Of a stretch of DNA of 64,000 bases, positions 1 to 64,000 are shown one piece after another. Where the stretch lies: contig NC_049984.1 in NCBI RefSeq assembly GCF_000003815.2, forward strand, positions 4,562,959 through 4,626,958. The letters are read 5' to 3'. A program made the translations under genes and the position numbers. Source of the stretch: Branchiostoma floridae (lineage: Eukaryota > Chordata > Leptocardii > Amphioxiformes > Branchiostomatidae). Position 1 is the first letter of the stretch. The number at the start of each line of letters is the position of its first letter. The notes under the pieces are model-generated. The model saw only the letters and a list, made by a program, of their open reading frames with translations. It did not search any database and had not been told where the DNA came from.

Positions 1-130
1 ATCGACACCGGTGCCGGTGTCGATTCATTCTGACCAATCAGGGGAGCGATACCCACCTGCCTGGCCTGAATCTACGTGTTACGGCGTCATAACCAACGTG
101 GAACGGGGCCTTCTGATTGGTCCGCGGCGC
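1..130. other. Inverted repeat and paired CCAAT boxes at the window edge
   Basis: 11-bp arms ATCGACACCGG and CCGGTGTCGAT with a 2-bp spacer (1-24), then GACCAATCAG (32-41) and its exact complement CTGATTGGTC (113-122). Could be NF-Y sites or ends of a small repeat. No gene is visible here. Confidence 0.35.
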
Positions 131-1328
131 CTGGCTATATGATAATATGTAATCATACACTGTAGATTAATCTATTTTTCCAAGGGCTTAATTTTGCAAT
201 ACGAGGGGGAAGGAGGCATTTGAGTTTGTGATTGAACTTCAGTAATACATCAATGGATTCAATTCAATTCAATTCAGGGTATAAAACCTGCTGTTCAATA
301 GATCTCCTCAGTGTGACGAAGGGTTCTAGTAGTGGAGGCTACCTGAAACGTCTGGCCGTCTCCAAAATCATATCCAGTTGCTTGAGTTTTTTGGCTCCAA
401 CCTTAGTAAGGTAATGCAAGACAAAGCCCATGTTATCAGCCAAAGGTTGTAGCCAGCACCCATCCTTCCGTCCTTTGACGGAATTTTGCACCTGGGGACG
501 GAAAAAGAATTTGCCCATTCTGTCCTCTGTGAGCAAAATTTAACCCTCAAAATGCAGGAAATAGTATTTTAGAGGGTCTTGATTTCAAAATTTTCCTTGG
601 GACCCCCCTAGCAACGCTGTGCCAAAGCCATTCAAAATTGAGGGGACGGAAAATGATTTCTGTCTGACTACAACCCTGTATTAGCCTGATGGGTTTGTAT
701 TGAGAGCTGCAAAACTGCGTAAAATTATATAAATCCACCTTGAATATTTTACAATTTACTGTACCTCAGATTCAGATCATCATTCCACACCTGTTATGAC
801 TACGAGTTTTTGTCCTTATTTTTAACTCTGCTTTCTTGGCACAAGCGGCTGATATGGAATTCACATTTCCGTTTCTGCTGCACCATTTTTGCTTTCAACA
901 ATAAACAGGGTGCTTAGATTCCCATGCTGCATGCTGAGGGTAAGCTCAATGTTAGATTTGAAATCCAGATAAAACAGGAAGGTAAGTGTGCTCTTGAATG
1001 AACTAGCATAAATTTCTTAAATCTACCATATCACTTAATTTGCGTATGTACCAATTACAAAAGATCTTTGCCATTTTCGTTCAGCCAATCATATACTTAT
1101 ATAGGTGCCCATCTCCAACAAAATTGGAAAATGCAAAATAAAAACAAATAAAAATGCAAATGTTTGACGGACATGCAGCTGCTCTCTCATTGGTCAAACT
1201 ACTACTGGTCATGCTGTCATTGGTTAAACTTCTAGTTGTGATGGACGTCAGGATTAGCCTATTGGCTAGAAACACTGAAATAAATCTAGGTTAGATAGTC
1301 TTGCATTTATCTGAGATAGTCTATCAAG
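131..1328. other. Gene-free stretch
   Basis: No convincing exon. TCCAAAATCATATCCAGTTG near 361 belongs to the dispersed repeat also seen near 35600 and 52255. Around 545-680 there is a unit like those of the 4955-5590 satellite (AAATGCAGGAAATAGTATTT). Four CCAAT/ATTGG motifs lie between 1083 and 1265. Confidence 0.5.
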
Positions 1329-1330
1329 TA

Positions 1331-1536
1331 CTGTAAATTCAGAAGCTTTATCGGTGGTTTAATATTCATGGTTTTCGCGGTGGCCGCTTTACCGCGAACT
1401 TAAAACCACCGCGAACATTTTTCCATCGCAGTAAGGACTACAATTGCATGGTGCTACTGCACTTAAAACCACTGCAAACAGTCCTTTTTCCTGCTACTGC
1501 GAAATTAAATCCCCGCGAACTTAAATACATTTACAG
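1331..1536. mobile_element. TA-flanked fold-back element, copy 1
   Basis: 206 bp, ends CTGTAAAT and ATTTACAG, TA on each side, CpG-containing interior with TTCGCGGTGG. Most diverged of four copies. Confidence 0.85.
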
Positions 1537-1689
1537 TACCTAATTTATGTACTGTGACCCCACCCCTACTCACCCCCTACCCAGGCACCCCCACACACCT
1601 ACTGTAACCCACTTTGGACTGTCTTTCAACATGACCTGAATGCTGTCAGTGATCCAAGTGAGTATGTCACCATAACTGTCCTCACCAAA

Positions 1690-1905
1690 GACAGCACTTG
1701 GTCGGACATCTGGACATTCGGTCCACTGGACAGATAGCACTCAGATGGAGGTCTGGACATTCAGTCCACAGGAAAGATAGCACTCAGATGGAAGTCTGTA
1801 CATTCAGTCCACAGTAAAGATAGCACTCAGATGGAAGTCTGTACATTCAGTCCACAGTAAAGATAGCACTTGGATGGAGGTCTGGACAATCGGTCGGCAG
1901 ATAAG
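1690..1905. repeat. Minisatellite, about 57-bp units
   Basis: Repeats of ACATTCAGTCCACAG, AAGATAGCACTCAGATGGA and GTCTG, three to four units with few changes. Confidence 0.85.
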
Positions 1906-1919
1906 AGAGACCACTGATA

Positions 1920-2990
1920 ACCAACAGAACACATTATAGTCGCCAGAGCTGCACTGGCCACTGCAATGTAGGGATTGCAATCTGAGTTAATTCCAGATCA
2001 ATGTTCAGTTCTATTCCTAGTTGATTCCAGAGCTTTGGTTAGTTCTGCAAATCGCCTGGAATTCCAGAGCACTGCACTGGTCATTTGAACTACTAGTATA
2101 ACATATGGAATGCAAGAAAAGCTGCAATATGCAGAATGCAATGACAGGGGAAGGCCACACCAATTTAATTTGTTGGTTCACAGATTTTTAAAAAAATGAA
2201 AATATAGCAAGCAGACATCATAAAACTAGAGGGTATTCACTCCATAAAGGCACCAAGGCACACACCTGGTCCTCAGGCTTTGTTTTCATCATGTTTTTTC
2301 CAGTTAAGTATTTTTTTCTTCAGTTTTTGAAATCTGTGAACCAACGAATTGAATTGGTGTGGCCTAATGGTCAGTTGAACATATGGAATGAAATTGAGTT
2401 AATTCCAGGGAAAAAGATACTTGAAATGCAGTCTGATTAACTGCAGAACCCTTTTCAGTTAGACACTAGCATACAGAATGCAATCTGAATCCATTCCTGA
2501 GCACTGGTCAGTAAAAACAACAACATGGAATGCAATCTGAGTTAATTCCAAAGCATCTGTAAATTAAATCCAGAATGCAACTGCCGGGTTAATTCCAGAG
2601 CACTGGTCAGTTACAACTCCAACACATGGAATGCAATCTGGATGAAAACGTTAATTTAGATTACCAATGTATTCTAGACTTAAACGTAAGGAATGTAATC
2701 CATTACGTTAATTGCAGAACACTGGTCAGTTAAACTGTAACACACTATTATATAGGGAACAATCTGAGTTAATTCCAAAGCATCTGTCAATTAAATCCAG
2801 AATGCAACTGCTGGGTTAATTCTAGAGCACTGATCGGTTAAAACTCCAACAAATCGAACGCAATCTGGACAAAACGTTAATTTAGATCGAAAAACGTAAG
2901 GAATGTGATCTATTAAGTTGATTGCAGAACACTGGTCAGTTAAACTGTAACATACTATTACATAGGGAATCCAATCTGGGTTAATTCCTG
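1920..2990. repeat. Degenerate tandem repeat, about 225-bp higher-order unit
   Basis: GGAATGCAATCTGAGTTAATTCC, AGAGCACTGGTCAGTTA and related strings recur. The clearest long units start near 2527, 2755 and 2964. Confidence 0.8.
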
Positions 2991-3125
2991 ATGGGAATTC
3001 CGATGAGGGCCAGGTGTAGTCTGGCCCAGATGGCCTCAGGATGAATCACTTCCACAGCTTCCTCTTTGATGTGGTCCATTTAGCCCTGGCTCCTGTGGTC
3101 AGGGGTCAACGACTCCCACAGCCCT

Positions 3126-3560
3126 TGCCTATTGCCCCATCTCCAAGCAGAGGTGCGTGGCTCTGGCATGTTTTGCATGCCTGCACTCTGTAGCAAGGAT
3201 TTTGCTTGGGGGGTACCCAGAGTTCTCACCAATACTGTAAATGCAGAAATGTTCGCGGTGGATTAATGTTCGCGGTTTTCGCGGTGGCCGTTTCACCGCG
3301 AATCTAAAACCACCGCGAACATTTTTCCCTGGCAGTAAGAGACTTAAGTGCATGGTGCTACCAAGAAATTAAAACCACCGCAAAAAGTCCCTTTTCTCGT
3401 TACCGCGAAATTAAATCCCCGCGAACTTAAATGCATTTACAGTATTGCTCTGGCATGTTTTGCATGCCTGTACTCTGTAGCAAGGATTTTGCTTGGGGGG
3501 TACCCCGAGTTCTCACCAATTGCCCCATCTCAAAGCAGAGGTGTGTTGCTCTGGTGCTCA
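3126..3560. repeat. Direct duplication surrounding a fold-back element
   Basis: CTCTGGCATGTTTTGCATGCC, TAGCAAGGATTTTGCTTGGG and AGTTCTCACCAAT occur on both sides of the element at 3235-3442. Confidence 0.8.
3235..3442. mobile_element. TA-flanked fold-back element, copy 2
   Basis: 208 bp, ends CTGTAAATGCA and TGCATTTACAG, TA on each side. It sits within a duplicated unit that surrounds it (3126-3540). Confidence 0.9.
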
Positions 3561-4290
3561 AGCAGAAGTGTGCTGCTTTGCCATGTTTTGCATGTGACTG
3601 TTCCCATCTTGTCTGCATGTCTTTTGTTTTCTTTTCCTTCTACAAAAAGGGTCTTTCTAATGTGTAAACTTTTTTGTATAAGGAAACACCACAAAATAAA
3701 AGAAATGCAGACAAGATGGGACCATGTCAGGATGGAAAATGCAAAATTCCTGCCTTAAAGCAAATAGTGTTGTCATCATTTTATGGTGTTTTATACTACA
3801 TCTGTATATGGTGATTTTTTTCATCGTCAAAATGAAGGTTGGCAGAAGAACACTTGATTTTCCTGAACGTATGTTGTTGTGCTATCAATCTCAGAGCTAT
3901 ACTATCCTCAGTCAACATACTTGCTCTCTATGTAAGTTCTGGCGAACGAACGCGACTTTGTCAACAGCTCTGCGGAACAAGGATGGCATCCGGGCGACAC
4001 GACGTTCCAGAAGAAAGGAAGTTCCATTTCTCGCCTCGGTGTGAAGTTCAAACATGCCGCGGGTCCCAGGCACACTTCCGCTGCAGAAATGGAAGTTTGG
4101 ACACCTGTTACACTAAAGTAAACTGCCCTTTGCAGTGTGACCGTAAATCTGGACATATTTGCAGTGTTTTTAAGAACACCCGCAAACATTTATTCTGTTT
4201 TCAATATTGTTGCTACATGTACTGCTGTTTGAATCACAAACACAAGTCTTGAATTTCGTGTTGTCACAAAGTTTGCATAACGATACTCAA
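3561..4290. other. Gene-free stretch
   Basis: Short open frames without recognizable domains. AAATGCAGACAAGATGGGA near 3703 is the complement of a string near 3600, a local inverted repeat. Nothing else seen. Confidence 0.5.
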
Positions 4291-4330
4291 ACAACACACA
4301 CACTCTCTCAAACACACACACACACACACT

Positions 4331-4361
<31 letters not shown>

Positions 4362-4362
4362 A
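4291..4362. repeat. (CA)n microsatellite
   Basis: Runs of CA with CT interruptions. Confidence 0.95.
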
Positions 4363-4564
4363 ATCATGTTAAAGTTATCACGGATGTCAAACAACTTTTT
4401 GTACATAATTTACCAGTATGTCACTATGTCTAACGTTACATACAGAATGCATTTTGTAACATAGAGACATAGGAGAAAAAGTATTAGCCATCTTTTAATT
4501 TCTGACAAGTCTAAGTAGGGGTTTCAAATGCAAAGTTTAAATCTTTGCAGGAGGATCTGCATGG

Positions 4565-5785
4565 GGGGGTCTTGGTAACGCTTAACGGTGAATTCAGGAG
4601 GCCAGGTAACGGTTAACGGTAAATTCAGGAGGCCCGGTAACGCTTAACGGTAAATTCAGAAGGAGTTACAAAACATAACACTGTTGAAAGTAACATTGAC
4701 GTGCATTCCTATTCATACAATGCTAGAGTAGTTATATCAATGGGGGGAAATATCCGACTAATGACAGAGCAAAAGGTGCCCGGAACCCGTAGGAATGACA
4801 GGGACAATGTCCATGACATCTGTAATTTGACGGAGGCAGAGTTCCCGGCCCGCCACAGAGACGGCGGCAGCAATGTTTTTATGGGGGGATTGAACCATTG
4901 TTTCAGCACATGGAGTGCCGAAAGCACGACGCATCCCAGGGGGGTCCGGGGGTAAGCTCCCCCGGGAAAATTTTAAAATCAAGACCCTCTTAAATGCTGT
5001 TTCCTGCATTTTCGGCAAATTTTGCCGACTGACTAAGCTAGGTTGATTTTGACATTTTCATCAAATTACACAATGATTATAGCTTTGGCCTCCACCCCCA
5101 GAGCCCCCGACATATTTTACCATTTCGAGCTCAGAAGGCACGAGACGTTGCAACATAAGTCCGGGAAAATTAAAATCTGGACCGTCTGAAACGCCATTTA
5201 CTGCATTTTGAAGGACACATTTTGCTGTAAGACGAAGCTAGATTAAATGACATTTTTTTAGAGAGAAAAGTTTTTGTGCCTACCCACGCCCCAAACATAT
5301 TTTCACCATGTCATCATGAGCGCCAAAGGCGCCAGCCGTCGCAAGGAAGGTCCGGCGAAACCTCATTTTCTGCATTCTAGGAGTACTTTTTGCCCGAAAC
5401 TAAGCTAAGTTTACACTGAAATCTGTATGAGTGATAAAGTTTTTGAGGGTGACGCTTCCGCAACATATTTTACCCTGTCCAGAGCTCGAGCCGAAGGCCG
5501 GGAGGCTTGGAGAAGATTTTGAAATCTGGACCCATTGAAACGCCATTTCCTGCATTTTCCGGGGTTCTATCTAGCATTTGACTTCGTGTGTATAACGGGT
5601 TACGAAGATTTCTTGGTAAGGCTTAACGGTGAATTCGGGATAACAAATAACGGTTAACGTTGAATTAAAACGACCAATAACGCTTTACGAAGAATATACC
5701 GATAACGATTAACGTTAAATTAGAGAGGGTCGGTAACGATTAACGGTGAATTAAAATGGCTCGTAACGCTTAACGGAAAAAGGCA
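4565..5785. repeat. Diverged satellite bounded by TAACGGTTAACGG minisatellites
   Basis: Two blocks of GGTAACGSTTAACGGTRAATT repeats (4575-4670 and 5610-5780) enclose four or so diverged units of about 185 bp near 4955, 5160, 5345 and 5508. These share TGGACC, GAAACGCCATTT, CTGCATTTT, AAGCTA and CATATTTTACC. Confidence 0.75.
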
Positions 5786-6969
5786 TGCAGACCCTCTTTG
5801 CAGATGTGGTTTCTGTATCTTTGATTTCGATAAATTTAACCCTGTCACTTCTGAGTCATAGCTACAAGTGGAATGTGGATGTGGGAGTAATAGGGTTAAG
5901 TAGGTCATTAGCACATGTCATATCATGACATCACGGCTAGCTGGGTGTCTAAAATGGCTTGAACCTCTTGCTTTCCTACGTTGACAAATTTTAGAGTCGG
6001 ATCAACATCAGCTATCAGTCCTCTTAACACTCGTCAATCCATGTGTTTGTTGGCTTAGGAAAAATGCGGTGGCGTGAGGCCTGAGGTTTATATAAAGTAG
6101 TTTTTGTACTAAAGATCGCCTTGTGTAGGGCGTAGGCAGCGGGCAGGCCCAAGACGGACATTGTGTAGAACCATCTGCTGCTGCCATTTGACTGAAGTGG
6201 TCCTTTGTGTGCTCCCAGCATTCCTCAGCAGATGTTACAGAGCACACTAATTGGGAGAGCAGCTGGGAGGTGGGGAGACAAACCGTAATTGCTCTGGGGT
6301 GGGTCTGAAATGATTTAGTCATTTAGGCTGAGGAGGAAGCTTTAATTGGTAGCTAGTGGTACAGTGCGGCCCATGTTTTCATCCAAGCACACTGGGTCAA
6401 GCTGCTAACAGAAAAGTTTTGAAAAGACCACAGGAAGAATAGCTACAATATGCTTGAATATTCAATATGGATCTGAATAAAGTCAAGTCAAGTCAACAGA
6501 AGGGCCTGGAAGAAACTTACAGTCGCCTGCGCTGCAGCTGACCGATGATGACACTGGGTCATTCCATTCACTTTGTTTTGTCTTTCAAGGGTAAAAATCA
6601 TACACCCTGTTTTTCAGGTGTCCCTGGACACCCATTCTCTTGTTGATAAGTGTGTTGGGCTATTTTACTTGCAGAGGTTTAAAGCTTTAAGACTACCGTC
6701 TAAAGCTCTCTCATACACCAGTCCACCATCTTTACGTCCCCCTCAGAAAGGATGAGGCAACACGTGTTGAGAAAAAAAACGTAAAAAATTAAAAGTGCAG
6801 TATGCAGCGTTAAATCCTACAATAGAAAGTTTGACAGAAATGCCTAAAAAGACATCAAAATTAAATCAGAGCCTAACCTCTGCAGTCTGTGTGACACATT
6901 TAACTGTGCTGACCAGGGCTGTAACTGGGATGTTGGGCGGGCTGCTATAAACGAGATTTGATCAGCCCA
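5786..6969. other. Gene-free stretch with a LINE-like tail
   Basis: Short frames only. ATGGATCTGAATAAAGTCAAG at 6470-6495 looks like a retroelement 3' end. Nothing else recognized. Confidence 0.45.
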
Positions 6970-7205
6970 AACCTCTGCTTGGAGAGTAAGAAGAGCAAAC
7001 ATTATGATGTTGTGTGTGGTAGGTAAACCTTACCTCTGCTTGGAGAGTAAGAAGAGCGAATATTATGATGCCGTGTGTGGTAGGTAAGCCTAACCTCTAC
7101 TTGGAGAATAAGAAAAGCGAACATTATGATGTGGTGTGTAAGCCTAACCTCTGCTTGGAGAGGAGGAACAGCGAACATAATGATGTTGTGTGTGGTAGGT
7201 AAAGC
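6970..7205. repeat. Minisatellite built on CCTCTGCTTGGAGAGT
   Basis: Four units of about 58-68 bp: CCTCTGCTTGGAGAGTAAGA, AGCGAACATTATGATG, TGTGTGGTAGGTAA. The unit starts with the terminal repeat of the 58492-58639 element. Confidence 0.85.
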
Positions 7206-7499
7206 CAGGTGGTTCCAGTTATTCCCTGTGTCAGCCACATCACATGGGAATGAAAGTTAGACCAGAGAGTTTTACTGACTGTGCTGATATAAGCTGAAAG
7301 TGTTGAGCTTAGCTGTCAGCCAGGATCAAACTTGAGACTCCGGGGCAATATTTGCATCCTCCAAAAATAACTAGAGTGCTTGGCCTGTCACACTTTTGAA
7401 TTTTTAACCTTAAACCTGAAAAGGTAGACTTTCTAAATCAAATTCATCATTTTTAATTTTTTTTTAAATTTTTAACATTTACCCTCCAGCCTGCTGAGG

Positions 7500-7610
7500 G
7501 ATAGCCTAGGTACCATCCAATTTTTACCGGGCTCCTTGCACTGGGTGCCCCCCCCCCCCCCCCAACAAAAAAATTTAGGGTAGCGTTTGCAAGGAGCCGA
7601 GGGAGGCTTT
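7500..7610. repeat. Inverted repeat with long C tract
   Basis: ATAGCCTAGGTACCATCC resembles the end of the 62977 element. GGGCTCCTTGCA and TGCAAGGAGCC form arms around 16 consecutive C (7548-7563). Confidence 0.6.
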
Positions 7611-8460
7611 CTACATGAATTTATCACACCTTGATTGCTAAACCTTCAACTTGCTGGGTAGGCTTTTTATACTAAATTTTTCACGTTCTGGAATTTCGGA
7701 ATTTCTAATCTTCAACCTGCGGTAATGGTCTTTCTTTACCAAATTTATCACACTATGACCATGATATCTTAAACTTTGATGGGCATTCTTCAATCTTTTA
7801 ACCTTCATCAACCATGGAGGTTTTATGTACTGATCATGTTGCAAGAGCTGTGTGGTTGATAAAAGCTCCTTGATAAAAGCTCCTTGGTCGTGGGCATGTC
7901 AGTGTCAAGAAATCCTCTTGTCGAGCCTAAGAAAAACGCTGTTTCCGATCACCATCCTGAAAAAATTTGGCCGGTAGTTAGGGATTTTTTTCTTTTCATT
8001 TCAGCCAAAGTGATCCATCACAGATGTTTGACCATACCGTACCTCCTATGTTAAAAAAAAACACTTCGAAGATTGGATAAAAGATAGATACAAAATGAAC
8101 ATACCAACTGTTACTGCATTGGCTGCTAGCCTTTGAATTGTTCAGTTGATATATGTAGTTATTCAGTGTATCCAGATTACTAAATAACTCATTCATTGAC
8201 AAATTTGTATGTTGAAGCAAATGTCAGGAGAACTTTGAAGCAGGTTGACCATTTCTGAAACTTGGTTAAGAGAGCCACCTAGCAGGACTATGGAAAACTG
8301 CTAAGAATAGGCTGAATGGCACCCTGCAGAGTTGATTACACGCTTTTCTCCCTAACCATGTACAAGGATATGTATCATTTACCTAACTGGTATTAACACC
8401 GACATGCCTAACTTTTACCAGTGCTCTTGATTATGATAGATATATGATTAAAAAATAACT
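7611..8460. other. Gene-free stretch
   Basis: AT-rich, no exon-like sequence or clear repeat beyond a 17-bp duplication of AAAGCTCCTTG near 7862. Confidence 0.4.
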
Positions 8461-8805
8461 TTGGGAAACAAGTGCAAATATGTTTTTATTAATAAAGCTA
8501 TTGATTTCAAAGCATGATTTTCTGATTCCATTGCATTTTCAGGCTTGCATTTAAAATAATTTTTCAGACTCTTTTTTTTTTTCAACTTTACGAAATGTTA
8601 TTTCCTAATAATACTTTATCAAATATCACCCTTTCAATTTCAAAGCATATTTTGTACAAAAATGCATTTGCTGATTCCATACATTTTATCTATTTTTTCA
8701 GACTCTTTCTTTTACCTACATTGAGCAACAGTGGTGTTATACAGTCAGTCTGTGTTCACAATTTTACGAAATATAATTTCCTAATAATACTTTATTGAAC
8801 GTTTA

Positions 8806-8935
8806 TGAAGGTTAGACATCCAGGTAAGCAATATTCAAATACAATTCAATCTCTACAACTGGATAAAAACGGATATTTACTTCCGGACGTTTCGAGTGAC
8901 ATCCATCACTCTTCTTCAGCAAAAGCAGAATGAAC
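8806..8935 (-). mobile_element. Penelope-like retroelement end with hammerhead core
   Basis: Starts ATGAAGGTTAGACATCCAGG and contains TTCCGGACGTTTCG. It interrupts a tandem duplicate (8461-9165). Penelope-like elements are known to carry hammerhead motifs, which is the basis for the class name. Confidence 0.6.
8890..8919 (-). ncRNA. Hammerhead ribozyme-like core
   Basis: Complement reads CTGAAGA, A, GAGTGA, TGGATG, TCACTC, GAAA. This fits CUGANGA - stem II - GAAA with a perfect 6-bp stem II. A short stem III (ACG with CGU) is possible downstream. Stem I is not resolved. Confidence 0.6.
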
Positions 8936-9165
8936 ATAATTGAATGAACTTTATTGAACATAACGTTTCAAAGCATTCTATTTGCTGATTCCATATATTC
9001 TATTAATTTTTCAGACTTTCTTTTTACCTACATTCAGCAACAGTGGCGTTATACAGTCAGTCTGTGTTCACAATTTTACGAAATGTAATTTCCTGATAAT
9101 ACACAAAGCCTCTTTTATTACTTTATCGAACATTACAACAACATGTACCTTAATCGAACTTGCGG

Positions 9166-10245
9166 GAAAACCCCCCAAGGAGTAAGAAAACGTGCAAGGA
9201 CCGGCCAAATAATTGCACATGAGGGGTAGCATAGAAATAATTACATTAGACGGCAGTTTTACCAATTTGCATGAGGCTGTGCAAAACGTGTGCATGTGTA
9301 GAATATAAAGTACATCAAGTGCTCGGGCAGTAGTGGTAGCTGTTGGAATGGTATGGTTCACTGAGTAAAACAAGAAAAAAAGTGAAAAAATGCATTGTAA
9401 AGTTTGTCCTATCTTGATTTTTTTATTCATTGTGTAAGATTTGTAATATGTAAGTGACAGTACATGATTATAAAATAAAAGGCAAGAAACTAGCCATATT
9501 TATTGTTGCAGATGATGTAAAATAAGTCATAGAAAGAAGATAGCTTTTATGTGCTTTGTAATCATTAGGCCCTAACTGATCCGTTAAAACTTATGGGTAA
9601 GGATATAAATCTGTAAATGAATTAATGATATATCACAAAGCTAACCCAATTATGTGCAGTCCTTGCTACTGGTAACTCTGAACCAGCCTTGTTACACTTT
9701 CTGTCACAATTATCACTTTTTACCAGCTTTCCCACGGTTTTTGGGGTTGTCTCCATGATTTGAGATTTTCTTCATTTTTTAAATTTTCAATATACTAGTA
9801 CACATTAGAGTGTGCCATATATCCATAGTATTGCTATGTATTATGAATTACATGTATTTCAATAAAGATGTAGTAGTAGTAGTAGACTGGTTTATTTTCC
9901 AAAGAGCAACATGTATTGAAAGCTTGTTCAGCCAAAGTGCTGAATTGCAAAGCTTCCCATACAAGAGTGTGATAGTAACCCAGAACCAGCTTAATCAGTA
10001 AATATTTATATACGTTCAACACTGTCATAGCTACAACATTAAAAATCATTTTCCAACATCAAACATTACCATAACAAGCAAGGTTAACTATTCACATACA
10101 GCATTAAGCACTATCGTCCAACATCAATCAGTTTAAGCTTTGCCGTACTTCTTTCAGAATAAATGTACCCATACATTACATGTACAGTACAACAAGATAA
10201 TTCCTATATCACTAGGTAAAACATGCCTAACTGTGCCACATGAAC
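9166..10245. other. Gene-free stretch with a retroelement tail
   Basis: ATTTCAATAAAGATGTAGTAGTAGTAG (9857-9884, given in part) looks like a LINE 3' end with a short tandem tail. Otherwise AT-rich and unrecognized. Confidence 0.4.
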
Positions 10246-10277
10246 CACAATGGGCCATCTAATCTCCAGGGACACGT

Positions 10278-10290
10278 AGGTCAAAGGTCA
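10278..10290 (+). promoter_or_regulatory. Perfect DR1 nuclear receptor site
   Basis: AGGTCAAAGGTCA is the consensus direct repeat with 1-bp spacing bound by HNF4, COUP-TF and RXR heterodimers. Sequence is exact; function is inferred. Confidence 0.4.
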
Positions 10291-11112
10291 AACCATCAGG
10301 GTGTGAAATTTGTTTTTGTTGGGCGGCCAGTAGCACCTGCTGGGGCCAGCCACCCTGACTCCCTCTGTGCCTGGGGCATTGTGGGGCCAGGATCCACCCA
10401 AAAGGGATAATTAGACGGCACAGAGAAGGTCGGGGCTGTTCGCCACAACCTAGGAAGTACCACTTTCCTTTGTGGTGGATCACCCTGGGTGAACGAAAGG
10501 AAATGATTAAAAACCTCCTGTTTCCTGGCTTAGGATCTCTCGCAAAGCCTGGCACATTTGTTTTGTTTTAGGTCGTTAGACGGGGATTGTTTTGTCTGTA
10601 ATGGGTCGGGACTGGCGTTGTAGTCGTTCCCTCCGAGAGTGGTACGTCCTGAGATAAACAGTGGGTCTGTAGCCGGAGGCTGTGTCGTGTTCGTATTTTT
10701 GCCATGGCCCCTCGCATGAGAGGTCAGAGGCTCGCCCAACGCAGGGGTAGAATTTAACAACACTGGGCCCAGATGGCATCAAAGGTAGGTCATAGAGGTT
10801 AAACATCCATACTGCCTGCACTCTAAAGGCCTGGGAGAGCTGACAGGATGGTATCTTGGCAGGGGATGGTGGTTCAAATCCGAAAATGGAAGGACATTGT
10901 AGGGCAGACAATTACCATACTTGTGGTTCCACCGGCTTAAGGGGTGGGGTGGGGGGCAGGAAGAGAAATACATGATATTGCCCTTGCGTGCACTATGTAC
11001 CGTACCTTTGTATGCCTTTATTTCCCATAGCAAGCATTTCATAAATTCATTGATTATCAGTACCTGACATGTTTTTGACCTGTCAGTGCCAGTACAACGT
11101 AACTGACTGAAT

Positions 11113-11156
11113 GAGGAAAAACAGGTGAGTACTCGAGTACTCACCTGTTTTTCCTC
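11113..11156. repeat. Perfect 44-bp palindrome
   Basis: Two 22-bp arms meet without a spacer at CTCGAG. Each arm contains CAGGTGAGT, so the same E-box and consensus splice-donor string is present on both strands. No mismatches. Confidence 0.95.
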
Positions 11157-13420
11157 CCCTAGCCCTATTCTCCCAATGATTATGACATGATTATTATAGA
11201 CAAGCTATTGTGTCACTGTCAGGATTACTATATGCTGTAGTCTGGAAACATGCCAACTTAGGACCCTTCTTCTAGACTATTACTCCATGTATGTTCCTTA
11301 TTCTGTGAGGAGACACAGTATCCTTGAGACATAATGTGAGAACGTAATCCTATTTCCTGTACAGAGGCCACTTTTTCCTGCTTTCACTTTTTACAGGGGA
11401 ATTCGAAACCCCTCTCAGATAAAAGGACGGAACCCTATACAAACACGACTTGTGTCGCAAGGCATGCAATAGAAAGTGTCCCCCTCTCCTTTCACAAAGA
11501 GCTTTTGTCCGAGCTTTGACCTCATAACCTTACCAGGTGGGTCCAGTGCAACAGGTACTGTTTCTGCATGCATGTAGAAACCTCTGTACTTCTTGGTTTA
11601 TTAATTTTATTATTCACTCATGTGTGACATAAATGATTAGAGCACTTTATATTCCCTTTCCTCCATTTTTCCCAGGGGGGATTTTGGCTTCAAAGACTGC
11701 TCCGTCGGAAGTTAAATAATTTAGAATTCTTCTGGTGTAGTTTTAGAATGGCCCTTTGGCCAGCTGGTTAGGACATAGTGGATTCTGGTGACAGAGAGCC
11801 AATCACATTTTACATGACAGAAGGTTAGGCAATTGTCTATTCATGGTGACCTAACCAGATTGACTCACTTGCAAATGAGAGGTGATGAGTGTGTATTTTA
11901 TGAGGCAGCACCCCCGTTCTGGAGTGGTCCGACCCAGATCTACATTACCATCACAATTAGCGGCATGTTTTATTTACAGCCAACAGGGGCTGCCATGTGT
12001 TCCTTTGTTCCCAGCTTGGTTTTTGCATGCATTTGTCCAGTGATTTCATTGTCAGTTTGAGTCAAGCTTCCTGCAGTGTGGCAGTGTGCTGGGCCTCCCA
12101 AAACCTGTGACTGTGAGGCAGCCCTTCATTTCTGAGAACAGTTCCAAGACTCCAGAGTAAGTGGTCACAAGAACTTGGCTTTTTTCTTCCTTATGATAGC
12201 TTAGACAGGAGCTGGTGTGTAGTGAGAGTGTGTTTGGATCGTTGGTTTGCCTACGTGTGATAAACTGGATTAACAGACAGACAGGCTTTAGCGTTGCGTG
12301 TTGCCTAACTGGCTGCCGGGGTCAGTCCGTAATGTGTGTGCAAGTATTACAAGGGGCAGGAACCCTCCTGTCGTTTTTGTAGGTCATGTTTCCGGCGTTA
12401 TGTTGCCAGGAATTTATCAGCTTGTATTCTGGACGAGAGTTAGTTGTTGGTATTCAGGTCCGACTGGGTGTCGGTACAGCCCGGGTTGTCCCTTGGCCCG
12501 TGCCTCCACAAATCTTCTTTGTGTGTGGGAGTCTGTTGATATGCATGGCAGGGCGGACAATGGCAGCTGCACCTTTGTATTTATCCCGGGTGTCATGTCA
12601 GCATGCCCCCAGCACTTTCCCCTGCAGTAAAAATGTGCCAGGATGTTAGCCCTAAACCTTGTGATCTACTGTCATCGATCCTTCCATCCAACCCCTGTTG
12701 TGTGTGTGTGTGGACGTCCACAGATTTGTTTGTTCTATCCCTGAATATGCATACACCGTGACCTCTGCAGTCTACTGCTGTGATGAGTAAAATTAGCATG
12801 ACGTCAGCTGGCCCCCTTCCCACATAGAGCTATGACATCATTAGGATTCTATCAGGGCCCTCCCCCTGAAAGCGACGTTTGTAATCCCCTATAGAGTGAA
12901 AGGGTGCAGAACATATCTTCTTGATTGTCAGTAATGACGGCTTAATCTCCTTTGTGGTCGTCTTCCGGACCAATACGTTGGGGCGGACAGGTGCAAAAGT
13001 AAAGGCAGTCATACATCGTACACCCAACTTAGACATTAGTCTATTGGCATAGCACTTTGACATTTATAAGGATGGGTATGGATCTGCTCACATTTTTGTA
13101 CCTCAGCACTGTTGTTAATGTTTCGCACACCCCCAGCATGCCAAATGGAGTCGCCCTCCCGCCTACTAAGTATATCAACAGTGTGGTGTGTTGCCCTTGG
13201 GGAGCCTGGCGCCATCCATAATATTCTACCCACAGAAAGGGTGATACATGCGGAATGGGTGGCGGTCCCCAGGGTGGGACCCTACAGCTGGTGCAGGGGC
13301 AAGTTCACCGTCCGTAATTGGCTAATAAGAACTAAGCCGGCCTTCCGGCGCAGTGCCATATGAGGGAGACATGTTGATAGGCTATTATCACTGCCCCAGT
13401 TTGGGAAAACGGGTTTCCCT

Positions 13421-16400
13421 TAATGACAATTCGCTGCTAGAATGTATTCTGTCTCAATTGAATCAGACACGAACAGATGAGTCTGAATCTCCTAGTAAAA
13501 AGTTTAACGTATTCCGGTAGTAAAACTCAATGTTCCGTCAACGAAAAATAGACGGAATTTGGATGCTGTCGGGAATGTCATTGCAATTTCTAAAATGTTA
13601 TCCATGTTTCGATTTTAGATGAACACGTCAAACTTGTTTTGCGATGATCGTAATTTCTCATCATATTCTATCGATCTGGATATGATGAGGGTTCTTCACA
13701 TGTCCCGTTATATCTAGGAGCGAAGCTACCAGGGAAAATCAACAGACCACAAATTACACAGCGCCTTTTCAATTCATCTCACATAAATTATGCATGAAAT
13801 CAGGCTGGTGTCAGGCTGCAATCTGCCTTTCAGGTGCTCCGTTACCAGCCAACCAGAACATAATCAATATTGAAATCAAAACAGACAATATTCACGCCAT
13901 GGAATTTTGCAAACTGAGGGTCAAGCACCATTGTATAAAATTGTATCCTATCAGGGTTCAAACTAACCATAGGATGTATTGTCAAAGTCAATCAGTAAAG
14001 TAATAATGAAAATGCAGTTCTTCAAAATTTGTGCTTTTCAGAAGCAGGCATTATGGTTTGTATTTTTGAAATGGTACTGGTATTTCTATGTCAGTATTAT
14101 GTTGTTAATTTTTTCATACATGTACCACAATTCAGCCTTTCACTTACTATCTATTTTTCACACCTGAAAAAAAGTCAAATTCTTACACTAGTTACAGACT
14201 TAGTATTGAGTTTTTTTTACTCGTCAGGTAACTTATTACATTTCAAACAACTGTGCCATTGACACCTACTTGTTTTCACAGATCTACAAGTACCAAACAT
14301 TCAAATTTACATAGATAGAATATCTTGTTTTCTTTACAATTATGCAAGTGTGATACTAATTGGCATGTATGCATAGTTCACCCACTCACACCTTATGTCC
14401 AAAAACTCATTTGCATATCTATACTTTTGATGAGCAAGTTTGTTGATACATCTTCTGTTTGCTATACAAGAACATGCCAACGTATCAAGAAAGCAATTAT
14501 GATCATTTCCCCTTAGCAAAATGCTCCAGAATCCTGACAGATTTTCGTTAGAAATATTATACTAGCATTGAGAGATACATGTAAATCGTTAGATATTGAC
14601 TGGTTTATATCCATACCCTCAGGTCTTTGATATACAGAAATTAAAAATTATACTATAATACAGCTATCGACTTTACAGTTTCATCTTTATAGATCCTGAC
14701 TCTGAGTTTATATGTCTACATTCTACAAGATGTAAATAAATTGTACTTATAGTTAATCAGATCTTCATAGTATTAGTAGGCTTGAGATTTCATAACCAGA
14801 TTTGATGAGTATTGTACAGTTTGGTTAGAGTGCCGTTGATTACTCGGTCTAGCAAGTGAACAAAAGAACACCTGGTATTAGCTGGGGACAATGATGTTTT
14901 AATGGACTAACACAAAGGGCTATTAACAAAGAGAATATCAAGAAGATCATAAAAAGGCTAAGTCTATCATGTCCAGAGCTGGCGCTTTCTTGTCAAAATA
15001 AACTGTAAAATTCTCCAGGTGGTACCAAAAATCTTTGTGGTTCACATTTTCACTCGCAGCTTGCATTGTTTTACTTTTAGTCGTTTGTCTATTGTTCCCC
15101 TTACATGAGTGTACACATGCAAGCTAAGCCCTTGAGCTGTTATGGACACGTACAAAAGACCTGCGTATTCCTTTGTCTTCTCTGTTTTGACAGTGATAGT
15201 TCCTGTGCAAACGACAAGGCACCAGTCTTTCGCACCCTTATGATAGTTGCCATCAAGAGGACTTCTAGTGTTGGTCCAAAACCCTGGACACCAGTAAGGT
15301 GTGAATAAGAATCTAAAAGTGTGAATAACCATTGAGCACAGATTATCTCCAGCAGCATGCTAATTGTATTCTAATTGAAATAGGTTGCATTTTCCCAGCT
15401 CTGGTGGCACTATAGGGGAGATCATTAAGAATTTATTGTGTTAGCAATCACTCATGTGCCAGCAACAAATGAAGTGAGACGTGGTGGAACTGAGGCGTGA
15501 CGAAGGGGGGTCTGGCAATCAATAGGTCACAACAACTCACCAGAATTACTCATTCTGGGACGTGTTAACCTTGGCCACTGCCGCTATCATTCTCTGCCAA
15601 GGTTCGTCTCCTTAAAGGTATGTAAGAGAGAAAAGGACGGCTCATTCGCACGTCGCCCTTGCATCGAAAAATGGAAAAATATATTATGTCCTCTTCTTTA
15701 CGTCGATACGTGTGTGGGAGAAAAAAGACAGATCATTCCCGCGTCGTCCTGACATCGAAATGTGAACGGATGATGACTGTAATCTCGATTTCATGATTTG
15801 TCGCATCATCTATATGTAGATGTGGCAATTTCAAAGCCAAGGTTGCTTTAAGTGAAGTCAAATTGGAATCGCAAGTTTTATTGCATAGTTTTCGTGTTAC
15901 AGCTTGTGAGAGGAATGCTATGCAAGAATGTGAATTAGGCCGAGGTTGTATCGTGAATGCACAAAACGTGGCGACAGACTTTCGGAGGGATATCTCATTA
16001 ATGATTCAGCAGATTCTGGGTGCGTTGGTGGCTATCATCCGTAAATGGTCTATCCGGAGTGACTGATGTAGGGGTATAATTGTGTCCCTATGATGTGTTA
16101 ACAGATGTCAGCGTCTGATATGCCGTGCTGAGGCATTGTCTCTTGGTGTGTGTGTGTGTTTAGATACCATATATGACGTATGCTAAAACTGCATCGCATG
16201 CATATTTACGTTGATAGACCAATCATCTACCTGTTTATCACTGTCCGTTCTAACAGTGTTTTTTTGTCTCTGCTGTAGATTTTCTAATTGTTTTGATAGA
16301 CATACGCTGGTAGTACAGTTGAAAATGAAAGGTTAGATAATATAACGATTCTGAGAGCACTTGAATTGTATCATGGACAAGTGCATTTTTGTTATTTCAA

Positions 16401-16640
16401 AATTTTATATTTGTACACAGCTCAGTGATATTAAGTTGGGAAGAGTTTTATAGTATATTAGGCCTAAAAAGAAAGTGCAATTTCTTTTCTTAGCCTTTTG
16501 TATCTTCATGATCAAGTGTTGCATACAAATGTATTATTGTATGAATTATGTACATGTATATCTTTTGAGCACAATTTGCTGTCATTATCACTGTAATGTC
16601 TCTTATGTGACTTATATGTCCCACACTTTGTCCCGATAAC
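13421..16640. other. Gene-free stretch before GSE1 exon 1
   Basis: AT-rich and mostly featureless. A (TG)n run is near 16145. AAAGGACGGCTCATTCGCACGTC and GACAGATCATTCCCGCGTCGTC (given in part, 15635-15745) look like two diverged copies of one unit. An upstream GSE1 exon may be hidden here but I cannot point to one. Confidence 0.35.
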
Positions 16641-16651
16641 GATCTTTATGG

Positions 16652-16817
16652 ACTCGCCCAAATTTTCGACTGCACAGCATCAGTCTTTTTCAAGGAATGA
16701 ACAAAGACTGATGCTGTGCAGTTGAAAGTTTGGGTGAGTTCAATTTTTGTGTTGGAAATTACAGTTCAACTATTTCAAGAATGACTTCTACCAACACAGA
16801 TGAACTTTCAAGTTAAT
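16652..16817 (+). mobile_element. Inverted-repeat insertion next to the GSE1 exon 1 acceptor
   Basis: Internal fold-back (CTGCACAGCATCAGTCTTT and AAAGACTGATGCTGTGCAG) followed by the same 3' part as the element at 61967-62101. GATCTTTATGG occurs at 16641-16651 and 16818-16828, an 11-bp flanking duplication. The ATG at 16800 lies inside this element. Confidence 0.75.
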
Positions 16818-16841
16818 GATCTTTATGGTTTTACTCTGCAG

Positions 16842-17004
16842 AAGTTGCAGCTGTCATCTCGGAGGAAGGCAGAGCCGGTGATCGTGATTGATGGTAGCGA
16901 CAGCGAGACGGAGTCAGCACGAAGCTCTGGTAGCCGCGGGACCGTCGCGCCGACGCATGTATCCTCTCCTGGGTCTCAGTCGGGAGGGGGTGCGTCCGAC
17001 ACAG
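16842..17004 (+). CDS. GSE1: GSE1 exon 1 (first resolved exon)
   Basis: Acceptor TTTTACTCTGCAG ends at 16841 and donor ACAG|GTGAGA follows 17004. It encodes a Ser-rich acidic stretch with VIVIDGSDSETES, which resembles a SUMO-interacting or CK2-type acidic patch. It ends in phase 1, matching exon 2. The reading frame stays open back to an ATG at 16800, but that ATG lies inside an inserted repeat, so I treat this as an internal exon whose upstream partner is not in view. It is less securely assigned than the later exons because this region is not conserved with vertebrate GSE1 as far as I can recall. Confidence 0.6.
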
Positions 17005-20000
17005 GTGAGACCGGGCTGAACCATCTTTTCAATCTTGGAGGGGGTATTTAAGCTGGAGACCTTTTTTGACTACTTTACTTGTTCTTGGAGGTAAACCACC
17101 TTTTACAAAGGTGAGACAAGACTGGACCATTTTTTCAATCTTGGAGGGGGTAACCTAGCTGAAGATCTTTTGGCTCATCATCATCATCATCACGGGTGGC
17201 TTGCCTAAAAGCTACATTGAAGACTAGACTGTAAGGTTGATCCACTCACACAAGGATGGACCCTAGTCTTTTCGATAAGTGTGGTGGGTTCTTTAGATTA
17301 TTGCTTGAGTTATAACTTATGGCTCTCCTCAAACACTGGACCTCTGGCTTTATGCTTATTTCCAGGCAGATTTACCAGTGGCATAAGCCACATAAGACAG
17401 TAGTATCAAAGCCGGCAAAGGAGTGTAGCTGGCTGCTTCTGATACTCCCTGGCCGGCTACACTCCTTTGCCAGCTTTGATACTATCTAATGCCACCAGTA
17501 AATCTGCCTGGACATAAGCTTTAAGAATACCCATATGACTGGATTTCCCAACAAACGCTAGGTGCTCATTTTCACGTAAGTCAAGTGAGGAAATGGGTGT
17601 AAAGTGCCTTTCTCAAGGGCACAAAATTGAGCCCTGCCAGGAATTTGAACCCAGAGCTTTCAGATTCTAAGTCAACAGCACTATAAACCACAAGCCGACC
17701 TTGCCACCGTGATGGAGCCAAAGAGAAACAGTTTGTGCTAATTTCCTGTTATCAGTCTCTGTGATAGCGAGCACGTAGGCCATGGTTCCATAATGTATCA
17801 CCACATGTGATATATTTTCTGGTTAACCCTTCACCTTTTCAAGTCTTTGATAGCAATTTATTTATTTATTTGTTCAGCTGTTTACAAACAGCCAGGGCTG
17901 CCCAACTAGCCGTAGGCTATTATCAAGGGCTAACCCTGTACATGTTCGCACATGTTCGCACACGACGGGTTATACCGCCCCTTACGGGGTGACACACCCG
18001 TCCGGGTGAATGATGTAGATCACCATGAGGCTGATACGAGACAGAGGTTCGCCAGGCCTCCATCCGGGTGATTTGAAGTGAATCACCAACTCCCGACAGA
18101 AGGATTTGCACCAACGCACACCGCACCATCGCACGTGTGGGGGTTCTTTAACGTGCAAGGGGTATGGCTCTCCCCATACACGGGACCTCCATTTAACGTC
18201 CTATCCGAGGGACGACTCATTTTTCACTTGAGTAAAGTGAGGAAAGTCGTGTAAAGTGCCTTTCCTAAGGGCACAAGACCGACAACACGACAGGCGGATT
18301 CGAACCGGCGACCTCTCGGTCACGGGCCGAATACACTACCACTGTGCTACGCGGCCCCACTTGTGCAATTTCATGGTGATCATTGTCAAAGATACCCCAA
18401 ATTCTATATTATACACTTATGGTTCTTTCATGGTTGTATGTTTCTTGGTTAAGTGTTACTGTGCCAGTGACATAGGTTTACAAGAAGCTTGGTCTGTTGA
18501 GCCATCAAAATAAGTCAAATTCTTCCATTTGTACATTTATGTTTTACATCATTTTGCATCATAGGTATCATTTGTTTTATATTAAACAGGGCCTTGATTC
18601 AATACCTTGATCTTAAGAGCCATCATTAGAAGTTTATCAAGTTCTTGCATTTCTACTGCACGTTTTTCTTCCTTTTTTGTTATGTTAGTCACACAGGTAC
18701 CTGTACGTAGATGGGGCTTGGGGTTGGTCTATTGAGTACATACCATGTTTATCTGTGTTATTTCAGGTTATGCAAGTTTACAAGTCATTAAGCTAATGTT
18801 GAAGCATGACCCATTCCCCAGTGAGAGAGAGTTGTTGTAGTCTGTAGACCAACCCTGACCTTGACTCGTATGTTGTTTGTGTAGCGAGAGTGGCAGCAGC
18901 GCTATGTGCCGTCAGTCAAAGGAGAGGTCCTAAGTTCAATTCACCTCCTGTGTCATTTCAGTCGCTATGGTTATGTTTTCTCGGAGCCTATGAAAAATGA
19001 TAGGAATGCGGTTGGGGTCTGTTTACTTTATAATTGCTAAATGGTTGAATTTCCAGTGTTTGTTTCGCATAACCGGGGAAACCACATTGAGGCAACACAC
19101 ACCAGTTTACTTTTGTGCAGTAACCTGAGTAACTTATAACTACAAGTTGCATAAGGCCAGACTGTAAGGTTTGATCCACTCGCAAGGAATTGGAAAGGAC
19201 CCCTACTCTTTTCTATAAGTGTGGTAGGGTCTTTAACCTGCTTGAGGTGTGGCTCCCCTCAAACATGAGACCTCAGGCTTTGTCTGAGAGGACTTGCATT
19301 GCCGAAGCTAGGTACTCATTTTCACCTGAGTTGATTGGAGAAATATATGCAGAGTGCCTATCTAAGGGCATAACATCAGCATCTGCTAAGGATTTGAACC
19401 CAGAACCTTTGGATTCCTAACCACAAAACCAACTTTGTGTCTTTTTGCAGTGCACTATGGTTATACGTGCTGAAAAAATCTAGTGCCATATGCCCATACC
19501 CAAATTATAGCAGACAAGTGAAGAAGGTGTTGTTTGGAATACAGAAATGGAAAGTTGAGTGGTAGCAACTGCCGGGCCAAGAGAATGTTTTGGAAAATGC
19601 TTTTGTCATTCATTGTATTATTTGATAAATGGCTCTCTGGAATGTCAAATCGGTTGAAAGAAGGTCTTGAAGTACGAGGTCTTATCGCACGAGGCTTGAG
19701 CATTCGAGTGTGGTGTTATTGTTTCTAGCATCAGCTTAGCCAGCAGCTGATACAACAGGGATTTGCTAGCCGGGCATCCAGTCGTTTTATAGCTTCCGTG
19801 TCTCTTCTGTCCTCTCGGCAAATACAAAGAGACTCGGGAGCTATAATAGGGCTAGACACCAGGCTAGAGAATTGCAACACACTCTCTCCTGGAAGCATCA
19901 CCTAGCAGGATTCAGTAAAACTGCAGGGAGGGGATTGCTTATATTGTGGCAGTTCATGCATGACTGTGTTATTTGCCGTTTAGGAAGGGTGCAGTTTATA

Positions 20001-23000
20001 ACCATTACACTTGCCACCCCAGCCCACACATACCCCATGTGGAATTGACGCATTCTACCCGAGCGCCGCTCCAAGGGCTGGCAAACATAACCTACGTGTT
20101 ATTAATCTTCTCTTGTAAGTGGATCTAACGACGTCGCCTTTGCACAGGTTGTACCCCACCTATAACCCTTTGGGGTGGAAATATACATTCGAGTTTGCAT
20201 CTTCTCTCTCTCTTTTTTTGGCCACGCAGCCAAGTTGCGTTCGGCGGAGCGTGGAGTCATTACTCGCGATTGGGTCAATAAGGGGGAGGAAAGAAATGTA
20301 ACAGATGGATGCTTCCCACGATGTGTCCCTGAACCGTAATGCGTGCCCAAAGCTATTTTCCATAGCATTATCCCCGGCCCTGGAAGTGCTCACACCTATC
20401 TTCCGCCATCGCAGAAAAGCACTTTAAGGGTGTCCGATCGGGTCGGACTCTCCTTCCATAAACCAAGGTTACTTTGCCTTTTTAAGGTCTTGGGGCCATT
20501 TAGGCGGCGCTGATTTATCTGTCGGACGCTGCCCCAGGTAATATCGGACACAAAGAGCCGGCGTTCCTGGCAGATTTGTGGGAGCTGGGAAGTGATACTG
20601 CGTTTTGGTATGATGGCTCCGCAGATGATACATAGTGATTGTGGCCCGGCACCGTCTATTGATTGTATTGTTTTTTTCTGTCTCATCCCGGGATCCGTTA
20701 ATGCAGGAATTGACCCGGCAGAAAATGCGTTGGGAGGAATTTACAACCCTATCTTTTACTGCGACTTGTGACCTGCATGTTTTTTATTTGCTATTGTTTG
20801 AGTGTTATTTTATGTATTGTTAGAAATCCGATCTATGTACATATGTGCCAATGCTGGATGGTTTACGTACAGTATATAAAAGGAACTTAACTAAATTTTT
20901 CTACTGCTTCACAAATGAAATATGACATATTATTAAGATCACAAAAAGAAGAAGAAATTCTTACCTGCTATTTTAGAACACAACTTAAGAAAAATTCTTA
21001 CTATGATGTCAAAGATAAACCTTCATATGAATCACACACAAAAAAAGAGTCTTTATGCTCTGTTGTAATCTACTTATGATGCAGCACAGAAATGACTTCT
21101 TCAGGTCTTGCCATTAGGAATCTGATCGTGTTGGCATTCTAACTGTCATCCCATGGCCATGGTTGTACCGGAGGCGCCAACCCTCAGAATGCACAAACAG
21201 AGACGTTTTTGTCACTCCACGCTATTGAGCCCCTTTTATCGTATTGACCCCTCGACCTGGCTCGAAAAGGTGGTGAACAGTGGCACGCAAGTTGGTATTC
21301 ATGTAGTAAGTGCACTTGGCAATTGCTGCGCAACCCCACAAATATGCCTCACACATTGTATGTACTTCCAGCCTCAATAAAAGCCACGGTTGCCTGACCG
21401 TTAATCACTTGTACTTGTTCTGTATTGGCTGTTACCGGGGACCGTTTTTTTGGCCATTTTAGCTCTTTCCAACAAGCAGTTTACTTCCTGGCCCTAATCT
21501 GTTAACAGTGCCCTCCCGCAGAAGTGGCAGGGGAGAGATTTACTACATTTACTGCCAGCAATAGCCACAAGTGGTGTTCTATAACCTTGGTGATGGGCAT
21601 CAGCCTGATTGGGAATGGCCCCAGCAGACGCAGTCATGTGGAAGCAATAGAACCAGGAAGTGTTCCTCAGCGGGGAATTAAAATCGTAGAGAGGCCCTGC
21701 CTTTATCTCTTCTCCGTCATTTACCTGAGTGCCTGCCTCCTGTCGGAAAAAGGAAAGTAATTGAGGCGCATTAGGTTAAACACAGTCCAAGGGGAGGTAG
21801 AGGAGGGTTTGGCGGTGTGAGAAACGACAGCCCGAATGTGCGTGATACCGGTGATACGGCACCTGCCAGGGAAGCCCTTGGCCCCTGCTGTTAGGAGGTG
21901 ATGTCTTCAGTTGACAGGGCACAGCAGGGGGCAAACACAGAGGGCAGGTCGCCAGGGGCCAGGGCCACAAAATCCCACATCGCCCGACCTGCCTGTCTAG
22001 ATTTAGCAATTAGGGAACAGCATGTGAGAGAGACAGGGGCGACCTTTTCAACTGTCAATAGGTCACCGCAGCAGCCTGGCCTGGTGGATGTTATAGTTGT
22101 GATAGCAAGGCTAGTTGTGGTTATCTGAACCCACCAAGCATTCTTCACTTGAGCCTTGCCAGGAAAGATGGCCCTTCCACTTTTTTCCTTATAGGGGTGG
22201 GATTTTTAGAGTGATATTTTGTCCCAGACATTGCACATCAGGTTAGGCCTAACCAGCTTTCAATCTGGTAATAGATTTTTCGTGCCCACAGGGAATAAAT
22301 TAGATCAGGTTGGCTGGTGCCAATCTGCGATTATGGCGTCCATTATCCTTCCAGTAATGCAAATTTCACCTGATTATTGGTACGGTTGTGGCGGCTTTGA
22401 CGCTGTACATGGTGTGTCAGCAGATGAGTCGGTTGATGCACTTCATGCATTTATTAATATTAATAATCATTCTTCAGGCATGGAAAAGGTCAGGTCAGCC
22501 CCATTTAGCCAGGGAAAATTGCGTCGACGATAAATCATACGTCGATGATAATGGCCGGATTGATGCGGCGGGCCAGGTTCGATCTTCCCGTTATCTTTCC
22601 GGCGGTACGAACGCTGCGGGGCGCGCGATACATCTCAGCACGGGAGGGATCCCTCCTTCCCTGCACCATCGCTTTTAATGCCTGCTTACAGCCCAGTGAT
22701 CAATGGATTATGTGGGACGTAGTATAATGGAAGGCAAATGTTCCGGGCGGCAACACAAGCAAGCCGCACGTCATGTCTTATTTCGTAAAGAATACCCATT
22801 GTGCGCTCTACAGAGGGCTTACTCGGTTAGTGTCTGATATCTGGTTCAACTGGCAAGAAAAGCCGGGGCACCACATTGTAGATTTCAGATAAAATTGTAT
22901 TGAATGCTTCCTGGCGCGGCACTATTTTTCCATCATGGCATGGTTTCGTTGGTGCAGCCATTATGCGGAGCGATCGGTGTAATGTGCCAATTGATGTTGA

Positions 23001-26000
23001 TTATCCTCAGGGAAATGAAACATCTGCCTGTTTGTTTGGGAGAGTTATGATAGGCCGCGCCACTTCTTCCAAGGGGGTGGGTACAGGCCGAGGGGCTCCA
23101 GCGTGTTCTCCTTGTTATTCCAAGCCTTACCGAAAATCAACAAAGGACGTGGCTCGGCAAGCAGGATGAGGGATTATTTGAGATTTGTGCCCCTGGTGTA
23201 GCCAGCACCTAGGTGATATTTGCTGTGCCAACAATGGGCCTGTCTCCCCCGCAAGCAGAGTGACCCCTTCCAGTAACCTCCGGCAGTCGACAGGTCCCAT
23301 TAAACCTCTATTTGTTGGTCGAGCAATCAAAGTTGATATATGCGGGTGAAAAGTTGCGCGGTTCATTGTGATACTAGCGGGAAGGCCACACGCCGATGGG
23401 AGGCCGGCCATGGCGGGACGCGACGGAAGCTTCTTCCTTCCAGACTTGACCTTCGGATTGTTTAACCTTCATCCCTACCCACCTTTAAACGGTAAGCTTA
23501 AATTTCCTTGTTGTGGTCGATGTGGACATGTTTGCCCCAGCCCGAGGGTGACCTCTGAGGGGGACCTTTTGTTTGGTGTGGCTTGAAGGCACTGGGGCAG
23601 CAGGCATTGTTAGCACTGGAGAGCCACGTCCTTTGTGTAAAATTACCTGGACAAAAGTCAGTCATGACGCATGTTGTAATCTACCTTCTCAGAACAAGTG
23701 TCTGGGTCCTGTTATCCCCGATTCAATTTTTCGATTTATCTGCCGTTTTTGCCCCCCAGAAGGACCCGCTACGAGCGTTATACAAATTGGCCGGGTTGTA
23801 CGGTGTAATAATTGATCGTGAAATATTTGGCTTATTTATTTAATGCGTCTGGCCGTATGCTTTGTTGTTAACCACCCAGGGTGGGAGCGTGGTACCTGGA
23901 TATGGTAATTAGGACAGGAGGCATGTGCAAGGGAGAGGTGAATTCTGTGTCCTAAATACCTCCAACGGTGTTGGCTTACCTTCAAGGTGACGTCTTTCTG
24001 GGGTCAAGCTATAAATATTTATTTTCCCAACCCTGTCACCTTAGGTGTCTTTCACAGTCTGTTCCTCCCGGTCTGACATAGGTATGCTCAATTATTAGCC
24101 CCGAATTCATTTGTCCCAGAGTCATTTCCATAATTCAATAATATGGGGATTGAATTGGGGAGGGACGAAGCAACAGTTCCCAGGCCCATGATGGAAAATC
24201 AATGAGTTGCTGCATGAACGAGGGCTAATAGGCTTTCTCACCAATGATTTTAACTCCCTGCTGTTGCCCAAGACTGTTCCTGCTCCACTCTCCATATGTA
24301 TTATCTAATGCCACGCATGACGAGTCACCAACGCCCATTACCACGTAACGGAGACAACTTTCACAGCAAAACGTGGCCTGCATGCACAGGGAAAAACATT
24401 GTCGGTGTCCGTCGTCCTGACCCTTTTTTTAGAAACAGGAATTCTCCAACACTTCTCCATGACTCCTTTTGTGTAGGTTATGAAATATTAAAGAGATTGG
24501 TTTTAGGTGTACAGGTGTTTTGCTTGTGACCCGCCGCCGTAAATGTCAGGCGGGCACGAGGGATTGGGTTCTGGCTTAAAGCCTGGTTAATGGAGCATGA
24601 TCGAAATGAGTATTTCTGTAAAGCCAGCTTGTCTTCAAGTATGTTCTCCCGGCGTCTCGGGCCAGCAGTTCAGAGCAAAACAGGAAGGGCTGTGACATTG
24701 AGGGTGGTTAGGGGTGAAATCCCATACCGGTTGAACCCGGTTACAGGGGCCAATTTTGTTTTCCCTAAACACCCCAATGCTTTGGGAACAGACTGACAGG
24801 TCTACCCATGTTTTGCGTGGTATATCAACCCCGCGGGCAATCAATGTTCTGAAATTGATTTCACCATATTGATCACTTGGGGGGGGGAGTTGGTCGGTCG
24901 ACAACTCCCTTCCAATTATGACTCGAGACGAACCTGTGGCTTTTACCACCTCCCTGGGGAATAGCGAATGATAATCAATAACATTAGGGGGCATCTGACA
25001 ACCCAGGTTGGTGGAATTACACCGGACATGGAAGGGACCAAACGTTTAGGGCAGGGGCAGGCTTGCGTGGGAGCTTGTCAGGGATCAGTAGTCATCTGCA
25101 TGCCTGCCACACTCTCACTGTTGATTTAACCCTGCCGTTTGTATGGGCCGATACCTCTCAACAGGCCTGCGTCATTGATCAAACAATGGCAGATGTTCCA
25201 ACACAGCGTTCTCTGGCCCACCGTTGCCGGATTAACCGACGACATGTCAGTGATTTTTCAGAGGAGGAAGGTTCTCGGTTGGTGTGTAAAACTATAGGCA
25301 CCGGCTGGTTTGTGTCAGCTGGGAGTGATGTCATGAGCCGGTAAAACACATTCTTCAGATAACATTGGGTAGAGAGCTGATCCTCGGTGTTACCTTGGAC
25401 TAAGCCATTTGTCATCTCTCGAGGGTATCCTAGCATCACAATAAACCCCTCTGAAAGCAAATTCATTAGTTCTGTTAGAGCAGAAATGTTAGATTGCGTC
25501 ATTAAAAATTCATGGTTGCCGTTGGTTTTGGGGTGATGGAAAGCTTCTAGTTTTGTGGCTGGCTCGTTAGAGGCAATTAAAACTCTTAAATTAAAAGGGA
25601 TAAGGCCATTGAGTTTATTATTGACCTCTTGTAGTGTATAAATAGCAGGTGTTGGAAATGCCAATCACAGGTCAATGAATGGACTATGCTAGATATACAG
25701 TGGTGTGGGGGTGGGGCGGTCAAGGCTGTGTTTGATGTGGTTATAGGCTGAGGAGGATGTTGACAACTGTCTCAATGGCACGGTGAAACACGCCAGAGGT
25801 TGACAGGGTCAGAGGTTACCGGGGAGACCTTGTCTGGTGCCTTGTTGCCACGAAGGGAAAGCATTTCGTCCTGTTTGTTTGTGTAGCGTCCGACATTTCG
25901 GGCAGCTGGTCCTTCTGGGTGAGTCTTTGATTGGTGCGAGAGTACTTACCCGCCAGCTGGATCAATTGTATCCACTCCCCGCCCTAACCCAGCGCCCATA

Positions 26001-29000
26001 TCAGCCATTAATTGCGGGATTCTATTGCGCAGTAGGTCAACCGGGGCCTTAACATGCCTCAGACATCTCAAGTAACTGGCTGGCTTCAGACACTTCCCAG
26101 GTTGGCATTTAGACCCTGCCAAGAAATGGTGTGTATAATCACGCCACTCGTATTTTGCTAGCCTGGTAGGCGAGGATTTCCTCCACAGCGGATGCTTGCC
26201 CCGCAATTGCACTCCAACAAGGGCACGAGGGGTTGTGTTCCGTTTACGCAGAGCTTAGACAGTCCGAGGTCGAAAAACGATAAAGTACAGCGGCGGTAGA
26301 GTAGTGCTTGGCCGGTGTCCACTGCTTGCCAAGAGGCCCCAGTTGGAGAGGTTTTCGTGGTGTGATAGTGCTAGTCAAACATTGCCCCCTGCTCCTGGCA
26401 ACTAATAGTTAGGAAACAGGTGGTTCGTCTGGCGCCACATAAACAAGACAAATTGGCTTTGTACAGCAGGGTGCTCTTATGTGATTTGGGTGAATAAACA
26501 GCAGGGTAAAATATTTGCCTGGCAGCATTCCATCTTATCATCACCTTCCTCTTGTGAGCAGGGCAGGAAACTGTCAGAAAAAAAAAAAACACATCTTGTT
26601 CCAATTTCCACCCAGGCTCCATTGGAGTAGTCTTGTCGGAAATTGACAGGGAACAATCTGTAACTGTCAATCATTGCTGGCATCACCCCCAGTGGGAGGA
26701 GCCTTGGCGGGTGACCTTTTCTCAGATTGTTACTCCCTTATCTTAGCACATCCTTGATTGTTATCTCTTTGTCAGGCCCCTTGTTTGAGTGTGAAGCTGC
26801 TACCATCCTAATGGGTTCCCCCAGTAAATTCCCCCACTTTATCAGGCTGTGCAATCTTCATTGATTTGTAGCGGTACAGCTGCCTGTATCATGGTCCGTT
26901 CCCACTGCATTGATATTCCATTGACGAGCAAGGTGCTATCGTAAACTGGATCTCCTTCCAGCAGAAGGTATGATGTATGTTGTTACTCTATACCGCGATC
27001 AATACGAAAACGGGCGCCGGTTTCGCATGTAATCTGTATCAGGGCAAACTTGAACTAACACTAGCGTTACTCTGCCCTTGGGTGGGTGAAGACAGATGTC
27101 TAGTTCCTGTGTTGTATTGTAAATGTGGGGATGTAATTGATATATCATAGAGCCCATGTGCACAATAGATAACCCGCGGTGCAAATGCCTTGATGTCTTT
27201 CCCTCGACATTTTTAGTGCGCTGCACTCCGAAATGGCTCCTTTGAGGTAATGGCTGCGTAATCAAAGCCTTTTACGCTGGGCGTATATTCCACCGCTTCT
27301 AATTCTGATGGTGGATGATTCAATAGCCCGCTGTATAATTTGATAAATGTGGCATTTTCATGCTCAGTCACGATTCTTTCCGTCGTCATCTCTTTGCAGC
27401 TGAGGCCATTAGTCAATTTAATCCCCCGATTTTGTAATAATCTAGTGCAGGGAAGGCGTCTTGAGTACTTGAGATGGTGTTTTGGTAATGATTACTGATG
27501 GTGATTTGTAGTCGTCGCTTACTGTGCGTGTGGGCGGCGAGAGATACGGCGTGCCCTTGACTTTCGCACGGAGCCCTGCAGATGAAGCGTCTTATCATCG
27601 CAGATTCCTCCTCCCCGGAGATCCTGTTATATCGTGACGCCATCGCTTCTGAATGAGCGCGTCCCCAGGATCATTCACTTCTAGGAAGGATGTGTTGAAA
27701 AAAATGCTTCAAAGGATTTAATGAAAATGACCATGACAAATTCACAGTCAAGCAATCTGATATATGATTATATTGCATAGATCGTGTTAGTGTAACTTCC
27801 GAATTCTGAGTGCATCCCCAGGATCATTCACTTCTAGGAAGGATGTGTTGAAAAAAAATGCTTTGAGAGATTGAAAATGATTTTGTTTCTGACAGTGACA
27901 AATTCACAGCGTTCGACCAACCCATGTCAAGCAATCTGATGTATGATTATATTGCATACTAGTAGATCGTGTTAGTGTCACTTCCGAATTCCGAGTGCAT
28001 TCCCAGCATCAGACACTTTCAGGAAGGACATGCTGAAAAAATGACCAACTCTCAGAGTCTGGCCAAGCCATGTCAAGCAATCTGATTATATAGATTATTT
28101 TATCTTGTTATTTGGTGAATGCATCACTTTCAAATTCTGAATGCATCCCCAGCATCAGGCACTTTTAGGAAGGATGTGTAGAAATTGTACTTATTAAATG
28201 AGAGATTGAAAATGATGTATGCAGTTGATACTCCAAAATGATTAAGCTTCGTCCGTGACTAATTTTCAGACCAAGCCATGTCAGACGATCAGACATGCGA
28301 TAATATTGATAAATCTAATCGATGGTGGGTGTAAGACAAAGATGTTGTATTTTTTCCTAATATCCTTTGTCAGACACGGTTTTGACAAAGGCATGAGAAC
28401 GACTGTGAAATGGATCATAATGGAATTAGGAGAAAGCTGGAGATTTGTATGGTGCTGGTACAGGCATACTAATATGATCATAAGGGGTTAGCACGGGGCT
28501 AGAAAGCTGTAAATAACGTCGTTTTTAGCGCGACACCGGTGCCATCTGGCACCTTTATCTTGCTTACCCAGCTGCTCGCCGTTCACCTGCGTTCTCATGT
28601 TTAATCTACGCGGCAGGCACGACGACATGCCCTTTCATCCACACCTTTTGTATATTTAGTGTTACCACACAAAGCTAACGACAACACAACAACGCCGTTA
28701 AAAGATAACATTGGGTCGGCCCTTACGCCCATTGTGTCGTCGGTGTAAGAAGTGTGGGTCGCGGTTGTTTAGTCTATCCCAGCCATGCCTCGTCCGTTGT
28801 GTTTGTTGTAAATAAGGATATAGACCCTGCCAGCAGGTTTATTGGCGGACGTGTTGTTCAAACAACCTGGCACGGACTGTTTGCTCTGTGCTACAATTGC
28901 AAACACTCTCTCTCCCTCTCTCCGAAGTCTGTGTAAGCTGAAAGCAGGGGATTGTGTACAGAACGAAGCCCTGGCACCTGGTAGCTTGCTTTTGGATGAA

Positions 29001-32000
29001 TTACAAAAGTCACTCGTTCGTTCACCTTCAAATTTCAAGGTTGCAAAGTATCTCTTCGCTCTGAGAAAAGTGCAGACAAGACAGAAATGCGATCATCTCT
29101 CAGAAAAAGTCGCGAAATTAATATGTGTCACAAATGACTTGGGAACCCACCATTCTTACCAAACATGGGGGATGAAAAGGATTATTGATGACACAGCAGC
29201 GACAGACGATGAATATATACCTCTGTGCAGCGGAGTAGAAGCAGGCATTTCCGCTCGTTATTGGGATGGATATCTATTACTGTACGTGCGGTGATGCGTA
29301 AAAGTCACAGCTACGACAACCGGGACTCCTGTAATGGAGAGTGAAAGCGTGTGAAGTCAGAACGTGTCGAGAACAATAAACGTCGTTCAGAACACGACAA
29401 ACATTGGGCAATAGATGAAAGCAGGATCATGAATCAATGGCAGTTCGTTTGTTTGCCTTGTACGTTTACCGTGTGTGTACGTTTTGTGTTGACACGCAGG
29501 CCTAAAGCCGCCCCCACTGACCATGGTAGCAACGCCTACTCATCCAACGTCGAGTGTTTCTCCACTTCACCAACGGTCGCTAGGTGGCGCCCCTTCCGTT
29601 ACCGCAGGCAGCTCTTCTCACAATGGTGGTGCTTCCAGCTTTGCCGCTGCACTAAGGAAGCTCGCCAAACAAGCCACTGATACTCCAGGTAGTACAGATT
29701 GCTTAAGTTATAGAATTAGTAAAAGCAACTGCATGCATGCTTTTTTTTTCATTCTTGAAATTAAAGATAGTGTGAAAAAGTGAAATTTAGTGTTACAACT
29801 GTAGTTATGTTTAAGTGTGCCCTGGGTGGATTTCCCCAACACTAAGGGGTGTTGCCCAGTAACCATACAAGAACAAGAACAAGTCACAATATTTTAACAA
29901 GTTGAAATCTTCTACCATTCATTGCAACTGGTGAAAAAATGTTGGGAATATTCTATAAGACATGCATTCTTATATGTTCCGTTATGAGGACAAGATACAA
30001 TATTTATAACTGGAAAAATTTACGACACAATGAACAAGTTTTATTCACTTGATAGCAAAGTACAATATGAATGTCATCGATTAGATAACTAATGTACATA
30101 CCCACAGTTAATTTATTTACAGTAGCTTCGATGTTAACATGTACATAGAATACAATATGATGCATTCCGTATCACCCGAAGTACCAGCTCGATTGTGGAT
30201 AGGATCCCCCGAAGACCAGAGGTTGATCCAACCTGCGTGAGAGCTGGCACAAAAAAATCACACCCTTGAATGTGAAATGCACCAGAAGTTGTCAAAATTT
30301 GGTGTTCTCAAACGAAATATTGTAACAATTCCAATGTCCTAGTCCAGTATTCAGCTTTTCGACAATGGTGTGCTTGGCACACTCGTCAAATTATTCTATT
30401 GAACTTCAATTTGAAGCCCATGTGATAACAGTAGACCCTGTGTGATAACCCAATTCAGAACACCCATATCAAAATACTCAGAACACCCATATCAAAATAC
30501 TCAAAATACTTTTTTCTGCATACCTGCACTGGTGCAGGTAACATTGAAAATTACCTGCACCAGACAAGTTTTACCTGCATCACTTTTGAAAGTATAAATC
30601 ATACTAAAATTGTTCAGGAACCATTGCTATTTTTCCTTTTATACTCTATAGGTGGTAACAGTCAATGCAGCCGATAACAATCCATATTCACCTACATTAT
30701 AGGACATTTATGTCTGAAACTCAGTACATGGACCAGTGCAGGTAGACAACAGAAATACCTGCACAGCTCCAATTTTATTTCGAGCCCTGAACATTATCTC
30801 AGCCTAGGCATGACATCAATTTGGTTATCCTCTGCACCCCTGCAGCTCCTGGGTCTGTTCCCGAGCACGTTCCCTCTCCCCCGCGCGTCGGAAGTCACAG
30901 TCCGGCCGCAGCGAAACCGCCGAGTCGTCAGGGATCGTCCTCTCTGACTGGACACCAGTCCTCGTCACCCAGACTTGGAGCAGCCCTGTCTTATAGCAAC
31001 ACAGGAGAGAGAAGAAAGGTGATTGCCTTTTTACTTTTTACGCGACAATATTACTTTAGGTTGCCTTAAATCACCCCTAATCATTTCTTTAAGTTTGATT
31101 TGAGACACTGAATACATGCAGGCTCTACAGGCCAGCAGTACAAGCAACCAGTACAAATAGAAATGGCCAGCAGTTCAGTTCAGTCAGTTCAGTTCGTCCT
31201 CATATGAGGTGCCATTAACAATATCCGACCAGGCATCTCTATCTAGCATGGCAGCTAGCAAGTTGTAGTCCTTTAAACCAACCTCCTCTTCCAAAACTTT
31301 CTTAAATGTCAGGCCAGCATAAGTGTATCATTAGCCTCCAAAAAAGAGGAAAAAAAGTCCCAGACAGCCTGCTATGGAGGCTATAATTTGTAGGTGTTCT
31401 GAAATACTCTCCTTTAACTTCACAGGGACTGAATTTCATAGTAGAGACAAAGGGGAAGTGTTCACTGCACTTGAAGTTTGCAGTTGGTACATAGAGTGCA
31501 TTATCGAACAAATATCTGTAGTGAGACAATTTCACTGTAGAATGTTTGAGCTGCAAAATTATATAAAAGATTGGAATCCGGAATGTTTGCAATTGCCTAG
31601 GGCTGAACAGTGATGAAATATGTATATACAAGACTATGTATATAAAAATATTTGCTTGACATTTTGAGTATTGCTACATATTTGCAATTGCTTTACTTTT
31701 CTGTACTGCCCTGGGCAGCCATATAAAGGGTTGGACTAGCCCTACTGTCCCGGGCAAGTGAAAATGCCAATCGGGCGAGTGGATGTCCTACCCCACTTGC
31801 CGATCGGGCAAGTTAGATTTTTTCCATTGAGTGAGATTTTGATATACTTCCTACATTTCACAGTCATGGCATCAAGCATTTGGTTAACAGAAAAGTAGAG
31901 CCAATAACAAGAATTCCATTGATGGAAGTGAAAGTACATAGAAAAATTTTAATTTTGGGCAAGTGAAAAGTTGGTTCGGGCAAGTGATTTTTTTATTTAC

Positions 32001-35000
32001 TTGCCCGATAGGACAAGTGAATTTTAGAAAACTTGTCCAACCCTGATATAAGACACTGTCATCCACAGGCAGTAACTGAAGCTTGATCTGACATGAACTT
32101 TTAATGCTCGGCCATGAGCCAATGTCGATGACTTGCATTCTCTAAACTAAGCATTTTGAAGTATACGCCATATGATACTCACCCGTATTTGACATAACTG
32201 TAACTGTAACTGTAACTGAGTATTGTTAATGAAGAAAGCACTTCATTGTCATATGTACTATGGTTTGTCCTTTCAGAGTACTGAAAGGCCACCGTCCAGG
32301 GAACGAAGTAGCCATTCAAGCAAGTCCTCGGATTCCAACCACCTACCCACGGTCAAGACTGAAAAAGTGACCCCAGGGCCCTCGGCTGGACAGCAGAGAA
32401 CCACCCCAGCAAGCCAGTCCTCCGATCTAGGAGTACCACACAGGTGAGGGGATCTGTCTACCTAAAACTTCCTCATTTTTGAAATTTATTTTCTCAACTT
32501 CAGTTCATTTTTATTGTTTGTCAATCTGCTTTAGACTAAGAGGTGCTGTTGTCAGACATGGTTTTGATATCAAAGGTCCTTTTTTTGACTGGTCCAACAA
32601 GAAAACAAAAGGTTTTGAACCACTACACTGTACCGGTACCCTCACCTAAGGCTTAGGTCACATTTCCAAACCGGGGCCCAGCTGGGCAGCTTTTGGGAGG
32701 GAAAGAATGATATAAAAGACATCAGAATACACAAAATGCCAACATAAGATTCATGGGCATGATTTGTGTATATTTCTAAGTATATGTTTTGATTTTTTGT
32801 TTCTTTAAACATCCCGGCAGGGCACTGCTTTGGAAATGTGACCTAAGCCTAATGCAGGCTCTTGAAATCTATACGATTGACGGTTTTTCTTCCTCCTTTT
32901 CCGTCCACAAGCAGGCCAATTCCTCACCACATCGGGCTCGAGGAGATGTCCAACCACACGTCGTCTAGCCCGCGGGGGTTCCAGCCCTACCGGCCTGAGG
33001 ACATCAGGCACGCCATGCCCATCCCCTTCGGCTTCGACATGGCCTCGGCACCAACCTACCACTCCTCCCCGTACCACCCAGCGCTGTTCGCTGGAGCGCC
33101 ATTCCCCCACCCGGCATTCAGGTGAGGACATGACAACAGTCAAAACTGCCCAATTATTCTTCTCATATCTGATCTGATCCGACCCTGTTATTATCAATTA
33201 TCATCTACTATCACTATAATTTTTTATTTACCATCAACAAAGTTAAACATGAATTATTATTTGCTTAATTTGATGAGAGGGGGGGGGGACTAAAACATGC
33301 CACAAGGCTTTTTTGTATTTTTTTGCATTTGTATGACTTCTCGGGGAACCAATGAGATTTCTCCATTTTTCAATTTGCAGCTTTCTTATTCGCAAAAATC
33401 GTCAATTTACTGTTACCATTTAGTTTGCGAATGGCTGAATGAAAGGCCAGATTTCAAGTTTTGTCACTAGTATGTCATCAATTCTTCCAGAGAAAAAGGT
33501 GTTCAATTTCCAATTTGCTGATATAAAAGCTATTGTCCAGCTATGGAGTGCCGCAATTCCATTTCCAAAGTCAACTATATATTGATTTTTACCACCTTAA
33601 TCTCAAGAAAGTGATTGGGCGAAACATTTTTTCTAAAAGTCACAGAAACTTACTTGTGTAATATGGCTGTTTACACGAACATCAACAATTTCACTGTCTA
33701 AATGTGATAAAAACTGATTTCCACCTTTTTTTTTTAACATTCCAGACTTGAGGACCACTATGAGCAGTACCGTCTGGCCGGCCTGAGAGCTCCCTTCCTG
33801 CCGGTCCCCCCTCCCCACAGTGCCTTCTTACCTGGCCACCCCCCTCCCGGCCTGCCCATCTCCATGCATGGCATACGGTACCCTCCCCACGAGATGATCG
33901 CCCCCTACCTGCACGGCTCGCCCAGGCACCCTGCTGTGGGGAGCGACAGGTAAACTTTCACCTCTGAACTTTGACTCAGGATTGGAGAGTCATTTTTTTT
34001 TTAAATTTTGAAAGAATAAGGATAGTACTTGGGAGGGAGTTATTCATTATTCACTAATGCTATAGTAGTAGACCATATGTCAAATGTGCAACAGATGTTT
34101 GCCAGTAATCTTATGCATTTGAACATTTGGCAAAAAATTTTGTTTGGCCGGGCTATTTTGGCATTGTGCTTTTCTTTGTATGGACTGTCTGCTCAAGGCA
34201 ATAAATTTTATTGAAGACATTTGAAGTACATGTATAGCAGTGTTATCTATTTGTAGAATAACAAAGATAGCATTGTGTCACATTCTACGGAAATGTGAAG
34301 ACATTTGGAATATAGCAGTGTTATCTATTTGTAGAATAGCAAAGAAAGCATTATTCATTGTTTATTTAATATTTCACAAATGTGTCCCATTCTACAGGTC
34401 TGCTGCTGAACAGGAGTCCAGGGAACGTAGCCAAAACAATCACGACCAGGATCACCAGGACAAAGACAAAGACAGGGAGAGACAAGAAAGGAGTCGGGAC
34501 AAGGAACGACCTCAGGACGAACCAAAGAACTTGTCTGTCGCTTCCAACGGTGTGGCGGAGAAAGAGACGAAAGATGCGATATTGGCGAAGGACCGGGAGC
34601 GGTCTCGGACGGAAAGCCGCGACAAGCAGTCTCCGAGAATGTCGCATTTTCCTGGACTTCACTCGGTGCAAAATGGAGATATAAGCTGTAAGAGAAGCCT
34701 AATATTCTTTACTTATTTGTAACTATTGATTTTATTTACTCTTCTTTACTGAAGAACCAGTCTTCATCAGACTGGCCTGTGGCTTTTCAGGGGTGAAAAG
34801 TGCAGGGAGGTAAATTTGTTCAATATCAGTGAAAGGGGGAGGGGGGCATCTTCCCATAGTTGCTTCGTGTAGTCAGTGTGTCCTCATTGACTTGTTTAGA
34901 GAAGAAGTATCCGTATCTAATATGCAGCTATATAGAACATAAGGTACATATCATATCTGCATCTTTCATCCATCTCCTTGCCATGCTACCGAAACGTATT

Positions 35001-38000
35001 TTCCCAGCTGCATGGTACGATCCACCGGGGGACGAAGCCCTCAACACCTGTCAGTTGTTCCGGGTCTTATTCACTGCCTTCCAGTGCTTTGGCGACCCGC
35101 CAGTCGCCAGGTCTCAAAGAAATATGTCCCCCGAAATGCTGACTCATGTTTGGGGAATGCCTTTTCGACCAAAAGCCAAAGTTCCTATCAAAAGACAAAC
35201 AGGTTTGGTCATCAGAGGTGGCAGAAGGAAGGCAAATTGGAGTGTGTTTCAACACGTTGTCACTCTGGATAACATATCTGGAAGCAAAGGTTGGGGAACG
35301 GCAAGGTTGCACCCGGTCACTTGCCTTATGCTACCAGTGCTTTTGCTCTTGTGAACTTTAATAGGAGGAAATACCAGAAATACATGCCAAATCTTTTCTG
35401 GGTACTTCCAATATAACCCTGCAAAAATGCTATGATACACAAAAAATTTGATAAAACGTTTTGAAATAAAGCTGTGTAAGACCATAGTTGGAAATGTGCG
35501 TGTAGACTCAACTGTGACGTTTTGACCAACATTATAATTCCCCAAACTTTATCGCCAACCATTTTGGTATCACCAGCAAAAGGTAGTGGATGCTACTTGA
35601 AATGTCTGATCATTTCCAAAGTCATATCCATTTGCTCCTTCAGTAACTGCTATTTGGCACATATTATTACCTGAATGTCTAACCTGCATGGTTGTATAAA
35701 ACCTGTACCTTCTCCCCTTACTACCGTAGAAAACAAAACAACAAATCATTCCAAGCCCTGTTTTGCGAGCAATTTGTCTAAGCAAGAAGTATAAAATCTG
35801 TTCCTTCCCTCCTGACTACTGTAGCCTCCAGACTACACGACATGTCATCACCCCCACGCCGGGCCAGCTGAGTAACGGTGACCGGTCGCGGGCGCTGACC
35901 ATTCCCAAAATCATGTCCAGTTACTTGAGTAACTGCTATTTGGCATATATTATTACCTGGATGTCCAATCTTCATGGTTGTATAAAATCTGTACCTTCTC
36001 CCTTGTCTACTCTAGCCTCCAGACTACACGACATGTCGTCGTCCCCCACGCCGGGTCAGCTGAGTAATGGGGACCGGTCGCGGGTGCTGTATTCCAAGCC
36101 CTGTTTCGCTAGTTTTTTTAATAGGCAAGAAGTATAAACTGTGTTCCTTCTTCTCTCGACTACCGTAGCCTCCAGACTACACGACATGTCGTCGTCTCCC
36201 ACGCCGGGTCAGCTGAGTAACGGTGACCGTTCGCTACAACTGACCATTCTCAAAATCATATCCAATTACTTGAGTAATCGCTATTTGGCATATGTTGTAT
36301 AAAATCTGTGTTCTGTCTCCTTCGACTACTCTAGCCTCCAGACTACACGACATGTCATCATCCCCCACACCAGGCCAGCTGAGTAACGGGGACCGGTCGC
36401 GGGCGCTGAATTCCAAGCCCTGTTTCGCTAGTTTTTTTAATAGGCAAGAAGTATAAACTCTGTTCCTTCTTCTCTCGACTACCGTAGCCTCCAGACTACA
36501 CGACATGTCGTCGTCTCCCACGCCTGGTCAGCTGAGTAACGGGGACCGTTCGCGGGCGCTGGTGCAGATGGAGTTCCAGCACCAGCAGTACATGAAGCGG
36601 CTGAACCAGGAGGAGCGCTGGCAGAGCCGGCAGAGACAGATGAGGGAGGAGAAGGCAGAGAGGCAGCAGGAGGTGTCCAGCTACAGGCAGCAGCTCTTAC
36701 AACAACAACAGGTCTGTATTATTTCCGAAAATAATTACATCAGGTTGGTAGAATATGATGCAGAAGAGTCTGGAACAGTTCAAGGGAGGGGTTCCTCAAA
36801 CAGAGCGACAATACCCTGCCATGAGTGAGCGAGGTAGAATATAGGGAATTATTTTTACACAACCAGAAGGTACTTACTTGGCGTACGTTTCGACGTCTCT
36901 CAGACACCTTCGTCAGAGCTTCTGACCGGAGGGATGCTTTTCATCTCTATAAGTAGCCAATGTAGGTGTCACTTTTGCTGTAAGAAGACAATCTCAAATG
37001 CCGCTGAGCTTGTATCCCCCTTGCCGTATTAGTAATGGTGTTAGATACACAAATGAGTAGCATTGTTTGGGCCATCTTGCATCAAATCTTGCTCCCAATA
37101 CTGGTTGAAAACTACCATAAATCTTCAAACTTTGGTGGTGGTTTTATTTTCAGGGGTTTTGCTGTAGCCTTTCAGAAGAAAATTGACAACTTGACTTATA
37201 TGTTTTGGACAGTTAGAGATTACCACAGGTTTGTATGATTACCACAGCTGTTGTGAAGTATGCAGAAGAGGAAGTGTTAACATGGCCTGACACTGAATAA
37301 CATCCCATGTCAGGTTTAAGGATGTAGCAATATCTCTGGGGGAAACAGTCAGCTGTTTCTTTGTGGAAGGCCTCAGGCTATGGAAGCTACAAGAAGCAGG
37401 AAGTGTCTTCTAAGATTTTAAAGCCCTTTCTGTCACAATAATTAGTGGAAAGAGTTACTGCATGTTTCCCCTATCACTCCTAATCTCAAGAACAGGCTTT
37501 GTCATGGGGCTCTTTTTTGCGTATCATGTTCGGTTCTCTGTTTGTATGTCAGTTTTATTATTGTTATACCTTAACCATATCATCTCTATTTATGATCTAC
37601 TAGTATATCGGGGAATGATCCATATTTTACATTATGGCACGGAACTCCATAATTTCCTCGGGTTGGTCGTCAGTTGGGCCGTACCTAGGGCAATATGGAA
37701 TACCCCACTTGTATTCTATATGCACTGACTGATGCCTTGAAGGCCGATGAAGTATTTATCGAGTTGAATTAAAGGCACAAACAAACAAACAAATCCTGAC
37801 CCTTTTCTGTTTCTTCCGCAGGGTTCTTTGAGATCTTCACCTCACCTAAAGCATGGCCCCTCCCATGTAAATAGAGAAATGACTCCAAACAATCACGCAG
37901 AGGAAAGGAACCATTCCGAGAGGGCTGATAGCAAAGAGGCCGTCCACCTACCCCCCAACAGTCACCCTCCTCCCCTTGTGCCCCCTCAGAACGTTCACTC

Positions 38001-41000
38001 CTTTACAAGAGAGGAACCCTGGAAGTTCCACTTGGCTCATGCGAAGCACCCGCTGGATAATCTACGTGCGGTGAGCGAGGTGAGAATACCCACCACGCCG
38101 CCGTCTTCGGCCTCCGCCCATTCCAATCAGTACGACTACGACAGGCACCCGCCCGCGCGGACGTCGCCCGCGAACCACGACAAACCACATTCCGCCGGGC
38201 CGCACGTCGGCAGGACGGACAAGTCTCCCCGTCCGCCGCGCGGGGAGAGAACTTTCCGTAACCACTTCGAGCGCTTCAATCACGAACAATCGCTGCTCAT
38301 CAACGGCCACCTCGACAGGGTGGCGGAGACGTTTCTCGACCAGTCCAACAACCAGTACGCGTACGACCATCGCAGGCTCTCGGAGCTCGCGTACAACATC
38401 AATGTTAGCAAGGCCCTTTCTGTGCCGTTCACGGAATATTTCCTGGGAATTCAGAGGACTAACAGGGCAGATTCGGACGACGATAGACACGTGGTGAGCA
38501 AACTGGACATGGAGGAGAGCAAGATAAGGGAGGCCCGCATGAGGGGCACGTACAGAAGTGACTGTGATTCCGACAGCGACTGTGACATTGAGGTTCAGCG
38601 AGCGAAGCTGCAGAAAATTGCGTCAGGCCCTCCGTTGCAACTAGATGAGTCACCAAAGGTACCAAACGGCTTTCAAGAAGCAATTCAGAATTAACATTAG
38701 AATTCCACTCTGCTTATATTACATTATTTGCATATATATTGTATTGCATAATGTTTACAAATATCACAACCACATTTTCAACTAGACAAGTCGCCAAAGG
38801 TACCAAACGGTTTTCAAAATACATGGAAGAAATCATGATTAGTTTATAATTTGTGATTGTTTATTATAGTGCCACTCCATTCAAATCATAATTCTTTGCA
38901 TATTTACTGTTTTGCACTGTTTTTGAATTTGTTTTTTTGTCAGGAAAATGTGGTTTTCGAAAAATAGCAAATGATTCGTGCTTCATGTTTATTACTGTCA
39001 CACTTTTCAATGCATATTTAATTTCTATGCATATTTACTGTATTGCACAATGATTACAAATATCACTGACATTAAATTTCTCATTTCATCAGAAACTGTA
39101 TTTTCTGGAGACGTTTGGGCTGACAACGCAGAAGAGAAAATGTGGTAAGAGGACATTTTTGCATAAGGACTAATTTTCTTAACAATGACTGGATGATAAT
39201 CTCTTGATGATCTTTACACATTCTAAGCACGATATCGGCTAAGTTGGTGCAAACAATTGCTGCAGTCTGATTTTTTGTTAAAAGGCGTCGTGTCATTTTT
39301 AATTTTTTAAGATGTCACTTGGAGTTCATGTTTTTTATGTATGGTGGTTCTATTCCAAGTTGGATGCAGTTGATCAAATGACTTACTGGAAGTCTTGAAA
39401 TATTCTATGATGTCATTGTTGTTTTTATTCGAGGTGTCTGTAGTTTGTTCTGTCTTCTAACATGTATCTTTCAAACACAGTCAAACTCTTTGCTTTGTTA
39501 TTTTCTTTATTTGTCAATGTCTCAACATGTCATACAGCTACAATGTAGCAGCCTCAGGGCTGAATTGGTGTAATGACATTACATTCGGAGCATAACAAGT
39601 TAAGAGTAAATATGCAATTCAAAGCTATTATTGCACATAAAGTAATTGTGTTAATCATCAATATTTAGGCACGGTAAACTTGAAGAATGAATTTTCGCTA
39701 TCATTCCCGAACAACAGCAGTACATGAGGAGAAGAAGAGAAAGAGGAGAAGGATGCTGATGGAGCGATCCCCATCTCCATCCAAGTCAGACCACGAGGAT
39801 GAGAACCAGCCGTGCAGCCCGCTCACGACGTCTTACACGGCCGAAGACATGGTGCAAGAAGTGGACCTGGAGGATAAGAAGTCGTTCTTGGCTGAGATGG
39901 GCCTGGGCTTCATGCACAAGGAACACAGGAAAGGTGAGGAGAGACATGGTGTGTGTTCCGGTATTTCTAATTAAGCTTTTCGGGTATTTTTTTGTTGTTG
40001 TTGTTGGACTTTGAGCAGGTTACTATATATCCTGTAACCCCCTTCAGATAAGTAGAATCGTCCTTACGTCACATGAACAGATCACGACGCCATTTTTCAC
40101 CAAGAGACATTTTACCTAGAGTCTTCTCATTGAAATCTGCTGTACCAAGAGACACTCAGCACCAAGAGTTCACGTCTAGCGAAATATTAGACGTTAAACA
40201 AGGACATCAACAACAACAACAACATTTCTAATAGTCTTAAGAAATTTTACAATGTTCAATTACAATTCAATCTTCACAAGTGGATAAGATACAGAGATTT
40301 GCTTCCGGACGTTTCGAGTGACATCCATCACTAGACTCAAACTGAGCTTAAGCTTCATCGATGCAGGCTTGAGTGCCCTAATGTATATAGCCTCCTTTAT
40401 ACCTCTTACAAAGTAGTCCTGTTCGGTGTCCAATATTCTGACTTCCCCCCGAAACGTCCGGAAGTAAATCTCCGTTTTTTTGTCCAGTTGTAGAGATTAA
40501 ATTGTATGTATTTGAATATTAATAAGTTAAAGTAAAGTTAAAGAATATTGTTTACCGGGATGTCTAAACTTCATAAACATAAATTTTACTATGGTGTGAA
40601 ATTGGAGTAATTGTACGAAGACTAATGTAGTCCTCATTCTTCAGTATCAACACTGGAGTCACTTACCAATTGGAACAGGTATTCCTTTGAAAAAGGGTTG
40701 TTGCGTGCACTTCACACAGAAGCTGAAAGAGGGTGCTTTTGAATTGCTGGCCTTCAAGACTGGAGCAGCCAACATTTTAAAGACTTTTACAGCTAGAGCA
40801 CTTGTGTATTGACAAAAAGAAATACAAGTCAAAATTAGAACTTCATAGAGTCGCAATTTTGAAAATTGTCGTATTAAACAGACAGGCATAAAAAGGACAG
40901 GTTTTCTCAATCAAAACACCTCTTTTTTTCTGTTGGAGTGTTTCCTTTTCCTCAGATGCTGTACATTGCTTACATGTGTGCACTTCTTATTACAGTTGAT

Positions 41001-44000
41001 AGGTGGCTCTCTTTGCCATTACTGAGGAAACAGCATTAGTTAACTCAAGGGCGTTACATGAGATCATATACATGTAACCTCCTTGATCAACTGTGTTTGT
41101 TCTTGGAACAGCATCTTATACTAGATCTTGTGCTATTTTGATTGCAGAAAAGCAACGTGACCAGCAGATAGTGGATGCCTTTAAGTCGGGGAAACTGAGG
41201 AGTCTCCTTGCTGCACCCAGCACCAACAATCACAAGGTCCCTTCTCTAGAATCTAAGAGGCCTGCCAGCAGCACAGGTAAACCTTAGTTGTACAATTTGA
41301 GCTTTAGGAATATAAAAATTAAACTAGTACTCCTGCCAGAAATGCTTGCGATGAGAAGCTTTCACCAGGCATCCGCCATGGTTTCTTCAGCTCTGAAGGG
41401 TCACGTGAAAATGCTCTGATTTAGATAACAAAGTTCTTTGTCCAAACCCAAGTGTTGTTTACCTACCTGGTGTTTCTGTCAGTGTGTTCTTGTCTGGTTC
41501 TACTTAACACGGCAGGAGGTACCAGTAACAAACATGATTGAGTTTACCGATACTGTAAATGCATTTAAGTTCGCGGGGATTTAATTTCGCGGTAGCAGGA
41601 AAAAGGAGTTTTCGCGGTGGATTTAAGTTCGCGGTAACACCATAGACTGCAGTCTAATACCACTATAGAAAAAGGTCCGCTTTGGTTTTAATTTCGCAGT
41701 AAAGTGGTCACAGCGAAAACAGCGAACATTAATCCTCCGCGAACATTTCTGCATTTACAGTATAGCCACCTCATCATGGCTCATTACTGGATATAAAACT
41801 TGGTTATGCACATGTAACTTTGTTACCCTGTGTCTTACTAAACTGATAAAACTATTCATAGATGCCTCCTTTGATGTAGTCATTGCATTTCCTGATAACC
41901 AGAGATAGAATTTGGTTTTCATATGTAACTTTGCTGAGATCTCTGCGTTTTACCAACCTGATAAAACTATTCAAATATGCCTCGATTGATTTGTAGTCAT
42001 TGTGTTTCCCTCTTCTTCGTCCAGGTGCGACCAGCAAAGACAGCACAAAGGGAAAACCGACAGACGCCGAGACGCCCAGTACACAGAGACTTCCCCCCAG
42101 CCCCGTGCAGCAACCTCCAATTCACAACCATTCCCAGCCCCCCTCCCCCTTCCCCACCCACAGACAGCCACTCCAACCAATCCAGCAGCAAGTAAAGGTG
42201 TCGTCCTCGCCAGTTCCAGCCACCTCGCAGTCACAACAAGCCCCTCCCCCTGCCCACGATAGGCAGCCGTCGGTGTATCGTCCTCAAGAAGTCCAAAACA
42301 ACGTCAAGAAAAGGAGCCAGGAAGCGCCGAGTGTGCAAAAACAGGAAAACCACCAGTCCTTTGCGCAGAGGTTTCACCAGTCGGTGCTTCAATCCACCCA
42401 GGAAGCTCTGGCTCAAAAACAAGGTACCACACTTATGAATACTAGTAGTAGTATTAGTAGTAACCAGTATTTAATTCTACTGCTGCTGGGGTCCCTGACA
42501 CAGGGGTGGGCAGCAGTAGGCTAGTCTTCACACGCAGCTCTGTCTAGCGGGCTCACTCTGATTATACCAAACATTTTTATGTCTCTCCTAACACATTCCA
42601 TCAAGGATTTCCTTTAAGTCCTTTCTTCTTCTTTTTTTTTCAATCTTAATTCAAACTTGAAAGTTTCTTTTCACCTGGTAGGGAAAGTTTCAACTCCAAG
42701 TAAAAATTAAGGCATTTTGTTTAGAATCTAGAGCTTCAAGATGCTTTGGAAGGAGAGAATTTTTCATCCATTCTTGTCTAATGGAATATCAACATCAATT
42801 CTGATGAACTACACATTTTCAAGTTGAATTTATTGACTCCTTTTTAGTGCACTTTAAGTTAAGTGCTGTTCAATTGTGAGAACAGCTTACTGCATTCAGT
42901 TGTGATATTTCGGAATACCTGTGCCATTTTTTGCTACATGAGCTAAAAGCAACAATGTCATATCATATTGTATATTATAAAAAAATTGAAGCTGAAAAGC
43001 TGCGAGCCAATAAATGATATTGGCGCGGCCTTGTTGGATACACGACAAGCTGACTTGTTTACCCACGGCCTTTCTTGTATCCTGTTTTAGAAAACCAATT
43101 ACGCCACTGTCATGGAAACTCACGACACTCTGATGTTTCCATGGTTTCATCAGCTCATTGTAGCTCGTTAACCTGTGTTGAGAAAGTGATTTGACAGTCA
43201 TGCCGGGCGACATCCTGTTATTGTGATATCCAGCTCTGTTCGAATCAGTCTGGTTCGAATTATGATTGTAGACTTGTAAAGGAACTGAGCATTGCTGGAT
43301 ACCAGATTACAGTTCATTGCTCCCCTATTAATTCATTTTATATCTCATTTCTTTCCAAATGAAATCGATGTATGAAGGACAGGCATGGCATCGAAAAGAA
43401 AGTACTAGAAGTTGAAATAACACATGAACCCCCCCAAAATGAATAGAAACCAATTAACAGTCCTGGGCAGACTCCTGTGAGTACTTGTTATGCATTTTAC
43501 AACAACATAGATTAAGTTCTCAAAATGGTATACTGTAGTAATTTATTTCAAAGTTACGGTAAATTTCTAATAAAGATACTGGTGAGAACCACGAATGTAA
43601 CATTAAGAGATAAGCTGAGAGTGCAGACATGCTAGTCCATTCCTGTCTGTTGACAGTGTTGCACAGTCTCACATGGCCTATGAAGTGAGTTTACCCATGC
43701 AGTATTGGTAATATACGTCGTGAATGTGTTAAGAAACTGGAAACTACCAAAGAGTTATCATTTATGAAGGTTACGCATCCAGGAAGAAATAATGGATGAT
43801 ATTTTGATGAAGTCTAAACCAGTGGGCGAATGTTTGAGAATCACAACAGGTGCCTAAAATGCCATCCAGCATTCTCCATCAGTGTGCATGGACGAGGAAT
43901 GCTGGATGGTATTTGAAACCTCTAAATGCCATTTGAAAACATATTGTGAATGGTACTGTAGTGAGTTCTATGTTTGTAGCAATAATCTGGGCCATTTCTC

Positions 44001-47000
44001 TTCGCCTGGAAATGTTTTCTTGAAAATCTATAGGGGAAAAATACATGTTTTTCAAAACTAGAAATGTCAATTGATATACCAATCACATCCTGTCATCTGC
44101 TGTGATTCCATTCCTTTGTTCCTGTGGCCATACGGAGAGTAATCCATTTATGATGTTGGGAGTCAATTAGGTGCACCCTTACGGAATATAGTTTTCATAG
44201 GTAGAGGACCCTGGGTCCTTTTCTTGAGGTTTAATCTGTATCTATATAGCTGGTATAACTGCCGTTGGGCGTAACACACCAGCTTCGCAGGCACGCGGTG
44301 CTTCAGCAGCTGGTTATATTACACTGAACGACCCGAGATGTTACCAAAACCAAGATGTTACCAAAGAGTTTGTGTGAAATTTAGGATATTTGTTCCATGT
44401 GTAGTCAAACTACTTCTACTGGGGACCAACAGTTGGAGGAAATCTTTGTCTTCCTCCTTGCCTCATTTTTTTCTTTCAACAATGAACTGGTGTGTTAATT
44501 TGTGGCTCACGTTGTAGTGACCAATAACAAGAATAGAGCTGAACTTGCAAGGGCCTTGACAGTCATTGATGCAATTTTGTTTTTCAGTTCACAGCATGCC
44601 TGCCAGTCAGCAACCGGAGAAGACTGTAAGTGCGCCCGTGGAGAGCTGGCAACAACAGGCCTACGCTGCGCCTACGCACGTTCCGCCACCGTTCCCGCAA
44701 CAACCGACGGAAAGGGATGATGGGAGTGGGAGCGGGTCGGGGCGAATGAATTGGCCGGGTGTGGCTGTCATTATGGAAGCCTATCAACGTTATACACAAG
44801 GTGAGCAGAAAGGAAGCGCTTCCTCTACCAAAGGGCTTGCCATTGGAACACAGTTACTAAATGAACTTGTATTTTTCTCTCAGCTGTATAATTTGTAATG
44901 TACATATTATGTTATGTATGTATGTAATGTCGTGCGTGTATTGTTGTATTTTATGTAGACCACGGGAAGATAGCTGGCAACATAATATTAGCTAAAAGTG
45001 GATCTGAATAAAGTCAAAGTCAAAGCATGCCTTATTTTGGAGGGGGTTGTTATCCACATTCTGACCTACATCCAGAGCTTGCTGGGGGAGACGGAGGGTG
45101 ACCTGAGCCCTGACACTATTGCTGCTTTGGCTGTGGACAGACAAGACATGGCAGGTTTCGAACCCGGGACCTCTTGGGCCAATTGCACCACACGATCTCA
45201 CGATTGTCGGGTCTTAGAGTGAAAGCTAACAGTTGTGCCACATATTTTACAAGAAATTGCTGTTTTAATGATGTAAATCTTTTCTAGAACCCTGGTCCTC
45301 ATACTCCCAGAATATGCGAAGAAATAGCCTGTTGCCCTGTTGTGAAAAAAACATGACGTTCGCCTTCAATACATTATGTGAATGCGTCAAAGAAAAATTA
45401 CACTGTCCTTTTTTGGCTGTCATTTATGGAGACATGTTCCTGCCAAATAAAGTCGGTTTGCATGAAAAGTAACCTGAACTATTTTTAAATCCAAAATCCC
45501 CAATTGGCACATTTCACTGAGATTGTGAGAACAAGCCATTGATTGTATTAACTGTATGTGAAGAGTCCCATCTGGCAATGCCTCTAGCTTTAAGCTCATT
45601 AGCAACTGACTTTTACAAGCAATTTGATCAAAGTTTCCACCAAGGTAATCACCAGCGTATTATTGAGGAAATAGGACAGTCGGTGTGAAATTTTGCCTTC
45701 ACAACTTCGTCAGACTCAAAGCTAGTATTCAAATTTCTTTTTGAACTTGGAACTCTGTGTCTGTCCTGCATTGAGAGTGAAATTTTTGCTAGCCAACTTC
45801 CTCAGACTCCAAGCTAATATTCAAATTTCTTTTTGAACTTGGAACTCTATATCTGCCTTGCCTTGGCCCTTGCGGCTTGTCACTCTCCCATCAAATTCCC
45901 ATAGGTGGTCCTTTTAGACAAGTTTGACTGTATAACTATAACGCAGGCTATAACGCAACCTCCCAAATGCAAACCCTACCTACCACACGTACTAGGCTAT
46001 TGCTCCGGTTGTTTTTTATAGAAAAATGCTAACGCTTTACATCCCACACTGGAATTACTTGTACTGTAAATGCATTTAAGTTCGCGGGGATTTAATTTCG
46101 CGGTAGCGGGGAAAAGGACTTTTCGCGGTGGTTTTAATTTTGTGGTAACACCATAGACTGCAGTCTAATACCATAATAGAAAAATTGTTGCAGCGGTTTT
46201 AAGTTCGCGGTGAAGTGGTCACCGTGAAGACCGCGAACATTAATCCACCGCGAACATTTCTGCATTTACAGTAACACTATAGGGACTTACCCCTCTAGAT
46301 TTTTAGATGAACTCCATTGACCTTGTTCACAGAATGAAGGACCCTTTTATCACCAGCAGTGGCGTCAGGAATGCACCACCTTTACAGGAGGGGGTCATAC
46401 TGTAATTCCTGATTTTTTCAATGTACTGTTATGTTCACGGTTTTCACGGTGACGACCGTAACGTGAACTTATCATTACTGATAACAAATAATTCACAGAC
46501 TTTTTTATGTGCACTTGCCGCGAGAGTGAACATTTAGTTCCAAGAACAAGTTAAATTTTCTCAGACAGTGAAAGTTTGGTACCAAGAAGACAAAGTGAAT
46601 TACAGTAAGTATCAGAAAGTCTATGTCGCCCCCTGGTTGATTGTTGTTTTTGTTGTGTTTTCCAGAACAAGAGTTGGAGAGAGAGGTCCTACAGGGGCAG
46701 TTCAGCCACCTGCAGACGACTCACGGCAGCCTGAACAGGACGGCGGAGACCCTCAGCCTCAGGATGTCGGTAAGTGGAGAAAAATAATGGTTTTACTTCA
46801 TCCATCCCCAAAATGACATTTTCTTTCATAAGCTTAAAATGACATCTAACCAGGAAAATCGACAACATAGGCCCCAAAACAACGGGGGGAAAAAAACTTA
46901 TAGAAAAAAATGATGATTTTAGCTCATCCATCCCCAAATGACATGAAACTGTTGAAAATTTTCCTTCATAAGCTTAAAATGACATATCTAACCAGGAAAA

Positions 47001-48029
47001 TCGACAACATGGGCCCCAAAACAACAAGTGGGACAGAAAAAAATTAAAGCTGGAGACAGCCCTAGAGGAAATCATCAAATCGGCATCTTTGATGTTTTAT
47101 AAAATCACAGAACCCACTAATCATTAAAGACGTGGGACTTTTCATCAGCCACTGCCTCCAAAGAAGAAGTCAATCCTCCCAGAAAAGAATGTAGAGTCAT
47201 GCATATAGATAGATGTATAGAATAGACACTTTTTACTGTCTGTACCCTTGCAATTAGCCTACGGGCATGGATTTGCAAATAAATAAATCAAATCATTGCA
47301 TATCATATTTCTATCTTTATTCTCCTAGATTTATTGAGAATCTGGCCAAAAGCAAAGCACTTATGAGATGTCCTCTCCTCAAAAACAGGAGTAAAATACA
47401 ACAACACTGAGTAAAAAGAAAATTCAACATAAAAAATGCAATGGATAATGGAAAAGTCAGAGTAAAGAAGACAAATCACACAAAAATATACCCAGGGCAC
47501 GTCATGGACCGAAAATTTCCTTGTTGGTACTGTGAAATGAAGTCTCCACTAACCAGGGTTGTCTCTATTTGGTCCTGGGACTGAAAATTTGCTTGTTTGG
47601 AAGGATGAAAATGTCAACCATCCATTCAAAATATCTGACCTTTATGACACGAAATTGATGCAATTGTATTTTCGAAAACTTAAAATGACAGAGGTAACAA
47701 CGAAAATTCACCATATAGGTTCCCAAAGAAGAAGTGGGATGAAGAAAAATTAAAATCTGGAGACAGCCCAGCCAAGAAATTGAAAACAAAGAACAAGGCT
47801 TACTTTCGAACGTTGGACTGATGATGAATGTTTTTCCTCTCCCCAAGAAGTTTTAAGTAAAACATTGAAGAAGCCCTGCTTTGTAGATATTGTGGATTGA
47901 CGAAGAACGTTTTTTTCTTTCCTCTCCCCTCAGGATCTAATCCGAACTAAACAACAGCTGGATGAAGAGCGCGATCACATCCAGGGTGCAATAGACAACC
48001 TCAAGTTATTCTTCAAAAGAGTCTTTTAG
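16842..48029 (+). CDS. GSE1: GSE1-like coiled-coil co-repressor protein, 16 exons, 5' incomplete
   Basis: Coding exons: 16842-17004, 29500-29688, 30846-31018, 32277-32443, 32915-33121, 33746-33949, 34398-34687, 36488-36711, 37822-38658, 39093-39144, 39718-39933, 41148-41276, 42025-42423, 44588-44800, 46666-46769, 47934-48029. All junctions are GT/AG and phases match throughout, giving 3663 nt (1220 codons plus stop). Blocks resembling vertebrate GSE1 occur in the right order: SSFAAALRKLAKQA, PFPHPAFR, a basic coiled coil with EERWQSRQRQMREEK, VVSKLDMEE, ETFGLTTQ followed by KRKRRRM and ERSPSP, FHQSVLQSTQEAL, and a C-terminal coiled coil. Vertebrate GSE1 is about 1217 residues and is a nuclear component of the BRAF35-HDAC/CoREST-LSD1 complex; that role is transferred from the family. 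The initiator and any exon before 16842 are not identified. An in-frame ATG at 29523 in a good Kozak context could start a shorter isoform of 1158 residues. Confidence 0.9.
17180..17715 (-). mobile_element. Diverged tRNA-derived SINE with nested insertion
   Basis: Shares ACTGTAAGGTTGATCCACTC and the box-B-like TTGAACCCAGA with the copy at 19150-19445. Interrupted by the fold-back at 17362-17511. Begins near a (TCA)n microsatellite. Confidence 0.6.
17362..17511. mobile_element. 150-bp fold-back element nested in a SINE
   Basis: Ends CCAGGCAGATTTACCAGTGG and its near-complement, with a second inner pair (AGTATCAAAGCCGGCAAAGG). It splits the SINE-like sequence at 17180-17715. Confidence 0.75.
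17860..18364 (-). mobile_element. tRNA-derived SINE, complete
   Basis: The tRNA-like head on the right has box A TAGCACAGTGG (18339-18349 complement) and box B GGTTCGAATCC (18296-18306 complement). An unrelated body follows and a (AAAT)n tail ends at 17860. GCAATTT flanks both ends (17853-17859 and 18365-18371), a probable target duplication. Confidence 0.8.
19150..19445 (-). mobile_element. Diverged tRNA-derived SINE
   Basis: Same family as 17180-17715: ACTGTAAGGTTTGATCCACTC, CTATAAGTGTGGTAGGGTCTTT and a degraded box B (complement of GATTTGAACCCAGA). Confidence 0.55.
19767..19866. mobile_element. 100-bp relative of the TAGCCTGG inverted-repeat family
   Basis: Ends TAGCCGGGCATCCAG and CCAGGCTA with AGAGACTCGGGAGCT inside, as in the 48141 copy. 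More diverged. Confidence 0.65.
19900..27655. other. Repeat-poor part of GSE1 intron 1
   Basis: Nearly 8 kb with no obvious transposon, SINE or minisatellite, in contrast to most other introns here. Composition is even, with many ATTA-type and CAGCTG-type words. Open frames such as one of 161 codons at 25179-25664 (-) show no known domain. Possible cluster of regulatory elements. Confidence 0.4.
27656..28260. repeat. Tandem repeat, about 150-185 bp, four units
   Basis: Units begin near 27660, 27810, 27995 and 28140 with TCCCCAGGATCATTCACTTC-like strings, AGGAAGGATGTGTTGAAAAA, TCAAGCAATCTGAT and CACTTCCGAATTC. Confidence 0.9.
28261..29499. other. End of GSE1 intron 1
   Basis: No clear repeats. 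A 150-codon open frame at 28842-29294 (+) has no domain I recognize and does not splice into exon 2 in an obvious way. An internal promoter feeding the ATG at 29523 is possible. Confidence 0.35.
29500..29688 (+). CDS. GSE1: GSE1 exon 2 (SSFAAALRKLAKQA motif)
   Basis: Acceptor GACACGCAG ends at 29499 and donor CCAG|GTAGTA follows 29688. It enters in phase 1 and leaves in phase 1. The exon ends with the N-terminal signature SSFAAALRKLAKQA of vertebrate GSE1. ATG at 29523 sits in ACCATGG, a strong initiation context, and could be the start of a transcript from a promoter within the preceding intron. Confidence 0.9.
30846..31018 (+). CDS. GSE1: GSE1 exon 3 (Ser/Pro-rich)
   Basis: Acceptor CCCCTGCAG and donor GAAAG|GTGATT. 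It enters in phase 1 and leaves in phase 0. It encodes a low-complexity Pro/Ser-rich segment (for example PSRQGSSSLTGHQSSSPR), consistent with the disordered N-terminal third of the protein. Confidence 0.85.
31184..31316 (-). mobile_element. Fragment of a LINE reverse-transcriptase ORF, C-terminal end
   Basis: Complement encodes KKVLEEEVGLKDYNLLAAML then DRDAWSDIVNGTSYEDELN and a stop at 31184-31186. The DRxxWR-like end is typical of the C-terminus of non-LTR retrotransposon polyproteins. A (CAGTT)n-type tail follows. Only the last 45 or so codons remain. Confidence 0.65.
31727..32044. mobile_element. Inverted-repeat element with GGGCAAGTG motifs, GSE1 intron 3
   Basis: Ends AGGGTTGGACTAG and CTTGTCCAACCCT with several copies of GGGCAAGTG inside. 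ATATAA flanks both sides. Confidence 0.6.
32277..32443 (+). CDS. GSE1: GSE1 exon 4 (Ser-rich, KTEK)
   Basis: Acceptor TTGTCCTTTCAG and donor CACAG|GTGAGG. It starts in phase 0 and leaves in phase 2. It encodes a Ser/Arg-rich tract and VKTEKVTPG; VKTE fits the sumoylation consensus (hydrophobic-K-x-E), which is inferred only. Confidence 0.85.
32645..32855. mobile_element. Fold-back element before GSE1 exon 5
   Basis: Ends AAGGCTTAGGTCACATTTCC on the left and GGAAATGTGACCTAAGCCTA on the right, about 210 bp, ending about 60 bp before the exon 5 acceptor. Confidence 0.75.
32915..33121 (+). CDS. GSE1: GSE1 exon 5 (PFPHPAFR block)
   Basis: Acceptor CACAAGCAG and donor TTCAG|GTGAGG, phase 2 on both sides. 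It encodes the strongly conserved FQPYRPEDIRHA and FPHPAFR region of GSE1. A fold-back repeat (32645-32855) ends about 60 bp before the acceptor. Confidence 0.95.
33746..33949 (+). CDS. GSE1: GSE1 exon 6 (GIRYPP block)
   Basis: Acceptor is a long T tract followed by AACATTCCAG; donor GACAG|GTAAAC; phase 2 on both sides. It encodes LRAPFLPVPPP and MHGIRYPPHEM, matching the Pro-rich conserved block that follows PFPHPAFR in vertebrate GSE1. Confidence 0.95.
34398..34687 (+). CDS. GSE1: GSE1 exon 7 (charged D/E/R/K coil)
   Basis: Acceptor CCCATTCTACAG, donor AGCT|GTAAGA, phase 2 in and phase 1 out. It encodes a highly charged helix (DKDKDRERQERSRDKERP) equivalent to the long RERERE repeat of vertebrate GSE1 but much shorter. 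It also carries PKNLS, a possible variant of the PxDLS CtBP-binding motif. Confidence 0.9.
35590..35824. repeat. Degenerate ancestral unit upstream of the exon 8 array
   Basis: This stretch has diverged A-type sequence (CAGTAACTGCTATTTGGCACA) followed by an acceptor-like CTACCGTAG without the exon, then a B-type piece (ATTCCAAGCCCTGTTTTGCG). It looks like the unduplicated intron end from which the array grew. The A-type part is the reverse complement of a dispersed repeat seen near 364, 51718 and 52255. Confidence 0.7.
35825..36487 (+). repeat. Four tandem partial copies of the GSE1 exon 8 acceptor and exon start
   Basis: A TAG acceptor followed by CCTCCAGACTACACGACATG recurs with exon starts at 35825, 36016, 36169 and 36335, before the real one at 36488. 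Spacings are 191, 153, 166 and 153 bp. Each copy carries a pyrimidine-rich acceptor and roughly the first 74 bp of the exon, up to GCGCTG, then reverts to intron sequence. Copies 2 and 4 are followed by the same B-type intron piece (ATTCCAAGCCCTGTTTCGC). Copies 1 and 3 are followed by an A-type piece derived from a dispersed repeat. Copy 1 has lost one base in its Ser codons. None has the rest of the exon or its donor. Confidence 0.92.
36488..36711 (+). CDS. GSE1: GSE1 exon 8 (EERWQSRQRQMREEK coiled coil)
   Basis: Acceptor CGACTACCGTAG ends at 36487 and donor CAACAG|GTCTGT follows 36711. It enters in phase 1 and leaves in phase 0. It encodes NQEERWQSRQRQMREEKAER, closely matching the coiled coil of vertebrate GSE1. 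Only this copy of the repeated acceptor unit runs into the full exon; four partial copies lie upstream at 35825-36487. Confidence 0.95.
36888..36916 (-). ncRNA. Hammerhead ribozyme-like core
   Basis: Complement reads CTGACGA, A, GGTGTCT, GAG, AGACGTC, GAAA. Core residues match and stem II has 7 pairs including two G-U. Located in GSE1 intron 8. Confidence 0.55.
37600..37793 (+). mobile_element. LINE-like 3' end with (AAAC)n tail
   Basis: ATGCCTTGAAGGCCGATGAAG then GAATTAAAGGCACAAACAAACAAAC. It ends 29 bp before the GSE1 exon 9 acceptor. Confidence 0.45.
37822..38658 (+). CDS. GSE1: GSE1 exon 9 (largest exon; VVSKLDMEE block)
   Basis: Acceptor TTTCTTCCGCAG and donor CCAAAG|GTACCA, phase 0 on both sides, 279 codons. 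It encodes His/Pro-rich linker sequence, then VVSKLDMEESKIREARMRG and an acidic DCDSDSDCDIE stretch, which align with VSKLDLEE and the following acidic segment of vertebrate GSE1. Exonic GC is clearly higher than in the flanking introns. Confidence 0.95.
38638..38830 (+). repeat. Duplicated exon 9 end and splice donor
   Basis: The exon 9 end plus donor starting CAACTAGATGAGTCACCAAAG at 38638 recurs as CAACTAGACAAGTCGCCAAAG at 38779, again followed by GTACCAAACGG. The offset is 141 bp. Further diverged echoes of the intron part (GCATATTTACTGTATTGCA) occur at about 38896 and 39028, so the unit duplicated more than once. Confidence 0.85.
39093..39144 (+). CDS. GSE1: GSE1 exon 10 (52-bp micro-exon, ETFGLTTQ)
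   Basis: Acceptor TTTCATCAG, donor TGTG|GTAAGA, phase 0 in and phase 1 out. It encodes KLYFLETFGLTTQKRKC, matching LEFLQLFGLTTQQQK of vertebrate GSE1. Confidence 0.92.
39718..39933 (+). CDS. GSE1: GSE1 exon 11 (KRKRRRM, ERSPSP)
   Basis: Acceptor ACAACAG|CAG has two adjacent AGs three bases apart, and either keeps the frame. Donor AAAG|GTGAGG. It encodes the basic KKRKRRRMLMERSPSP motif (likely nuclear localization signal) and the conserved KKSFLAEMGL segment. Confidence 0.95.
40245..40580. mobile_element. Inverted pair of Penelope-like ends
   Basis: Left side has TTCCGGACGTTTCGAGTGACA (- orientation) and right side CCCGAAACGTCCGGAAGTAA (+ orientation), with arms of related sequence and GATGTCTAAACTTCATAAAC at the right. 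The hammerhead core is broken in both ends. Confidence 0.6.
41148..41276 (+). CDS. GSE1: GSE1 exon 12 (EKQRDQQIVDAFK)
   Basis: Acceptor TTTGATTGCAG, donor ACAG|GTAAAC, phase 1 on both sides. It encodes EKQRDQQIVDAFKSGKLRSL, aligning with AEKRKDKERLVEMLRAMKQ of vertebrate GSE1. Confidence 0.92.
41553..41760. mobile_element. TA-flanked fold-back element, copy 3
   Basis: 208 bp, ends CTGTAAATGCA and TGCATTTACAG, TA on each side; lies in GSE1 intron 12. Opposite orientation to copy 2. Confidence 0.9.
42025..42423 (+). CDS. GSE1: GSE1 exon 13 (Pro/Gln-rich; FHQSVLQSTQEAL)
   Basis: Acceptor CTTCTTCGTCCAG, donor CAAG|GTACCA, phase 1 on both sides. A long Pro/Gln/Ser tract precedes FAQRFHQSVLQSTQEALAQK, which is nearly the same as FAHQFHESVLQSTQKALQK of vertebrate GSE1. 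Confidence 0.95.
44588..44800 (+). CDS. GSE1: GSE1 exon 14 (IMEAYQRY)
   Basis: Acceptor TTTGTTTTTCAG, donor CAAG|GTGAGC, phase 1 on both sides. It encodes a Gly/Ser linker and WPGVAVIMEAYQRYTQ, aligning with WQGIEAVFEAYQEHIEEQ of vertebrate GSE1. Confidence 0.93.
44870..45030 (+). mobile_element. LINE-like 3' end
   Basis: AT-rich 3' UTR-like sequence ending GGATCTGAATAAAGTCAAAGTCAAAG, with a short tandem tail as in CR1/L2-type elements. The same tail (ATGGATCTGAATAAAGTCAAG) is at 6470-6495. Confidence 0.5.
45040..45235 (-). mobile_element. tRNA-derived SINE fragment in GSE1 intron 14
   Basis: Complement carries GGTCCCGGGTTCGAAACC, a box B in tRNA context, with a short body. It abuts a LINE-like 3' end. 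Confidence 0.55.
45690..45860. repeat. Tandem duplication in GSE1 intron 14
   Basis: CAACTTCGTCAGACTCAAAGC / CAACTTCCTCAGACTCCAAGC (in part), then TATTCAAATTTCTTTTTGAA and TTGGAACTCT occur twice, about 107 bp apart. Confidence 0.85.
46064..46271. mobile_element. TA-flanked fold-back element, copy 4
   Basis: 208 bp with the same ends and TA flanks, in GSE1 intron 14, same orientation as copy 3. Confidence 0.9.
46666..46769 (+). CDS. GSE1: GSE1 exon 15 (C-terminal coiled coil, first half)
   Basis: Acceptor TTGTGTTTTCCAG, donor TCG|GTAAGT, phase 1 in and phase 0 out. It encodes EQELEREVLQGQFSHLQ and NRTAETLSLRMS with heptad-like leucines, matching EEQNLERQVLQTQ of vertebrate GSE1. Confidence 0.93.
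47215..47290 (+). mobile_element. LINE-like 3' end with (AAAT)n tail
   Basis: CTTGCAATTAGCCTACGGGC then AAATAAATAAATCAAATC, a CR1/L2-style 3' end in GSE1 intron 15. Confidence 0.5.
47934..48029 (+). CDS. GSE1: GSE1 exon 16 (last coding exon)
   Basis: Acceptor TCTCCCCTCAG ends at 47933. The exon encodes TKQQLDEERDHIQGAIDNL and ends FFKRVF with a TAG at 48027-48029. It completes the C-terminal coiled coil and corresponds to the QKQKMVSERERLQAELDHLR end of vertebrate GSE1. Confidence 0.93.
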   Translation, partial: DLIRTKQQLDEERDHIQGAIDNLKLFFKRVF

Positions 48030-48962
48030 TATCACAGAGGTCTCGTCAGTCACAGGAACAAGAACTGCTTTGGTTTAGATTAAGTATTAAGAATCGACTG
48101 CGTTCCCTTAAACTGTAGGTGGCTGGAAGTACTGTTAGAATAGCCTGGTATCCAGCCGTATTGTAGCTCGCCAGTCTATTCTATCCTCCCGAAACTGAAG
48201 AGACTCGGAAGCTCCAATACGGCTGGATACCAGGCTATTGTTACAAGAGGTGTTAGCCAGCCCAAACTTAAATGAAAATTTGTTGTTGTAAGCTTATTGA
48301 CTTGCTAATGTCTTAAATGCAATTCTACAATTTTTTCATTTGTATACTTCAAAGAATGCACGTGTGGAGAAGAATGGTGGACCATAAAATTTGCAGCAAT
48401 GAAATAATGAAATTCTTATTGGTGCACTATGTTATTTTTAAAAAAAGCGTCCATTATTGTAAAATCGAAAATCCATTAGAGCACATACAGGATATTCTAT
48501 AATGCCAACAAATTGTTTTTTCCTGTGCTAAATAATTGCAGATTACCGCTTTTTTGTACTGTTCATGCAATAGCAATTGTCCTTCTTTTTTAATATCTCA
48601 CATCGAGTGGTAAAATTTTTCTTACATTTTTCGAATCAAATGCTTAAACTGCAATACTTTAGAGATTTCTTTTCAGAATAGCTGTTGGGTTGTTAAAAAC
48701 ACCTACTTTTGTACAATTAGCTTAGATGGGGAGAGTTTAAGATCTAATGCAGATACGTTAACAACCTTGCAATACAGGAAGCTTGATTGTGCAAGATATC
48801 TCAGTTGTCTGAGACACTTAGTAGGAAACAGATGTGATTTTGTACCAAGTTTCTGAGGGTCTTTCGTCAAGAAATAAAACAGCTTCATCTAGGAGGTCAA
48901 CAGCCCTTTACAGTATTTGTGTTTTAAAAAGGTGGGAAAAGTCTGTCATGCCTTTGAATAAA
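48030..48962 (+). other. GSE1 3' UTR (inferred)
   Basis: AT-rich sequence after the stop codon. Possible poly(A) signals AATAAA occur at 48873-48878 and 48957-48962. A 97-bp inverted-repeat element sits inside it at 48141-48237. The true cleavage site is not visible from sequence alone. Confidence 0.5.
48141..48237. mobile_element. 97-bp inverted-repeat element in the GSE1 3' UTR
   Basis: Ends TAGCCTGGTATCCAGCCGTA and the complement. Flanks TGTTAGAA and TGTTACAA are a likely decayed 8-bp duplication. Interior contains GAGACTCGG, shared with 19767-19866 and 60649-60761. Confidence 0.8.
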
Positions 48963-49934
48963 AGAATTTCACATCATTTCCAATAGTTGGGCTGTTGTAC
49001 AATTGTCGGTGCTATTTAGCAGAAGAATATCTTCACCAAAACACAAAGAATTTGTTCTTCTCAAGAATGGAGCAATGGAAGCTTTCAAAGCTTGACAAAA
49101 GAAGTCAAGCTGCAATAGAATGTACGACTAAGGAGGTATCCGAGAGTATGAGTAGTAGATTTCTCCAGTAAGTTTCTTCTTCTGGCTGATACCGAGACCT
49201 TTCCGAACATTTGAAGGAGCACCGGACTTGTACAAGAGGATGTGTATCTATTCTACATGTATAGGAATCCGTGTATTTTAGACCAAGTCAGTGCTTACAT
49301 CTATTTTATTTATTCTACAGTAGGAACAATCTTGTACAGAACTGTTATTATCACAGAGGCTTGGCTGTCGAAAAGGCAGAATAAAGAGATACTTTTTTCC
49401 ATGTATTTGTTGAACTGACTGATTCTGTGTTTCGTAGTGAACTGAGTAGCTCAAAGAAGTGACTTTTGTTTCTGTGCACAATAGTAATGTACCAGATTGG
49501 TGACTGTGCCATTTTCAGAAGATACACAAACTGGTACTTCTGCTGTACCATAACAAGCTGTTCGGGTTCCCTAAATCTAATGATTTCAAGGTCTCAACAC
49601 GACATACTCACGTACCAAATATCAAACATTGATCAAGGTCTACCAGAGGTCCAACACATATATGATACGCAAATGAACTCCTGCCAAAAGCATACCTTTC
49701 TAGCATCCGATGATCCGTGAATAATTTTATACAGTTGGAGAATTGCTAGTTATCAAGGTTCTCATTATTCACAATCAAGACAAGTCGGTTGCATCCACTT
49801 CAAATCCCTTGTGTTCCCATTAGAGAGCAACATCCAGATGTTAGTTCTCTTTACAAAGTTTCAGCAACACAATGTTAGACCTATAGTCGATAAGGCGGCA
49901 GAAGGATGACGGCTGAGACACAACGGTTTACCGT

Positions 49935-49963
49935 TTTCGACCTTTTATTCAAAAGTTCATCAG
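49935..49963 (-). ncRNA. Decayed hammerhead-like core
   Basis: Complement reads CTGATGA, ACTTTT, GAAT, AAAAGGTC, GAAA. Core residues are intact, but stem II is out of register, suggesting decay. Confidence 0.4.
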
Positions 49964-50381
49964 AATCAACAATGTTAGACTTATAAGACTCATTAGAATG
50001 TAAGCTGTATCTGTTATATACTTTGTCTGACTCTTCCCTCATGACCTCAATGAAAAGTGGCCTGCAGGCCGATTTGAGCTTTCATGAATAAGCAAAGGTT
50101 AAAAAAACGTTCATCAGCCAAGGACCATTTCATGTTCAAATGTTCTTTGTATATTCTATTGTTTCCCTATTTCAGGCACCAACTGCCCCATAGTAAAACT
50201 ATACATAACAGCAAGGAGATATACATGTACACATTCAACATGTCAGTAAACAGAGAAACAGCAATCTGAATATACACAGACGCCTCCAGAGGTTTTCGAA
50301 TAATTTTTCGATCTATGTCACAAATAGAATAAATCTGATTTGAGCACAGGCTGTATAAGGGTGTTAGATAAGTGGATAAAC

Positions 50382-50650
50382 TAATCTCCAAGCAGATTCC
50401 TCCGTGGCAAGACAGTAACATAGGCTGGGGAAGGACTTAAGCCGGCAGAGGAGTAAAATTAGGCCAATTTTACTCCTATTGTCGGCTTAAGTCCTTCACC
50501 AGCTTATGCAGATTAAGCAGATTCCTCCGTGGCAAGACAGTAACATAAGCTGGGGAAGGCTAGCGGCCCGGGAAATAACCGTAGCCGCGAGCGCTGTTCT
50601 CTGGATACCAGGGTAACTGTCTTGCCACGGAGGAATCTGCTTGGAGATTA
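50382..50650. mobile_element. 269-bp hAT-like element with nested fold-back
   Basis: Long terminal inverted repeats starting TAATCTCCAAGCAGATTCC, and an exact 8-bp duplication GGATAAAC at 50374-50381 and 50651-50658. Its left inverted-repeat sequence appears twice because an inner fold-back (about 50428-50507) is inserted within or duplicated from it. Confidence 0.88.
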
Positions 50651-50699
50651 GGATAAACCACTTACAAAAGAGTAGCACTGTGTATGCCATCTGCGTCAA

Positions 50700-52019
50700 A
50701 TTTGTATGTCAAGTGGAATGACAAGCCTAAGCTTTCACTACAGCTGCAGGCCTCCGGCAAATTCATAAATTGTTAACGTTGTATACAATTACCGCTGACA
50801 GCTACACAAAGATTATTTTGAAAACATATCAAGTGCAAAGTGAGTCTACCTCTTAGAACAGTTGATACCACAAACAAAAAGATAGCATAAAAGATAAGAT
50901 ATAACCCTAGAACATATGCCCACACACAAAATTATATATGCATGTACTCATTTTTTGTCATTGCAATATGTTACATCATCTTAATTTAAGATCCAAATTT
51001 TCACTCAATGAAAATATGTTTTTACACTTAATTAACTGTGCCAATACGTATGTACAAAGTAGAATTGAATGTACATGTATACACTTGATTTAACCAGGAA
51101 AGAGACCTTCAGAGTGAAGGATTCAAGTAGTATATATAGAACAGAACCATCAGCTTTTGATTATCATTCAGTTGCTGAGTTTACTGATGTTTTCATCGGT
51201 TGGTTTATCGGCCTATTGCAGAATACTTTATTTATTCCTGTACAACTAACTTAGCCCACTCTTGCATGAACATACAACAAGCATCATTCAAGAAATAATA
51301 CGTGCACTTCGTTGGTCGGCGGGAAAGGTTCACATTTTGACTACACAGGTAACATTTGCAAGCAAGTACATAATGTTTATTTACCGTTCACATGGTCTAT
51401 CCTAACAAACTACTCCCCTGCCTGATAAAAGCTCCTTGCCCAGCCCTAGTCCTGACAATAATCAACTTTCAATAGGAATTTGTGGCAGCGCGAAACCGAA
51501 CAGGTTGAAACATTTTTTTGATTGGTATTTTGGTACGTAATTACCCTATTGTGAGTTTGCCGCACGCGTGGGAGTTATATCAATTTTACCCCTTTGTACG
51601 CACGTACAATCCACATGAAAAAAAGACGTGTCAGTCAAATATTGCTAATTTCCCCAGTACCCCGCAGACTCTTTGTTCTGTTCTATGTAGGCTATGCATG
51701 AGACGAAAATACGTCGATGAAGGTTAGACATAACAGGTAAGAAGATATGCCAAAAAGCAGTTACTCAAGACGAAATTGTTTGGATCGTGCACGAAGTTGT
51801 CTTGTCGAGACGTGTAACGCGGCGTGTTTTTAAAAATCACCAATTCTTACCAAAACATAAACGGACAATTTCACTTTGACATGTACATGTGAGCACATTT
51901 GTATTACACTTCAGAGGTTTGACTTAAATAATCCAACGTTATATACACTTGTATAAATGTATGAAACACATCTCCGACGCTTTACCATTTGAGTTTCTCC
52001 GTAGCACCGTATGTTTAAA
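50700..52019. other. Gene-free intergenic stretch
   Basis: AT-rich. ATGAAGGTTAGACAT at 51716 is a fragment of the dispersed repeat that also appears in the exon 8 array. No exon recognized. Confidence 0.4.
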
Positions 52020-53100
52020 ATCTCTGTAGCTGTAGAATACAGTGAAGATGCCGTAGGACCGTGTGATTTCATTTTGATTGAAAGGAAATTTCATGTCGGG
52101 CCCATATCGGTTGTGAAGAAGATATATCAGACGTCCTTAGCTTGATGAAAGAAGGCAATGCAGTCATGTGGTTCCAAAACCATGTCAAGAGAAGATCCGC
52201 TCAGTTGATTAATCCGTTTAATCTACGTCGATGAAGTTTCTTTTGTACAATCTTCAAAATCACATCCATTTGCTTGAGTAATTGCTATGATGTGGCGATA
52301 AAGAAATGGTACAAAATAGAAAGCCTGACAAAAATGCCGGAGCCGAACCTCCGCTTGGAGAGTAATTAACTGATACTTTTGAGTGAAATCAATCCGTCTA
52401 CGAAGCTAGAGATACACTTTTACATGTACATGTATGAGGTAGCATCCAATTCTTATTCTTTGAGCTACAACTTTGAAATGAAATCTTCCTTCTGTGCAAA
52501 CTGTGGGTCATTTTCTTATATCAAAACAGACCTGTACATGGACAGCAAGAAGAGGACGCAGGACCTTGTAATTTCATTTTGATTAAAAGGGATTGACGTG
52601 ATCTCGTGAAGCTGAAGGCGCATATCAGATGTAAGATATGTGATATGATGTCCGTCCTTGATGTGGTGAAAGACATTACAGTGATGTGTAATTCCAGAAC
52701 GGAAGAAGATACGCTCAGTTGATTAAACCGTTTGATCTATGTCAATGAAGGTGTTTTTCACAATCTTCAAAATGATACCCGAATGCTATTTAGCGTTTGA
52801 TGTATTTTCGAGGTTGACATGTATATAATGTAGGTTTGGCCTGCAGACATAAATGGTACAAAATAGAAAGCCCCACAAAAATGCCGGAGCCGAACCTCTG
52901 CTTGGAGAGTAATCAACTGGTACTTTTAAGTGAAATCAATCCATGGTGAAATCTATCCATCTACGAAGCTAGAAAAACGATTTTATTTGTACATGTATGA
53001 GATAGCATCCAACTCGTGTTCTTTGAGCTTTGAGTTTAGATTTACAACTTTGAAATGAAATACTTCCTTCTGTGCAAAAGGTGGTTATTTTCTAGTATCA
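52020..53100. repeat. Diverged 510-bp tandem duplication
   Basis: ATTTCATTTTGATT (52060, 52568), CGCTCAGTTGATTAA (52198, 52711), AAAAATGCCGGAGCCGAACC (52330, 52877) and AACTTTGAAATGAAAT (52470, 53046) recur in order about 510-575 bp apart. Confidence 0.85.
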
Positions 53101-53185
53101 ATTGGTACTTTTGAGTGAAATCTATCCATCTTGAAATGAAATACTTTCTTCTGTGCAAAAGGTGGTTATTTTCTAATATCAAAAC

Positions 53186-54164
53186 TAGTGGTGCGTACCT
53201 AAACTCAATTTCAGGTTCAGGTCCGGATTCAGGTCCAGCACTTAAAGTCCGGACCTGAACCCATCATTGCATATTATTTGCATTTTTTTAGGGGGAGGGG
53301 GGGAAGGTTCATATAAAATTGCATGTTAGCATGAATTGAAATGCAATGTGAAAAATACATGAAAATGATAGACAGCCAGTGTAAACACGAACTGTTTTTG
53401 TCTTTTTCCAGTGCAAATTTTACTGTCTATGGAAGGTTTTAAATGGTTTAGAACAAACAAGTGCTTTTAAAAAAGCTGGCATTTTGCCAATGTTTGCGTG
53501 TGTGAACGTTTTTTTCTAGTTATTAGAATGTCATATAAATAGAACAGAGTAACTAAACCTGATATTGGCGCATGGAGAGATTCACATATGTGCCTGAATC
53601 TAGATCTAGACGCCACCTGTTAAAATTTGCGTGAACTGCAGCAAATTTCACTACACTGCCTGTTTTTGAGTGAGCTCTGTTGCGGGGCATTTTTAAGTTT
53701 TTTTTTTAAATTTTTATTTCTATTCGGCAAAAAAACGAAGCGGCGAATCCGTTAACCAAAGAAATAAATTGGTGTGGCCAAATGGATGTAAAAATTAGTA
53801 TTTTAATGGATGTAAAAAAGAAAAAAAAAAAATCTACCTCCCCGGATTCGAACCGGGTGCATTGGTTTAGAATGCGTAAACTTTAACCACTGCGCCAGTG
53901 CGAACATGTTGGAAAAATGTCTGTTTTAACAGGTTTAGAAATGTTTGGCATGGATTGAACAGGTCCGTTCATCACAACGGCGACTATTCTGGCCTCAGAG
54001 CATTTTGCCGCTAAGGCGGCAAAATGCAAAAAAAGGGAATATAAGTGACAGATTGCTTTTTGCAAGTCCGGACTTGGCTCCGGACATTTAGGTTTTTTTT
54101 TTGGACTTGGACCTATACATTTTTAGGTCCAATTCCAAGTCCGGGCTTTAGGTACGCACCACTA
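53186..54164. mobile_element. 979-bp hAT-like element carrying a tRNA-like sequence
   Basis: Terminal inverted repeats TAGTGGTGCGTACCTAAA and TTTAGGTACGCACCACTA. Exact 8-bp target duplication ATCAAAAC at 53178-53185 and 54165-54172, typical of hAT elements. Subterminal GTCCGG repeats occur near both ends. No transposase reading frame is evident, so it is non-autonomous. Confidence 0.9.
53832..53905 (-). other. tRNA-like sequence inside the hAT-like element
   Basis: Box A-like TGGCGCAGTGG (53888-53898) and box B GGTTCGAATCC (53844-53854), a perfect T arm (CCCGG/CCGGG), an anticodon-like stem GCATT/AATGC, and a run of T after the 3' end. The acceptor stem does not pair, so it is a tRNA-derived relic or SINE head rather than a functional tRNA. 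Confidence 0.6.
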
Positions 54165-54544
54165 ATCAAAACAGATCGGTACAGGGCCAGCAAGATCCTG
54201 CCGGCCAAACAGTCTCCAATCGCCTCCGGTTAAAAATAGTTGGCCGACCGGATATTGCTAGCCCCAGTAGAGATTTGAAAATCATGATTCATACATACAA
54301 CAAACATCAGAATCTATCTACGAAGCTAGGAACACACTTATACATGTATAAGATGCAACATTTGAATTAGATTATTCCTTCTATAGCTGACAATATCTTG
54401 CCAGCCAAATAATCTCCAATCGGGCCCTGGTCTGATTTGTTTGGCTGTTTGGAGATGAGTTGTTTTCGAGAAACATGATTATTGCTTCATTCCATGTTTT
54501 TCAAATATCATGAAGTTGACTAGTGTTTTCTGTGACTACGCCTC

Positions 54545-55597
54545 TTACCTCCACTTCTTCAAATAGTCTATTGCTTCGTTCTTGAAACGGTAGAGAACGC
54601 CTCTTACCCCCACTTCTTCAAATCGTCTATTGCTTCGTTCTCCTACCGGTAGAGAACGCCTCTTTCGGTACCTCCACTTCTTCAAATCGTCCATTACTTC
54701 GTTCATGGTCAAGTGCATCCGGTAGAACTGTCTCCTCACCGCGTTCCTGATGAACTGGTGGGTGAAGGCGTACATCAGCGGGTTCATGAAGGTCGTCAGC
54801 AGATTCAGAAGGATGAATATTCTTTGGAAGGCGTAGTCCGACATTGTTGCTGCGTCCTTCTCAGCGATGATGATGTTGATGACGAGTCCAGGCAGCCAGG
54901 TGATCCAGAAGGCTCCGGCCATGAACGCCGTGCGTTTGAGAGTCTCCCAGACGTACACGGCCGCCCCGAAGCTTGCCTTGATCGCCGCCAGCCGCTTGGC
55001 TTCGCGATAGGACAGGTAGTGAGACACGGTGGTGGAGAGGATGCACCACAGGAAGCTGGCCAAGAAGATGACGTTGGCACTCTTGGAGTAGCCCCAGCAG
55101 ACCAGCATCCCCGGGTTGAACTTGAAGTCGGTTCCTTCCACCAGGGGCAGCACCGCCGCTACGCCGCCGGGGAGGAAGCACGCGCCCCCGACCAACTTCG
55201 CCACGTCGTCGGTAAACTTCGTGAGGTATTCCGTCGGCCTGGTGACCATAAGCAGTCGGGAACCGCACACCGCCCCAAGAAGACACAGCGACGAGATGAT
55301 GGTGAAGTTGCCCACAAGGCCCTGCACGGTGCAGTAGACCTGGCCGAACTTGTAGCCGCCCATGCCCAGAACCAACACAGTGATAGGGATGCTGTTCAGA
55401 GCGCCGACGATGTGAATAAACGACAGCGCGACCAGCAACAGGTTGCCCGGAGTCTGGAGGTTGCTCTCGCGGTAGACGACTGACATCACCAGGCTGTTGG
55501 TTACCAGAGCCAGCAGCAGGACGATGGTGAGATACACCACCTGTAGGATCTGCGCCGCACCGTCCGCGAAGAGGAGTTCCTCCAGTTCCTCTGCCAT
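54545..55597 (-). CDS. Rhodopsin-class GPCR, intronless, orphan
   Basis: Single exon, 350 residues if the start is the Met at 55597, which the second copy also uses; an in-frame Met at 55642 would add 15. Predicted helices: TM1 17-42, TM2 51-77, TM3 85-115, TM4 132-153, TM5 173-198, TM6 222-244, TM7 258-279. Cys89 and Cys167 can form the usual TM3-loop 2 disulfide. TM6 has FWITWLPG and TM7 has NPLMY, the NPxxY motif. Unusual points: the DRY position reads GSR (112-114), the usual TM2 Asp seems absent, and no TM7 retinal lysine is present, so it is not an opsin. The C-terminal tail consists of tandem repeats. Ligand unknown; possibly a lineage-specific receptor. Confidence 0.85.
   Translation of the reverse strand: MAEELEELLFADGAAQILQVVYLTIVLLLALVTNSLVMSVVYRESNLQTPGNLLLVALSFIHIVGALNSIPITVLVLGMGGYKFGQVYCTVQGLVGNFTIISSLCLLGAVCGSRLLMVTRPTEYLTKFTDDVAKLVGGACFLPGGVAAVLPLVEGTDFKFNPGMLVCWGYSKSANVIFLASFLWCILSTTVSHYLSYREAKRLAAIKASFGAAVYVWETLKRTAFMAGAFWITWLPGLVINIIIAEKDAATMSDYAFQRIFILLNLLTTFMNPLMYAFTHQFIRNAVRRQFYRMHLTMNEVMDDLKKWRYRKRRSLPVGERSNRRFEEVGVRGVLYRFKNEAIDYLKKWR
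54546..54711 (-). repeat. Tandem repeats in the GPCR C-terminal coding end
   Basis: Three units of about 60 bp share CCACTTCTTCAAAT and GGTAGAGAACGCCTCTT on the + strand. In the receptor they encode DDLKKWRYR, a middle RFEEVGVRGVLYR and a final DYLKKWR. The units differ by substitutions and small indels, so the stop codon position reflects repeat expansion. Confidence 0.8.
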
Positions 55598-55889
55598 GAT
55601 GATACCCGCACTTACCGTCCTCACGGCACCCGCAATTAACACTCACTGGTGTGAATTCTACGTAAGGTCCGTGATAGTGCATAACTAGTCTCATCAGCAT
55701 CCGCATGCCCCCTGGCGGGTAGTGAATTTAAATCGGAGCTTCCAATTCAGCTTGCAATTCAGGGGATAATTCCCCTTCCCTTAACGTTCCTCATTACCAT
55801 ATTTGGTATCTGCTTATATTCCACCTATCATAATTAACATGTGTTACATTTATTGAAGTCCAGTTATTGCAAACAATGGAATTATACAA

Positions 55890-56670
55890 TTTCCTCATTA
55901 ATTATGCAAATTAAGTCCTCACTTGCATAACATGTATATCATTATGAACATCTTTGCCTAAGGTACCCGCATGCCTAATATGATGCCAATCCGTCAATCT
56001 TTTCTGCAGTTATCCTCTTTGGGGTGTCTTGACAAAAATGCCCCTGCAGTTCCCAAAATTAAATGTTAGGGGGCTGAAACTTGCCCCACTTTTTCATGAC
56101 ACTGAAAGCTATCAACCACCCAAATTTCAAGACCATATCACGTCCAAGACAAGAGATACATAGAAAAAACTGCTATGATTTAATATTGTCATTAATTATG
56201 CAAATTTGCTCCTATTTTGCATAATTAGTATTTCATTTTGTACACCATTGTCTGAGGTACCTACATACCAAAAAGTATGAAAATCCGTTGTTCCCTTCTT
56301 GAGTTATCCTCTTCAGAAGTTTTTGACAAAAATGCCCCTGCTATCCCAAAACTAGACGCTAGGGGGCCCAAACTTATGTCACTTCTTCCCGAGCACAAGA
56401 GCTATCTAACACTCAAAAATCGTGACCATAGCATGTTCAGAACACCGAAATAGCAAAACCGGAAGTTGCGCTGCAGTACCAAGGGAGCCGCTAGGGGGCC
56501 CAAAATCTAATCATTTCCAGCTTTCATCACACCCTACCAAAACACAAAGTATGAAACCAATCCACCCAACCATTCTTGAGTTATCTTGTTTACACACACA
56601 CACACAAACACACAGACAGACACACAAACGCAGGGTAAAATATAACCTCCATGACATTTCATGAAGGTAA
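55890..56670. repeat. Two to three diverged units of a 300-bp repeat
   Basis: TTAATTATGCAAATT, GAGTTATCCTCTT, GACAAAAATGCCCCTGC and GCTAGGGGGCC recur near 55895-56110, 56190-56370 and 56460-56600. Ends in a (CA)n tract and CCTCCATGACATTTCATGAA. Confidence 0.8.
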
Positions 56671-56999
56671 AAAGACTTTGATATATGGTCTGGCAAAACT
56701 GAACATGTAGACATGCAAAGTGTTATATGCGGTGGAACCGTTGCTTCTGATCTACTCAGATGCCCACTGCTTCCAAATTCCATGCAATCTTGTCTGGCCT
56801 CTTCTGTATCTGCATGATGGGCCGCGGCGTTCGTTTGTGGTCCGTCTTGTGAGGAGCCGGTTCCTACGTGAGAAAAACTCTCAGTGAACATCAATGAACA
56901 CGAAGCAGGAAGTGTCTCGTTTCATCTCATGTCACAAACAAAAAGAGGGCCTTCATGCCTTTTCAAGAGCGTACGGCTTAATTACCTGCATGTATGCAG

Positions 57000-57430
57000 G
57001 TATGGTTTTCACGGGCGTGGGAACTTTTGGAAGCTGGGGATTTAGGGCACTGTATCTCGAGAACGGATGGTGCGAGCACGACGATTTTTGGTACGTGGGT
57101 TGGGGGTGGTGGCCTAACACTCAGGTTTGATTTTGGGCCTCCTGGCGCTTGAACTTGACATTGAAGGTGGCATTTTTTGTGTTTTTTGGGCACTTTTGGC
57201 GCTGTGTGTCCGGAACGATACGTGCCATTGCGACGATTTTTGGTGCATGGGTGGGGGGCTGTTGCTTGTTGCCTAGGATTGACTTTGGGCCTTGTCGCGT
57301 TTGAACTTGACGCGGCAGGTCGAATTTTGTGTCCGGGAGGAGTATTTCCGGAGTTATATCTTCTGAACGGTTGGTGCGGGCGCGATGATATTTGGCACAT
57401 GTGTTGGCGATGGCTGAATAATTCTCAATT
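57000..57430. repeat. Degenerate tandem repeat, about 165-bp units
   Basis: TGTATCTCGAGAACGGATGG, ACGATTTTTGG, TTTGGGCCT and GTTTGAACTTGAC recur with drift three times. The open frames on both strands are by-products of the repeat. Confidence 0.7.
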
Positions 57431-57734
57431 TTGGAAAAGTCGTCTCAACAACTTCAAGGTACTGTGGTTGGTTACATGCTTAAGAAATCCAAAATAAGTA
57501 ATGTTCATCCGTGCCCAAACTTACACATTCCGAAAATGGAATTTCAGACTTTTGCATGGTGCACAACCAACACGGTAAAAATCTCACTTTTCCAACCACG
57601 CAACCACGGACAAAAAGGAAAAAAAATACACAATAGGTCTACAGACACCCAATACATTTCATGCAGGCCTGAGGTCTACGAACTCTTGTTAGGTCTTTTT
57701 AGTCTTTTCGTTATCCGCAGTCCAGACTCAACTA

Positions 57735-57907
57735 CCCTGGGGGCCAGACAGGATCGGGTAGCTAGCCGAGTTTTATCCGGGAACCAAAGGAAGTCAGCCC
57801 GCCGATCTCACATTAGCGCTCCGGGGTTATCGCTACGCTTTCCAGCCTTGGCCTGGATCCCCGAATAAAACTCGCAAGCTATCCGATCGTGTCTGGCCCC
57901 CAGGGTA
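57735..57907. mobile_element. Inverted-repeat element, CTACCCTGGGGGCCAGACA ends
   Basis: About 173 bp with matching outer 19-bp repeats and an inner GAGTTTTATCCGGG / CCCGAATAAAACTCG-type pair. Flanks GACTCAAC and GAATCAAC suggest a decayed 8-bp duplication. Confidence 0.75.
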
Positions 57908-58200
57908 GGAATCAACATAATTTGCAATCAGCATTAGCCAAAACGCGTAAATGGTCGCTTCGTTCTACGGTAAGTGTACTTTTTTTTATACAACGTAGAA
58001 TGTATTCAATAAATCACTCAAGTAAATTGTTGAATGATTTCAAAATGGTCCAATCCACAAGCGCGATTTCTGCTATTTTGTCAGCCCGTAGGGTCAGATC
58101 GAGACTGTACCCAAACTTGGCCGTCCCAACTTGAGTTGAAAGTTCGCCCAAAGTTATCAGCTGCGCACAGCTTGCTGGGAAAATTTCTCGAGTGCGCACC

Positions 58201-58211
58201 AAGATGGCGGC
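58201..58211 (+). promoter_or_regulatory. YY1-type site over the GCSH start codon
   Basis: AAGATGGCGGC matches the YY1 consensus and overlaps the ATG. YY1 sites at or just after the start are common in nuclear genes for mitochondrial and housekeeping proteins. Its activity here is inferred. Confidence 0.5.
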
Positions 58212-58342
58212 GGTCGCGATGAGGTGCGCAAGGGGTCTGGCCTTTCGGGCCACAAAACTTCTCACCTCGACACAAACACCCACCTACCACGGTGCCCAGA
58301 CGTTCAGAAGGTTCAGTAGAACAGTCACGGTCTTCGAGTCAG
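58204..58342 (+). CDS. GCSH: GCSH exon 1 (mitochondrial presequence)
   Basis: ATG lies in AAGATGGCGGC. The exon encodes 46 codons with many Arg, Ala, Thr and Ser and no Asp or Glu until the final ES, as expected for a matrix-targeting peptide ([19 protein letters not shown]). Donor TCAG|GTGTGA; phase 1 joins to TG of exon 2 to make Val, matching the S-V-R/K-K-F-T junction of other H proteins. Confidence 0.88.
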
Positions 58343-61300
58343 GTGTGACATAGCCCTGCGTGTTTGAAAAATCAAGGAAAGTTGTCGTCGTTGTTAGCCA
58401 GAAAAGGGGGGGGGGGGGCACTTGAGCTGGGGCATCGGTCATAAAGTCCGTAGTACACTCAGCTCAGGTCAGGTCACGTTTGCTGTAGCCCACTCTCCAA
58501 GCAGAGGTTGTTGGAGAAAATCGTGACCCCTTTCTTCAAAGTTATATGCCCTCTTTTTCTGTCCGCTAACCCGACTTTTTGATATCGTTACTAGACAGAA
58601 AAAGTCATGATTTTCCCTATCAACCTCTGCTTGGAGAGTAACTTTTTCCATGGTCAATGGTGAAATACCAGAATCTACCAGAAATACCAAATGCCATTAA
58701 GATCGTTCCACAACTTGTGGTGGGCCATCCACAAACATACATAGATTGATACAAACAAATGACACTGAAAATATAGCCTTCGTGTCAAAGTACTTTAGTA
58801 CTGTGTGAAGGTACTACATGTATATATTTCATACGCCTTATTAAATAATTAATGTGGTCGTAGAACACAGTATTTATTCTATTCATGACCACCATCTCCA
58901 ATAGTAGTTATGGTATGAAATAATTCGTGACCATGGCAATTCTTCCATGCATGTCAGTGAGGCACAAACTGTTCTAAATGTTAGAGGAATCCATCCGAGC
59001 TGGATTATGATGTTTGTTCGGTCAGTGTAAATCTGAAAATGACTACTGATAGTTCTGTTACTGCCAGCAACTTACCACCAACTGCTGGGTGTCAGCTACA
59101 GCTTCGCTGAGTTACATGATGTAAAAGTGGGATTTTGAAGGGAACGAGTCGGCAAGTTTAGTTGAATTTTACTGATATTAGCTCATTTTTCACGTATTTC
59201 ATACATTACATTGCACACAGAACTCAGACATGTTTTTTTTACCAATCTTGTGCACTTTACTTAAACTTTGAAGTGTTGTTAGCATCTTCCTGTTGGGTCA
59301 TATCTTAAGACTGTCCCTTCTAATGCCAACAATCTCTGTTGTGCAGTGAAGAAGTTTACTAAAGAACACGAGTGGATAAGTATGGATGGAACCACTGGTA
59401 CCATTGGTATCACCAACCATGCACAGGTTAGTGCTCTTCATATGTATAACAAGAAAGCTTCTGAAAAAAGCTGGCCGGTGCGTATTTTGGAAAAAGCCTG
59501 GATGTTAAACAAAATCACACGAAAAAAGAGTTTTTAAACATCGAATTACTGAATTGGTCTTTCTTCTATTAAAAAAACACTACATGAGATTTGTCTAACA
59601 AAGAAAAAAAAAATTAGCAAGTGGGGTTCGAACCTACGATCTACGGAAGATAGGTACCGTGCTGTAGACCGCTCGGCCACGCTGGCTCAAATACGCAACA
59701 GCACGTATAGAAGGGCTATTTGGTTAAAGTGACCGATCCATGCATCCATCCATCCATCCATGCATCCATACAACCGCTTCTCCCGTCTCATAGCCGGTGC
59801 TACGCACCGGCAAAAAATGCCTTGTAATACTGGGTGCAATGCAGCATGTGCACTCTTTTACTGTCAAGATTGGAGATGTGTACCTGATTTTTGACTGGGT
59901 GCACCTCTGCACCTAGATATTTGTGTTGGGTTATTTAAGCGAAGGTACACTAGTGCACACTACATGGGCTATTCTTGAGATTCAAGTGTAAGAAGAAATA
60001 ATAAAACCATCGTTTGTTCTGGACTGGAAATACTGGGTGCATATGCAAGCACTTTTGTGCATCCAAAATTGGAGCTGTGCACCTACTTTTTGAGTGCACT
60101 GGTACACATACTATTTTATGTTGGGTTATGTAAGTGAAGGAAATAATAATGTCTATTGTCTTACTCCTTTGAAATCAGTTACTGAATTTGGATTCATCAC
60201 AATTTTACAAAGCTTGGAGCTTTGTTTGCACTGTGCATACTGACATTGGGTGTGTGTTAATTGAATAATAATAATATCGGGTGTATTTTGCAGCCAGTAG
60301 GTACCCAAAGTGTGGGTAATGAGGCTGTTTAACGTGGTTGAGGCTCCTCCTCGAGCACGGAACCCCCGTTTTACGTCCCTCCCGGAAGACGATTTCGTGG
60401 AAAGCTTCGTGAGGCTACTCTCACTGTTTATATGTTTATGAAGGTTGTTGAGTGTATATGATCAGAGAAGGTTGTATTTAGTATCACATGGCCTGTAACA
60501 TTTCTGCCCGGTACAGGCGAGCCTGGGTGAACTTGTGTATGTGGACCTCCCAGAAGTAGGAAAAGAACTAAGCAAAGGAGGTGAGTATATATTGTCAACC
60601 AGACATGTTTTGATTTTGTGCTAGAACGTCAGTGGTAGCATAGATCTTCTATCCTGGTATCCAAACCAACTTTAACTACCGAGTCTCTTTTGTCCTCTTT
60701 TATCCTATTTGGAAAAGAAGACGAAAGGAACTCTGTAGCCATCATAGGTCTGAATACCAGGCAGTCAGTTTCCTTGCTCCTGTAAAAATTACCTTCCCCT
60801 GGAAAAGTCTGCAATGTATGATCGTTCTGATTGTTACCATGTTAAACTATTGATGATAATTTTGCCTCTTTTTGTGTTCCTCTTGCCTTCCAGATGAGTG
60901 TGGCGCTATGGAGAGTGTAAAAGCAGCTAGCGACCTGTTAGCCCCTGTTAGCGGAGTGTGCATAGAAGTCAACAGCGCCTTGGAGGAAGATCCTAGTCCC
61001 ATCAATTCCTCCCCCTACGAAGATGGTAAGGAATATTGTTGAAGAGGTTCATCAGTCGTACAATTACAACAATTTTCTTCAATCCATGACTGTTTTGTAA
61101 AGGTACAGTACATACCTCCCAAATTTTCGATGTCTACCAGCACATCTTTGTCAAGGGGAATGACCTAGTCTCAGTTCTCGCAAGGAGGCGGCGGGAGGGG
61201 GCAGATGATCCACACAAGCCTGACCTAGTCTCGTGTTCTCTCATGAGAACTGAGACTAGGTCATTCCCCTTGACGAAGATGTCCTGGTAGACATCGAAAA

Positions 61301-62275
61301 TTTGGGAGGTATGTACCTTACCTTTACAAAACAGTCATTGATTGAAGAAAATTGTTGTAAATGGTAAGGAATAAAATTTGAACTTAAAGGCATAGCTCAT
61401 CTAGCCTGGGTACCATCCGGGTAGTACTAGTAGTTTTCTCCTTTGTTTGCATCTGTTACCCTTCAGGGGACCTGCACATTCAAGCCGTTTGGTGCAAACG
61501 TCAGTTAATGAGCGAATTAAGGAATTGGTTCTCGAGCCCTTGTTCAATGACAACTGAGGCCCTTCCACAAGCGGACAGAGGGTGTTTTGGGCGTTGGAGC
61601 GAACTACTTTCCGGATGGTACCCAGGCTAAAGGTGATCTGTAATTTCCAACACAAAAGAGTTAGCTTAGCACAGTGCTAAACATTCTTCCAACACAAAGG
61701 TACACACAGATCAAATTTTCAACGACCACTGTTGCCTTTTTTCAGGATGAAATATAAAAGAGGTACAGTTACTGAATAAAGAGACTCTTGTCTGTCACCT
61801 TCTTCAGGGCAGTTCTGACTTGTAGTGCTAAAAGTGCTAAAAGATATATCAACTGAACATATATCATTACATACATATATGGTACCCCAAAAAAAAGAGT
61901 AGAGTGAAAGCTCAGGGTTTTGGTCACTTTTTCACTTTAACTTTAACTTAAACATGATATGACATTATTGGACTAGTTAAAGTGTAATATCCAACAAATT
62001 GGACTCTTTGATTGAACCGCACCAGTCCAATTTTTGTGTTGGATATTACAGTTTAACTAGTCCAATAATGACTTCTACCAACACAGATGAACTTTCAAGT
62101 TATGATATGACATTGATGTTTTCCTTCTCCAGGCTGGATACTAAAGATGAAGCTGAGCAAGCCAGAAGAGTTGGAGGAGTTGATGGATGAGGAGGTGTAC
62201 CAGGCGTTTGTGAAGTCCGAGGAACCAGAGCCAGGTGATCCAGAAGGCTCCAGTCATGAGCGCCGCACGTTTTAG
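58204..62275 (+). CDS. GCSH: Glycine cleavage system H protein, mitochondrial
   Basis: Exons: 58204-58342, 59347-59426, 60517-60580, 60894-61025, 62133-62275; 558 nt, 185 residues plus stop, all junctions GT/AG and in phase. H protein carries the lipoyl arm that shuttles the aminomethyl group between the P, T and L proteins of the mitochondrial glycine cleavage complex. Exon 1 encodes an Arg-rich presequence without acidic residues until its end. The body has [23 protein letters not shown], and the lipoylation motif ESVKAAS with the Lys codon at 60920-60922, then [16 protein letters not shown]. Length exceeds the human protein (173) partly because of a C-terminal tail of about 14 residues derived from antisense GPCR sequence. 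Confidence 0.95.
58492..58639. mobile_element. 148-bp element with ACTCTCCAAGCAGAGGTTG ends
   Basis: Perfect 19-bp terminal inverted repeats in GCSH intron 1. The end sequence CCTCTGCTTGGAGAGT recurs near 3145, 6975-7160, 52345 and 52890. Confidence 0.8.
59347..59426 (+). CDS. GCSH: GCSH exon 2 ([10 protein letters not shown])
   Basis: Acceptor CTGTTGTGCAG and donor CACAG|GTTAGT. It encodes [14 protein letters not shown] and IGITNHAQ, the conserved start of the H-protein fold. Confidence 0.95.
59614..59688 (-). other. tRNA-like sequence in GCSH intron 2
   Basis: Box A TGGCCGAGCGG and box B GGTTCGAACC followed by a T run. Resembles a Ser- or Leu-type tRNA 5' half, but stems are imperfect. 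It lies within a stretch bounded by GCCGGTGCGTA (59471) and TACGCACCGGC (about 59812), which may be the ends of a host element. Confidence 0.5.
59735..59770. repeat. (CATC)n microsatellite
   Basis: ATGCATCCATCCATCCATCC and similar, nine or so units. Confidence 0.9.
59828..60135. repeat. Direct duplication in GCSH intron 2
   Basis: AATACTGGGTGCA, GTGCACCT and TGTTGGGTTAT occur in the same order near 59828-59935 and 60028-60130. Confidence 0.7.
60517..60580 (+). CDS. GCSH: GCSH exon 3 ([13 protein letters not shown])
   Basis: Acceptor CCGGTACAG and donor GGAG|GTGAGT, phase 0 in and phase 1 out. It encodes [20 protein letters not shown]. Confidence 0.95.
60649..60761. mobile_element. Diverged relative of the TAGCCTGG family in GCSH intron 3
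   Basis: TCCTGGTATCCAAA on the left and AATACCAGGCA on the right, with GAGTCTCTTTTGTCCTCTTT inside. Ends are decayed. Confidence 0.5.
60894..61025 (+). CDS. GCSH: GCSH exon 4 (lipoyl-lysine exon)
   Basis: Acceptor TTGCCTTCCAG and donor GATG|GTAAGG. It encodes [19 protein letters not shown] with the lipoylated Lys, and [12 protein letters not shown]. The 13-bp donor context ATGGTAAGGAATA is repeated at 61361-61373 on the far side of a large hairpin. Confidence 0.95.
61064..61360. repeat. 297-bp near-perfect hairpin in GCSH intron 4
   Basis: Arms start TTACAACAATTTTCTTCAAT and end with its complement. The arms, each more than 100 bp, also share TACCTCCCAAATTTTCGATG, GTCAAGGGGAATGACC and CTCAGTTCTC. 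It begins 39 bp after the exon 4 donor. Confidence 0.85.
61403..61629. mobile_element. 227-bp relative of the GPCR-disrupting element, in GCSH intron 4
   Basis: Same ends (TAGCCTGGGTACCATCC / GGATGGTACCCAGGCTA) and shared internal sequence with 62977-63404, but shorter. No clear target duplication. Confidence 0.8.
61967..62101 (+). mobile_element. Inverted-repeat insertion next to the GCSH exon 5 acceptor
   Basis: Contains an internal inverted repeat (GGACTAGTTAAA and TTTAACTAGTCC) and ends with GATGAACTTTCAAGTT. The 13-bp sequence ATGATATGACATT flanks it at 61954-61966 and 62102-62114. Its last 75 bp match 16741-16816. Confidence 0.75.
62133..62275 (+). CDS. GCSH: GCSH exon 5 with GPCR-antisense tail
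   Basis: Acceptor TTTTCCTTCTCCAG ends at 62132. Normal H-protein sequence ([29 protein letters not shown]) runs to about 62230. From there to the TAG at 62273-62275 the DNA matches the complement of the GPCR TM6 region (54896-54960), and the frame reads [14 protein letters not shown]. The host gene probably once ended near 62230, and the stop is now supplied by the inserted fragment. Confidence 0.93.
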
Positions 62276-62319
62276 AGTCTCCCAGACGTACACTTGACTT
62301 GATTGCCGCCAGCTGCTTG
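62227..62319 (-). pseudogene. Extra GPCR TM5-TM6 fragment fused to the GCSH exon
   Basis: Matches intact GPCR positions 54896-54990 with about 15 bases deleted, so the TM6 region is present twice here (again at 62335-62420). It overlaps the last 45 or so coding bases of GCSH on the opposite strand. Confidence 0.85.
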
Positions 62320-63490
62320 TCGATGATGATGTTGATGACGAGTCCAGGCAGCCATGTGATCCAGAATGCTCCGGCCATCACCGCCGTACGTTTGAGAGTC
62401 TCCCAGACGTTCACGGCCGTCCCGCAGCTTGACTTGATCGCCGCCAGCCGCTTGGCTTCGCGATAGGACAGGTAGTGAGACACGGTAGTGGAGAGGATGC
62501 ACCACAGGAAGCTGGCCAAGAAGATGACGTTGGCACTCTTGGAGTATCCCCAGCAGACCAGCATCCCCGGGTTGAACTTGAAGTTGGTTCCTTCCACCAG
62601 CGGCAGCACCACCGTTACGCCGCTGGGGAGTAAGCACGCGCCCGCGGCCAACTTCGCAACATCGTCGGTGAACTTGGTGAGGTAGTCCGTCGGCCTGGTG
62701 ACCATGAGCAGTCGGGAACCGCACACCGCCCCGAGAAGGCACAGCGACGAGATGATGGTAAAGTTGCCCACAAGGCCCTGCACGGTGCAGTAGACCTGGC
62801 CGAAGTTGTAGCCGCCCATGCCCAGAACCAATACCGTGATAGGGATGCTGTTCAGAGCGCCGACGATGTGAATAAACGACAGCGCGACCAGCAACAGGTT
62901 GCCCGGAGTCTGGAGGTTGCTCTCGCGGTAGACGACGGACAGCACCAGATTGTTGGTGACCAGAGCGAGCAGCAGGTAGCCTGGGTACCATCCAGATAGT
63001 AGCTCGCTCCTATGTTCGCTTCTGCTTTCCGTCTGGAGACATGCGCATTCAAACCATTTGTTGCTAACGTCAGTTAATGAGCAAATCAAGGAATAGGTTC
63101 TAGAGCGCTCGTTCGATGACAACAGACCTTCCGCAAGGGGACGGAGGGCTTGTCCGTTGTTGGAACTCCTAGCCCTGTTCGAACGAGCGTTTGAACCCAT
63201 TCCATAATTCGCTCCTGTGGGGACCAATCAGCGCCTGCGTCCAAAATTTGGACAATTCCAGACGTTAAGATGGTCCGCGTTCCCATACGGAAACACAGAG
63301 AAGCGACTGTATATAGTGTATAATGAATGTCAGAGGTAGGAGCGACTGTATATGGTATATAATGAACGCCAGAGCAAACTACTTTCCGGATGGTACCCAG
63401 GCTAAGCAGCAGGACGATGGTGAGATACACCACCTGTAGGATCTGCGCTGCACCGTCTGCAAAGAGGAGTCCCTCCAGTTCCTCTGCCAT
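62320..63490 (-). pseudogene. Second GPCR copy, interrupted and 3'-truncated
   Basis: Very similar to the intact GPCR at 54545-55597. The first part (63405-63490) encodes MAEELEGLLFADG through the start of TM1. It is interrupted by a 428-bp inverted-repeat element (62977-63404). Coding similarity resumes at LALVTNNLVLSVVY and continues through TM6 to VINIII near 62320. TM7 and the tail are missing, and a rearranged fragment follows. About 140 bp upstream of the Met is also shared with the intact copy, which argues for a DNA duplication rather than retroposition. Confidence 0.88.
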
Positions 63491-63606
63491 GATGATACCC
63501 GCAATTACCGTCCTTGCCCACAGTAAACGCTTACTGCTGACAAGAATCCGGACATGTGTATTTTACGTAAGGTCTCCGATAGTGCATCACTACTATCCTG
63601 ATTAAA
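62871..63606 (+). promoter_or_regulatory. Candidate GCSH poly(A) signals
   Basis: The first AATAAA I see after the GCSH stop is at 62871-62876, inside the antisense GPCR copy. ATTAAA at 63601-63606 lies just past it. Either would place much of the GPCR copy in the GCSH 3' UTR. Confidence 0.4.
62977..63404. mobile_element. 428-bp terminal-inverted-repeat element inside the GPCR copy
   Basis: Ends are TAGCCTGGGTACCATCC and GGATGGTACCCAGGCTA. AGCAGCAGG occurs on both flanks (62968-62976 and 63405-63413) and once in the intact GPCR, so it is an 8-9 bp target duplication, suggesting a hAT or Mutator-type non-autonomous element. No transposase is visible. Confidence 0.88.
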
Positions 63607-64000
63607 TCTCGCTCATAGCGGCGCGCCCGGCATCCGCAGGCCCCCTAGCGAGTAGCGTGCTTCGCAGCCTTCTTTCCTTATTGCTTTATTTTGGGGCAAA
63701 AATAGCTAATTAAAAAGCAGTGGCATGTATACTTGGGAGGGGTGGGTGGGTGAACGAATCCCGCAGTGATGTAAGCTTGACGCAAGCGCAGTGAGATACC
63801 ACCTTAAGGGATATCCACATATTGGGGCTCAAAGTGGGGCTTACTACTGTAATATGCACGTTAATCCAGGTAGGTTGTGTAAGTACAATTAAGGAGGCTA
63901 TCCTATATAACCTCCTTGGTACAATGTATTTCTGACAAACTGTAGAATGTATCACCATCACAGGTTAATATTCACTGCTGTATATACAGTGCAATTGGAC

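Follow-up and report, generated by a model that had tools for sequence, protein, structure and literature searches.

We analysed a window of 64,000 nucleotides of the Branchiostoma floridae genome (G000:C6:4562959-4626958), and positions given without the contig name C6 are counted from its first base. The detailed study began at about 54 kb and extended about 19 kb past the end of the window; 45000-54860 was compared with the junction only, and the remainder of the window was covered by self-comparisons only. On the plus strand the order of genes is GPCR-A (minus strand, complete), GCSH-1, GPCR-B (minus strand, without TM7) and GCSH-2. The last is a whole second GCSH gene (G000:C6:4628830-4636257), which is collinear with GCSH-1 and lies just outside the window. 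The two outer genes, GPCR-A on the left and GCSH-2 on the right, are complete. At the junction between the inner genes, GCSH-1 is without its last codon, stop codon and 3' flank, and GPCR-B is without TM7. The features are listed in Table 1.

Table 1. Features of the GCSH/GPCR locus (positions in the window, or on contig C6 where stated).
Feature	Position	Strand	Remarks
GPCR-A, intact single-frame class A receptor, 350 aa	54545..55597	-	
GCSH-1 exon 1, presumed mitochondrial leader region	58204..58342	+	ATG, GT donor, frame
GCSH-1 exon 2	59347..59426	+	Surrounding open frame matches Pfam GCV_H, E 5e-5
GCSH-1 exon 3	60517..60580	+	Splice borders and frame
GCSH-1 exon 4, ESVKAAS motif	60894..61025	+	Surrounding open frame matches Pfam GCV_H, E 1e-14
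GCSH-1 exon 5	62133..62275	+	Conserved to about 62230, then receptor-derived tail and TAG
GPCR piece C, ICL3-TM6, 14 bases deleted	62229..62319	-	First receptor piece at junction
Novel 14-codon tail of GCSH-1	62231..62272	+	Antisense to GPCR stretch read as TM6, codons in register
TAG stop of GCSH-1	62273..62275	+	GAG in GPCR-A and GPCR-B
GPCR-B body, end of TM1 to TM6, without TM7 and C-tail	62321..62976	-	
First AATAAA past GCSH-1 stop	62871..62876	+	596 bases past stop, inside antisense GPCR-B
Transposon-like insert, terminal inverted repeats	62977..63404	.	Splits GPCR-B TM1; flanked by AGCAGCAGG direct repeats
N-terminal end and 5' flank of GPCR-B	63405..63592	-	82% match to 55512-55687
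GCSH-2 exon 1	C6 4628830-4628968		
GCSH-2 exon 2	C6 4631314-4631393		
GCSH-2 exon 3	C6 4631918-4631981		
GCSH-2 exon 4	C6 4634974-4635105		
GCSH-2 exon 5	C6 4636154-4636257		

The GCSH genes and the receptor copies

The five exons of GCSH-1 have AG/GT borders, and their in-frame join gives an open frame of 185 aa. The product is a full-length match to Pfam GCV_H (PF01597, profile positions 2-121 of 122, E 3.5e-45). GCSH-2 has an open frame of 172 aa, and the Pfam scores of the two are close (153.3 bits for GCSH-1 and 156.7 bits for GCSH-2). The motif ESVKAAS is intact in both genes, and its lysine in GCSH-1 is presumably the lipoyl lysine. All eight H-protein matches found in the genome at E ≤ 1 lie inside these two genes.

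It had been predicted that normal H-protein similarity ends near 62230, and this agrees with what we found. The GCV_H match stops at residue 167 of 185. The phmmer alignments to solved H-proteins reach query residue 122 of 138, which is the last E of KSEE, and none goes beyond it. In the alignments to the mammalian H-proteins PDB 8ugo, 2edg and 3klr, the ESVKAAS of GCSH-1 is identical to that of the solved proteins, and the match stops one residue before their own end. GCSH-1 thus resembles these proteins in its whole domain, its motif and its alignment to the KSEE end, and differs from them in carrying PE and 14 receptor-antisense residues after KSEE. A C-terminal end shortly after KSEE is usual for H-proteins, although membership is possible without it; GCSH-1 has 16 residues after this point and GCSH-2 has three. 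The GCSH-2 frame ends KSEEQES-TAA and contains no receptor DNA, so that only one of the two GCSH genes has an altered end. This also bears on where the ancestral GCSH end lay, as far as the paralogue GCSH-2 alone can tell.

The acceptor region of GCSH-2 exon 5 (TTTTCCTTCTCCAG then GCAGTTC) is present in a second copy (C6 4635912-4636157). The repeated region lies about 155 bases upstream of the real acceptor and is a possible decoy splice acceptor. Intron 4 of GCSH-1 contains a 119-base inverted repeat that is 95% complementary with a 65-base spacer (61061-61363).

GPCR-A matches the class A (rhodopsin-family) profile 7tm_1 over its full length (profile positions 2-260 of 260, E 1.6e-19), and its best PDB match, among the best 60 of 262 matches, is 5-HT1B (E 2e-12, residues 16-133). 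GPCR-B lies about 7 kb from GPCR-A, which is upstream of it. Its 7tm_1 match stops at profile position 225 of 260, and its TM1 is split by the insert; apart from the insert its frame is open. The two bodies align without gaps over 656 bases and are 94.4% identical. Unlike a class A receptor, piece C and GPCR-B are fragments, and the enzyme tail uses piece C in antisense. The adjoining copy GPCR-B is truncated and interrupted, and is presumably dead. A receptor search of the same genome gave GPCR-A and GPCR-B as the best matches and the next at 33% identity, among the 116 of 238 candidates that were scored.

The insert belongs to a transposon-like family with the ends TAGCCTGGGTACC/GGTACCCAGGCTA, which has two members here, one in TM1 of GPCR-B (62977-63404) and one in GCSH-1 intron 4 (61402-61630). 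The AGCAGCAGG repeats around the former resemble a target duplication of 8-9 bases, which would fit hAT elements. The end of the GPCR-A coding frame enters 59-base direct repeats (54538-54719), and its C-terminal tail ends DYLKKWR; the receptor tail may therefore have been lengthened by repeat expansion, and it may be a second altered gene end at the locus. Diverged direct repeats with a spacing of about 0.5 kb are clustered at 52044-53182.

The tail and stop codon of GCSH-1

We searched the genome with the segment 62133-62319 and found it in at least four places among the best candidates, which were scored. These are the segment itself, the GCSH-2 exon about 11 kb downstream (99% over query bases 1-91), GPCR-A and GPCR-B. 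GCSH-1 tracks GCSH-2 up to about 62230 and GPCR-A from 62229, which places the joint at 62229-62231. Three mismatches between the GCSH copies fall at 62224-62230, which leaves a margin of about 7 bases on the point where GCSH sequence stops.

The bases before the TAG had been described as the complement of the GPCR TM6 region, and the alignment confirms it. Over 62231-62275, 39 of the 45 bases are identical to GPCR-A (6 differences), and 8 of the 45 differ from GPCR-B. The match is far beyond chance. The tail codons sit opposite receptor codons in the same register, and we read the receptor stretch as TM6 from its ITWLP motif.

The original prediction had antisense receptor sequence supplying both the C-terminus and the stop codon of GCSH. 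The first part stands, because the exon from 62231 to the TAG is receptor DNA on the opposite strand. The second part does not: a stop codon present in the receptor copies is rejected, since GPCR-A and GPCR-B both have GAG there. The change from GAG to TAG in piece C corresponds to CTC to CTA on the receptor strand and is synonymous (Leu to Leu). Judging from these alignments, the tail residues derive from receptor DNA, whereas the change that made the stop is confined to piece C among the three copies. The TAG may have arisen after the fusion, or it may stem from a receptor allele that already had CTA.

The antisense frame of GPCR-A, counted from the base equivalent to the junction, is open for 195 codons, because only 3 of the 351 receptor codons are TTA, CTA or TCA. 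In the present layout the next in-frame stop beyond the TAG is the 24th tail codon. Without the TAG there would be 23 tail codons at the present junction, so the G-to-T change would have shortened the tail to 14.

The 16 residues after KSEE have a net charge of −2, with histidine left out. The tail is probably a short, polar and disordered addition beyond the folded H domain, and GCSH-1, if expressed, would be expected to be an active H-protein with a tail. Such a tail may be tolerated because the normal-ended GCSH-2 next door supplies the standard protein. The joint also contains a possible splice donor (CAG|GTGATC).

Origin and age of the junction

The joint contains an extra piece, C, between GCSH-1 and the body of GPCR-B. 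In the self-comparison of the window, 62229-62319 matches GPCR-A at 54894-54998 (78% including one 14-base gap, E 3e-21) and GPCR-B at 62350-62454 (76%, E 2e-18). The body of GPCR-B begins 29 receptor bases earlier than piece C. The two are therefore overlapping receptor pieces, and the event was complex or stepwise. Piece C differs from GPCR-A at 9 of 91 bases and from GPCR-B at 11 of 91; GPCR-A and GPCR-B differ at 9 of 105. On these counts, piece C as a recent tandem copy of GPCR-B was rejected. Among 13 variable sites, A alone differs at two, B alone at four and C alone at six, and all differ at one, which is close to a three-way split.

The heterozygosity of amphioxus is 3.2-4.2% and complicates assembly, according to PMC12862219, and the junction might then be an artefact in which haplotypes were misjoined. 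We consider this very unlikely. A, B and C differ from one another by about 9-12% in the shared stretch, so misplacement of A or B does not by itself explain piece C. Moreover, GPCR-B carries an insert of its own, and GCSH-1 and GCSH-2 differ strongly in their introns and at 30 of 507 coding bases.

The 5' flanks match between the two units, at 82% for the receptors and 88% for the GCSH genes. Between these flanks the spacers barely align, with only six short stretches of 26-35 bases in common (three collinear, three resembling repeats), which speaks against a simple picture. The comparison of the gene ends upholds the earlier claim of a gene-end fusion by duplication: GCSH-2 ends KSEEQES-TAA, and GCSH-1 switches to receptor antisense at the homologous place. 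The pattern very probably arose when a segment bearing the GPCR gene and the GCSH gene beside it was duplicated in tandem, in one step or more; this grading concerns the fusion and not expression or function. The breakpoints would lie in receptor TM6 and in the final GCSH codons. The inner junction would then link GCSH-1, at its last codons, with antisense TM6 sequence of GPCR-B, and this sequence would take the place of the normal GCSH-1 end. The GCSH frame continues into the receptor because the antisense register of TM6 is open. A single event of this type could account for both the new end of GCSH-1 and the lost end of GPCR-B, with both outer genes left whole.

Alternatively, intact GPCR and GCSH genes were duplicated, and a later deletion fused the gene ends by taking out the spacer, TM7 of GPCR-B and the stop of GCSH-1 together with its 3' flank. 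This variant of the tandem duplication fits the complexity of the junction. The low dN/dS between GPCR-A and GPCR-B (0.26; 20.5 synonymous and 16.5 replacement changes, Fisher p = 1e-4) and the otherwise open frame of GPCR-B also suggest that this copy was under constraint for a time. GPCR-B is less decayed than expected if it was dead from birth, which is a hint and not a rejection: with B neutral throughout and only silent changes in A, 13-15 of the 20.5 silent changes would have to fall on A (binomial tail 0.06-0.13).

The third point in favour of a later deletion is an exon 5 tract that is more alike between the GCSH copies than the remainder. Exon 5 up to 62223 (91 bases) and the preceding 87 intron bases differ at 2 of 178 sites, and exons 1-4 at 28 of 415 (Fisher p = 0.003, for a tract picked post hoc after BLAST). 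In GCSH-2 additional intron sequence breaks up this tract, and its count excludes the three mismatches at 62224-62230. With coding bases only (2 of 92 against 28 of 415), significance is lost (p = 0.14). The tract hints at later gene conversion between the GCSH copies, up to the joint.

However, the two-step course requires an extra event. Piece C is as far from A and B as A is from B, which suggests that the pieces at the junction date from the duplication. In addition, 62200-63700 has no match at E ≤ 0.01 to 73290-83041 or 45000-54860, which lie beyond the outer gene ends; the segment thus contains nothing of the GPCR-A 3' end or the GCSH-2 3' flank, although the deletion would remove both. 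We therefore regard two steps as rather unlikely, and one step with breakpoints inside both genes as the likelier course and a reasonably probable one.

The silent divergence is 0.133 between GPCR-A and GPCR-B (218 codons) and 0.082 between GCSH-1 and GCSH-2 (169 codons). The synonymous diversity of B. floridae is given as 0.0397 in PMC12862219, and the two divergences are 3.3 and 2.1 times this value, respectively. If the B. floridae rate from the same source holds (one passage there gives another exponent), the ages would be about 11 million generations for the GPCR copies and about 7 million for the GCSH copies.

Fate of the altered gene and comparison with known systems

The 3' flank of GCSH-2 is absent past the GCSH-1 junction, and polyadenylation of a GCSH-1 transcript would have to occur at a new site. 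The first AATAAA past the GCSH-1 stop lies within receptor antisense DNA (Table 1), the next is at 64105, and ATTAAA occurs at 63601, 63709 and 64741. This raises the alternative that GCSH-1 is a dying copy, in which the tail is never made because the gene is not expressed or its transcript has no proper 3' end. Such a fate would be compatible with an origin by tandem duplication. The substitutions are in line with it, as GCSH-1 and GCSH-2 differ by 8.7 synonymous and 21.3 replacement changes (dN/dS 0.68), rates that are indistinguishable (Fisher p = 0.27), and the ratio is 1.24 in the mature part. Selection seems to have been relaxed or altered in at least one of the copies.

However, the frame, the splice borders and ESVKAAS are all intact in GCSH-1, and its Pfam score is close to that of GCSH-2. 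The first AATAAA of GCSH-2 is likewise distant, at 410 bases past its own stop. At the 14 domain sites where the copies differ, the mammalian residue is found in GCSH-1 at five and in GCSH-2 at four, and five sites are uninformative; therefore neither copy is a clear loser. Taken with these observations, decay of GCSH-1 is possible, but we doubt it.

In exon 1 (47 codons) there are 5 synonymous and 4 replacement changes, and in exon 4 (60894-61025 against C6 4634974-4635105, 44 codons) there are 0.7 and 12.3 (p = 0.30). The replacement excess in exon 4 is striking in so conserved an enzyme and is not significant alone; it possibly reflects functional divergence.

Since the GCSH-1 gene has lost its own 3' flank, its mRNA would enter antisense GPCR-B. 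Several hundred of its bases would be about 94% complementary to the GPCR-A mRNA. The GCSH-1 mRNA might thus be a built-in trans-antisense regulator of GPCR-A, possibly producing siRNA, in addition to encoding a new protein tail. On present evidence this is highly unlikely; if true, a housekeeping mitochondrial gene would regulate a neighbouring receptor in trans.

In the literature, for the most part outside subscription papers and preprints, we found no paper on the GCSH/GPCR locus. The process itself is of a known kind. PMC4503668 and PMC5460883 describe tandem duplications in Drosophila whose breakpoints inside genes lead to chimeric genes and recruited non-coding sequence. As in those chimeras, an intragenic breakpoint joins the 5' part of a gene to foreign sequence that provides a new end. 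Unlike them, GCSH-1 keeps nearly the whole enzyme. Its recruited piece comes from a protein-coding gene and is read in antisense. The copies here are 8-13% diverged at silent sites, so the GCSH-1 fusion is not freshly formed, in contrast to those chimeras.

The locus is a compact natural example of a duplication breakpoint rewriting the end of a protein. Both source sequences are known, and the adjoining normal-ended paralogue provides a control. A single base change accounts for the stop of GCSH-1, and on the receptor strand that change is silent. The locus also illustrates how easy antisense read-through can be, with just three of 351 receptor codons having a stop as their complement.
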